Assembly (NCBI RefSeq): GCF_024713975.1
Contig: NC_091112.1
Location: 19,006,501 to 19,070,500, forward strand
Reading direction: 5' to 3'
Length of the DNA: 64,000 nucleotides
From: Paralichthys olivaceus
Taxonomy: Eukaryota > Chordata > Actinopteri > Pleuronectiformes > Paralichthyidae
Positions 1 through 64,000 of this stretch are shown here, in pieces (the first letter of the stretch is position 1; every line of letters starts with the position of its first letter). The notes under the pieces are model-generated. The model saw only the letters and a list, made by a program, of their open reading frames with translations, was not told the DNA's origin and did not search any database. A program made the position numbers and the translations under genes.

Positions 1-319
1 ACTTGTGGTGAAGAATCCAGAGAATTATCCCTAAGGCTGCAATTAGACTAAGAAAGAGCCGCAAGTACTTTTTGGTGTAAAAGCTGTGAGACTCTCACTG
101 TACACTGCCTGCATAGCGCCACACAGCTGATGAAGTTAGCAACTACCTAGACAACAAAGTGGAGCTTTCAGCAGTTCAAGGGCCAGATATGACTCTCAAA
201 GTTTGGTGGAGATCAAAACAGAGCAATTTTAGAATATAGGACAAGATGGTGAATATCCCTTGTACATTTGAAGGTGTTCTGCACAGTTTAATATATTGAC
301 ATAATTTACCAAATACCAG

Positions 320-740
320 TAGACATATTGTATATCAAGCAGTCTAGTCATAGTCCACGATCAGCTGCCACCACAATTAGGATCCACCATCATAATCCAC
401 GATGTGGCCAAGGTCGCAGCCCTGGATCTGCGAGTGATAAGGCACTGGGACTCCGGGGAAGAAGTCAAGTCAGTAACAAGTATTGATGAGACATTAATTT
501 ATTTGATGTGATAAGGAGGGAGAAGAGGAAAGAGAAGCACCATGTGTCGTGTGTCCCTCGACATTCTAAACCTATAGCAGCAGATCTAAGACAAGCCTTG
601 ACCAGCTTTAACTATAAGCTTTATCATAAAGGAAGGTTTTCAGCCTACTCTTAAACGTAGAGAGAATGTCTGCCTCCTGAACTGAAACTGGGAGATTATT
701 CCACAGAAATATCATTACAGCGTCCGTTACTATGAAGCAT
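320..740 (-). mobile_element. LINE 3'-end fragment (L2/CR1-like)
   Basis: Blocks here recur in the minus-strand LINE pieces at 34805-35225 and 44380-44480, including the motif ccaccatcataatccacgat. Positions 615-690 match the start of the C-terminal LINE fragment at 21541-21610 (Lys-rich, Leu-Phe tail of ORF2 read on the minus strand). No open frame survives. The family assignment is by resemblance only. Confidence 0.6.
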
Positions 741-2634
741 ACCACAATGCCAAAAGGAAAATATTTGGTGAACTAAATATTCATTATAGTGCTGATTTGG
801 AAAAACAGCATCAGCTGTCACATGCCTGTTCTTGGTGAGAGGCCTAAGAAGAAATCCTGCGCACTGTTAGTAGAACTGCAGAAAAATTACACAATTAAGT
901 GATTTAAAAGTAAGATCTGACATTTTATCTTTGCCTTGTTGTATCAACAACTTTTCTCCATCTGTGTCTGCAAATCTTTCTGGGAATTTGGGGCCTTTAC
1001 CTGCAGTTTGACAGGAAGCAGAAAACACATGTCTCCTCTGCAGAACATTGGTGGTGAAAACACAGATGAGGTTTCTTTGCTTGGACCAATGACGAGGCAG
1101 AACTTTTACTGTTCATGGATGTTCACTGAGTCGTGCCTGAGGGCATGTGGGTCATCATTCCTGAAAGTCACCATTTCTGTTTGTCCAGACCTCGACACAA
1201 CGCTGCAGTTTTGTTTCCAAAAGTCTCAGAATCTAAAAATCTTAAAACTTGACTTGTACACACAAGGTTATACAAATATAACGCAAAACATTTTTCCAGT
1301 TTAACTGTATGTGTGGTGGAAAGCCACGTTTGCTTGAATAAAGAACATATAGTAGAAAGCAGTTGCTGCTGGAAGTGACACATTTTCCACCCAAGGAAAA
1401 AGTAAAGAAAATGAGTGCAGCTCAGTGAGTGACAAACACATTTTTTTAAAACCATGTTCAGTGGTGATTAAATGGAAAAGTGTCAGAGCATCGACCCACA
1501 GCGACGTTACACACCAAGAATGGAGCTGTTCATATGGTTGACCGCAGTTTTGAGAAGAAATGATTGACTCTGGTCATCTTTAAGGGACTGGCAGCATATT
1601 ATATTGATTTAGCACCAGTATCACCAAAACCGAGTCATTTTGTCCAGCACCATCTTTATGATCTATTTGACTCTAAGTGATCATAATTTACAAAGTGAAC
1701 ATCAGCTGTATTGATGAAGGCTTGAAACTAGAGACTGAGACATGAACTCCTTAAATGTTTACTGACTTTATAAATGAAGTGAAGATTGATTGTTGTCACC
1801 ATGACAGTTGATATTAAATCCTACACTCGGGTCCTTTTAATGAACGATCAAACAAAGACATGTAAATGTCATTGTCACTTCAGTCAGCACCTTTAATGCA
1901 TGTTACATTTCTGCTTCTATCACCTTGTCTTTTATCGTGACGATGAACAAAGAAGACAACAGAACAGAACAGACAAAATGAACTCTGCGTGTTTCATAGC
2001 ACTGCATATTCACCCCTACAAGCACATTGTATGAAACAAACCGCAAAGTAAAAAGTAACAGTGTTTAAAAAGTAAAACAGCACCAGGATGAGGGTCTGGG
2101 ACAGTCATTGGTGTAAAGAAGTTACTGTACATCTCCATCTGAGCCCATGATGTGTCCGACGAGGTTTGAGTTTAAATCCCTTTGAGATAACTTTGTATGA
2201 AATATGTATAACAGGTCTTGATTTGATGTGTGTTTTAAATTTATATACAGAAATAATATTCTAGCTTAACATGCTACAGCCATGCTAAAGCTGCAGCATT
2301 TATACAGTGAGTGCTTTGATATATCAATGTCAACAACATAGGACAACAGCTCTTTGATATAAAGCCTTGAAATAGATCAAAGCAGAATCATACTCAACAA
2401 CCATTAGTTGACGTCAGCTCCATGACATTCTTATGAAGACTTCTTTAAACCGCCACTGACGACTTCAGTAGACCAGTGCTTCGCAGCAAATATACTTTAC
2501 AACAACTCTGTACTTTTACAGATTTTAAAAGCAAACCTGTGTAAATAACTTAAATTAATTCAGCTCTTTGAATGTATCTGAAGTTAGAGTGGGACTGTGT
2601 TTTTACCTGTTATATGTATATTTATATTTTTCAG
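741..2634. other. No recognisable gene; upstream of the coiled-coil gene
   Basis: I see only short open frames here, none with a recognisable motif. A CRE-like tgacgtca lies near 2409, about 230 bases before the first recognised exon. It might belong to that gene's promoter or first intron, but no upstream exon could be defined. Confidence 0.4.
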
Positions 2635-2646
2635 GCACTTGGAAAA

Positions 2647-5168
2647 ATGAAGTCTGAAAGATCTCATGCCAGCTGCCCAATCATCCTGGAGGAAACTGGT
2701 TTAGCTGCTGAGAACGTTTTTCTAGCTGCTGAGAATGCTGTTCTAGCTCCTGAGAACGCTGTTCTAGCTCTTGGAAATGCTGCTCTAGCTGCTGAGAACG
2801 CTGTTCTAGCTGCTGAGATTGCTGTTCTAACCAGTGAGAAAGCTGCTATAGCTGCTGAGAAAGTTGCTCTAACTGCTAATAACAATACTCTAACTCCTGA
2901 GGTCACTGCTCTAGTTGATGAAAAAGCTGATCTAGTTGCTACGAAAGCTACTCTAACTGCTTCAAATGCTGCTCTGACTTGTGAGAACATTACTACAGCT
3001 CCTGAGATCGCTGTTCTAATTACTGAGACCACTGCTCTAGCTGATGAAGTGGCTGCTTTAGCTATTGAGAATACTGCGCTAACTCAAGAAAATAATTCTT
3101 TGGAGAGGATGCTGGCTGCTAAAAATGCAGCTCAGGCTGAAGACAATGCTGCAGCAAGAGCTGCTCTGGTAGAGCAAAAGACTGCACTGAAGTGGCAGAT
3201 GGACTATTTGGCCTCACTGCTGTGTAAGGCCACATTCGACTTGGCCGACAGGGAGAAGTCTCTGGAAACAGCAAGAGCCAGAGAGGAAGAGTTGGATAAG
3301 GAGAAGGAGCTGGAATCTCTGAAGGAGGTGAGAGAGGATCTGATAACCCAGATCAGGAAAACAGAGGAGGAGTTGTCTTATAAGCAGGATGACGAAAAAA
3401 TCCTGATCCAGCAGAACTCTGAGCTTCAGGTACGTTACATCAGATAATTTTAGATTGGAATTATATGGATTGCAGCTTTGTTTCATGTTATAGATTTTGA
3501 AGAAGAAGACAATGCTGACACTGATGTTTTCTCTTTTCATGAACTTGCAGACCAACTCGTACAAGGAGAAGGTCAAAAAGGAGAAGAAAGAGAAGAAGAA
3601 GCAGGAAAAGAAAGAGCAACTGGAGAGAGAGAAGAAGGAGAGAGAAGAACAGAAGAAGAGAGAGAAGAAGGAGAGAGAAGAACTGAAGAAGAGAGAGAAG
3701 AAGGAGAGAGAAGAACTGAAGAAGAGAGAGAAGGAGAAGAAGGAGAGAGAAGAACTGAAGAAGAGAGAGAAGGAGAAGAAGGAGAGAGAAGAACAGAAGA
3801 AGAGAGAGAAGAAGGAGAGAGAAGAACTGAAGAAGAGAAAGAAGGAGAGAAAAGAACTGAAGAAGAGAGAGAAGAAGGAGAGAGAAGAACTGAAGAAGAG
3901 AGAGAAGAAGGAGAGAGAAGAACTGAAGAAGAGAGAGAAGAAGGAGAAGAAGGAGACAGAAGAACTGAAGAAGAGAGAGAAGGAAGAAATATCTCATGCC
4001 ATCTACTCAGGACTCAGTCAAACCCTCTGCGCTGCCCTCCTGGAGAAAACTGCTCTAACTCCTGAGATCGCTGCTCTAGCTGCTGGGAAAGCTGCTCTTG
4101 CTGCAGAGAATGCCGCTCTAGCGCCTGACAGCGCTGCTCTAACTGCTGAGAACAATGTTCTAGTTGCTGAGAATGCTGCTCTTACTGCTGAGGGAGCTGC
4201 TCTAGCTGCTGAGAATGCTGCCCTAGCTTCTGAGAATGCTGCTCTAATTGGTGAGAAAGCTGCTCTAGCTGCTGAAAAAGCTGCTCTAACCGCTGAGAAC
4301 TTGATTCTAGCTGATGAGAGCGTTGCTCTAGCTGCAGAGATTTCTGCTATAACTGCTGAGATCCATACTCTAATTGTTGAGTCCAATGCTCTAATTGCTA
4401 CGAACATTGCTCTAACTGCTGTGAAGGCTGCTCAAGCTCCAGAGGTAACAGCTCTAACTGCTGAGAAGGCTGCTCTAGTTGCTGAGAAGGATGCTCTTGC
4501 TGATGAGAAGGAAGCTCTAAGTGGAGTAAGTAGTGTTCTGGAGAGGAAGCTGGCTGCTCAGAATGCAGCTCTGGCCGAAGACAAAGCTGCAGCAAGGGCT
4601 GCTCTGGCAAAACAAAAGACTGCACTGACAAAGCAGCTAGACTATTATGCCTCACTGCTGTGTCATGCCACACACGACTTGGCCGACAGGGAGAACTCTC
4701 TGCAAACAGTAGGAGCCAGAGTAGAAGAATTGGAGAAGGAGCTCGAAGATCTGAAGACGACAATGAAAGTAAAACAGGAAGCAAGATTCAAACAGAAACT
4801 AGATCAGGGAGACAAAGGAGAAGACGCAAAATTGATCCAGCAGAACTCTGAGCTTCAGGTACGTTACATCAGATCATTTTAGATTTTATATGGATTGTAG
4901 GGTTGTTTCATGTTTAGACTTTGAAGAAAATGCTGACATTATGTTTTCTCTGTCTTTTCAGGAACTCTCATTGAAGACCGACTCGTACAAGGAAAAGGTC
5001 AAAAAGGAGGAAAAGGAGAAGAAAGAGAAAAAGAAGCAGGAAAACAAAGAGCAACTGGAAAGAGAAAAGAAGGAGAAAGAAGAACTGAAGCAGAGAGAGG
5101 AGAGAGAAGAGAAACACATGAGGAAGCTGTTCCCGTGTTTTGTCATTAAAGGCTGGAACTCGTCCTAA
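2647..5168 (+). CDS. Alanine-heptad / charged-helix coiled-coil protein, 3 visible exons
   Basis: I do not recognise this gene; it resembles fish models named trichohyalin-like or golgin-like. Exons: 2635-3429, 3551-4858 and 4962-5168 (TAA/TAG-type stop at the end). Both introns are GT-AG and phase 0, so the three exons join in frame. The ATG at 2647 has an A at -3 and would give 765 residues, but the first exon is open back to its acceptor (AG at 2633-2634), so an upstream coding exon is possible. Exon 1 encodes 19 heptads of the type ALAAENA, then a conserved end (LERMLAAKNAAQAEDNAAA to SELQ). Exon 2 has a Lys/Glu/Arg region of 11-residue repeats, then 23 heptads and the same end. Exon 3 repeats the SYKEKVKKE start and finishes with a non-repetitive tail containing KLFPCFVIKGW. 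No signal peptide or membrane segment is seen. Expression is untested. Confidence 0.65.
2698..3096 (+). repeat. 21-bp coding repeat, 19 alanine-rich heptads (exon 1)
   Basis: Nineteen consecutive 7-codon units with consensus ALxAENA run without a single length change, then pass into SLERMLA. The units have diverged at third positions and at the E-N pair, so the array is old but its period has been kept. Confidence 0.85.
3641..3988 (+). repeat. 33-bp coding minisatellite, 11-residue charged repeats (exon 2)
   Basis: About ten units of consensus REELKKREKKE follow one another, with occasional KE insertions. The plus strand is almost purely purine. Long Leu/Phe/Ser-rich open frames on the opposite strand are a by-product of this composition and are not genes. 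Confidence 0.85.
4052..4534 (+). repeat. 21-bp coding repeat, 23 alanine-rich heptads (exon 2)
   Basis: Twenty-three uninterrupted 7-codon units run from ALTPEIA to ALSGVSS, with consensus ALTAENA. They are homologous to the exon 1 array and lead into the same LERKLAAQNAALAEDKAA end segment. Confidence 0.85.
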
Positions 5169-5505
5169 TCTCACGCTCCTTCCAAAATACTTGCCGCAGT
5201 CACAACATCTCATCCAGAAAGCTGTGTACTCCCTCACCAACTTCTCCCTTGTCAACCAGTTCTATTAAATTCATTTTAAACTTACAGAAATGTTGTATTC
5301 TGACTATAGATACTATAAATACTGTTGATGTTGATTGCGTTGCACGAGACGGTTTGAAAGAAGATCTTGACATGAGAGCAGGGGAGCAGAGGAGCAACAG
5401 CTATGTCCATCCACTCCATAATACGTAAATTGAATGTTAATTGCGTAGAAATTAATACGGGCTTCAACTTTGTTGGGATGTTATAATCACATTGTTGAGA
5501 TAGTA

Positions 5506-5511
5506 AATAAA
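5506..5511 (+). terminator. Candidate poly(A) signal of the coiled-coil gene
   Basis: This is a canonical AATAAA about 340 bases after the stop codon. A T/G-rich stretch follows. The assignment rests on position only. Confidence 0.45.
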
Positions 5512-6119
5512 CCAATGTGTTATAATGAGCTACACAAATGCTAAGCTGTCTCAGTCCTGCGTGTCTCTCATGAGGCAGCTCAAGTGCAGTCTTTTAAACC
5601 AGGAGGATCAATCAGCTAACAGCTCACATCTACACTGGTTGATCCTCTGGTACAGGTGAAGCTGCTCTCCCAGGCCCCTAACCTCCACAGTAATGTTATG
5701 TAATATATTTTCACTTCATTTTTGTTTAATGGGGTTCATCTTAATTACACCTCTGATGCTAAAACATCAACCACAAAGGAGACAGCACCTGGCTGGTGCA
5801 TGTTTGTCGCCATTTGTTGATGAGTCAAACATTCAATCTGTTTAGCTGCTAAATGTAAAGTAGAACATTACTGACTAACTCACCGCTGTGAGCATGTTCC
5901 AGATTTTGACTTACATCCATACTTTATTTTAATATTTTATCTTTCATTTCAGATATCTCTGATCCTGGAACCTGCGAACAACAACTTTTACTATTATTAC
6001 TATTATTTATTACAATATCTCAGTAATTAATTATAATATGAATTGTGCCTGTTATCAATAAAAATTAATAATCTTTACACTGTTGTTTACTTTTTAACTA
6101 GTCAAATATGATAATTGAT
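5512..6119. other. Intergenic, no gene seen
   Basis: There are no open frames with recognisable motifs. A TTA/TAT-rich stretch occurs near 5985-6040. The dispersed element described next begins around 6120. Confidence 0.4.
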
Positions 6120-6540
6120 GGCGCTCAAGTGTCCCTGGTCTTTCTCTCCCACCCCTCTCCCCTACTTCCCCCTCCCCACTATCCCTCAATCTTCTCTCCC
6201 CTCTTTTGCACTCATCTCTCCTCTCCTCCCCCGTTTTCTTTGCTCCCCCCAACCGGTCGAGGCAGATGACCGCCCACATTGAGCCTGGTACTTCTAGAGG
6301 TTTCTCTCTGTTAATGAGGGAGTTTTTCCTCCACAGTCGCTAAAGTGCTGCTCATTGTGGGAACTGTTGGGTTTCTCTATATTAATACGATTTTAAGGTC
6401 TTGACCTTTTTTGTAAAGTGCCTTGAGATAATGTAGATAGATATATAGATAGATTACTTTATTCATCACCAAAGGGAAATTAGGTAATGTATATTATGAT
6501 GTGGTGCTATACAAATAAAATTGAATTGAATTGAACTGAA
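6120..6540 (+). mobile_element. TTGAA-tailed SINE-like dispersed repeat
   Basis: It shares long blocks, in the opposite orientation, with the element at 9307-9747, including ccaaccggtcgaggcagatg and tgggaactgttgggtttctc. The 3' end reads ctatacaaataaaattg followed by ttgaa repeats. A roughly 55-base piece at 6432-6485 (GATA repeats, then actttattcatcaccaaagg) interrupts it. That piece looks like the tail of another retroelement in minus orientation, with taatgta on both sides. Confidence 0.75.
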
Positions 6541-6946
6541 TTATTGTCTTTACTTGTGAATGCTGATTACTGTTCAAACCAGTCAGTCTGGGTCTGCAGG
6601 TCTGGTTCAAGCTCTTCTGCACTTTGACATGAAGTCAAGATTATCAGTCCTCCTCCAAGTGTCATTTGGAAACCAAAACAAAAAGCTAACAGACAAAAGT
6701 CTGTAGAACAAAGTCCAAACAAAGAGATACAAGTATTCTAGTTGTAGCATATGTGACACCCACAAATGTATGGTCACAATTGTTGAGTTGTTTGAATTAT
6801 TGTGTATTTTTCTATGGAAAAGGCCAGATTTAAATGTGTTTTCTATATTGGTTTTAGTAAGGTGCGTTTCACAACTCCACCACAAGAGGGAGTATGACCA
6901 AAGGTGAGCGCCAGTTGTAGTAAGCTGTGTCAGGCTTCCCTCTCTT

Positions 6947-7020
6947 AAACAGAGGACTGCCTGCTGAATGAACACAACTGACGGCTCTTGTCTGTACTTT
7001 CCTGTACCAAACAGGTTAGT
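6947..7020 (+). repeat. Direct repeat, left copy
   Basis: The sequence around cagaggactgcctgctgaat is repeated at 7573-7643 with a few differences and an internal deletion of about 7 bases. The copies flank about 550 bases without recognised genes. Confidence 0.7.
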
Positions 7021-7572
7021 AATGAGTGTTAATGTATCACAATGTATCCTGAAGGACTTATAAAGCCTTCTTGATGTTGTGAGTAAAGTTTGAGCATTAG
7101 AGTTTCCTTTAGAGAAACTGTCGATGTTTTCATTTGGTTGTATAGAGCTCCAGAGCATTTCTATTTCATTTCATTAATTTGATTTAGATTAACATCGTTA
7201 ATTCATTGTACTGTGTTGATAAGGTAAAAATGTTAAATCTTATATCTTTGTATGGTAAAAAGACTGACGTTTGTTACTGTGAAGTCTGCATCATTGTGTA
7301 AAAATTGGGTAAAAGTGTTCAGGCATACAGTAGAGTAGGAAAGCTATGTCGAGCAAGCTGGGATATCTTTCGAGGCTGGTTGAAGCAGCATGGGGAAAAT
7401 GTGTGTTTGAGTGCACATTGTTTGTTTACAGTGATTGGTAGTTTCGTTGTTACAGGTAATGATATACAGAGATGTAGAAGTACCAGATTTATGTTATGCT
7501 AACAGTAATATGTCTGTTAATTTGTGAAGTTGTGTATTGGTGGATATTATGTTTAATATTAGCCTGTTATTA
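7021..7572. other. Spacer between direct repeats, no gene seen
   Basis: Short open frames only, with no motif I can assign. Confidence 0.35.
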
Positions 7573-7643
7573 AAAAACAGAGGACTGCCTGTTGAATGAA
7601 CACAACTGTTTGTACTTTTCCTGTACAAAACAAGTAACTCATC
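7573..7643 (+). repeat. Direct repeat, right copy
   Basis: Counterpart of 6947-7020. The duplicated upstream block of the BAX-like gene begins immediately after it. Confidence 0.7.
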
Positions 7644-7659
7644 CTGAGGCCTGTAACAC

Positions 7660-7929
7660 ATACGATCAGAAAAAAGCAGCTTTTACAACACAATATTAAA
7701 CGAGTGGAGGGTTATTAAAACTAAGAACTACTCAAATATATATTGTAGAAAAACAGAAAGTGGAACTGGTTCACAGAAACCCGCCTTTGGTGACTAATGA
7801 CTCATCTATCTCACAGACACACACAGCTCCGCCTACTGAACCGTCAAGGAAGAGGAAGTGTCACTGAAGAGAAGCGGAGAGAAGTTTCTCTTTAAGTATT
7901 TTTGTCTTAAAGTTTTTCACTTTTTAACC
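7660..7929 (+). promoter_or_regulatory. Upstream region of BAX-like copy A
   Basis: This block is shared with the pseudogene upstream region (10305-10576) and, in part, with copy C (13771-14003, reversed). It carries an AP-1-like pair (tgactaatgactcat, near 7792-7806) and a GC-box-like ctccgcc near 7829. Copy C lacks the AP-1 pair because its homology breaks at a CA-rich stretch. No TATA box is obvious. Any function is inferred. Confidence 0.4.
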
Positions 7930-8520
7930 ATGGCGTGTGATGGCTTGTCTGATGAGAGGATAGGAAAGGCCCTGATCAAAGATGTAATTGAGGAGGAACT
8001 GAAACACACAGCCTCAGACGACGTCCCGTCCCTCACCCTCTATACTGTGGAATTAAAGAATGAGGAGGACAAGCTTGTGGACCAGGTGAGCACATTGGTC
8101 CGCAAAATTGGTGACAAAATAAAGGATGACGTGGAGATCCGAGATGAAATAGACGGGCTTGCACGAGGCTTCAGGTGGGACAGATTTAACTCAGTGGCAA
8201 ACAAGGTGCTTGAGGATGGGATCACCTGGGAGAGGATTGCTGTGCTAATCTATGTTGCCAGCAAGTTGGCAGTCAGAATGGTGGAGGCTCATATGCCTCA
8301 GTCAGTGATGGAGATCCTGAAGTGCACCGTGGACTTTTTCAAAAAACATCTCCTTTCCTGGATTTTGCAACGAGGAGGATGGATCTGCAGCTTCTCAGAG
8401 CTGGCGGTGGCGTCCATGCAGACCGCGTCATCCATGAGCTCTGACAGAGGAGGCCTTGTCATCACCTTCTTCGCCGGCATAGCTCTCGGAGGCTTCATCA
8501 CCTGGAGACTGACCCGTTGA
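7930..8520 (+). CDS. BAX-like BCL-2 family protein, copy A (uninterrupted ORF)
   Basis: It encodes 196 residues starting at a good Kozak ATG (aaccATGG). BCL-2 family features occur in order: a BH3-like helix at about 53-68 (LVRKIGDKIKDD, with the Gly-Asp pair at 61-62); BH1 at 94-114 (EDGITWERIAVLIYVASKL); BH2 at 141-157 (LLSWILQRGGWICSFSE); and a C-terminal membrane anchor at 174-193, then Arg-Leu-Thr-Arg. Length and the BH1-BH2 pattern fit multidomain effectors of the BAX type, which permeabilise the outer mitochondrial membrane. A fish-specific relative such as bcl2l16 is equally possible. The usual NWGR Gly of BH1 is Glu here (TWER). Family BAX genes have several introns, whereas this ORF has none. 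Copy C differs by 7 substitutions and a 2-residue gap. Activity is not shown by sequence. Confidence 0.85.
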   Translation: MACDGLSDERIGKALIKDVIEEELKHTASDDVPSLTLYTVELKNEEDKLVDQVSTLVRKIGDKIKDDVEIRDEIDGLARGFRWDRFNSVANKVLEDGITWERIAVLIYVASKLAVRMVEAHMPQSVMEILKCTVDFFKKHLLSWILQRGGWICSFSELAVASMQTASSMSSDRGGLVITFFAGIALGGFITWRLTR

Positions 8521-8640
8521 CTCAGGGGCAGTTTGTTGGTGCAAACATTTTCAAAGAATTATTTTCTACTTTTCTAATTCTCTAGCAATTTCTCTGTAAA
8601 ACTGGAAAACTTGGGGGTGACAGCAATGACACTAGGGCTG

Positions 8641-8642
<2 letters not shown>

Positions 8643-8714
<72 letters not shown>
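8643..8714 (+). repeat. 72-base poly-G tract
   Basis: There are 72 consecutive G after gctgcc, in the 3' flank of copy A. At the equivalent place in copy C (about 13046-13052, reversed) the run is only 7 bases. It could be a real expansion or an assembly or sequencing artefact. Confidence 0.9.
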
Positions 8715-8716
<2 letters not shown>

Positions 8717-8948
8717 GGATTGTGAATGCTGATTACTGTTCAGACACTGTTCTGCACTTTGACATCATGTCAAGATTCTCAGTCCTCCTCCACCTGTTAA
8801 GACATGTCTGTCACACTTTAAAATGAGACTTTATAGTCACTGTGAAACTGATAAATGCTACTGTTCTAATATAACTGGAATGATTTACGGAACGGCTATT
8901 TTTCTATACATTGCAATACAAAATGGATGTTTTGTTTCAGTCTGATAA

Positions 8949-8954
8949 AATAAA
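8949..8954 (+). terminator. Candidate poly(A) signal of BAX-like copy A
   Basis: An AATAAA lies about 430 bases after the stop codon, within the block also present after pseudogene B. Assigned by position. Confidence 0.4.
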
Positions 8955-9306
8955 CATTTTAAAATAATATTTTGCTTTTCAATTTTTATACACATTGACC
9001 ACCAAATGCAGCACTGCACTATTTCAGTTGATAAACAATTCACATACCAAGATGTGATGTTTTCAGTGTCTTGATAGTTTGAGTCTGATAATAAAGTTAA
9101 GGTGATTTATAACCATATCTAATAATAAAGATAAAGCAGAAATGCTTGACAGCAGATTTGGAATTATGTCGTTATAGGCTGACAGAAACAATTGGAAGGC
9201 ACAAAAGCCATAGAGTGAAATAAAAGGATTTGTAGCTTACATATAAATAACTTGTCTTTCAAATGAGAAGAAGACCATGAAGCGTATTGTTCTCCTTTAC
9301 TAACTT

Positions 9307-9747
9307 TTCAATTCAATTCAATTTTATTTATATAGCGCCAATTCATAATTTACATTATCTCAAGGCACTTTACATTTAAAGGTCAAGACCTTAAAACAAT
9401 ATTAACATAGAGAAACCCAACAGTTCCCACAATGAGCAAGCACAGGCGACTGTGGAGAGGAAAAACTCCCTCATTAACAGGGAGAAACCTCTGGCAGAAC
9501 CAGGCTCAATGTGGGCGGTCATCTGCCTCGACCGGTTGGGGTGAGGAAAGAAAAGTAAGGGGGGAGGAAAGGAGAGATGGGTGGAAAGCGGGGGAGAGAA
9601 GAGAGAGATGAGGTGGAGAGAGAGAGACCGGTAACAATTTGGCACCATCAAAATCAAGGCTAACCATAACAATAACAATGTATAGATCTACAACATGACT
9701 AGATATATTAATGAATTGCTGAGTTCTTGTAATAAATGAAGACAATG
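9307..9747 (-). mobile_element. TTGAA-tailed SINE-like repeat with a matching empty site
   Basis: Its tail is at the low-coordinate end (ttcaattcaattcaatttta), and its body matches 6120-6540 in reverse. The duplicated flank after pseudogene B runs directly from ctaactt to gtgtctg at about 11193-11200, without this 441-base segment. That gives an internal empty-site comparison. No clear target duplication is visible. Confidence 0.75.
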
Positions 9748-9754
9748 GTGTCTG

Positions 9755-9793
<39 letters not shown>

Positions 9794-10061
9794 CCTTGAA
9801 ATTAAATTATGGATTTCAGAATCCATAAATATGTCAATAGTTCATTTCAGAAGTTGAAGTGCTGGTAATAATTTAATAGTGAAGCTCAAACATTCAACTG
9901 TATGGACATTGTGCACATTGGTGAGCATGTGTGTGTGAGTGTTTAATGTGACTCATCATCATCTATGTAGATTCATCGCTGTCACCCTCAAGTTTGCAAA
10001 AAAAAGTAGTGAGAAAACTTTTCGGCAAGAAGGTGTGTCTCAGAGTTAACTGTTCAATCTC
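9748..10061. repeat. Duplicated flank, copy 1
   Basis: This is nearly identical to 11198-11513. Its right end (ctgtcaccctcaagtt to caatctcc) resembles the 3' flank of copy C on the plus strand (13073-13190). It therefore looks like the 3' flank of a further minus-strand BAX-like copy whose coding part is gone. Confidence 0.65.
9759..9791 (+). repeat. (TG)n microsatellite
   Basis: A pure TG run. A shorter, interrupted version lies at the homologous position about 11209-11238. Confidence 0.9.
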
Positions 10062-10159
10062 CATAGTTTGCATGTAAAAGCCTAACACAAAGACCACTGT
10101 AAACATGTCAGTGGGACTGTTAGTTATATTTTTAAACTTTGGACAGAACCAGGTGACCA

Positions 10160-10345
10160 GATGATGCTTCCTGTCTTTATGATGAGCTAAGTCCATGCTG
10201 ACTCATGGCCTATCCTTGATACACAGATATGAGTGATAATGTCAGTGATTCGTCATTTCAGGATATGGTATGAACTCATGAGATGCAAGTATTCTAGTTG
10301 TAGCATACAATCAGAAAAAAGCAGCTTTTACAGCACAATATTAAA
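10160..10345. repeat. Upstream duplicated block, inverted match to 12400-12680
   Basis: Positions 10161-10215 and 10255-10345 match the reverse complement of 12400-12680, including gatgatgcttcctgtcttta and ggatatggtatgaa. Together with 12400-12680 it forms one arm pair of the inverted cluster. Confidence 0.65.
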
Positions 10346-10576
10346 TGAGTGGAGGGTTATTAAAGCTAAGAATTACTAAAATATATATTGTAGTAAAACA
10401 GAAAGTGGAACTGGTTCACAGAAACCCGCCTTATGTCACTAATGACTCATCTATCTCACAGACACACACACACAGCTCCGCCTACTGAACCGTCAAGGAA
10501 GAGGAAGTGTCACTGAAGAGAAGCGGAGAGAAGTTTCTCTTCTATTTTTGTCTTAAAGTTTAACTTTTTTTTAACC

Positions 10577-10830
10577 ATGGCGTAGTGAACGTGACGGCTT
10601 ATCTAATGAGAGGATAGGAAAGGCCCTGATCAAAAATGGAATTGAGGAGGAACTGAAACACACAGCCTCAGACGACGTCCCGTCCCTCACCCTCTATACT
10701 GTGGAATTAAAGAATGAGGAGGACAAGCTTGTAGATCAGCTGGGCACATTGATCCGCAAAATTGGTGACAAATTAAAGGATGACGTGGAGATCCGAAATG
10801 AAATAGACGGGCTTGCACGAGGCTTCAGGT
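10577..10830 (+). pseudogene. BAX-like pseudogene, copy B
   Basis: It matches copy A from the upstream region through the BH3 helix. An extra A after ATGGCGT creates a stop at codon 3 and shifts the frame. At cttcaggt the homology jumps straight to the equivalent of 8944 (gataaaataaac in A), so about 770 bases are missing. The lost part includes BH1, BH2, the membrane anchor and the poly-G tract. The downstream block 10831-11197 then follows copy A's 3' flank. Confidence 0.85.
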
Positions 10831-11197
10831 GATAAAAAAATAAACATTTTAAAATAATTTCTTGTTATTCACTTTTTATACACATTGACCACCAAATGCA
10901 GCACTGCACTATTTCAGTTGATAAACAATTCACATACCAAGATGTGATGTTCTCAGTGTCTTGATAGTTTGAGTCTGATAATAAAGTTAAGGTGATTTAT
11001 AACCATATCTAATTATAAAGATAAAGCAGAAATGCTTGACAGCAGATTTGGAATAATGTCGTTATAGGCTGACAGAAACAATTGGAAGGCACAAAAGCCA
11101 TAGAGTGAAATAAAAGGATTTGTAGCTTACATATAAATAACTTGTCTTTCAAATGAGAAGAAGACCCATGAAGCGTATTGTTCTCCTTTACTAACTT

Positions 11198-11494
11198 GTG
11201 TCTGTTTTGTGTGTGTGTGTGTGTGTGTGAGTGTGTGTTATCCTTGAAATTAAATTATGGATTTCAGAATCCATAATTATGTCAATAGTTCATTTCAGAA
11301 GTTGAAGTGCTGGTAATAATTTAATAGTGAAGCTCAAACATTCAACTGTATGGACATTGTGCACATTGGTGAGCATGTGTGTGTGTGTGTTTAATGTGAC
11401 TCATCATCATCTATGTAGATTCATCGCTGTCACCCTCAAGTTTTGCAAAAAAAAGGAGTGAGAAAACTTTTCGGCAAGAAGGTGTGTCTCAGAG
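11198..11494. repeat. Duplicated flank, copy 2
   Basis: Second copy of 9748-10061 with small differences. Unlike the first copy, it runs into a recognisable C-terminal coding scrap of a minus-strand BAX-like gene. Confidence 0.7.
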
Positions 11495-11564
11495 TTAACT
11501 GTTCAATCTCCAGGGGATGAACCCTCTGAGAGCTATGCCGGCAAAGAAGGTGATGACAAGGCCT
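11495..11564 (-). pseudogene. BAX-like C-terminal relic, copy D
   Basis: On the minus strand this corresponds to the last about 23 codons of copy C (anchor segment GLVITFFAGIALGG and the stop), with substitutions; the homologous stop reads TAA. Homology ends at 11564, where unrelated sequence begins. Matching upstream DNA reappears at 12360-12680, so the rest of the gene appears to have been replaced or deleted. Confidence 0.75.
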
Positions 11565-11842
11565 TAAATCAGAGAAGCAAAGATAATAAAAAGAGGACTC
11601 TTAACAAGAGCTGCACAAACCTAAAGCAAACCAAAACGACATTAAATCCTTTTTAAACAAAACAACTGGTTCACAATCAAAAAACAAACAAAATACCAAC
11701 ATTAATTCTCTAATACGCAATTCTGAAAACAGAAAATAGTTATATCTTAATAACAGACGTTCTATCAATGGTGCTAGTTTGGCGAGCTGTTCCAACACAC
11801 CTCCACTGACTCAGCTGGATGGAACTTATACTGCCGCCAGCC

Positions 11843-12160
11843 TTAAAGGTACAGTGTGTAGAATGTTGTGATATCTAGTGTTGAAGTTGCATGTTGCAGC
11901 TGAAGACCCCTCATCTCACCCTCTCCTTCCAAACATGAAAAAGAACCTGTGGTAGCTTCAGTTGTCATAAAAACTCAAAAGGTGTTTAGTTTGTCCAGTC
12001 TGGACTAATGTTAAAAACATGGCCGCCTCCGTAGAGAGGGTCCCCTCAATGTAAATATAAAGTATTTAAATATAAAGGGTCTTTTCTGGGGTAAAGAAAA
12101 CTACAATTCATATAATTTAGATGAAATGAACTAGAGAAAACATCAACATTGATGTTGCTT
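11843..12160 (+). mobile_element. TTAA-flanked inverted-repeat element, incomplete
   Basis: It begins TTAAAGGTACAGTGTGTAGA and follows the element at 29242-30326 for about 300 bases, including cctctccttccaaacatgaa, then diverges before the second end. The TTAA target and termini suggest a piggyBac-like non-autonomous element. No coding sequence is present. Confidence 0.7.
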
Positions 12161-12359
12161 CACTCCTGATCTGTCCTCACCACCAGCCAGGAAGGAGGAG
12201 GAGCATCTGCCAGGCTTGCACAGCACACAGAGAGAGACAATACAAACTAACATGGACAGGGGATGGCTACAGCCGCATCACTCAGTGACACTTAAAACCT
12301 CTTCCTGATGGCTCAGTCTGCTGAGCTGTGTGTGTGTGTGTGTCATAAGTCAGTTAAGG

Positions 12360-12680
12360 CTGTTTTTTATGATCCAGTTCCACTTTCTTAAAATAGACAG
12401 TTTTAATTAACCCTCCACTCATTTAATATTGTGTAATAAAAGCTACTCTTTTCTGAACATATATGCAAAAACTAGATTACTTGCATCTCTTGATTTCATA
12501 CCATATCCTGAAATTACATTCATTTTCCAAATCATTACCAAGTTGATTTTCACACGTGAAATTGACATTGTGAGGATAATGCTCAGTTGCCTTCATTATC
12601 ACTCATGTCTGTGTATCAAGTATAGGCCATGAGTCAGTATGGACTTAGCTCACCATAAAGACAGGAAGCATCATCTTGTC
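12360..12680 (-). repeat. Upstream block of relic copy D
   Basis: Reversed, this matches the BAX-like upstream sequence (ccactcatttaatattgtgt against 7690-7715) and the block 10160-10345, including gcctat and gatacacag near 12615-12630. An extra stretch at about 12525-12595 is absent from the other copy. Confidence 0.65.
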
Positions 12681-13045
12681 ACAAATGTGAAAAGTAATAA
12701 AGCAAATTCAGTTTAATTTTATGGAAGTAGTGATTATATAATCTAAATTACAGGGAAACTAGGTAGGATGAACACGTCTGTACAATTTTCAACTGCACCA
12801 GAGCAAACAGGCAAGTTTAGAATAAGCCCTGCCCTAGTAAGTTTAAATTTCAAGTATAGTTTAACAATGCCTATCCTCACAGAAAACAAACAGCAGAGCA
12901 GGGTTCAAATCAAAGGTTTTAATGAGTACCTCATTACATTGCTGACCACAAAACAAAGATTACAGCAGTAAAGATGGATTTTTAATTTTAGAATTAAAAA
13001 ACAAACTAAATGGATTTCTGCCAAATAGCAACACATCTTATAGAC
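12681..13045. other. Spacer before copy C, no gene seen
   Basis: There is one short open frame with no recognisable motif. Homology with copy A's 3' flank starts at the G/C run near 13046. Confidence 0.4.
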
Positions 13046-13173
13046 CCCCCCGGCAGCCCTAGTGTCATTGCTGTCACCCCCAAGTTTTACAGTTTTACAG
13101 AGAAATTGCTAGAGAATTAGAAAAGTAGAAAATCATTCTTTGAAAATGTTTGCACCAACAAACTGCCCCTGAG

Positions 13174-13770
13174 TCAACTGGTCAGTCTCCAGGTGATGAA
13201 GCCTCCGAGAGCTATGCCGGCGAAGAAGGTGATGACAAGGCCTCCTCTGTCAGAGCTCATGGATGACGCGGTCTGCATGGACGCCACCGCCAGCTCTGAG
13301 AAGCTGCAGATCCATCCTCCTCGCTGCAAAATCCAGGAAAGGAGATATTTTTTGAAAAAGTCCACGGTGCACTTCAGGATCTCCATCACTGACTGAGGCA
13401 TATGCGCCTCCACCATTCTGACTGCCAACTTGCCGACGACGTAGATGAGCGCAGCAATCCTCTCCCAGGTGATCCCATCCTCAAGCACCTTGTTTGCCAC
13501 TGAGTTAAATCTGTCCCACCTGAAGCCTCGTGCAAGCCCGTCTATTTCATCTCGGATCTCCACGTCATCCTTTAATTTGTCACCAATTTTGCGGACCAAT
13601 GTGCTCAGCTGGTCCACAAGCTTGTCCTCCTCATTCTTTAATTCCACAGTGTAGAGGGTGAGGGACGGGACGTCGTCTGAAGCTGTGTGTTTCAGTTCCT
13701 CCTCAATTACATCTTTGATCAGGGCCTTTCCTATCCTCTCATCAGACAAGCCGTCACGTTCACACGCCAT
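13174..13770 (-). CDS. BAX-like BCL-2 family protein, copy C (uninterrupted ORF)
   Basis: It encodes 198 residues on the minus strand from an ATG in the same Kozak setting as copy A. All BCL-2 family features are present: BH3-like LVRKIGDKLKDD, BH1 DGITWERIAALIYVVGKL, BH2 LLSWILQRGGW, and the C-terminal anchor. Against copy A it has Glu-Arg inserted after residue 3. Its substitutions, in copy A numbering, are V53L, I64L, V105A, A110V, S111G, H140Y and R196S. Two of these, at 110-111, fall in the normally conserved BH1 segment. No introns or frame breaks are present. The duplicated DNA extends from about 13046 to 14003. Both intact copies could be functional, or they may simply be recent. Same family caveats as copy A. 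Confidence 0.85.
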   Translation of the reverse strand: MACERDGLSDERIGKALIKDVIEEELKHTASDDVPSLTLYTVELKNEEDKLVDQLSTLVRKIGDKLKDDVEIRDEIDGLARGFRWDRFNSVANKVLEDGITWERIAALIYVVGKLAVRMVEAHMPQSVMEILKCTVDFFKKYLLSWILQRGGWICSFSELAVASMQTASSMSSDRGGLVITFFAGIALGGFITWRLTS

Positions 13771-14311
13771 GGTTAAAAAGTGAAAAACTTTAAGACAAAA
13801 ATACTTGAAGAGAAACTTCTCTCCGCTTCTCTTCAGTGATACTTCCTCTTCCTTGACGGTTCAGTAGGCGGAGCTGTGTGTGTCTGTGTGTGTGAGAGGT
13901 GTGAATGGTATCACATGAGCGATATGTGAGACATGTACTGGTTTATGTGATCCAGTTCCACTTTCTGTTTTACTACAATATGAATTTGAGCAATTCTTAG
14001 TTTTAGAGGAGGAGCGAGGAGGACCAGAGGAGCGAGGTGGTGACAGCCAGCGGGTTCAGCTCAGCTGCGCATTCCTCAGGATACACGTCCATCCGGTTTT
14101 ACGCACGGGTCCCTCTCTCTCACTTTGACTCATCCGGGCAAGTGTTTGCACGTTTGTCCACAACACTATGCTCACTCACTCACATCGACATTACTGACAC
14201 TACTGACATACACACTCCACCTTTATTGTTAATTCTTGGATGTTTCATTTATAATAAATACTTTAAACTACCGTCATCCACTGTGTCCATCTCCGTATTT
14301 GTCATGCCCTG

Positions 14312-14720
14312 TCCATCAATCAATCAATCACATTTTATTTGTATAGCCCAAATTCACAAAACACATTTTGCCTCAGCGGCTTTACAATCTGTACAGGGAG
14401 AGAAACCTTCTGTCCTACAGAACAAAGCAACAGAAACATATTGTACAATTACAATGAATGACCAAATGATTACAGTAGCAGTGGTTAGCAGTGGTGGTTA
14501 TATATATAGTGGTGGGTTATAACAATGCTACAATAATATTAATATTAATATTAATGTCATAGACGTATGACTAATAATAATAATAACAGTAGTGGTGGGT
14601 GTCAGGCAGGGCCGTGGCAGTAGTGGGAACCATGATCCAATACAGGGAGCAGCCATGATCCATGAGAACCTGTTGGACGAGAGAGCACAGAAACTCTGGG
14701 GAGGAAGTTTAGTTAGTAAC
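14312..14720 (-). mobile_element. ATCA-tailed dispersed repeat
   Basis: It starts with atcaatcaatcaatca and cattttatttgtatagccc, the same 3'-end motif as at 34805 and 44023, and then runs through a diverged body. An ATA/ATT-rich patch lies near 14535-14590. Probably a truncated LINE-derived copy. Confidence 0.6.
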
Positions 14721-14779
14721 ATGCATTAATGAGACATGTATGTTTACATGTATGTTTTGCAGATGGTGATGATGGTTTG

Positions 14780-15545
14780 CCAGCTGCACCGTCAAGGAAA
14801 GGAGGGACCTGCAAAGGGTGGTGAGGGTAGCTGAAAGAATCATAGGGACCACACTACCCCCCCCTCAGAGACATCTATACTAGCCGACTCCATAAGAAGG
14901 CCATTAACATTAGCACAGACCCCACACACCCTGGACATGCCCTATTCGCCCCCCTCCCCTCTGGTAGGAGATACCGCTCTCTCAAAGCCAGAACCACAAG
15001 ACTCTTAAACAGCTTTTACCCTCAGGCCGTTAAAGCCATCACCCCACCCCCACCCACACCTTCCAAGGACTGTTAAAAATCAAACACACACATACCTACC
15101 CCCCTCTCCCATTCTACCCAAGGACTGTAAACAACACACACACACACACACACACACAGTCTATCCCAAGGGTATTCAATGTGAATCTTTTATTTATTAT
15201 TCTGGAACTGTAATTCTTGCACAAAATCAATACTTTTTTGCACTACAACTCAGGTGGACAGTCAGACTGCCTGTCCTACTGTACACTGTACTATTTGCAC
15301 TGTCATTATTATTATACTGTTACTACACTGTCACACTTTAATATGTTTATCTTTTAGCTGGGTTTTTATAAAGGAAAAAACAAAAATAAATAAATACTGT
15401 ACATTTGAATTTTACTTCTTGATTCTGTCTGATTTCTAAAATCTTTAGATCGCTGCTGTAACAAGAAGAGCTGCAAAAATAATTTTCAATGTTGAATGTT
15501 GGTAACAATGTTAAACAATGACAATAAAGGATTCTGATTCTGATA
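14780..15545 (+). mobile_element. Non-LTR retrotransposon 3' fragment
   Basis: Translation of 14790-15045 gives LQRVVRVAERIIG, then after a frame slip LPSGRRYRSLKARTTRLLNS and FYPQAV. This is the typical C-terminus of a fish LINE ORF2 (Rex/CR1-like). It ends in a 3' UTR with caataaaggattctgattct. Stops and a frameshift make it inactive. Confidence 0.8.
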
Positions 15546-15546
15546 A

Positions 15547-15571
15547 TAGAGAGAGAGAGAGAGAGAGAGAG
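15547..15571 (+). repeat. (GA)n microsatellite
   Basis: A GA run about 85 bases outside the 3' end of the Tx1 element. A second GA-rich stretch at 15655-15668 abuts the element. Confidence 0.85.
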
Positions 15572-15773
15572 GAGGTTTGAGAAGAGTTTTCAGTAAAGGG
15601 AGATGTGACTACATCTTCAACCAATACCGTGCCGAACTAGGCATAACCCTGAAAGAGACAGAGAGAGATTTTTTGATTTTTACAAAAACACTTTATTTAC
15701 ATAATTTCATTTGTACAAGTTTTTTTTTTTTTTTAAATAAAGTGCTCGTGTAATTATAATATTTAAAAATACA

Positions 15774-18700
15774 TCAAACAGTTAAAAAGTGTGGAAAAGA
15801 CAGCTCATCATCATTTACGGTGCAGATTATGTTTTTAAAACACCAGCGTTTTTTAAAAGACTCGAGATCAGAGATATGTTTGTAAAAGTTGAACTCGAGT
15901 CTGAGTCTTGCTCGGAGGTTTGTCACCCACACTGCCATTGCTTCCTGTCCTTCCCTGTTCTCCACCCTGTGTTTTCGGCTAACATATATAGCCAGTTTGG
16001 CTTCACCGGATAAGAAGTTTAGGAGCTGCCACTTCTCTTTATTAAAATTCTTGTAGCCAGCTCCCATGATAAAAACCTTCTCAGTAAAAATTATGTTAAA
16101 AAGACTAAAAACCGTGGTTAAAAGAGAGAAGAGACTTGTGAGTCTCTTGCACTCAGTAAAAACGTGATAAACAGTCTCACGCAGATTGCAAAAAGGGCAC
16201 TTGTTAAGAACAGTGGGATTAATAACAGAAATAAAAGCGTTGGAAGCAATGGCACCGTGTAAAATTCTCCACTGGAGGTCGCCGGTCCTTTTTTTTAGGG
16301 GAGGTTTATATAAAATCCGCCACTGTGGGCTGGGTCCATTTTCACCCCACCTCTGTGTCCACACAGTGGGGGGCCTGTTGCTCAGTCCGGACTGGTGGAT
16401 GCTCTTTACACAGTTTCTGTAGAAGGTTCTTTTGTCACTTCTGTGTATAGTTAGTTTGTGTTTATTTATTATAGTGAGTAGGGGGCCGGTCTTCTCTCCC
16501 AGCCCTGGGCTCAGGATGATATCCGGGTAGGGGTCTGCAGCATCAGGTTTAATTTCTTTGTTTTGGTGGCCCCTCAGGAGGCTTTTTTCTTTTTCGGAGA
16601 GCCTCTGGGTCCAGAGCTCTAGGATCCTCTGGGCCACCCGGAGAGACTGCAGCCCCAGCAGGGAGCCCAGGGCCTGGGTGTTGGTTAGTGTCGGCCCCAC
16701 TGCATCCACCAGCTGCTGTAGGGTCAGGGTTCCAGACCGGGTCAGCGCCGCCATCAGGCCATGTGTTGTCTTGTCGCTGACGTCCAGTCTGGCTCCATTG
16801 ACAATGGGTTCTCTCAACAACCAGTGCAGAGAGTTGGCTTCCGGGAACCTTTTATGGTTAAAAAGGGCCCATGACTTAAAAACACCTTGATAAAAGGGAG
16901 GTAACATAGTTAGTTTTAAAAATTTAGGATCAGTTAAAAACAGAGCATCATCCAACCCCAGCTTATTGGCACGCCTAAGGATGCTGCTGGCCACGTCTCT
17001 CCACACCAGATCTGCCGGACCTGTGAGGTACCTTTGTATGAACTGGAGTCTAAAAGTGGCAGTCCGGCTGGCCAGGTGGACAAGGCCCTGTCCCCCCTCC
17101 TCCCTGTCTAAAAACAGCACCCCCTGTGGCACCCAGTGTAGCCCTCCCCAGAGGAAGTCAACCATCTTCCTCTGGATTTCTGCGAGTAAGCCTGGGGGGG
17201 GGTCTACACAGGTAAGTCGGTGCCACAGCTGGGATGCTACCAAGTTGTTTAAAACCAGAACTCTACCTCTAAAAGACATCTGGGGGAGCAGCCATTTCCA
17301 ATTGTTGAGTTTGTTTTGAATTTTTTCTGTGACGGTCTCCCAGTTCTTCTTCATTATATGGTCTGCTCCTAAAAACACCCCGAGATATTTTAAACCTCCT
17401 TTCTTCCACTCCAGGTTTTGGGGGAGAACCGGGAGACCGCTGCGCCACTCACCGACAGCGAGGGCTTCGCTTTTTTTCCAGTTGACCCTCGCTGCCGATG
17501 CCGAGCTAAAATCCTTAATAATGTCTGCTAAAACGTCAACCTCCATTTGGTTCTTAATAAAAACTATAAGATCGTCTGCATAGGCAGATAAAATCATGTT
17601 TCTACTAAAACCAGGATAAAACAACCCTTGAAGGTTGGAACGTATTTTGTGGAGGAGAGGTTCCAGGGAGAGAGCGTAGAGCATCCCTGACAGAGCGCAG
17701 CCCTGCCTGACACCTCTACACACTCTAAAAGGAGCACTCAGACTGCCGTTGACCTTCAGCACACTCTCAACATCACTGTACAGCACCTTGATCTTAGCTA
17801 TGAAGCCAGCGCTGAACCCAAACTTCCCCATCACTTTCCACAGGAAGCTGTGTTCAACACGGTCAAAAGCCTTTTCTTGGTCTATGGAAATGAAACCAGT
17901 GTTTGCACCTAATGAGCTAGAGACATCCAAAACATCTCGAATCAGGTGGACATTGTCCACCATGGACCTGCCGGGGACGCAGTAGGTCTGGTCCCGGTGG
18001 ATGACCTGCTCCATAGCCCTTCCCAGCCTGGAGGCCAATACTTTGGACAGGAGTTTGTAATCCACACAGAGCAGTGACACAGGGCGCCAGTTTCTGATGT
18101 CCTGCAGGTTCCCCTTTTTGGGCAGTAGTGTGAGGACTGCCCTCCTGCAGGACACTGGCATGGAACCAGAGGCCAGACACTCATTAAAAACCTCTGAGAC
18201 ATCCTTTGCGAGGATGTCCCAGTAGGCCTTATAAAATTCCACTGTGAGGCCATCAATGCCAGGAGCTCGCCGTCCCTGCATGCCCTGCAGGGCGGTCAGT
18301 AGCTCCTGCATCTGGAGGGGGCCCTCGAGCTGTGAGTTGGTCTCTGCAGAGACTTGGGGTAGTCCCCCGCAGAAACCTTCCAGGAGCGCCGGCTCCTCCT
18401 TGTACTCGGTGGAGTATAAAAGTTGATAAAAGCTCACAGCCCGCCCTCGTATCTGGCTTGGTTCCGTCAGTTCTTGCCCCGTGTCAGACAGCAGTGCGTG
18501 GATTACTTTCCCCTGCCCGTTCTTTTTCTCCAGGCTGAAGAAATAGCTAGAGGGAGCATCCATCTCTGTGATGTTCTGGAACCGGGACCTGACCAACGCG
18601 CCCTGTACTTTACTGTCCAGCAGGTCGGCTAAGGCCATTTTTTTCTCTTTGAGGCTTTCAATATAACCTCGATTTCCGGTGGACTCACTTAAATGTTCTA

Positions 18701-19745
18701 GTTTCACTATTTCGGTCTCTAGATCCTTCATAGATCTGGTGCTATCTCGTGTGACGTTTAGTGTGTGCTGTTGACACAATAGTCTTATTTGTGTCTTACC
18801 ATGATCAAACCACTGCCTAAGATTGTTAAAATCGCCCTTCCTCTGTCTAAAAACACCCCAGAAATAAATAAAGACCTCTCTAAAACTCCTATCAAATGTT
18901 AAAGCAGAATTAAAATGCCAATAAGCACTTTTGGGTAAAATGTTCCTGATAAAAACATGAGATAAAATGAGAGAATGATCAGTAAAACCAGCAGGCATAA
19001 TAACACAACTCTTAAAAATGTTAAAATGATGTTTAAAACAATAAATACGATCTAGTCTGGCTAAGGAGACCCTGCTCTCTCTGAAGTGGGACCAGGTGTA
19101 CTGTCTGGAGTCTGGGTGCATCCTCCTCCACACATCCACCAGGCCGTGAGAGCGGACCAGCTGCTTCAAGGCGTGCTGAGAGGCTGCATGAGGCTCTGTG
19201 TGGTTCCGATCTAAAATCGCATCTTCAGTGCAGTTAAAATCCCCCCCCAAGAATAAAAAATCCTCCGTAGAGCAACCATTTAAAACGTCATTTACTTTGA
19301 CTAAAAACTGCTTCCTCTCTGCACCAGATGTTGGAGCATAAATGTTGATAAAAACAGCAGCAAAATGGTCGAACTGAGCTTTGACTAAAAGAAGCCTCCC
19401 CTCGATAAAATGTTGGACCTCCAGTGCCTTGGGTTTAAAAGCCCGTGAGAAGAGGAAGCCCACTCCTCCACTGAGGGAGGTGTTGTGACTTAAAATGGCT
19501 TCCCCTTCCCACTCCCTCTTCCAGTCAGACTCATTATTAAAATCACTATGCGTTTCTTGTAAAAAGAAGACATCTATTTTTTTCATTTTGGCTGATTCAT
19601 AAATAAAATGTCTTTTCTTTTGGTCTCTTGCACCGTTTACGTTTAAAACACCTATTTTAAAAACATCCATAGTGGTAGAGATGTTAAAAACTATAATAGA
19701 AAACAATAAGTTAATTAAAACACACATTGCTGCCTTTTCCATCAC
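15774..19745 (-). CDS. Tx1-type LINE ORF2: endonuclease and reverse transcriptase
   Basis: This is an open frame of 1,323 codons. The first ATG is at 19745, but the conserved protein starts at Met26 (19670; MDVFKIGVLNVNGARDQ), which is the likelier start. An APE-type endonuclease spans about 30-260 (motifs QETHSD, GGDFNCTED, DRIYCF, TDHSLI). It nicks target DNA to prime reverse transcription. The reverse transcriptase lies at about 490-760 (GIDGLTVEFY, NWRPVSLLCVDYK, DQEKAFDRVEH, and the catalytic YADD at 722-725). A CX2C-X7-H-X4-C motif (CPFCNLRETVYHVFTEC) lies near the C-terminus. Length and order match Tx1-like ORF2, and no stop or frameshift is seen. The frame overlaps the end of ORF1 by 35 bases. 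Confidence 0.92.
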   Translation of the reverse strand: MMEKAAMCVLINLLFSIIVFNISTTMDVFKIGVLNVNGARDQKKRHFIYESAKMKKIDVFFLQETHSDFNNESDWKREWEGEAILSHNTSLSGGVGFLFSRAFKPKALEVQHFIEGRLLLVKAQFDHFAAVFINIYAPTSGAERKQFLVKVNDVLNGCSTEDFLFLGGDFNCTEDAILDRNHTEPHAASQHALKQLVRSHGLVDVWRRMHPDSRQYTWSHFRESRVSLARLDRIYCFKHHFNIFKSCVIMPAGFTDHSLILSHVFIRNILPKSAYWHFNSALTFDRSFREVFIYFWGVFRQRKGDFNNLRQWFDHGKTQIRLLCQQHTLNVTRDSTRSMKDLETEIVKLEHLSESTGNRGYIESLKEKKMALADLLDSKVQGALVRSRFQNITEMDAPSSYFFSLEKKNGQGKVIHALLSDTGQELTEPSQIRGRAVSFYQLLYSTEYKEEPALLEGFCGGLPQVSAETNSQLEGPLQMQELLTALQGMQGRRAPGIDGLTVEFYKAYWDILAKDVSEVFNECLASGSMPVSCRRAVLTLLPKKGNLQDIRNWRPVSLLCVDYKLLSKVLASRLGRAMEQVIHRDQTYCVPGRSMVDNVHLIRDVLDVSSSLGANTGFISIDQEKAFDRVEHSFLWKVMGKFGFSAGFIAKIKVLYSDVESVLKVNGSLSAPFRVCRGVRQGCALSGMLYALSLEPLLHKIRSNLQGLFYPGFSRNMILSAYADDLIVFIKNQMEVDVLADIIKDFSSASAARVNWKKSEALAVGEWRSGLPVLPQNLEWKKGGLKYLGVFLGADHIMKKNWETVTEKIQNKLNNWKWLLPQMSFRGRVLVLNNLVASQLWHRLTCVDPPPGLLAEIQRKMVDFLWGGLHWVPQGVLFLDREEGGQGLVHLASRTATFRLQFIQRYLTGPADLVWRDVASSILRRANKLGLDDALFLTDPKFLKLTMLPPFYQGVFKSWALFNHKRFPEANSLHWLLREPIVNGARLDVSDKTTHGLMAALTRSGTLTLQQLVDAVGPTLTNTQALGSLLGLQSLRVAQRILELWTQRLSEKEKSLLRGHQNKEIKPDAADPYPDIILSPGLGEKTGPLLTIINKHKLTIHRSDKRTFYRNCVKSIHQSGLSNRPPTVWTQRWGENGPSPQWRILYKPPLKKRTGDLQWRILHGAIASNAFISVINPTVLNKCPFCNLRETVYHVFTECKRLTSLFSLLTTVFSLFNIIFTEKVFIMGAGYKNFNKEKWQLLNFLSGEAKLAIYVSRKHRVENREGQEAMAVWVTNLRARLRLEFNFYKHISDLESFKKRWCFKNIICTVNDDELSFPHFLTV

Positions 19746-21234
19746 TGCTCAGTTGTTTTTTTGCTTTGAGCACAAGCTTCTTTAACCTAAAAACCTCCTG
19801 ATCTGTGAGGCCAGACTCTTCCCTCTGGCTCATGTGGAGTCTGGCCGAGGAAATAAAAAGACCTAAGTCGGGGAAGTGTTCTTCCACCTTCACCCCGTGT
19901 TGGTTTTTAGTTTGATGAAGGAAATGTTTTAATTTTTCTCCAGTGAACTTTTTTTTTTTTTGACTACTGTTAAAACTTGGGACATCGCTGCTGTCAGACA
20001 CACACTCATTCTCACTTTCATCACTGTTATTCTGATTTTCCTCCACTTTGCTGTTTTTGGCTTCGTTGGTTGCACCTCTGGTTGATCGCCTGCGTTTTAT
20101 TGTTTGTTTTGGTTTGACTGCTTTTCCTGCTTCTTCCTCCATCTCAGCCTCCTCCACCTGTTCACTCCATGACACACTACTCTCTCCAGTTTTATTTCCT
20201 TTATTTACATTGATTTCTCCTCCCTTCCCTTGCTACTCACTCTTTTCTTCACCCCCTTTCCTTTCCTCCTCACCTGTCTTCTCCTCCACCTGTTTCATAC
20301 ACACCCCACTCCCACCACTTTCTTCTTTCCCTTCACCTCCCACCTCCCTTTCCCCTACCTCACCCAAAACACCCTCCTCACCCAAAATACCCTCCACCCT
20401 CACACCCTGTGCATTAACAGTACTCACCCTGTGTGTCGGGTCGGCCACAGCGGCGGGTCTCCGCGGAGAGGTCCGCGGAGCGGCGATTGGCCGCTCGGCC
20501 CGGGCCGCCGGTCCCGCGGCGGCAGGCCCCCCGGGCGGAAGGTCCGCCGCCACGGGAGCGGCGCCCCAGGCGGGAGACCGCCGCTCCGGTGCCGGTGGAG
20601 CGGCGGGGGCTCCAGCGTCCGCAGCCGCCCCCGGGCCGGGTGGAGCCGGGTCGCTCCGCCTCGGACAGGCTCTCACCGTGTGTCCCTCCTCTCCACAACC
20701 GAAGCACTTCATCACCGATGAAGTGGCGAAAATCACGTAGTCGTAATCATCTACTTTAACGTGGAAGCGAAGGTTGAGCTCCTCGCTCCGGTTGTTAAGT
20801 ATCATATAAAGCTGTCTCCGGTGAGACACTACGTGTTTCAGTAACGGAGACTTACATCCAGACAACATCTTGCGGATCGGGGACGCCACCTTCCCGTGTC
20901 TGGACAGCTCTCTGCTGAGGAACTCATCGGTTATGAAGGGGGGGACGTTGGACAGGACTACCTTGGTGGCGGGTTGGGACAGAGGTAGCACCTGTACAAA
21001 GACGCCGTTCACGGTGATTCCTGTCTCGACGACCGAGTTCACCTTCTCCACTCGGTCCAGGAAAACAACCACGGCACTGTTCATTCTAGCGGCCGACACG
21101 ACGCCGCTGTGGCCGACCTTCTCCCCCACAGCGAGGCTGATGTCCTCCACGCTGCAGGGGAAGGTGGCAGAGATCTTCACACCGTGTTTGCGGGTGAGAT
21201 GTTTAAAACTCGCGGCAGACATGGCGCCTGCCAC
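19711..21234 (-). pseudogene. Tx1-type LINE ORF1 interrupted by one in-frame TAG
   Basis: ORF1 is the RNA-binding partner of ORF2. From ATG at 21234, 333 codons are open. They include an RRM-like N-terminal half (about 1-170) and a CX2CX4HX4C zinc knuckle at 177-190 (CFGCGEEGHTVRAC), then a GC-rich Pro/Ala/Arg linker (20430-20660). A TAG at 20235-20233 stops the frame. The same frame is then open to 19711 and encodes a basic/acidic segment and the helical ending KLKHFLHQTKNQHGVKVEE, which matches the expected Tx1 ORF1 C-terminus. So one nonsense codon separates two halves of an otherwise open frame. Stop readthrough is possible but unsupported. Confidence 0.8.
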
Positions 21235-21425
21235 GCTACCGGCAAGACGCCGGCGAGGGGAAACACAAATACACGAACAACAACTATAAACTACTGTGAG
21301 ATAACGTGATTATTAAACTATGTGAGAAATATAACATTAAATAGTGAGAAAATAAGGCAAATGAAACGATTTAACGCTCAGAAACCACCACCAGCTCTCA
21401 GCTCCACACACACTCACTCCGCCAT

Positions 21426-21453
21426 GACAGAGAGAGAGAGAGAGAGAGAGAGG
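21426..21453 (+). repeat. (GA)n microsatellite at the 5' edge of the Tx1 element
   Basis: It begins gacagagagaga and is followed by the GA-rich gggagaaagagggg. It borders the element's 5' UTR. Confidence 0.85.
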
Positions 21454-21479
21454 GAGAAAGAGGGGAGGGACGGGGTGTC

Positions 21480-21875
21480 CCCTGGCAGTCTAATCCTATA
21501 GCAGCATAACTAAGGGATGACCTGAGCCAGCCCTAACTAAAAGCTCTATCAAAAAGGAAAGTCTTAAGACTACTCTTAAAAGTGTTGACCGTGTCTGCCT
21601 CCCGAACCCAAAATGGTAGTTTGTTCCACAGAAGAGGAGCTTGATAACTGAAAGCTCTGGCTCCCAATCTACTTTTGGAGACTATGGGAACCACAAGGAA
21701 CCCAGCATTCTGAGAGCGTAGTGTTCTGAAGGGGTAGTAGGGTACTATGAGCTCTTTGAGATATGATGGTGCCTGCCCATGAAGAGCTTTGTATGTGAGG
21801 AGGATAATTTTAAATTCTATTCTGGATTTAACAGGTAGCCAATATAAAGAAGCCAAAATGGGAGAGATGTGATCT
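21480..21875 (-). mobile_element. LINE ORF2 C-terminal fragment (L2/CR1-like)
   Basis: The minus strand reads SLYWLPVKSRIEFKIILLTY, then ALHGQAPSYLKEL, ARAFSYQAPLLWNKLP and FKSSLKTFLF. This is the conserved post-RT end of fish L2-like LINEs. About 107 codons are open, and the rest of the element is absent. Confidence 0.85.
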
Positions 21876-22085
21876 CTAAGTCTCCCCCCCCCACCAGAGT
21901 TCCGTGTTGCAGTCCACTCTGAACAGCTGGAAGGCTTTCAGCTGCAGCGCAGAGTCCGGTATTGATCCACAGAGACACGTCTCCGTGAAACTCAAGACGG
22001 AAGATGAAGAAAAGTATCTGTCTCCAGTCATCATGAGCTGAAGTTCATCCAGTTTGTTGGCTAGTGAACGCACGTTGGAGAGAAA
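21876..22085 (-). mobile_element. LINE endonuclease-domain fragment
   Basis: The minus strand reads RSLANKLDELQLMMTGDRYF, FTETCLCGSIPDSALQL and FQLFRVD. This resembles the start of the APE-type endonuclease domain of Rex-like LINEs. It probably belongs to a different element from the C-terminal piece beside it. Confidence 0.75.
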
Positions 22086-23699
22086 TATCCCCGGGAGAGG
22101 TATGGAGGACCAAAACTCAAGTCAATTGAGAAGATAAGGTTTTATAGTCACACAATCACAATGAGGCATAAGAGACAAAACGATCTTCCATAAGCCAACA
22201 ATATTATTCTTAAGAGTTAGTATAGGGTAGAGTTATTTGATGCAATTCCATTCTGCACCAATATCAGCCCAATATCTGGACTAGTATTCGGAGCAGCTGG
22301 ATCTATACTCAGTGGTTGACCCTAAATAAGAAAATAATGCCACTGAAGGATCAGAAACAGTGTCAATCACAAAGATCTGTTCACAACTGTACAACAGTAT
22401 CACACTCATCCACTATAACTTAATAATGTGATCATACATAACCATTCGTATCTAGATGTCTGCTGAGATGACAGCATATATGCTCCAAATATATATTTAT
22501 TAAGAAGACATTCTCTTTTGCCTTTGTACCTCCTCTTCCAACCATTGCTCAACAATGGTGTTAACAATGCAATGAATCTACATGGATAATAAGATTTTGT
22601 TTTCTGAATAATATCATCTCATCAGTACCTCCTCAAGACAGATATATTATATTAATATTTAAGTTTTATTTTGATTGGTTTGGGAGATCATTGTTCTACC
22701 CAGGTTGTTTGCTATTAATCATACTGTACATACCAGCTGCTTCTGTAGGTCATTTGACTTCATTGACTGGAACAAAATTTGGAATGGAACGAAATATTTG
22801 TCCAGGTTTTGGACATTGGCAATGTCACATTGCCATCAATGCCATTGTCAACGAATTCAATTCGATCTGTGTTGAATTAAAAAAAAAATCGATCACGTTC
22901 TGCACAGCAAGTCATTAAACCTTTGCAGGCATCAAGAATTTCCTCAGCAGCTCCTCCTCTTGGAAATCTCCCTGCCATCCAGGAATACTGTTTAGAGTGT
23001 CTTGGGAGTGCAACTGCCTTCCATTTGCCCCCCCCCCCCCGACACACACACACACACACAAACCAACTCTGACCATACTGACTGTAGCTGACCACACCCA
23101 ACCCAGTGCCCTTGCATGTGATGGAATTTCATCCAATAAACTCTTCAAAGCACTTTAAAAATCGTAACATTATGAATTAAACACATTATAAGCAGATACC
23201 AAGCGAGTTCTCTTCCCTATGTTGAGATTTGATGAGACCTATTGGCCACGCCAGCCTTTCGCGCCGAGTGGCCAAACAACTTAATGACATTAATGGTAGA
23301 TATGAGCAGTTACATCAGAGTCTCAGCAATGTTTAAAACAATTATCTTCGTGCCATTCATTGTTTTGAATGTTTCTTACAGATAATAAGATAACAATCAC
23401 TACTTTGTATGACTGAACAATACACTGCCTACAAGTTTACACAAAAGGGAACCTCAGTGCTGCTTTTCAACACTTTTCCAAAATATGTAAATTCAATCCA
23501 GTCCACAGGCCAAACTGAGGCCTGACAACTATATCAGCAGTGTGTGAAAGATGTGTGAAGGGTACAGAATACTGTGTGAATGTGTAGTGTGTGAAGCCAT
23601 TTGAGCCGTCGATAAGAAGCTAACGATAAAAGTGCTATATAAATGCAGTCCGTCTGCCTCCTACCATTCACTAAAGTGAGGTTAGTAGGTAGAAAAAAC
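22086..23699. other. No gene seen; simple repeats and a SINE-like scrap
   Basis: It contains a C11 run followed by (AC)n at 23030-23060. Near 23580-23655 a short stretch (aaaagtgctatataaatgca) resembles the ends of the tRNA-derived SINEs found further right. Otherwise unassigned AT-rich DNA. Confidence 0.4.
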
Positions 23700-25952
23700 A
23701 AACTCCTTGATTGTAAAACTTTATTCAAAACAAACCATCACGAGTAACACATAGCAACAAAATGTTTGACATGTGAGAAGAGGTAGGAGTCATAGCTTTT
23801 CAAAGGTTATCTGTTCATGTGGGTGTAAGCGTGCGAGTCTTCAATAAATACTTTTTCATAAATCATTTTAAGTTAAGTTTTCATAGGGACTGTTAAAGGT
23901 GCAAAAACAATTCAAGTTACAGATGTAGTGTAATCTTCCAAAATCATTAGTTACATTTCTATGCGGACACAATAAACACGATCGAATATAAACTATACTT
24001 TCAGTATTTACAGAATGAAAAATACATTGCTACTCCCACTTAACTCGAATATGCATATATCTGTGCTTTTGCTGTTTAAACTCATTACTGTACAAAGCAG
24101 CCTCTTCAGCTTTTACTCCTGGCGAGACATCGTCTCAGGACTTCTTTTGCTTTTGTTTATTTGCACAAATATTTCAAAGTTAAAGATGATGTGCAAGATG
24201 TGATGCAATTCACTTCCTCCCTGTTGGGTGAATCCCCTGTTTCCTCTGAAATGAACCAATTTTACTCCAAATGTTATTTTGAATTCTGGTGTGATGAAGC
24301 CCAAGGTCTTTAAATTGCAAACATTAGATTAAAACATCTCTTCTAACAGTGGAAAGATAAAAAAAAAAAAAAAAACTTTCTCTTAAAAGATGGACAAGTA
24401 CAACGCACAGACATTAAAAATTGTGACAACCTGCCACTGTCAGAATGTTCTACTGGAATGCAACAGGAAAGCCTCCATTTTAGCAACAAACCAATAATGA
24501 GCACCTGACAGCCAAGAGCTACGATGTGCAAGTAAGCAGAATGTAAAAAAAAAAATCAAAGCAGATACTATGGATAAAATTTACTTATGTCAGTATCCAA
24601 CAGAACAGCATCTGTATATGTTTGTGCTGTAATCACACCATGTTTTCATGACTCGTCTTCACAGAGCCCAACACACTGTAGTGGATACACAAGTTTTAGT
24701 GAAGTTGAGACCAATAATAAAAAGTGCCTTATATATAGACCTGTGAAACACATTATGGTTTGATTGGAAGTGAAATAATAATGATGAAGTTTTGATATTT
24801 CATTTGACATTAGAATACATTGAATCCAATACTTAACTTTTAGCATGTGGGGCAGGTTAAACGGAGAGGAATCACAACAACCCTTTAGGCTACTAGATAC
24901 GAGATATGATGGTGACTCTTGTATCCATTAAATGAATCTTACATCATGCAAACGACACGTGCCACCACTTCTTATATTGAAATTAGTTCTGGCATCAAAC
25001 TTCAACACTGCAAACTAAGGTATCAAAAAAAGTTGCTACTGAAATTCAGGTATTATTTTGGCACTTATATTAGAGATAAAATGAACAGTCCTGAAATAGA
25101 AATGAACTGCTTTCAGATGGTGGTGAAAGATAAAACTCATCGGCTCACATTCTCATACGCTACAACGGGTGGAAAAGAGAACTGAGAAGTCAGAACTGCA
25201 CCTGGACTATCAAACACTCGCCCAATTTTGCAAATGAATGGCAGGCCACCTAAACCGGTCGACATTGTGGAGAGCACACCGCATTCACCAGGGAGAGAAG
25301 ATTTGAGACGTTGGGTAGAATTATATGTTAGCGTCTCATGATAATGAGATTCTTATTTCAACATTCTGAGATTTGAAATTATTATATCATTAAAATAGAC
25401 TCACAAATATAAGCTCTGTATTTTCAGATGAGAAGCGTACCTCACAATTAGAAGGACCAGAGTTAAAAAAATATTTTGTTTACATTATGAAATATCGATA
25501 TGATTTAACTAAATCTAACTTTATCATATTGCAGCAAATTCTCCTCTCTTAATTTCAAGGTAATGATTTTGTCATTTTAGAAATGCTTTATAATTTCGGG
25601 ATTGGGATTTTTGTGAAAATTAGAGTTCACTTGTAATTTGGACAAAAACATCTTTTGGATACAGATCTCTTAATTAGCAACGCTCTGCTGGAATCATAAG
25701 GTTGTGCTGATTTGCTTTCTTTGCTGAATGCAATGTGCTTCTACACAATTTTGATTTTTGAACTTCCCTGGGTGCATTTCTTACCATAGTGTGGATTTCT
25801 GTTAGTGTTGGTTTCGGACTACACCCCCAACTATCATGTGAACAGCAGATTGTTAGACCCTGAGGGTATAAGAGAAGTGGGAACACCCTAAACCACCTAA
25901 GTTGACCATCCAGGGCCTGAGTCAGGACCAGTGAGGAGCACAAAGGTGGGGG
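23700..25952 (-). other. tmem106b: Probable 3' UTR of tmem106b
   Basis: No minus-strand exon follows the stop codon, and the first well-placed AATAAA in gene orientation lies at 23720-23725. That implies a 3' UTR of about 2.2 kb, plausible because vertebrate TMEM106B has a long one. No transcript evidence is available, and earlier polyadenylation is possible. Confidence 0.45.
23720..23725 (-). terminator. tmem106b: Candidate poly(A) signal of tmem106b
   Basis: TTTATT on the plus strand is AATAAA in gene orientation, about 2.2 kb after the stop codon. Assigned by position and orientation. Confidence 0.45.
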
Positions 25953-32033
<6,081 letters not shown>

Positions 32034-32730
32034 AGTCACAACTAGAAAACACAAGACAAACAGAGAAAGCGTGTGGTTCGCAGTATAAGCTCAGTACAAC
32101 AATGATGTCCACACCTGAGCTCAGTGATTGCTTTAAACCGGTCCCTGCCTTGGCCGATGTCGAAACAGTAAGACGTTCTTATCCTGACTGAGATAAGAGA
32201 ACTGAACCATATGTTTCATACTGTACCTCACGACCAGCTTCTTCTGCTGCCACAAGAACACAACTATGGTTCGGGAGTTTAGGCCGTAGTAAAACTGACT
32301 TCTGATAAATACGTAATATGAAAATCTGGGAGATCTGCACGGTTGATTCAAATATTACCGTTTTCCACAGGAAAACATCATGGATGTGGATGACTCTGCA
32401 TCGATGCAGTGACAGAACATAATTGGTTAATGTTTTCCACTATGTTCATTGTTTCAGCAGTGTTCCAGCCGGTCGTCCTGTGTAACAGTCTCTGTCAGAC
32501 TCTGCTTCCTCCTCACTGATGTTTACTTTGTGTTTGTTTCATTCACTCCAGAGTTTATGAGACACATGTTTAAACCTGCTACACAACATAAGACGTAACG
32601 TGATGTGCACAGTCAGGATGTCAGGGTTAAACTGACCGCAACTATTCGGACTATGATCTGACGTCATTGATTAAAAACTAAATACACGGTGGTTATCAGC
32701 TCGTGTGTGAAGAGTAACAGAGATGAGCAG

Positions 32731-32753
32731 ACACACACACACACACACACACT
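32731..32753 (+). repeat. (AC)n microsatellite
   Basis: A pure AC run inside the first intron of tmem106b. Confidence 0.9.
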
Positions 32754-33277
32754 ACTGCAGACAGAAGAGAAAATCTTCCCGCAGACAGTGTTTTAACTTC
32801 ATTGCTGCAGAATAAGCGACGCCCCGTTCTTCCAGGAACATAAATTTGAATTCAGCAGGTTTTTATCAAGATCAGTTCTAAGTGTGAGTGATAAGGGGCC
32901 AGGCAGTGCCAACTTGATAGTAAAGGCTTTAATCAGAATATGTCTCTTTAATTAGGTGCAGCACACAAGTCTAAACTGACTGAAAGTCAAATAAGTGTGG
33001 AGAGCACTGACCACTGTCATAGACTTACTGTTGTAGTCTGTAAATCATGGAACAACTGTAATTACAGTAACAGTCTATAATACTTTTTAAAGCACTTTCT
33101 AAATACAAACAGTTCATATTGTCTGATTGATTGTATTAATATATGAAAAAGCAGCAACGTGCAGTAATATAGAAAATTGTTGATGTGATACATTGAAATG
33201 TATCGAGGTGCATTCGAATCGTTGACTGCTGAATCATAATCGAATCATGAGGCTAGTGGAGATGCACACCTCTACCG

Positions 33278-33437
33278 TTTTCCTGTCCTGAAACACAGAC
33301 AGCACACGTCAATGAGTCACTATCATCTGTCCAGGGTGCAACTAAAGCCTATTTTACATAGTGCCTCTGTTAACCTCAGGATTCTCACTGGTTACTGTAT
33401 AATGATGTGGACTAGGCCATTAAGAGAGCTTTTCAGT
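33278..33437 (-). repeat. Second copy of the tmem106b intron/acceptor segment
   Basis: It matches 31643-31810 with several gaps. The exon-like part is lost except for the few bases next to the acceptor. The remaining first intron (32042-34414) shows no coding sequence. Confidence 0.7.
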
Positions 33438-34414
33438 TTCCAGTCTGTTTCGTTTTCTGATTTTACAGCGCAAATGATCAATTCATGTATCAATGCAATA
33501 GCCAGCTGATGAAAATAATCATTAGTAGCAAATCTAATGAATTCCAATTGAATGTCACAAAAGTAGAAAAGTTTTAACTCTGCTTGCCTTTAAATATTTT
33601 TCTCTCCCAGGAACTAAACTCCAATACTATTGTGCTAATAGTCTCACACTTGACACTTTGAGCCTCACTGTGAGAAACTTAATGGAATCATCAGATCAGT
33701 AAATTGAGTCTTTTTCAGACACAAACAGGACACGGCCCTGTGGAAGCTTTTTTCGTTGCATGGCATTGTTTTTGCTGTCGTCACCTGAACTGTCACTGGA
33801 GAGTTGGAAGAAATATCTTCTTTTTCGAATAATTTGCTGAATAACTGAGCAGCAGTTCCACTTCTGACATTTTATAAACTTCGATGTCACGTGTCTGCCA
33901 CACGACTCTACTCAACAGGACCTCTGCAGATTCCCTTTGCGATTCAGCCACATTTTTCTTCAGAGACAAAAACAAAGCTGTTCGACTTCTTGACACTGAC
34001 AGTACACAATCATTCAGATGCTAGAATCTGTTCTGTCATCTGATCCAGTTGGACAGTAAGGGTTGGCATGAGGTTTTCATCCGTGTGAGTGTTGAGCAGT
34101 TGTCAATGAAAACTGAATGAGCTACTCTCTCAGTCTGTCATCTGCCGTGTCAGTCAATCCGCAGGTCAACACGTTCATGACGAGTCGCTGCTTCCAGCCT
34201 CTGGTTACCAAACAAAGCGGATTAGCATGTGTGGCGTTAGCATGTCCGCTCCATGACGGACTCAACCCGTTAGCTTAGCTCGGGCCTGTAAGCGCCCAGT
34301 TAACATACGGTCGAAAATGAATATCAGCCGTGACATACCGCATCTCATCTGCGGACGGACGAGCTGAGATGTTAGGTGTCTGATGTCATGTCGATGAAAC
34401 GGATGAGGAATTAC

Positions 34415-34560
34415 CTGAATGTGACTGTTGCTTCGGCGGACGTCAGCTGATCGCGGCTCGCGCAGGTTTGTTTATCTCCTGTGAAGCGCACATGCGCGGA
34501 TATGACGCAGTGACGTCACAGAGCGCGACTGCGTCATGAAGCAGAAGCTCGCTCGGGACA
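34415..34560 (-). promoter_or_regulatory. tmem106b: tmem106b promoter and non-coding first exon
   Basis: A donor site (ctgaatg region, GT at 34414-34413 on the minus strand) ends a probable 5' UTR exon. That exon pairs with an acceptor just before the ATG (AG at 32043-32042, exon edge 32041). The region is CpG-rich and carries a perfect CRE palindrome, tgacgtca, at 34511-34518, with further gacgca/gcgtca half-sites nearby. A CpG-rich TATA-less promoter fits a housekeeping lysosomal gene. The start site is not defined. Confidence 0.65.
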
Positions 34561-34804
34561 AGACGCGGACTGTTCCTCTGACATCTGTCGTTTCAGCCTG
34601 GACAATACTTATGACAAGTTTGTGCTTTGTCTAAAATAAGCACTATTTGGATTGACAACATATGAGAAAGAACTAGAAGATGAATTGTACCTATGCAACC
34701 TCATTATAATGTTAGCCAAGTTTTATATTCATAAATGCAAGGTTCAAAAAAACCAAACCTTCTTATTGTGCATTTAAAAAAGAATAAGAACTTTACTTTA
34801 TACA

Positions 34805-35935
34805 ATTGTTTACCTCCCCAATCAATCAATTGATAAATCAATCAATCAATCAATCAATCAAATTGTATTTGTATAGCCCATATTCACAAATCTCAATTTG
34901 TCTCATAGGGCTTTAACAAGCTGTGACATCCTCTGCTCTCAACCCTCAACGAGAGGAAGGAAAACTACCAACAACCCTTTTAACAGGGAAAAAAATATAG
35001 TCCACGATCCATCATCACGATCCACTGCTGCTTTAAGGGTCCACCATCAGCTGCCACTTCCATCATGGTCCACCACTACGATCAGATGCCAACACGATAC
35101 AGGATCCGCCATTATGATCACGATCTCTGATTCATGATCCACCATCATAATCCACGATGTGGCCACATTCACGGCCCTGGATCTGCGAGTGATAAGGCAC
35201 AGGGACTCCTGGGAAGAAGTCAAGTGATTAATTGATTACACTGTTCTGGTTTTATTGATGAGTATAATTGGGTGTCATCTACATAGTGTGTCCTGATAAT
35301 GTTTCCTAGTGGGTGCATATATAATGAGAATAAAATTGGGCCGACCACAGAACCCTGTGCAACACTGTGGTTAACTTTGGTGCGCATAGATGGCTCTTCA
35401 TTAATTTGCACAAATTGGAATCGATCTGAAAAATAGGATCTAAACCAGTTTAGGGCGGTTCCTTTTATGCCAATTAACTGTTCTAATCTCTGTAATAAGA
35501 TCTAACAGGAAAAGAACAGACACAAACCCTTGATCTGAAGCTATTAGAAGGTCATTAGCGACTTTTGCCAAGGCTGTCTCTGTGCTGTGATGAGCTCTTA
35601 ACCCTGACTGAAAGTCTTCATATACATTACTTTCCTGGAGAAACTCACACAGCTGATTGGTTACAACCTTCTTGAGGATTTTAGACCGGAAAGGGATATT
35701 GGTCTGTATTTGGCTAAAATCTCAAGGTCCAGAGTGGGTTTTTTGAGAAGGGGTTTGATTATGGCTATCTTAAAGGACTGTGGTACATATCATGATGATA
35801 ATGATAGATTGATTATATTCAGTAAAGTAATATTAGTTAGGGGTAGAATTTCTTTAAGTAATTTAGTAGGAATTGGATCTAAGATACAAATATCTAGGAG
35901 AACCTCCTACAACCAAAAAGCTGTGAAAACTTAAA
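34805..35935 (-). mobile_element. LINE with internal deletion (L2/Rex-like)
   Basis: The low end carries an atca-repeat tail and the shared 3'-UTR block (to about 35225). It then jumps directly to reverse-transcriptase sequence read on the minus strand: YVDDTQLYSS and AQGSVVGPILFSLYMHPLGN at 35220-35411, then [19 protein letters not shown] at about 35530-35610. The whole ORF2 C-terminus between the YVDD motif and the 3' UTR is missing, and frames are broken. Confidence 0.8.
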
Positions 35936-36736
35936 GTTTATCCTCCAAATTTAGAATCTTCACTGAACTTCTTTGGGTATATAGCTATGTGTATGTATAT
36001 ATACTTTTGTCTGGTTTTTGCGTAAAACTTAGCACTTCGTGCCATTTTTGCTGGACCAATCTGGACCCCTGGTGCTGTGTATTTGGTGATTGTTTTGTTC
36101 CTTGTGTATGGTTATTTGTTAGATTTGCATTTTAGAAATAAAAGCGACAGTAATTTGAAGCTCATCTGGTTGTGGAAATCAGATGATCTTGTTTTTGAGC
36201 TTGGTTATTTTGTTTGCAACCCTGTGGATGTTAAACACAGGAACACTAGAACCTCTAGGCCATGAATCCATCCTTTTATACATTTTGTTGACCTCACCAC
36301 ATAGTCCTATTCATAGTTAACATATATGTCTACACCACTATAGGGGCATGTACTTCAAACATTGGCCGTTGAGTCTGTGCGATCCTTCAAAATCAACTAA
36401 TGAAGAGGTCCAAGTCTAATAGCTCCAGCATAAATCTGATGGGTTTATCTGCTTCTTCATTTGAATTAAACCATTAAGGAAAATCCCATAATGGATAAAC
36501 AGCTTTCATTTTATTTCCCTGCAGCGTAGCCTTTTAGGTTCCAGTCAGTTTGAAATCGACATTAAAACACAACAATAAACTGTATAACAATGTCTTTGAC
36601 AGTTTTCTGAAGTTCTCACTGTAACTTTGTAACTGCAGTGTTAGCCCACTTGGTGGCAGTGTTTATCCAGGTTCTTTATGCTAGTCAGCCTCAGATCCGG
36701 TATGTTGCTGTGTTCACTGTTACTAATGTTTAACAG
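35936..36736. other. No gene seen
   Basis: Short open frames without motifs. Part may be eroded LINE sequence continuing from the left. Confidence 0.35.
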
Positions 36737-36915
36737 CCCAATTCATGCTTCTGCATTGAAACGGCGCATGCACGCAAAGTACGCCCATCGTTTTTGCATG
36801 ATGTTAATCACATTCCAATCACAGCTCTAGTGGTCTGTGTCGCCTCGATGTGTAGTTAGATTTTTGGGTAAGTACACGTCAGGGTGCAGCGTAGGGCTCT
36901 GAAGCATGAATTGGG
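36737..36915. mobile_element. 179-bp MITE with perfect 15-bp inverted repeats
   Basis: The left end cccaattcatgcttc is the exact reverse complement of the right end gaagcatgaattggg. The interior is short and non-coding. The termini suggest a Harbinger/ISL2EU-type MITE, but that is a guess from memory of similar ends. No clear target duplication was found. Confidence 0.75.
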
Positions 36916-36949
36916 AAGTCTTGTGGTGGTAAATCAAACCAGTGTTTCT

Positions 36950-37035
36950 CAACCATTTAGCTTGTGACCCCCTATATCGTCTGGTTGGGACTCAATGGCA
37001 CATATCAGATGTCTGGGTGCCAGCAAAGGGAAACG
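36950..37035 (+). mobile_element. hAT-type terminal fragment
   Basis: The sequence cagtgtttctcaaccattta followed by gcttgtgaccccctat is the characteristic end of widespread hAT elements. The rest of the element is not recognisable. Confidence 0.6.
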
Positions 37036-37840
37036 TCCCCATGTAAATGCAGTTTTTGGTATATGTCTGTTTCTGTGTGCATGTCAGTCAGGATGGAACT
37101 GTAAGCTGTGAGGCTATGTGCATACCATGCACCATACAAGAGCCTGGACTTGCTGTATGTTAATGTTGAAGAGGCCTGAAGGTTCTATCTTGCATACTAC
37201 TTTTTCTATATGTGCACATATTTTCTTTTCACTAACTTTTATTGGTTTTATTTTATAGTCGTTTTTCCTTTTATACTTACTTACTTCCTCTCTCCAGACT
37301 ATGAGTTGTGCATCAAAGCAGTTTCCCTGTGGGGATCAATAAAAGTTTTATCCATCCCTGCTGATACACTTAATGTTGGTTTCCATCTCTACATCTTTAT
37401 ACTCAGAACTCTTTTCCACCAACATGGAACAGGTCATGCAGCTAACTCTGAACTGTTTGGAACCTGAAAATTGGAACCAAAAAATAAGAGATTTTCATAG
37501 TGCAAACTGTGACAACAAAGAGAATGAAGACGGCATGTGAGAAATTGTTGATACTAATGCCTGGGCCACACTGGGTCCATGTGCAGCGTGTGTGACGGCT
37601 GCGTTGCTGATCTGCAGCAACTCACAGGCATCTGTTGTTCACACTGGGAGTGTGTCTGCTGCAGAGCTGCTACCTGAGTTTCCGGTATGACTACTGTGTA
37701 TTCTTGAATACAAGTACCAGTATGTACTCAACTAAATGCCAGGACTCTGCCGTATGAAGCCGTACATCTTGACGCCTCTGGGCAGTGTATGAGTAACGTA
37801 CGATCGTGACAGTGCAGCACATTATAGATGCACTGTATGT
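37036..37840. other. No gene seen
   Basis: A GC-richer stretch at about 37561-37680 (cacactgggtccatgtgcag) may be another dispersed element. No coding motif is present. Confidence 0.3.
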
Positions 37841-37844
37841 GTGT

Positions 37845-37945
37845 GTGTGTGAATGGGTAAATGGCAAAACTGTATCGTAATGAGCTTTGAGTGGTCATAA
37901 GGAAGAGACAAGCGCTATACAGATACAGACCATTTACTATGTTGA
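37845..37945 (+). mobile_element. SINE end fragment
   Basis: The sequence gagctttgagtggtcataag and agcgctatacagatacagac, ending accattta, is the reverse of the low-coordinate end of the SINEs at 42921, 48494 and 56172. Confidence 0.6.
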
Positions 37946-39702
37946 CATTCTATGGGCCCCATTGTGTCTCCCAATAAAGTACCAAGACAGATAAAACACA
38001 TGTAGCAGCAAATTCAAAGGCATTCAGTGACCTTGTTAACAGGAACAATTGGTTACTGTATATTTCTTGGCATGTGCAAAGCCTTTGCTGTTATGGTGGC
38101 TCACTTCCACCAGCAACCTGGTGCAGGAAAACACATTCAGAATTTTAAACAATTAGTGAAATTTGCACAATCTGAAGTACATTATCTGAGGTGGTCTAAA
38201 AACCAGCAGATGTAAAGATTGGTTTATGTGTCAGTAATCTCAGTTTGAGTCAGACAATAAATCCGTGTTTCCTGTGCACGCTGGTTTCCAGAGTCTGTCC
38301 AGTCCAGTCAGGGCACAAGCTGAAGTATTATGTTTTTATTCTCTGCAGTGGAAAGCTGTCATATTTCATCCTGCTGTAATCCGACAGGTCGGTCAGCCGT
38401 TATCACATCAAAGCAGAGGTTTCAACCTTTCATGCACACACTTGAAGAGCAGCTGTCGGCTGTAAGAGTCGCTGTCCCCATCCAGCATTCACTCCAGAAG
38501 CACTCTTTGTTTGCTAAACATAAGCGCCCATGCTGCTGCTGCTCAAGTGTAATCACTCATGCAGGCACTTCACTGCTCAGTTGTTATACTCTGAGTGACT
38601 ATGATTAATTGTTGTGTTGCTGCTGCTGCTGCATTGTGCCTCAATTTGCCTGCAACCTATAGTACTGGTTCACAGTATCAACACAGCTCCTCAGCTCTGG
38701 ACACAATGATCTCATAGAAGTTTATGGCTACTGTCACTCATTCACTGTGGATAATATACGAGCATATATTATACTGGGCAGATGAGAGGGTGACTAATGT
38801 ATGTATTTTATTTTTTTTACTTTCTGCCTCAGGGAGAATCACTTTGGTTTGCTTTGTTCAAATTATGGGATAAAGTGGAGATGAGGATCATGTTAAGTGT
38901 TTTTTTCCAAATCAATTTATAGCGTCTGAATAGCACCATTAATCGACTTTCCGTCAGGAACACTTTGTGATGATTTACCCATTTGTTGCAAATGGGCATA
39001 GAGTTATGACTGGCGCTGAAGGCTCCATTCTTTGGATTAGCCGATAAGCTAAAAGGGGAAACAGGGAACATATGCAGAACCCCCCAGTGGGCGTAGCAGG
39101 CAAGGTACGTTTGTTTAAGATGAATATCGTTTACTACGACTGTGTTTTAACCCGGTGCTAAAGGGTGGAGGCTGGGGTGGTGGAGGCAAGTTGTAGCTGA
39201 GCAGGGATCAGTTAGGATGAGATCGTATTTAAAGGGACTGCTTTGGTGAGAGAATGGGCTGTGATTGGTGGGTGACTGACGAACACCCATAAACCAATCA
39301 GTAGCTGGCAGCCGAGCACATGACTCCGTGTCCTGCATGAACTATCTCAATGCTTCATTTGTTGCGTTCATGCTTTCACTGATGACACACAGGCCATGTC
39401 CAGAATACTGTTTTGGGTGCAGACATATTTAGAACTATTATATAATTAGCACTCATTAAAGCACATACCTATACCAAGTCCAAACAAATTAAAGTCAATC
39501 AAGTTGCACCAGGTTGCACACAATCACAATCCCCTATATCTGGCTGATTTCTGTCATCATATTCCATGAATTATAATCCTGTAAATTAGTGAAAATGTAA
39601 ATAAATGTCATCAAGTTAAAGAAATCAATAAAGAAATTCCTGGATCCTAGTTTGACAAAAACACAGAAATCATAAGTCATTCGAATATGCACTCTACATG
39701 TA
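37946..39702. other. No gene seen
   Basis: Short open frames without recognisable motifs, and a CTG/TGC-rich patch near 38615-38635. Confidence 0.35.
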
Positions 39703-40340
39703 TCAGAATCAGAATTATTTATTGTCATTGTAACAATGTGGCATTGAACAACGAAATTAAGGTGCAGGTAAAAAAGTGAAAATAAATAGATAAAAGGTCT
39801 GTAAGAAAAAAAAAGAATACGTTAAAAAATAAAAATACACTATGCTATAGAGAAAGGAATGAGAATAACCTAAACTAACAGCAATCATACAGTCGTCCAG
39901 TCATACATTTATCAAAAATACTGCACACGATGTATTCCACATGGGATTGTATTTCACATGGTGATGATATATTGCACATGGTAGGGTATCTAGCAGCATT
40001 TAGTTATGTAACGGCTTATGGGTAAAGAAAAAACCTCATGTATATAAAGTGCCCTGTGATAATAATCCTTCCATATTTATTCAAGCATCTTTGTGCTCTG
40101 CATCATTGCACTATTTCTCCATTTCACCGTCATTGTTGTTTTTATATTCATATATATATATATATATATATATATACGTATATTCTTATGTGTACATAGT
40201 TGTAAAATGTTTATGCTTAACCCTGCTTTGTTGTCCTTGTTTTGTTTATTTTTCTATTGGTCTCTTTATGTAAGTTGAGCGCAATGAAACATCCTTGTAT
40301 GTGTACACATACATGGCCAATAAAGCTGATTCTGATGTTT
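39703..40340. repeat. Two retroelement tails facing each other, with (TA)n
   Basis: The left edge has tcagaatcagaattattta, the minus-strand form of a LINE-type tail. The right edge has caataaagctgattctgatg, the plus-strand form. A pure TA run lies at 40149-40176. The interior has no coding motif. Confidence 0.5.
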
Positions 40341-40688
40341 ATTTTCAATGACAGCCTGTCACTGAAATTATGTGTGTGTTTGTAACTTGACACTGGAAAC
40401 TGCTGTGTCATCTCTGACTGGTGAATATTAACTCCTGACAGCAAGTGCTTTTCCATGAACTGTTGGGACATTGGCTTGCAAAATGAGTTCCAAAGTTGTG
40501 CTGAGTGGCACAAGAGAATAAAGGTCAAATTTGTGTGCACATTATAGCTGCAAGAATGGGTTGGAGCTTCCCTACCTCTTTATTACGTCAACCTTGGAGG
40601 CTATGTTTTTGCTTGTATTCGTCTGTACAATGTGATGCAGATCCAAGTAAACGTGTGTTTCTGATGAATTTAAATGTGGTTACATGAA

Positions 40689-41616
40689 GGGACTGTTGGG
40701 CAAACTGCTCTACCTCCAACCTCACTGTAACCCCACTTCACATCTCCGACCACTTCTTCATCTCTTGCTCTCTCCCACTCTCCTAATCTGACAACCCTGT
40801 CTCATGAACCGATTCTGTACCTGTCCATCGCAACATTCGCTCCCTCTCCTCCTCCTCTCTGTTTTATCAGCCCTCCCTTCATCTGACTCTTTTTCACTCA
40901 TGGATCCTAACTCAGCCACAGACACTCTCGTCTCTACTCTGTCCTCTCTAGATTCTCTCTTTCCTGTTAATTCACTGCAGTTGCGCAAGTCCTCCCCAGC
41001 TCCGCGGTTGTTTGACTCAGTGTGTGCGAGCGGCAAAAAGGAAATGTCAGAAATCCAAATACCCTGATGACCTTCTTACATGTCAGTTTCTTTTTTCCTC
41101 CTTCTCTGCCTCCGTTTCTGCAGCCAAATGCCCTTTTTATCAAACAAAAATTCCATCCTCATTCTCAAATCCCCCAAAACTCCATCTTTTCTAACCTCCT
41201 TGACCCCCCATGGCCCCCTTCCCCTTTCTACCAAGCCACTTTGTCAAATACTTCGCCCTTCATTCTTCAACCGACCTTCTGAAATAACCTTTCCATCAAG
41301 CACATCTTCATCCCCTACTCTATCCTCTTTCACCCCCTGTCTCTCAATCAAGTTCTTACTCTGGTAACCTCCACCCCCCGTCTACACATCTTCCGCCGCA
41401 GGCTAAAAACACATCTCTTCCGACCACACCTTGGCTAAGAAATTCTAAGTCAAGTCGCACTTATATATTTTACTTACATTTCGCAGTCTATAATTTGGCT
41501 TTTTTGAAGCTAATGTACTAACATGATTCTTGCTGTTTTGGGTTTGTACCCTCATGGTTGAATGCACTTATTGGAAGTCACTTTGGATAAAAAGTGTCAG
41601 CTAAATGATGTAGGCA
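40689..41616 (+). mobile_element. LINE fragment, internally deleted (L2-like)
   Basis: The plus strand reads HISDHFF, SFSLMDPNSATDTLVSTLSS, then YPDDLLTCQFLFSSFSASVS and AAKCPFYQTKI in shifting frames. This is the region between endonuclease and RT in a fish LINE. It then passes to a C-terminal FRRRLKTHLFRPHLG and a 3' UTR with ggaagtcactttggataaaa and gtcagctaaatgatgta, a typical L2-like ending. The RT core is missing. Confidence 0.8.
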
Positions 41617-42920
41617 CTACAGACTGCAACGGAAAGAAACACAAGTAGCATTAATGATGGTATACTTTTCGTACATGTCCCTCTGAGATGATGCAATATG
41701 CATGTCAATGTGTCATCAGTCTGTGCTATGAAAAAAAAAAAACGATTAAAAATGATTAAAAGGTCACTCAGCTCATTTTCAACCTGAATCCCATCGTCCT
41801 GTAAAAGCTCTGGTGGTTCCTTTGGTTAATCTCCAGCTGTGTTCTCACATCGGGCTCATTCGGACATAATCTTGAGTTTTTACTAGAAAGCTACAGGATA
41901 AATTGTATTGGATTTGGCTGCAACACTTTTTTAGTCCAAAAGTGTTTTGTGGACTCAAACAAAGTCTGGTATTAGACAATGGAACAGATAAGATATATTA
42001 CATTTCATGTATATACAAAGGATATACAAAGAATTTGGTCTCAACATGTACAAGTTAGTGGTCATTGCAGCCAAATTGTTAATTTCTGTGATATGAGGCA
42101 CTGTGTCCATTGACTAAATGTCTAAAACCCTGGGTAACAGGTCATAATTATTTATTCAGAAGTGAGACTTGATTCACAATGGCTTTGATTCTCCTCACTA
42201 CATCAAGAGAAACTTTGACTCTTTGACCTTCTTCAGTGCAGATTGAGGAACTGTTTCATCAAGTGTCTCTGATTAGCTGCAGTACAAATCAGCAGCTCCT
42301 GATTAGCTTCTGATTGCTCCTAATGGTAAAATTGCTGTCATTTTCATTTCTGCTGGCCACACAAGTAGACTTGTCTGTGTTTTGTCTTTGCTGCATACTG
42401 AGTGGGACTCAAATGTGCAGACAGCACATGTTTCCTCACCTTCACTAACAGGAGCAGGGTCACGGTGCCCTCCTCCACAATAGCACATTATACAACTCTG
42501 ATGTACTGTACATGGAGGCATTAGTCATTTATTTGTGTGAATTATGCAAGTAAGGTGAGAATATTTCTAACCACCAAATCCCTCACTGCTGTTGAAATGG
42601 GTCCAACCATGCAGGTAAACTGAGGCAGAGTCTCCCATCATGCATTGGGAAAAAGTCAAATACACACAATTCAAGTTATGAGACATTTGGAGTTCCCTCT
42701 CCACCTGAGCTGGAATTTGTTGGACTCTAAAGGCAAAGACCATGGAAGCACAAACAATGTCAAACACTACATTGTTTGTAGTGTTCAGATTTTTCTGTCC
42801 TGAACCCACTTGACTGGAGAACCTCCTTCTGCATTCTTCACAATCTTCACAAACCCCATTGTGTGGACATTTCTGGCTTATGCAGCACATTGAATAGCGC
42901 CCAGGTGCTAGCTGTTACAA
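41617..42920. other. No gene seen
   Basis: Only short open frames, none with recognisable domains. Confidence 0.35.
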
Positions 42921-43134
42921 ATGGTAAATGGTTTGTGTTTATATTGCACTTTTCTAGTCTTGATGACAACTCAAAGCACTTTACAGTACAGTTTTTCACC
43001 CATTCACACTGACATTCATACAGTGCATCTATGTGCAGTACTTTTCTCTATGAGAAGTGGCAATTTGGGGTTCAGTATCTTGTTCAGGATTCTGATTAGA
43101 GGACAACCGCTCTAACCCCTGTGCCACAGTTGCC
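42921..43134 (-). mobile_element. tRNA-derived SINE
   Basis: On the minus strand it begins with a tRNA-like A-box region (ggcacaggggttagagc) and ends, at the low edge, with the shared tail region (aatggtaaatggtttgtg). It matches 56172-56415 closely. The B box is eroded. Confidence 0.75.
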
Positions 43135-44022
43135 AAAAAGGAACCCTGAATAAGGGCCCATGAAAGGGAGCAACTAAAAATGAGACAAAAAACTTTTTAC
43201 TTTGTCTACTGGATTAACAACACTCCTCACTAGGTATCCTGTTTGACTAAGCTGCAGCAGTGAAATTTTGCAGAAATCATATTGAAAACCATAAATATAT
43301 TGAGGGGAAGTGAGTTATCTCATTATCCAACAGAATTACAATCCATGCACGGAATGCTATGTGCTCAGTGTTAAATATTCATGCAGCTGTGGGGTATACT
43401 CCCTCAGAGAACCACTCCTTACATATCCTCGGTGTCTAATGATAGACCCATTGTATGCTAGTGGTATTTCAATCCCAGTTTGGCCTAGCACAGTTAGTCT
43501 GACTGCTGTGTGTGCTTAGCATGGCTAATCTCAATATATCACTCCCTCTGATAAAGTCATACTTGAGCAAGGAAATTGATTTTTAAAGAATGAGGAGGAT
43601 GCCTTTTATTTTGCCTCATTATGTGATTCATTACACACATTGCAGTGATCTGTGATATCCAACATTAATTTAAAAATGTATGTATGTGACTGAAAGTATA
43701 CATTTAAAGAATGTAAATCCAATGCAAACAATATCAGAACATCGTGGAAATTTCAAATGATGTTTACACACGTTTCCACGTAACCCTGCCACAATTAAAG
43801 AGACATGTTAATCTGTGCTTTCATTTTATGATCCACAAAACCGTGGGCACAGATTACAAATCTGAGATCATGGGTTATTAACCGTGTCTAAGGACGGCAA
43901 TTAATCAGAGGACTAGAGCCGGGGGGGGGGTTACCTGAACATTATTATATTTAATAGCAAAATCATCAGTACTTTGGATCTAAAATGGAGGCAAGGGCCT
44001 GGAATATATTGCACAAATTGTT
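43135..44022. other. No gene seen
   Basis: An 11-base G run lies near 43921. Otherwise unassigned. Confidence 0.35.
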
Positions 44023-44590
44023 TTAATCAATCAATCAATCAAATTTTATTTGTATAGCCCATATTCCCAAATCACAATTTGTCTCATAGGGCTTTAACAA
44101 GCTGTGACATCCTCTGCTCTTAACCCTCAACAAGAGGAAGGAAAAACTACCAAATAAAAACCTTTTAACAGGGAAAAAATAATGTAGAAACCTCAGAGAG
44201 AGCCACATGTGAGGGATCCCTCTCCCAGGACGGACAGAGGTGCAATAGATGCCACGTGTGATGGAGAACGTCAGAAAAATAAGAGTAATTACAGCATTGG
44301 TTAGAGTGAATGGTTTGTAGCATGATGGAAGGTAAATGAATTGAGGAATTATTGTCAGTAATGGTCGAGCATCTGAGGAGACATATTGTATATCAAGCAG
44401 TCTTGTTGTAGTCATAGTCCATGATCAGGATCCACCATCATAGTTCATTATCATAATCCACTGCTGCCATCAGGGTCCACCATCAGCTGCCACCTCCATC
44501 ATGGTCCACCACTATGATCAGATGTCAGCATGGTACAGGATCTGCCATTACTATCACGATCAGCCGGCACGATACAGGATCTGTTTTATG
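44023..44590 (-). mobile_element. LINE 3'-UTR copy with ATCA tail
   Basis: It starts with caatcaatcaatcaa and ttatttgtatagcccatatt, and shares its body with 34805-35110 and 320-400 (gctttaacaagctgtgacat, catattgtatatcaagcagt). No coding part is included. Confidence 0.75.
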
Positions 44591-46469
44591 TGTAAGGAAA
44601 ACTACTGCCCAAAAGAGTGTTTTGCTGCATTAGACCTTTCCACATATCACATGGTCATACTCTGTCTGAACTGTCTTACAAATCTGAGATGCATCATCTA
44701 GAACTCATTATGTTGAATAAAGTAACTTGATTTTTCATGCTTACTTGCGCTTATCTCTTTGTTTGTATATGTGTAGAGGGATCTGCTTCCTCAGCCTCAC
44801 TGCCTTCACTTTGGCCAGAATCATTACAAATAACAAATATCAGATAAAAAAAATAAAAACAGCAAAGATGTTTTGCTTTGGGATTTTTTTAACAAGTCAA
44901 AGTTGCTCAGCTAAATATTCTAAAGGTAAATATTTTGGAAGATGCCTGTTTTTTTTAATTCATTATTATCCCAACCTTGATACAAACCAACAAAATACAG
45001 CTGACAACAAATGTAAATATCATTATCCTCAATCTCTTTGTTGTTCCCTTGAAGATGCCTAAGAGACCTCTTCTCCATTGCCTAGAAAATTGGCAACTTG
45101 GTCCCATTCTTGTTTTTTTTAGGTTCAGGACCTTTGACAAAGTTGCAAGATGTTTGCTAAGCTGCATCGACCCTAGGAGTTCAGGGTTCTGAATGTGAGA
45201 CTTATCATCAAGTTCTGTCCTCTGTTAGGAGACAAACAATGAGGTCTTTAAGACAGGAATTTGTTTTCTTCTTGAACTCCACATTCTCTTATTTTGTTCA
45301 TGGGGCGCATTGAGGCATCTGCCATGTCTAGCATTAGCAGCACAGCAACTGTGTGCCCTTCTTTAGCCTTAATTTCCACATGACTAAAGTGTTTACAGAA
45401 AAATACTCAAACTTTGTATGCCCATGGCAAAACTGTGTGTAGGCCAGTTGTGTCCCTCCTGAGGAAACATTTTAGTTGCATCTTTGTAACCTCTCCTCCA
45501 TGTCTTTGGTTTAATATTATTATCTTTGCAAAAGTTACTTTGAAAAGTTCACCAAAGGTTTTTGGTGTTGGCCTCGTTCCCAACTTCTCAGATGCTAAGT
45601 TTTTTCACGATGTTGAAGTTGTTGCACATCATCTGTGAAAGTAGAGCAGCTTGTTAAAATACACAATCATGTCGGGTGGTCAAAACTGTTTGTGAGGAAA
45701 GTTCAGCCCACTTTGTGGTAAGCCCGTCTGGGTTTAAGTTGACTTCATCAGCTCACTGTCTTTGGCCGTTAGAAAGGTACGATATCATATCGTTTGATAT
45801 CAACTTCCAACTTTGTGGAGCTCCTGACAGATATACTCATATTTGGTGGGATCCTTCAGGGGTGGACTGGGAAATGTTTTTCACACAAAGCACCAGACCT
45901 CTAATTTTGTAGGCTAACCCCATTCGTTAATGTAATGGTACCAGACTAGTAAACAAGTAACTCACTGCCCCCTGCCATCTTTTTTGATAACGTCATTTTT
46001 GTCCATCTCCTTCTCTTTTGCCACAACCAAAACTAAATATGACATTTCAAGGGCTTTTACTTTGAAATTCTACATCAGAGTGTCCTGATATTATCTGGGA
46101 TTGACTGGGTGAGATGGTGAACTCATTATGAAGTGAAATTAGTCTGTGGAAACAGATTGTTTCCCAATGACAGTTTGTTATTATGTTGTTTGAATTGAAT
46201 AATATTCCACATATTATATTATATTTTCAATACATTCATTTGTTACCTCATTAATTCATCCATGCATTCACTGACTTAACAAATGTGATTTCCCATTTAC
46301 AGGAAGGCCATTTTATTTTGAAATCATCCTAAAATGCCCCTAACTTAATGCTTAGAAACAATTCACCCTGTGAAATGAGTGGGGGCTAGTTTGACTATGA
46401 GTGTCAGAGTGGAGGCTGGTGTGACTGCAGTCCTGTACTGCTGTACAGTGAGTGTCACTTGTCTGACCT
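44591..46469. other. No gene seen
   Basis: A scatter of short open frames. No domain or splice-consistent exon series could be recognised. Confidence 0.35.
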
Positions 46470-46510
46470 GGGGCCTTATTTATAAAACAGTGTGCAAGCG
46501 CAAAGAAATG
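46470..46510 (+). mobile_element. Terminal scrap of a gggcc-ttattta inverted-repeat element
   Basis: The sequence ggggccttatttataaaaca matches the left end of the element at 58911-60263. A related gggcctcattta also occurs near 50023. Confidence 0.5.
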
Positions 46511-46589
46511 TTCAGGTTTAGAAAAAACCTGAGCCAGAACCCTTCCCTGCGGCTTACTGCAGAGAGCTGTGTCCGATACAGATCCTCAC

Positions 46590-46880
46590 ATAATGGGATG
46601 GGTTAGTCAGGTAGCCCAGCACGATATGAAGAAGAGGTCCACTCCAGCATGCTCCAGTTTGTCCCTCAGAAGTGCTGGTCAGTATATGTTGAAAGCACAG
46701 GAGAAATCAAGGAACATGATCCTCACAGTGGTCCCAGGCTCCTCCAGGTGAGACAGAGCTCTGTGCCAGGCTGATAGGCAAACTGCAGGTGCCTGATCAA
46801 ACCTGGTAAAGAACAAGTTCACATCATTTGCACACTTCTGCTCCCCTGCAGCCTGGCACTCAGCTTTTTTGTGGCCAGAG
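46590..46880 (-). mobile_element. LINE reverse-transcriptase fragment
   Basis: The minus strand reads HLQFAYQPGTELC, then MFLDFSCAFN and ALLRDKLEHAGVD in different frames. This is the conserved RT region around the first catalytic Asp of Rex/CR1-like LINEs. Frameshifts and stops are present. Confidence 0.7.
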
Positions 46881-47334
46881 ATGGTTTTCAGGCCTCTCCA
46901 GACTTCCTCGTGTAGCTTTCAGCCATTTATTTTCTCTGTCTTCTCTGTCTCTCCCATCTTTGGATAACATGTTTCACTTTTCATTGTGCTGAGTATATTT
47001 AACAAACACACCAAAACCAATCTTCAAATCATATTAACTGTTTACTTCTTCTCTCATAAGTGCCCAATTGATAATGACACCCCAGGGCACAAAAATCCAA
47101 AATGGCTTATACACCAACTAAATATGTCCAGATTTAAAAAGTGGAGAGACAGTTATGACCTTTTGTTTTTCAGTTGTGACATCATTCCGCATGGGAATTG
47201 TGGGAAACAAAACATGTCCCAGTGGACCAAAAGAAGAGACACTACAGGCTCAATAATCAATGCCCTTTTATTCCCATGGTCTTTTTTATGACCGGTCATT
47301 TATTTCCCTCTCGAATGTAACATCACTGTCTGAG

Positions 47335-47610
47335 ATTCCCTTTCCCTTCAGACTTAAGAACAGTTTCTACCCTCATGCCACCAGGTTCCTAAACTTGCAG
47401 TCAACATCACCAACAACCCTCTGCACATCTTTTTCCTGCCTGTTGGAAAAATGTGAAACAACTGATACACACGGTGCAATAATTATTCACACACACTCCA
47501 TACAATTAAAGTTGTTACTTCATATGCAACAAATTTCACACCGCACCTTTGAATGTATATAGTTTTAGTTTTGCATTTATTTAATTTGACTTTGGCACTG
47601 CTGAACTGAC
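47335..47610 (+). mobile_element. LINE ORF2 C-terminal scrap and 3' UTR
   Basis: The plus strand reads FRLKNSFYPHATRFLN, the same C-terminal motif as at 14990-15045, followed by a 3' UTR with an aataaa near 47611. Confidence 0.6.
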
Positions 47611-48231
47611 AAATAAAAGTTGAGTGTTGGTATGTTACCTGTAGCAGGCTATTGGACAGGAACTTTGTCACAGTGTCATTTATAACTATTCAGGTGCTGA
47701 TTCCATATTAATACTGTAGGGTGGAAATATGCACTTAAGCACTTTATTAAGAACACAACAGGAATACTGTGAGGAAGCCTCACAATATTTTCCCAAGCCT
47801 CAATCCTTTGTGACATTGATTCCTCAAGATGTCAGAAACTGTCCTTTGAGATTCTGCTCCATGTTGACATGATTATGTGTCATGTCTTCTCTGTAGATTT
47901 GTCCTTATTTGACATTTCCAGTAAATCTCCTAAATCCAAAGGTAATGGTAAATTATGAGAGGTTAAAAAAAGAAAAGAAATGGGGCTTGTCTGTCTAATG
48001 AAGTAATTTATAAAAACAGCTGCACAAAATGATGAAGGACATCCTCGCTCTCCACATTCCCAATGTAAGTATTTGGCAGCTAAGCACTTGTTTGTACCCT
48101 TTACAAACAAAACATGATAAAATGCTCAGACACTTGAACTGTGCTTTGACCTTTTAGACACTGATGGCATGTCAGTGCCCTCCTAGTGGTAAAGCTCTAG
48201 ATTACATTACTGTAGATTACTGTAGATTAGA
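47611..48231. other. No gene seen
   Basis: Unassigned sequence ahead of a short tandem repeat. Confidence 0.3.
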
Positions 48232-48296
48232 GATTACTGTGTAATGTATATTATTATAGATTACTGTGTAATGTATATTATTATAGATTACTGTGA
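48232..48296 (+). repeat. 27-bp tandem repeat, about 2.4 copies
   Basis: The unit gattactgtgtaatgtata plus ttattata is repeated exactly once and then partly. Degenerate half-units (gattactgta) precede it. Confidence 0.85.
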
Positions 48297-48493
48297 ATGG
48301 AAATGTGCATATGGTTCTAACCCCAAAGGGATTTATCTGATTTTGAATATAACATATATGTGTGAGTAAAGAGTATCCCTGAGACAGTCCAGCACATTAT
48401 AGAAGGCTATAAAATGCAGGCAGGTAAGTCATGCATTGAATGCTATAACCCAGTGGCTGGCTTAGTGAACAGGAACATCTTTGCTCAGTGTAC

Positions 48494-48708
48494 ATGGTAA
48501 ATGGTCTATATTTATATCATGCCTTTTCAGTCTTATTGACCAACATTCATATAGTGCCTTTATTACGAATCATTCATACAGTGTCAACACAGTATCTAGT
48601 ATCTTGCCAAGGGACTCTTTGGGCTGTGGATTTAGGGAGAAAGGGATCGAGTCACTGACCTTCTGGTTAGTGGACGACCCTTCCTACCTCCCGAGCCGGA
48701 GCAGCCCC
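48494..48708 (-). mobile_element. tRNA-derived SINE
   Basis: The minus strand begins with an A-box-like ggctcgggaggtag, followed by a B-box-like gactcgatccc about 40 bases on. The low end matches the other copies (tggtaaatggtctatattta). Confidence 0.75.
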
Positions 48709-50689
48709 AATAGGCTGGAAGTCCCAAGATCAAAATGAAAGACAGCTCCAATAGTGGGTGAGACCAAGCTATACTCCTGTGTGACGTCCAGACTCAGGCC
48801 GATGCACTGATGATGACTAACCAGATGTTGGTGGTGGTCAACAAAGAGCAGAAGCAACACGAGAAGCGAGAGAAGATATGGAAAGAGAAGGCAACAGTGG
48901 TGCAGGGGTAATCTTAGCACTCAGGGCTGTAACATCTATCTAATGTAACTGTATTATATCACCAGCATTACTTTATTTTTACTGCTGTTTATAGGGTATT
49001 TATTTGTATACTTATATATAATGCTCTTAATTTCATACATTGACCATATTATGACATATACTTACAGTGTTTATTGGGAAAGGCAGCATATTCTATACAT
49101 GAGGTAAAATCAAAGTGCAGCACAGGGAATTGAATTTACAAAGAACCTATGAAATAAGGTGAGGATAAAAAAATTATATGACATACGACAGATAAAGACA
49201 AAGTTAAGAGAATGAGAACAAATGAAAACTGATTAAAAATCAGAGAAAATAACTGTTGAGATGAAGTTTCAAGATTAATTCCGAGATCTGCAGAGCTTAT
49301 AAAGTTTTAACAGGGATGCATCCTCATATTCCAACCACAGAGAGAATTTAACATGAGAAGCATGATTTTAAAATGAATATACACTGTCACACAGGACAGT
49401 GCAGATATGAAAGATTGCAAGATTTTATTCTGACGGTAACTTGTTAAAACATAAAGTATGTAACTGACAAAATAATGTGTTTGTGACATCCTGCTGTTCT
49501 AGTTGGCAAACATACAGTAGCTATTCCAGCTCATAATACTAAATATTTAAACATCCTCACTCCAGCCCTGGCCCTTTCCAATTGTACTCTGACGAGTTAA
49601 CAGCTATGTGAGTGACAGAGGGACAAAATGGTACAGGGGTGATGTCTGTTTGCATTTTCAAGCCATGGAGTCCCAGTGAAAGAATTCATAACTTATGAAT
49701 GATCCAAGTTATCACATATTTCACTTTGCTACATTTAAAGTTAAACCATTTCAGCCTCAGCAGCAGTTAAGAAGAAGTTGAAGATATGATTCAACATTTA
49801 GTCCATCGGCAGTGTCCCAACTCATACCTGCCACATTGAATCCGCCACTGCATGCTGGACCTGGGACTCCTACACTGACTTTATATCACCACCTTCTGTT
49901 GAGATAATCCCTGTTTACTGTGTGGAGCGCAACCATATCCTGTATTTATAACATAAGATGGTGGTTTGATTGAATACAAAAAAAATGTCCATTCCCTTCC
50001 GTTTGATATTTAAGACGATGGGCCTCATTTACATTTCTTAAATTCTGTCTTGAGAGATGTCCAAAGAAAGGTTTCAGTTGAGATTCATAAACCACAGATT
50101 TATTCTTATCATGATGAATCCCATTGTATATGTAAAATGTAGAGAATAAATAAAGAAACAGAGAAGAGGGAGACGTTAAAAAAACTCTAAATCTACGGAT
50201 GATGGAGTAGCAGACTCAAAATAGTTGTCCTGAAGTGGACGTACTGCTGCAAGAACTGAGCAGCAAACAAGTGAATGAATACATTTACAAATCAAAAGCA
50301 GTTATCTGAGCTGGATGATCATGAGGTCTAGGTCGAGTCTGGGGTGGCTTTTATTGTATTAATACAATTCAGTGTGCAAAACCTAATGGAATATGATTGT
50401 TTTTAGGAATAGTTTGTATTGAAAAGTGTGTCACCTGCTTTGTCTTTTTGAGGTGCCAATGCTTCGTTCGTTCGTGAGGGTGATCATCTCCTGTTCACTC
50501 TGTGACTCTACCGCCTGGAGAAAACATGAATCCTTCTGTGCCTCCAACGCTGCTTTAAAACACGATGTTCTCAGTTACACACAGCATCTGTCTCCTGCAG
50601 CATCATCTCTGAGGTGTCTACGATTCTTCCCCCAAGTTTTTTTTGGGGGGGGGGGGTTGCTTGTCCTTACTCTTGCTGAGGGTTAAGTA
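48709..50689. other. No gene seen
   Basis: Short open frames only. Near 50640 a T/G homopolymer pair (T6-8 then G10-12) occurs just before a repeat fragment. Confidence 0.35.
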
Positions 50690-50770
50690 CAGAGGATGTT
50701 GAGCCCTATATGAGACAAATTGTGATTTGTGAATACTGGCTATACAAATAAAATTTAATTAATTGATTGA
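50690..50770 (+). mobile_element. ATCA/TTAA-tailed LINE end, plus orientation
   Basis: The sequence tatgagacaaattgtgattt and ggctatacaaataaaattta is the reverse complement of the 3' end seen at 34860 and 44040. Confidence 0.7.
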
Positions 50771-53104
50771 CATCTACATCATCTGACAGTTTTTGATTTA
50801 AAGTCATCATCCTGAAATCTCTAAGATTCAAGTACCATTTAATAAAACCTAACCTCAAGTCGTTCATTCATTCCTTTTGACACTGCTCTCAACTGAACCT
50901 TTTTCTTGAAATCAGAATATTTCCCCCCTCACCCAGATAATTCTATAAATGGATGAAAGACACTGTGCAATAACACCATCAGTTATGCATCATTAGAATT
51001 GTCACATCTAGGGGCCGACAGTGAGGTGTTTGGCTGTTGGAGTTGTTATTGCATGTGTTGCTGGGCGGCCGCTGCATGACTGTCTCCCTCAGCCTCTGTA
51101 TGGCCTGTGGAAATGGGAGTGGTCTGCTGCCATGCCTCAGTTGGAGAAGAAAAACATGGCTGACCCACATTCTAGGAATATCACCCCTCAGTTCAGGACC
51201 TGAATAATAGATACTTTGTCACAAGTACACATGGGATCGTCTGTGCATCTCATACAGAACCTGATCCCAAGTCTGCACCTATAGAAAACATTGTTGCTGC
51301 TCCGACGCCAGTTGACGGGATCAGAGATTAAATAGACATTTTAAAAAGCATTTTTTTAATCTTCTATTGCTTCTTCAACAGCTTCCCTTTCTCTTAACAC
51401 CTCTGCTCCCCTGCTGGCCGTCTTCCACCACAGCCCGGGATCTTGCCGCTCAGCCTCAGCAAACCACCCTGACCATCATGGCGAGCTGAGCGCTAAGAGC
51501 GTGACATTTCCAATTCAACAGCTGAGCAAACTGGGGACATCAATTACCTGTGTGTACACCATGCAGAAACAAGTGGCTCCTATTAACCCTGCTGTGTTCT
51601 CACAGGCGGCCCAGCACTCTCCCATTTCCCAGCATCCTCGCTGAGATAGAGTGGTAATTTCCTCACCAAACCAGCGTACCTGACAGAGAGAACTGATTGC
51701 TTTTGTCTTTCGGCGCAACATCAATATCTTATCACATGCCGCATACCTCAGACTTTGATGGAAATCTTGTGAACTGATGGAAAAAGTTTCAGGAAGACCT
51801 CAGAGCAGAAGCTTTTATTGAAGCTATAGGTCATTGTGTATAGAGGCAAGCAACACAAGTTAGCACTGTGTAATGTCACCCACTTTTGAAGGATTCCTTC
51901 CTGGTGACTGCTTCTAACCCCAGACTATGAGACATGATATGTCCACATGAGGTTATTCTTCATGGAACCACATCATACATGATTGAAGAGTCTCTTGAGT
52001 AACAAATCCTAAATATTATACAATTTTACCTAAATGTACATTTATCCTACATAGAGGAGACTTTAACTGTAACTTCACCTGGAGACACAGGCTGTCTGTT
52101 ATGGCTCCTCTGTCTCTGTCCTATGTCTCTGTCCTATGGGGTGTAATTTAATATTGCCTGGTGTTTTTATATGTGCCATTTATTAATCAGAACAGTTGTG
52201 CCTGAATTCTTTTTTGCATTAAGAAAGATCCCAACAGAAAACCAGGTCAGCTTGGAAGCCACCATTTTTGAAAAGTGAAGGAACAAACCAGTCCATTTAT
52301 TTTCATTCTGGTAGTTTTTTCTAGTTTCATATATGTGAAAAATGGATTTTGAATAATAATGAGTCAATTACTCATTATAAACATATATTTTATATTTTTA
52401 AATAAATAATATTTTATTATATAATAAATTACATTATTTCAATATTTCTCAACCCTGCTGAAAGTCAGTGCCTGCAATTAAGTTGCAATTTGCGACAACA
52501 AAGACCAGCTACAACTGTGACAACTTAGATTTTAAAAAAACTGTGAAGTATAAATTGCATCTCAAAGGTCCACATCAATGTTTGTACAACCATTTCTGTA
52601 ATTTAATGATTGCAACAATACAAAATCACTGGATCAATCACACTACCATTCAACAATGGAGCAAGCTGTAGCTGTTTAGCAATAAAACAGTTTGCACAAA
52701 GTACAAATTCAATAAAAAAAAACGTTGGCAAGTAATTTATGGGACTATATTAATAACTGTTGACATTGTTATTACTGCAGAACTGGAATATCTTTCCTCT
52801 GTTGAATCTATCTCCAGTTCAAACACAACTTACACTACATTTCCTGTTAGGCAACAGATTGCCTTAAAATATTTAAATCTGTGACAACAGAGAAACTATT
52901 GATCAAGTTTAAGTGATGTGAACACTAATATAAATAAGACTATAAATTCATTACACTTTTTTGTCTGACTATTAACCTCAACATTTAACATACCGTAATC
53001 TATGATTCTAAAAGATGAAGTGGTATTATATTCCTGCCAGTCATTTAAAAAAAACTTTTATTTAAATGTTTTAATCTCCTTGAGTTTTAAAATTACAGTG
53101 AATT
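50771..53104. other. No gene seen
   Basis: Unassigned, with a strongly AT-rich patch at 52380-52445. Confidence 0.35.
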
Positions 53105-53500
53105 AAAACACCTAGGTGATGGGACACATGAACATGATGAGGCAAATGACGACGAACGACGGGATACATGAACATGACGAGATACATGATGAGAAGCGAC
53201 GAACCAACAACCACATGGGGGGAACACCAAGACTTAAATACACACTGGAACTGATGAGTAAGTGGGGACAGGTGGCACAAGACAAACAGGTGAGCATGAT
53301 GAGGGCAGGAAGTCAAATAGAGAAAACACACCAGGAGCAGGGACTACAAAATAAAACAGGAAACAGAGGAACACTGAACAAACTTAATACATGAATTCGA
53401 AACGTAACAAAAAACACTGTTAAAACTTGAACTGAAAGCACTCTTAATAAAAGAGGACAAAATACAAAATACCATAACCGTGACATGACCTTTCACCACT
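53105..53500 (-). repeat. Possible retroelement terminal region
   Basis: Read on the minus strand it starts gtcatgtcacggttatgg, is T-rich with short direct repeats (catgttcatg) at its far end, and includes gtgtatttaagtcttggtgt. It resembles promoter-bearing ends of fish retroelements. There is no second copy in the window to test this. Confidence 0.3.
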
Positions 53501-56171
53501 AAAACCCTTCTGCAGAAATGAACAACTTCCTCTGCATGACCTGGATTTTTCATCTGACTGTGAAGTCCAATGGGCATTAAGAGCCCATACAAACCCCACA
53601 GAATCTGTTGACCCATTTATCTATGGACAAGTGTTAACATTACTGTTCAGGTTGGAATAGGTCATAAGAACAGCCGATTCTGATTTTGATATCCACATCA
53701 CTATTATGTTATTTAATGCACAGCGCAAAGCCCCTGAATTTTTTCTCATCAGCAGATTTGCTCTGGCTTTGCACAAACATCATTTGGAGAAATTGGATTG
53801 AATGAGGCTATAAATATAATGTAATCTCAGCTCCCCGAGCTGGCATATTGTGACACTGATATTGACATTATGCTGAGCTGATTTCATTTAATCCAAAGCA
53901 AGTTGCTCTTGATATCCACCCCAGCCTCATTCTGATGCACAAGAACACTCCCAACAGTGAGGACTGAAAATGTGAGACAAGCCAGTGTTGCCCACAAGAG
54001 TCCTTGGTTTGACTTTGAATTGGGATCAAATGTCTGAAGCAGGCTGATGCAGGGTTTGAAATTTAAACCCTGTAGAATGAGACATAAACATGGTAAATGT
54101 TGTTTTTCTTGTGCATAGCTTCACCAGGCTGGCAGTTGTTATGCCCAGGGGTAGTAACCATGAGAACCCATACATTGTGCGATTTGCCCATTCAGTAACT
54201 CTGTGATGCGGAATCATTTGGCGCCAAGCATGTGATTGGTGTTAAGCAGCATGGCAGGCAGAGGGAAGGATGCACCAGACCTGGAGGCTCCTGTCTCTAG
54301 GAAGGAATGCCGCTGTAGTTCTCTCATTGGTAGAGCCCCAAAGATCCTGGGGGGGTCGTGGAGAGTGCAGTGGGGGGTTCCAGTGTTGGGGGATGGGGAA
54401 AGGATGGGTGGGGAAAGCATGAAGGAAAGATGAAAAACAAGACCGCATGGTTCCTCCAACCTTGTTACAGCTAAAAACCCGTCAGCCAGAATTGCCAATT
54501 CTACTTTGTATCATTTCAAGTTCTGTCAGTGAGGTCTCGATAGACTAGGTCTTATTATAACACTGCTGCAAAGTATGTGACAACCTAGTTTCAGCTCAAA
54601 ACATGACTTTTATTATACCCCCACTGCCAAATATGAATGTGTGTGCACCATCTGGAGCTGTAAAAGGCTGCCCTGATATGGAGTTTTAGATATTTTACAA
54701 AAATATTCACTATGATTACACTGAAATTTTGAAATATTGTATGAAATATATATATTTTATATTTAAAAAATATATATGATTCCACAAAATTGTATACTCA
54801 TTATGTGGAAATAATATTTAGGCCATCTTTACACACCACCATTGAACATTTGACATTAATTATTGTCATAATGCGTGTGAAAAATCATTATAATTATTAT
54901 GTTGTATTTCAATAAAAAATCTCTCTCTCTCCTTCTCATATCTATGAGATGTGTTTTGTCTTTTACCAACCCTGTAATGTTGTAATGAGACCAGCACCCA
55001 GGCAAGAAGTAAAGAAGTAGGATGTAGGGCGCATGGTGCGTATTGCACAATATCTAAATAGGTTGTGTAGTGAAAGCTGCACATTAGCTGCAGCTCCATG
55101 TACCAGGTCAGTCACTGAATTGTGTGTAGGTCATTTGGCATTAGCCTAGAAACAAGACCGATCGTCATGTTCATTTGCTGTCACAGATGAGTCTGGTCTC
55201 CTTCTGTTCAAACAGATTTCTACTGTAATGAAACTGGTCGGGCCAATCACAACCATTCATAAAATAAATGGGAGGGTACAGTTCTCCCGGTAGAGCTGCC
55301 GCTCCAACAAGGCTGCGCCTCATCTGCGGTTAGTTTTTCATCTAAAAGAAGAACATGCATGACAGAACAAGAATATCTGCTTACAGTTTTCTAAAAAACT
55401 ACAATAAATTGCATGTTTTGTTGATTAGTTGAAGGTCTAATCAACTTTTACATTTGTAAAAATCACAAACTATGCTGAATGAATTTACCAACCCAAAATC
55501 TGTTATTTTGTTTTGCTTCACATTTTCAAAACCCCAAAATGATGCTGAAATAACTACAACAATTAATAAGTTGAACCTACTTAATATGACTCAATTAATG
55601 ATAAACCTGTAAAGAATTATGCAGCTTGTGGAGAAACCTGAACTAAAATAGAGGTGTTCATAAAGTGCTTTAAACCATTTTTCTTTCTCCCTCTCAACTC
55701 ATGTTACCTGATCACCATTGCACTGTATAGTCCTTCTCACAGCTTAATGTTGACCCCTTAAGGCTCACAACATGGTGTTTTACAGACAATAGCATAGCAC
55801 TTGGGAGTTTCACACCATCCCTCGCAAATCCACCTGAGTTGTGCAGCCACCCAGATGTACCAGTAGCAGTTGAATAAGAAGATTAAACTGTGAATTCAGC
55901 CAGTTGTCTTTGTTGGACTGTAAAGGGGACATTATCCTGTGAATTGTCAGTGAACTGATGGAGAGGACATATCAGTCTTTAGTCAAAACCTTAAAATAAA
56001 CCCCAGAGAATACTGTTTTGATGGTTCGCTCAACTGATCCAAGCACGTTATTGTCCTGAATGGGCAATTTTCCTTGGGCTCTTCAATCACACAAGGAAGA
56101 AAGGAAGGACACAATGAGTGTGATGGAGGCTGCTAAGGACAGGAGTAAGACGGTTACCCCAGTTGTATACG
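53501..56171. other. No gene seen
   Basis: Short open frames, and a G-rich stretch at 54345-54415. No domain recognised. Confidence 0.35.
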
Positions 56172-56415
56172 TGGTAAATGGTTTGTATTTATATAGCACT
56201 TCTCTATTCTTGATGACCACACAAAGCTCTTTACAGTACAGTTTACCATTCACGCACATTTATACAGTGCATCTATTAGTAGCACTTTTTGTTCTATGAG
56301 GGGAAATTCAGGGTTCAGCATCTTGCCCAAGGACACTTCGGTATGTACCATGAGACTGATCCCTACATTCACCATCAGTTGGTTAGCATACCTGATAAGC
56401 AATGAGCGGCCCAGT
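56172..56415 (-). mobile_element. tRNA-derived SINE
   Basis: The low end tggtaaatggtttgtattta and the central cagcatcttgcccaaggaca match the copy at 42921. The tRNA-like head at the high end is eroded. Confidence 0.7.
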
Positions 56416-58910
56416 AGCGTTAAGCAGCAAATTAGCTAAAGAGCTGGATCTAGAAGAAGAATCCTTCAGTGGCCAAGTTTGTTCACAAAGAGGAATTTGA
56501 CCTGCATTTCCATTTAAACCTAACCCATCTTTGTGATAAGCAATGAGCAGTGTTCATTCTACAGCAAAACAATTTGTCAGGGTATAAAACCTGCAACGTT
56601 TCAGTAACAAGCTTGCGCCTCTTGTGGAACACCAGTGATGAGGTAGTGGCTCTGCCTAAGGGAACCATGGTTACCCAAGAGGAAACGTCTCTTTACTTGA
56701 CAGATGTTAACATATTCTCAGTAGGATACAGACCAGAAATCAGAACCAGGTGACCTGGGTAGACAAAATCTTTCCCTGAGGTTGCTGCATGGCCTGTCAC
56801 AAAAAGTCATTGTAAAAAAAAAAGCTTTATTATTTTGTTCATTTGAACCTTGTTCCCTGTGGAGCGTTGTGATATATCAGATATAAAAACAGTCTGATCC
56901 TGTAATGTGGGTCCCATGGAGCTGGTAGCTGTTATGCACCTGGCCAGTCTTGTCTGGACAACATCAGCGTCTCCTTGAATTCCCTTGGGGATCCGAGACC
57001 CGACGCCAGTGTGAAGTGTGTGGTTGCAAACCATCCAGCTAAGGTTATCAATTTTGCCCAGATTGAATTGAGTTAGTGTCCCTGCGGAAGGCTGCCTTTC
57101 ATCGAGGCAGCACAAAGCAGGCCCGATAAAAGGCCTCTTCAACCCTGCTGCTGTGACGGAGCTGTTTGTGCAATTACAAATCAATCAATCACCCCAAGCA
57201 TACTGAAGATGTGATAAAGGAAATGTCTGTTTTTAATGTCTCTGGGATTAACATTGACTCACTACATACAAATTAATGCTTCAGTGTATTTGTAGCAAAT
57301 GGGATTTATTTGTGAATGGCATGTCAGAGAGCATGATAACAGACAGCATTAGACAGAATAGACAGTTGAGAGCTTTGAGCTCCCTAACCCCAAACTTACC
57401 CTATAACCCCCTAACCATGATAAGGGTATAAAAGAGTCATTCTGTCATCCTCTGATGCTCCTCCATGATGTTGTAACATAGGTTTGAGCTATTAATAAAG
57501 GACCCCTCTCTAGGGTCAGAGTTGATTCACATGGCCAGTGCATACAGTTGTCTTTTGTCTTACCCTACAGCCTTAACCCTGTGACCAGAGAAGAGACATG
57601 ACATGAGCGATCACTCTTAATGTGAACAGGAGTTGACAGCAGCGTGTGTTTCTATATTCCCTCACCAGCAGCTATTTGCAGATACAGGACACACTCTCCT
57701 TGTGCTTAAGATGCTGACCAACATTTTTTCAGTCTGTCAAGGGGCAACATGTCTATGTCATCAGGGCCTGTGTGTTGTGGGATGACACAGCAGGGTCAAC
57801 CCTGTCTTACACAAACAGCCACAGCACATCTGTCAGGAGATGACAGGACGAGGCTTACCTGAGACTTTCACCTTGTCTACAGGGGCAAAGTCGGCTCCAT
57901 CACTCTCTGAGGTCAGAGTCTGGAGGATTTGTGAACAGCTGAAGATCCCCTGTGAGTTTAGTGAACTTGACCAAAGCCTTCGGAATCACAAGGAAACCTG
58001 TGCAGACGGACACTGAGCAGATGTTGAGGTCTAGCCACTGCAGAGATGATCCTGACAGCCCACATGGAAAACACACACACACACACACATATTTCTACCT
58101 CAGTCAGGACACTCATTGGCATAATGCATTCCCCAGCTCCTCACCCTCACCATAACCATCACAACTAAAAGCCTTACCCTAATCATTAACCTAATTCTAA
58201 CCCTAAAAGCGTTTTAAGCCTCCGACGGAGCGTTGAACGTGAGTGTTCGGTCACTGTTCCACCAGCTATACAGACCACTACTGAAATATTTAAAATATCC
58301 ACATGTCAATGAAATGTCTCAGCTGCTCACCTATTTGTATTTCATCTGTCATGTAGAGGACAAATTCGTTGAAATGTGAAAATTCCAAAAAGTCTTTATC
58401 TGCTCCGTTAGGTTTGTTTTTTAAAATTCTTCATGCACTTTCAAGTAGACTATATGTTTGTGGAGTATGATCAAATTGGAATATGATTCATGTCCCTTTT
58501 TGTCACCGTGTGGACTTTTACATTAAGTGAGACCCGAATCAACAACTGATGATGAAATTGTGACTGAATTAAAATCCATTTTTTATGAAAACAGACCTGA
58601 TGTCAGTGAGGATTTTATTGCTTCTGCCAAGGAGGTTATATTTTCACCTGTGTCTGTTTGTTGGTTTGTTCATTTATTTGTCAGCCTCTGCTCTGACCTG
58701 CACTGCAGACTTGGATTGACAGGACATGTGCCAGGGAAGGGCTTATTAAAGTGTTCGGTGTTGACATTGGCTTTGGTGGAGGTCTGCTGATTGACATTGT
58801 AGTTTACCTTAGCTGTTTGGTTTTATTTGCAATATTTTTTCCTGAAAGTGTTGATTTTATTAACCTTAGGAGAGTAATGTTTTTTCCAAGTCAAAGGATT
58901 GATAGATCAG
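56416..58910. other. No gene seen; (AC)n at 58069-58088
   Basis: Only short open frames. The sequence aaccctaaaagc near 58198 looks telomere-like but is a single unit. Confidence 0.35.
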
Positions 58911-60263
58911 GGGCCTTATTTATAACCGTTGCGTACGCACAAAATAGGGCCTGAAACGTGCGCACACCACTTCTCACGCAAACGTTGGGATTTATTAAAA
59001 CAAACTTGACGGGAAAATTTGTACATTTCCACGCAAACTCTGACTCATGCGTACAAAAACTTTGGAGATGGGAGAGTGGCGATGCAGATGTTAGGTGGTG
59101 AACTGGAGCAGAATATTGATCCACTTCATCCTTTACATTAAAACCAACATCTTAATTTGTGCTCGCACGACATAATTGTTCCGTAAGAACCTTCATTGCA
59201 AAAGATATTAAACATCTTTCAGCAAATTATGTTCAGATTCCATTAAACAGCAGAGGTGCAGAGCCAAGTCATTAATAGTTTTAATATCTTCTAACACTGT
59301 GCGTGTTTCATTAAGGACGAGTGTGTGTAAAATCACTGCAGTGCACGTGACTGTGCCATCAGGAGATCACTCACAAAAATAAGGAAAACTATTTCCTTTC
59401 AAACTTCTATTTTCAAATAATAATAATTCAGAATAATTCAAAATATAAATACTGTGGTGATCCTCATGTGTAATGCTGCCTGATGGATGCACGCGAATGG
59501 AAGGATGAGGAGGAAACGAGGGTGCAGCGATGACTGATCAGCTGATGTAGAGTCTATAGATCTGTGATCTTGGATCTTTGTGCTGAACCGAGTCCAGCAC
59601 CATCCCAGTACAAGCAAGCATATCATGATAATTCTGTTAAATTCTATGTATTGGGGACATCACAGCTGTCTTTGAATTTAATAATCCTGCAGTTTTAGAT
59701 TATTAAAATACTAACAGGCGATATAAAGAGTTCCCTCAGAGTCTGACGGTGTGAAGCGATAATTTTCTTTGCCTCCATCTTTGAAATGATCTTTTTTAAT
59801 TTCAGGCCCCGTTCTCTCTATCGTCCTCACTCTCACTCACTGTTTTATCTGTAGCAGCAGTGTATCAGTGTATTTTCTTTGCTAGTGACATCACTGTTGT
59901 CCCATTAAAAAGCTCTTCACCTCCACCTCTCTAACAAACACCTTGATTTCTATGTTTTTCTTCCTCTTATCATCACCTGATTCCATGACTCTGTCATGAC
60001 TCACCATGGAGACCCATTGGTCAGCAGAATAATTTAATATTCATTTTGCATTGACCATTTATAGTTGAATGTGAGCATGTAGAGGGCGGGATATGAGGCA
60101 GCTCCAAGTACGAATGTTTCAATGTGAACTGTGATTTATAAAGTGAACATTGCGTTCGAGTATACGTGCACACAGTATTAGAAATCTTTTGTGTACGCCA
60201 TTTACGGCTTTTGTGCGCACACTTTTAGTATGAATCCCATGCATAGTTTTATAAATGAGACCC
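58911..60263. mobile_element. 1.35-kb inverted-repeat DNA element, non-coding
   Basis: The left end gggccttatttataa and the right end tttataaatgagaccc are imperfect inverted repeats. The sub-terminal parts also pair (gcgtacgcacaaaa and ttttgtgtacgcc). No transposase frame was found, so it would be non-autonomous. Superfamily uncertain. Confidence 0.65.
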
Positions 60264-62204
60264 ATATGAGTAAATTGAGTTACTCCTTCCAAATCCACAT
60301 TAATGTCTCATGAGTCCAGAAGGACATCCTCTCCGGGGTGAGTAATGGGAGGAAAACAGGTTTACAGATAGTTAGGCCCAGCTATTACACAAAGGCTTTG
60401 TGTTTGTTTTGCAATTCCCCAGAGGTTGCTCTTGTATTGTGGATGGGAACACACTCAAATCCTCTTTCTGGGGTGCACCAGCAGGCCGCCTGAAGTGGGA
60501 CTTTTTTAGGGCTCAATGGAGGGTTCCCCCCGACTTTGTTTCCCCCAATCTGGTTACCAGCTTTGAGTCAGTGAAGCAGACAACAATGGAGAGCAGGGAT
60601 GAGGCTAAAGGCTGGTTGCAGTCATGGCCTCTGCCTGGCTGAACTCATTTCAGGGATGATTTGCCTTGAGTGATATAAGCTGCTCGGATTACTGTTGAGT
60701 CTCTTTGTTCCTGTTTAGGGAAGGGGTCAAAACAAGCCCCTGAGAGCACAGCAGCTCTACGTAACATGCACTGGCAGATTTAAATTTTAGTATCTGTGCC
60801 CTGCATGCTCTTTCATGGCTCTGCTTGACTTCAGACGACTCCTCCTCTGAAGTTGAGCCATGAGACGGATCTGCTTCTTTAAACTCCAACAGAGCAGTCT
60901 CTGTTGTAAATGCACATTCACTCTGAGCAGACAAATGAGAAGAGCAATTTTACTGGATGCTCGCTGTGTTCGTGTTATGCCTGTTAATTTTTCTTCTCTG
61001 ACATGAACAAATTAGCCTTTTCATTGCAAACATGTCACTTCACATTCCAGTATAGACCCTAATCTCTGATCCTTTTTTCCACTGAGACTTGACAAGAGAG
61101 AGTGTTTTTCCCACAACTTCTAAAAACGATAATTAATTTCTCAATAATGGAAGCTAACAATAGTAAACATTTAATTACATTACTGTTTTGTTCTGTGCTC
61201 TTCCTCATTGCCACATTGTTCCTCCATCCGGCTCCCTGCGATAACATTTGCATATTTAAATTGGATGTGCTTCACTTGGCCCATCGGTACCCCCCCCCAA
61301 CAAAACGACCACAGCACATTTCTCACCCTCTCCCCCCTTTCAGAAAAAAGGCCAGAAAATGGCAAAACAACATGCAGTACTAAAGAATAATGACCAAATC
61401 CCTGTTTTTTTGTGTACAACACATCCATCATTATGTTACATTTGTCCTCTTTAATGTTAAATAAATTGCAACACTAAAAGTCAAGTGGCTACTAGAGGCT
61501 ACAATGTGCATTACAAGCTGTCATAGGTTTTGAATTTAAAAACTATAGGCCAGATACATTAAGGTATGAGGCCATTATTTCTACTACATTTGTGCTATAC
61601 ACTACAACAAGTATGTTCTCCACGAACCAAAATGGGTAGATGAAGCGTAAACTGTAGCTAAATTACATTCCTGAGGGTTGTACAAGCTAAAAGTTATGAA
61701 GTCAACAGAAGTCCAAAAATGGACTTCTCTTGTAAAATAGTTTTCATATTCTTGGTGTGCTCTCCATCACCAAACTATCATGCTCTGGTTGTCCATCACT
61801 GAAGGTTTGATTGCTGCACACTTCTTCTGCAATGGCATACTGACACCTGACTCACAATTCTGAACAAACTAACTCCATATCATTGCAGCTGCATAACAGC
61901 AACTTTACAACCAGCAAAACTTGCTCACTTTGACCAAATTCCATCAGTACTCCATCTACACCATATATTTAGAAACTAAATCTCACAAACTAGCAGTCAG
62001 CGTAAGAATATTCAAATTTTATGAAATAAAATGTAATTGAATAAAAAACAATATTAACATTCAGTCAATCAAGTGGTTCTTATTAGAATCACTAACTTTC
62101 TGCTGCACAGTATGGAAACAGTTCACAACAATTAAAAAATGTAAATGTGTTTAAAATACACGTTACATATATAAAATTTTATTTTAGACATTAAGATAGA
62201 ATAG
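60264..62204. other. No gene seen
   Basis: Several short open frames, none with a recognisable motif. A C9-10 run lies near 61291. Confidence 0.35.
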
Positions 62205-62345
62205 ACATCCATCCATCTGTCATCTATATAGCGCTTAACCTTTGAGGTATGTGGAGGGCTGGTGCCAATTCCTGCTGACATTAGCCAAGAGGCAGGCTAC
62301 ACCTTGCCAGTCTATCACAGAGCTAGACTAGAGACACAGCTTACT
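62205..62345 (+). mobile_element. Dispersed repeat (catccatc type)
   Basis: The sequence acatccatccatctgtcatc, tatatagcgcttaacctttg and ccagtctatcacagagctag has the form of a common fish short repeat. Single copy in this window, so assigned by resemblance. Confidence 0.45.
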
Positions 62346-63399
62346 ATGCGCTATGTGGTAAGTGTCCGTAAAAAAGTACCCACTTTCCAAAATAAAAAGA
62401 TACTTATGACAAATGCAGCTCAATCTCTTACTCATAAACACAGTCCATTAAACCATCTTCAAAAAGAATTCCTCACACAGTGTTTTAAGCTCTGCACTAT
62501 AGCCCATACACTTCACACAGCATGAACCATATGCTGATGCATGAAGTGAAACGAGCACTGCACAAACTGTGTCGGGTCAGCAGCCGCGTTTGATCATCTA
62601 AGCCAGACTAATGTGCTTGGTTAGTTTCAGCCTCGTGTTTTAAGGAAGGAGGGATACTTCAAAGGGTGTCAGTCCAAGGAGAATGCAGCATGCAGTCACT
62701 AGATTATCAAGACCAGTGAAGTTTGAGGTTCCCTCCATGACGCTGCATGTTCACAACAGTTACCTGGTCCTCTCTTTCTGATGAAGATGTCTGGTCTTCA
62801 GTCACTGTAATCCACCAAAATTTCCCATATCAATCACAGGTAGTTTCAGTTTCAGGCCTGACCTAACACTATCTGTGTCTCTTCTCAGGAGCTGCATACT
62901 TTGGAGGCCACATTTTAAGTCACAGCAGTGCAATTTAACTGTCCCATGTCGAAGTCTCCTTCAAATGGGCTGACAAATGTGTCCTTCCTTCCCCAAGAAC
63001 TGAAGGGTCCGGCGGGTGGATCCTTCCCGGGCCCAACCTTTCCCAGGATTCATTGCATCAGTGACAAAACGTTTTGCAATTTAATGGCGCTGGCAAGCGA
63101 TGAGACGTCCAACGCTTGAGTATCATGCTTCAACTCGACAAGTTAGAAAACAACAACATTGAATTGATCTCGCCATGTCCTCCAAAGGATGCAGTCCTTG
63201 AATTGAGACAGCCACTATCACAGCAATTACTGGCTCTCACCACAGCAGCCAGAGACAAACCCCTTGGTCTTACTGGAGATTTAAAAAAACCCAAAACATT
63301 TTAAATGATGCACTAAAGAACTGCACTAGTAAAGGTGTTGTCATGTTTGTGGTAGTTTCTGACTCCTTGTGACTTTAAGACTAAAACAATTTGTACAAT
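62346..63399. other. No gene seen
   Basis: Short open frames without recognisable motifs. Confidence 0.35.
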
Positions 63400-63498
63400 T
63401 TTGATGAAACACACCAGTGAAAACATCACTAGGATTATTTTATATTCAATTTCTGCCAAAAATCCCTTTCACCTAAATCTTACACACTGAACCTTTAA
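63400..63498 (+). mobile_element. End fragment of the TTAA-flanked element
   Basis: The sequence ccctttcacctaaatcttac followed by acactgaacctttaa matches the right end of 29242-30326. It stops at TTAA (63495-63498). The left part is missing. Confidence 0.75.
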
Positions 63499-64000
63499 GT
63501 AGGTTCTGTCCATGTTCTCAAATTCTGGGTGAGGTCATCCATATACACCTAGAACAATGTTTTTCTCCAGCTAACCCCTCATCATCATTCCTTATGTTTT
63601 GTGGATGTTGCGGAACCACCAGAGACTTGAGTCTCTAATCTGAATTATCTGTAAAGAGAGGCAGAGGAAAGAAGTCCTCCATCCAGAGTTATGATGATGC
63701 TCTAATGGAGACACCTATAACACTTTTATATGTTGCCGTCAGCCTTTGAGTGCTTGGAGGGTTTTATTACATGGCCTACTGTGATTATGTTCCTTACATA
63801 ATCCACATAGCTGGTAGGAATGTTTGAAATAATGGAATTAATGTGTGATGCTGAAACAGAAGCCCTCTGAGAGAAGGCTGTTGTTTGTCCAGTCACTTCA
63901 TTTTATTGCACATTTAAAAAACAAAAGCTGACCAATGTGCAAAACACATACCCAGGCAGGATCAAGGTGAGAACAGTGAGGAATACGAAAACAATTATTT
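63499..64000. other. No gene seen
   Basis: Unassigned sequence to the window end. Confidence 0.3.

What the first reader, a model, noticed from the sequence alone, without database searches (positions are those of the whole stretch)
7640..14003. Inverted cluster of four BAX-like gene copies, two intact
Within 6.4 kb there are two intact BAX-like ORFs in opposite orientation, a truncated copy and a C-terminal relic, in the order A(+), B(+), D(-), C(-). Flanks are shared both directly (9748-10061 with 11198-11494) and inverted (10160-10345 with 12360-12680). This looks like tandem duplication followed by inversion or fold-back, with the outer two genes preserved. Such arrangements promote gene conversion and copy-number variation of a death effector.
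Basis: partly seen in the sequence, partly recalled or inferred. Interest (0 to 1): 0.75.

Follow-up and report, generated by a model that had tools for sequence, protein, structure and literature searches.

The report
Flounder cluster of intronless BAX genes
A flatfish chromosome (olive flounder or a very close relative) carries a small mirror-image cluster of four copies of a cell-death gene, two intact and two broken, and the intact ones lack introns that this gene appears to have in other fishes, so they probably descend from a reverse-copied gene that later multiplied.

Summary
Within 7.66-14.0 kb lie A(+) 7930-8520 and C(-) 13174-13770, intact 196/198-codon BAX-type ORFs; B(+), an early-stopped copy with a ~769-bp deletion; and D(-), a C-terminal relic. 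Order: A> B> <D <C. The DNA is from olive flounder (Paralichthys olivaceus) or very close: A differs at one residue from a P. olivaceus BAX-like record. The proteins are of the teleost baxb type. Best explanation: a retrocopy of baxb founded the locus and spread by DNA duplication (tail-to-tail, then tandem); B and D decayed, A and C show moderate constraint (dN/dS 0.25, p 0.008; 0.08 without one dense cluster of differences). Homogenisation between copies is suggested for A/C and by a mosaic pair in dab. Nine database rows of this type, six with Paralichthyidae/Pleuronectidae names, form one clade with A and C; no intron-type baxb with such a name appeared in the listed hits, so the retrocopy may have replaced the parent. 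Expression, synteny and copy number were not testable here.

The parts
7930..8520 (+). Copy A: intact intronless BAX(b)-type ORF, 196 aa
   Evidence: Pfam Bcl-2 E 2.6e-18; 195/196 residues identical to P0001, Paralichthys olivaceus 'apoptosis regulator BAX-like'
13174..13770 (-). Copy C: intact intronless BAX(b)-type ORF, 198 aa
   Evidence: Pfam E 6.9e-18; best PDB match BAX; 96% identical to A
10577..10831 (+). Copy B: pseudogene, N-terminal ~80 codons; stop at codon 3 plus frame change; rest deleted
11498..11641 (-). Copy D: C-terminal relic (membrane-anchor tail recognisable, two in-frame stops before it)
   Evidence: 80-nt block 11485-11564 differs from A at 11 and from C at 10 sites
12273..12682 (-). 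Upstream flank of copy D, homologue of B's upstream flank 10153-10526
7659..7929 (+). Upstream flank and 5' leader of A (shared with B 10304-10576; only 7716-7781 and 7812-7929 align well with C)
13771..14005 (-). Upstream flank of C; homology to A/B ends at 14005
8947..9306 (+). 3' flank of A with AATAAA at 8949, 97.5% like 10837-11197 after B
9307..9747 (+). 441-bp segment with dispersed-repeat matches, present behind A and absent at 11197/11198 behind B
9748..10063 (+). Copy of D's 3' flank carried with A (97.8% to 11198-11512); includes the end of D (10036-10063 = 11485-11512)
11836..12145 (.). Dispersed repeat inside the D locus (other copies at 27933-28194, 29237-29386, 30088-30255)
8643..8714 (+). 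Run of 72 G; the A/C homology ends inside its first bases (C has 7 G there)

Best explanation
This is a locus of duplicated, intronless baxb-type BAX genes in olive flounder or a very close relative. Shown: two intact ORFs, two broken copies, mirror-image order, no introns in the coding frames. Inferred: (1) a spliced baxb mRNA was reverse-copied into the genome in the ancestry of Paralichthyidae and Pleuronectidae; (2) DNA-level duplication made a tail-to-tail pair (B side and D side) and a further same-strand copy behind D (C); (3) D decayed; (4) B with its 3' flank and the end of D was duplicated in tandem, giving A; (5) B was broken by a ~769-bp deletion and an early stop; (6) A and C were kept, moderately constrained, and parts were homogenised between copies. 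Each intact product most likely works as an ordinary BAX effector: a soluble helical bundle with a BH3 helix, a BH1 region, a GGW BH2 motif and a C-terminal anchor that inserts into the mitochondrial outer membrane and forms pores when BH3-only proteins activate it. That function is by homology only.
For: No introns: of 10 same-species isoform pairs (8 species, 0 substitutions in each), 8 pairs from 6 species have clean indels at the place of A residues 5-7 (Lates calcarifer, L. japonicus, Cebidichthys, Channa, Salarias) or 115/116 (Lates calcarifer, Solea), and the Salarias pair also at 93-104, as expected of splice junctions; A and C read through these places. Bax, Bak and Bok genes generally have 4-6 exons (PMC8998228, passage). 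Clade: in a 32-row tree (30 of the 143 database proteins found, plus A and C) A, C and 9 rows form one group, 100/100, stem 0.26 changes per site. Constraint: 8 synonymous and 7 non-synonymous A/C codon changes, NG86 dN 0.0155, dS 0.063, Fisher p 0.008. DNA duplication with flanks. Homogenisation: A/C differ at 7/66 sites in the upstream block but 19/831 in the gene block, p 0.0018, while A/B are even (4/66, 18/363, p 0.76); using only the two untranslated parts, 4/240 against 7/66, p 0.0026. Two Limanda proteins share 60 identical residues then differ at 33 places, 0 of 20000 permutations. Fold: AlphaFold model mean pLDDT 78, top Foldseek row BAX 4s0o, E 4.8e-6.
Against: No poly-A tail or target-site duplication was recognised at the edges of the shared block (by eye), and the parent's position is unknown, so retroposition rests on intron absence alone, and parental introns are inferred from isoform indels, not DNA. 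The selection signal weakens without the dense cluster of A/C differences (4 S, 4 N, p 0.08). B's changes do not settle its constraint: A/B 8 N and 3 S, C/B 6 N and 5 S. The A/C protein pair shows no mosaic by the run test (p 0.70). The Limanda mosaic could be a gene-model artefact (two models sharing a first exon). The anchor region of the model has pLDDT below 50; the top Foldseek row has rmsd 11.7, and BOK, BAK and BCL-xL score close to BAX. No expression data.
Confidence: 0.66

Rival explanations
1. The resident baxb lost its introns in place (recombination with a cDNA) and then duplicated; no new locus was founded.
For: No intron-type baxb row with a Paralichthyidae or Pleuronectidae name was seen in the listed rows. 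No poly-A or target-site duplication was recognised.
Against: Loss of all coding introns in place is thought rarer than retroposition (general knowledge); no synteny evidence either way.
Confidence: 0.2
2. The doubling is an assembly artefact: allelic or repeated contigs joined in opposite orientation.
For: A and C are 98% alike over 713 nt.
Against: The far flanks differ: 12683-13044 has no match in 6000-12682, and 14006-15700 matches the cluster only by short repeat-like pieces. Copies carry private indels and insertions. Limanda has two distinct rows with the same longest-contig length, as do two rows listing an 8023-base contig.
Confidence: 0.06
3. A and C are recent pseudogene-like copies with no function, intact only because young.
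For: 7 amino-acid changes and a 2-codon length difference between A and C; long stem branch; p 0.08 for constraint without the dense cluster.
Against: dN/dS 0.25, p 0.008 over the whole frame; full-length relatives are recorded in Platichthys, Hippoglossus and Limanda.
Confidence: 0.15
4. A and C are alike because C arose by a recent inverted duplication of A, not by conversion.
For: The high-identity block is gene-sized, 7812-8649, and ends in a G-run; the A/C protein run test shows no mosaic (p 0.70).
Against: Homology continues upstream at 89% (7716-7781) beyond a patch that aligns badly, which a single recent copy event does not predict; A/B divergence is even across the same span.
Confidence: 0.4

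Closest known systems
Teleost baxb / BAX effector genes
   Same: Full-length alignment to fish 'BAX-like' and 'BCL2 associated X, apoptosis regulator b' records; Bcl-2 domain, BH3 core, GGW, hydrophobic C-terminal tail
   Different: Intronless coding frame, several copies in one 6.4-kb cluster, long stem branch
Mouse Bcl2a1 (A1) quadruplication
   Same: A Bcl-2 family gene in four copies, three functional and one truncated pseudogene (PMC3731243, one passage)
   Different: Pro-survival member (recalled); here a pro-death type, inverted order, intronless
Elephant TP53 retrogenes
   Same: A retrocopy of a death-pathway gene expanded by segmental duplication (PMC5061548, abstract and section headings)
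   Different: 20 TP53 copies there, the retrogenes said not to act directly as transcription factors; here two full-length copies
Teleost intronless hatching-enzyme and rhodopsin genes
   Same: Teleost genes that lost their introns, ascribed to retrocopy (PMC6385490 abstract; PMC6650399 listing with start of abstract)
   Different: Not apoptosis genes; genomic relocation was shown for hatching enzyme and could not be tested here

Membership tests
BAX (baxb type) within the Bcl-2 family | Bcl-2 domain above the curated cut-off | tested here: met
   66.9 and 65.5 bits against cut-off 31.4
BAX (baxb type) within the Bcl-2 family | Closer to BAX than to BAK, BOK or pro-survival members by sequence | tested here: met
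   C: 12 BAX sequences at 50-57 bits, best BOK 41, best BAK 37, best BCL-xL 36.5
BAX (baxb type) within the Bcl-2 family | BH3 core I-G-D, BH1 and GGW BH2 present | tested here: met
   G61, I98, W100, G149, G150, W151 invariant and I60, D62 nearly invariant in 46 rows, numbered on A; assignment of motif names recalled, GGW as BH2 from PMC8998228
BAX (baxb type) within the Bcl-2 family | C-terminal membrane anchor helix | tested here: inconclusive
   Hydrophobic tail present and helix 178-195 modelled, but pLDDT below 50 over 166-189
BAX (baxb type) within the Bcl-2 family | Permeabilises the mitochondrial outer membrane | not testable with these tools
   needs an assay
Processed retrogene | Introns of the parent gene absent | tested here: met
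   parental introns inferred from isoform indels and a review, not from parental DNA
Processed retrogene | Poly-A remnant and target-site duplication | tested here: inconclusive
   none recognised by eye; expected to be lost in an old copy
Processed retrogene | Different genomic position from the parent | not tested
   no fish genome DNA was reachable; the genome search did not complete

The most novel reading that the evidence does not exclude
In the lineage of Paralichthyidae and Pleuronectidae the ordinary multi-exon baxb was lost and replaced by a retrocopy, which then became a small, converting, birth-and-death family of BAX effectors, so that a core death gene changes copy number and sequence by conversion between inverted copies.
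Probability: 0.38. Interest if true: 0.62.

Novelty: new variant of a known kind. Interest (0 to 1): 0.45.

Why it matters
BAX is a core executioner of apoptosis, and such genes generally have 4-6 exons (PMC8998228). A retrocopy that took over and multiplied would be a natural test of how copy number, promoter change and conversion affect a dosage-sensitive death gene, in a farmed fish. A and C share closely only the 118 bp before the start codon; beyond that only a 66-bp block at 89% aligns well, so they may already differ in regulation.

Tried and rejected
Recalled candidates bcl2l16 and Bcl-wav were looked up by literature search only and dropped because the homologue list is baxb-type BAX. 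tRNA and Rfam scans of the window gave nothing. Literature: 'Paralichthys olivaceus' + BAX + retrogene, 0 papers; flatfish + bax + tandem duplication + apoptosis, 1 paper, on snailfish, listing only; retrogene + Bax + Bcl-2 family + intronless, 1 paper, on oyster IAP, listing only; P. olivaceus + Bcl-2 family + Bax, 29 papers, 12 listed, none about this locus by title; at least 3 of baxb, teleost, duplication, intron, 2371 papers, 15 listed; 'baxb' alone, 362 papers, 30 listed, mostly other meanings. I saw no report of this locus in these listings of an open-licence library; that is not proof of absence from print. AU tests could not place the flounder clade: nesting in Carangaria, in Pleuronectiformes or beside turbot is not rejected (p 0.49, 0.50, 0.54). 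Chance similarity was rejected on E-values. Viral origin was considered and set aside without a search.

Changes after re-checking the draft: six species (not seven) show splice-like isoform indels; B starts at 10577; D's greater age is stated more cautiously; the Limanda mosaic now carries a gene-model caveat; confidence lowered by 0.02 in two places for these reasons.
Full report
OBSERVATION. The window holds two intact BAX-type ORFs in opposite orientation, A at 7930-8520 (+, 196 aa) and C at 13174-13770 (-, 198 aa). Pfam Bcl-2 scores are 66.9 and 65.5 bits against a cut-off of 31.4. For C, 131 distinct PDB sequences match, 60 listed; the best 12 are BAX, and BOK, BAK and BCL-xL follow with lower scores. 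B (+, from 10577) keeps the first ~80 codons, with a stop at codon 3 and a frame change, and then jumps to sequence matching A's 3' flank, which amounts to loss of the equivalent of 8178-8946. D (-) is a C-terminal relic whose anchor tail is still readable after two in-frame stops.

SOURCE. The nearest protein is P0001, 'PREDICTED: apoptosis regulator BAX-like [Paralichthys olivaceus]'; A differs from it at one residue of 196. The window is therefore olive flounder or a very close relative. Pfam scans of six frames of 21301-64000 (18 frame references) found one host gene, a TMEM106 family gene on the minus strand with domain matches from about 32030 down to 26004, plus a reverse-transcriptase fragment and a DUF match, both below their curated cut-offs. 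A LINE-type element lies at 15774-19742 (reverse transcriptase E 4e-37, endonuclease E 5e-10) with a weak zinc-knuckle ORF at 20233-21222, both minus strand.

INTRONLESS GENES. Isoforms of single species in the hit lists show where other fishes splice this gene. I compared 10 isoform pairs from 8 species, none with substitutions. Five species have a 3-residue indel at the place of A residues 5-7 (Lates calcarifer, L. japonicus, Cebidichthys, Channa, Salarias); two have an indel at 115/116 (Lates calcarifer one residue, Solea two); the Salarias pair also differs by 93-104. The Siniperca pair differs by its start. The Etheostoma pair differs at 69-71 and at the end, and comes from records on different contigs, one marked partial. 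A and C run through these places without interruption, and through the GGW motif. A review states that Bax, Bak and Bok genes generally have 4-6 exons (PMC8998228, passages). I infer that the founder was a processed copy. I saw no poly-A tail or target-site duplication at the edges of the shared block (by eye).

ONE FLATFISH CLADE. In a tree of 32 proteins (30 of the 143 database proteins found, plus A and C), A, C, P. olivaceus P0001, Platichthys, two Hippoglossus, two Limanda and three unnamed ENA rows form one clade (100/100) on a stem of 0.26 changes per site; A, C and P0001 form a subclade (100/100). The six rows with a Paralichthyidae or Pleuronectidae name among the 116 rows are all in this clade, and none of the 120 listed of 173 rows (query turbot) is an intron-type baxb with such a name. 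Names are shown for one representative per 90% cluster; unnamed rows and the 53 unlisted rows could hide one, so loss of the parent is a hypothesis. AU tests do not reject nesting in Carangaria, Pleuronectiformes or beside turbot (p 0.49, 0.50, 0.54).

HISTORY OF THE CLUSTER. D is the most diverged copy: its upstream differs from B's at 54 of 339 aligned sites with 106 gap columns, although one 89-nt block has only 5 differences; its 80-nt tail differs from A at 11 and from C at 10 sites where A and C differ at 1. A/B upstream is about 94% alike. The stretch 9748-10063 behind A is 97.8% like 11198-11512 behind B and includes the end of D (10036-10063 = 11485-11512). So a tail-to-tail B/D pair preceded the tandem duplication that separated A and B. 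Behind A there is a 441-bp segment with dispersed-repeat matches (9307-9747) that is absent at 11197/11198; A's upstream homology to B breaks at 7659, with a 28-bp continuation at 6724-6751, as if about 907 bp had been inserted. C's homology to A ends at 8649 in the first bases of a 72-G run, where C has 7 G.

SELECTION AND CONVERSION. A and C differ at 15 codons, 8 synonymous and 7 not; NG86 dN 0.0155, dS 0.063; Fisher p 0.008. Seven of the 15 differences fall in 48 nt from 8243, permutation p 0.004, with the width chosen after looking; without them the Fisher test gives p 0.08. Over 78 codons B differs from A by 8 non-synonymous and 3 synonymous changes and from C by 6 and 5, which does not settle its constraint; its early stop and deletion do. 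A/C divergence is 7/66 at 7716-7781 but 19/831 in the gene block (p 0.0018); A/B is even (4/66 and 18/363, p 0.76); in 7812-8177 A/C is 7/366 and A/B 18/363 (p 0.026). With only the untranslated parts, A/C is 4/240 against 7/66 (p 0.0026). This suggests conversion between A and C, though faster change in B explains part of the contrast, and the protein run test on A/C is negative (p 0.70). In Limanda two rows share their first 60 residues exactly and then differ at 33 places, 0 of 20000 permutations reaching a run that long, while each against Platichthys gives p 0.36 and 0.74; that looks like conversion but could be two gene models sharing a first exon. Both Limanda rows list the same longest-contig length (23298610), and so do P0007 and P0094 (8023), which suggests linked copies there too.

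FUNCTION. An AlphaFold model of A (46-row alignment) has mean pLDDT 78 and nine helices, with the tail region below 50. Foldseek's top row is BAX 4s0o, E 4.8e-6 (rmsd 11.7 over 199 columns), with BOK, catfish BAX, BAK and BCL-xL close behind, so the fold places it in the family and the sequence names it BAX. I commit to a normal BAX effector role by homology; nothing here tests it.

VERDICT. A real, moderately interesting locus: ordinary in parts (BAX, duplication, pseudogenes), unusual in being an intronless BAX family, probably shared by several flounder genera and probably converting.

Noticed in passing
15774-21222: LINE-type element on the minus strand: 1322-aa ORF with endonuclease and reverse transcriptase domains and a 329-aa ORF with a weak zinc knuckle (below cut-off); both frames open, so possibly young.
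   Followed up: partly
26004-32030: TMEM106 family gene on the minus strand, the only host gene found by Pfam in 21301-64000; useful as a synteny marker. That it is the B paralogue is recalled, not tested.
   Followed up: partly
8643-8714: Uninterrupted run of 72 G, the only G or C run of 15 or more in the window; could be real or a sequencing artefact.
   Followed up: no
6554-6751: Traces matching A's 3' region (6554-6579, 6612-6662 with 8720-8745, 8747-8797) followed by a 28-bp match to B's upstream (6724-6751 with 10280-10307): perhaps remains of a fifth unit before A.
   Followed up: partly
2572-4882: Two ORFs over 21-bp and 33/66-bp tandem repeats, encoding alanine-rich and charged repetitive stretches; no Pfam family above its curated cut-off.
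   Followed up: no
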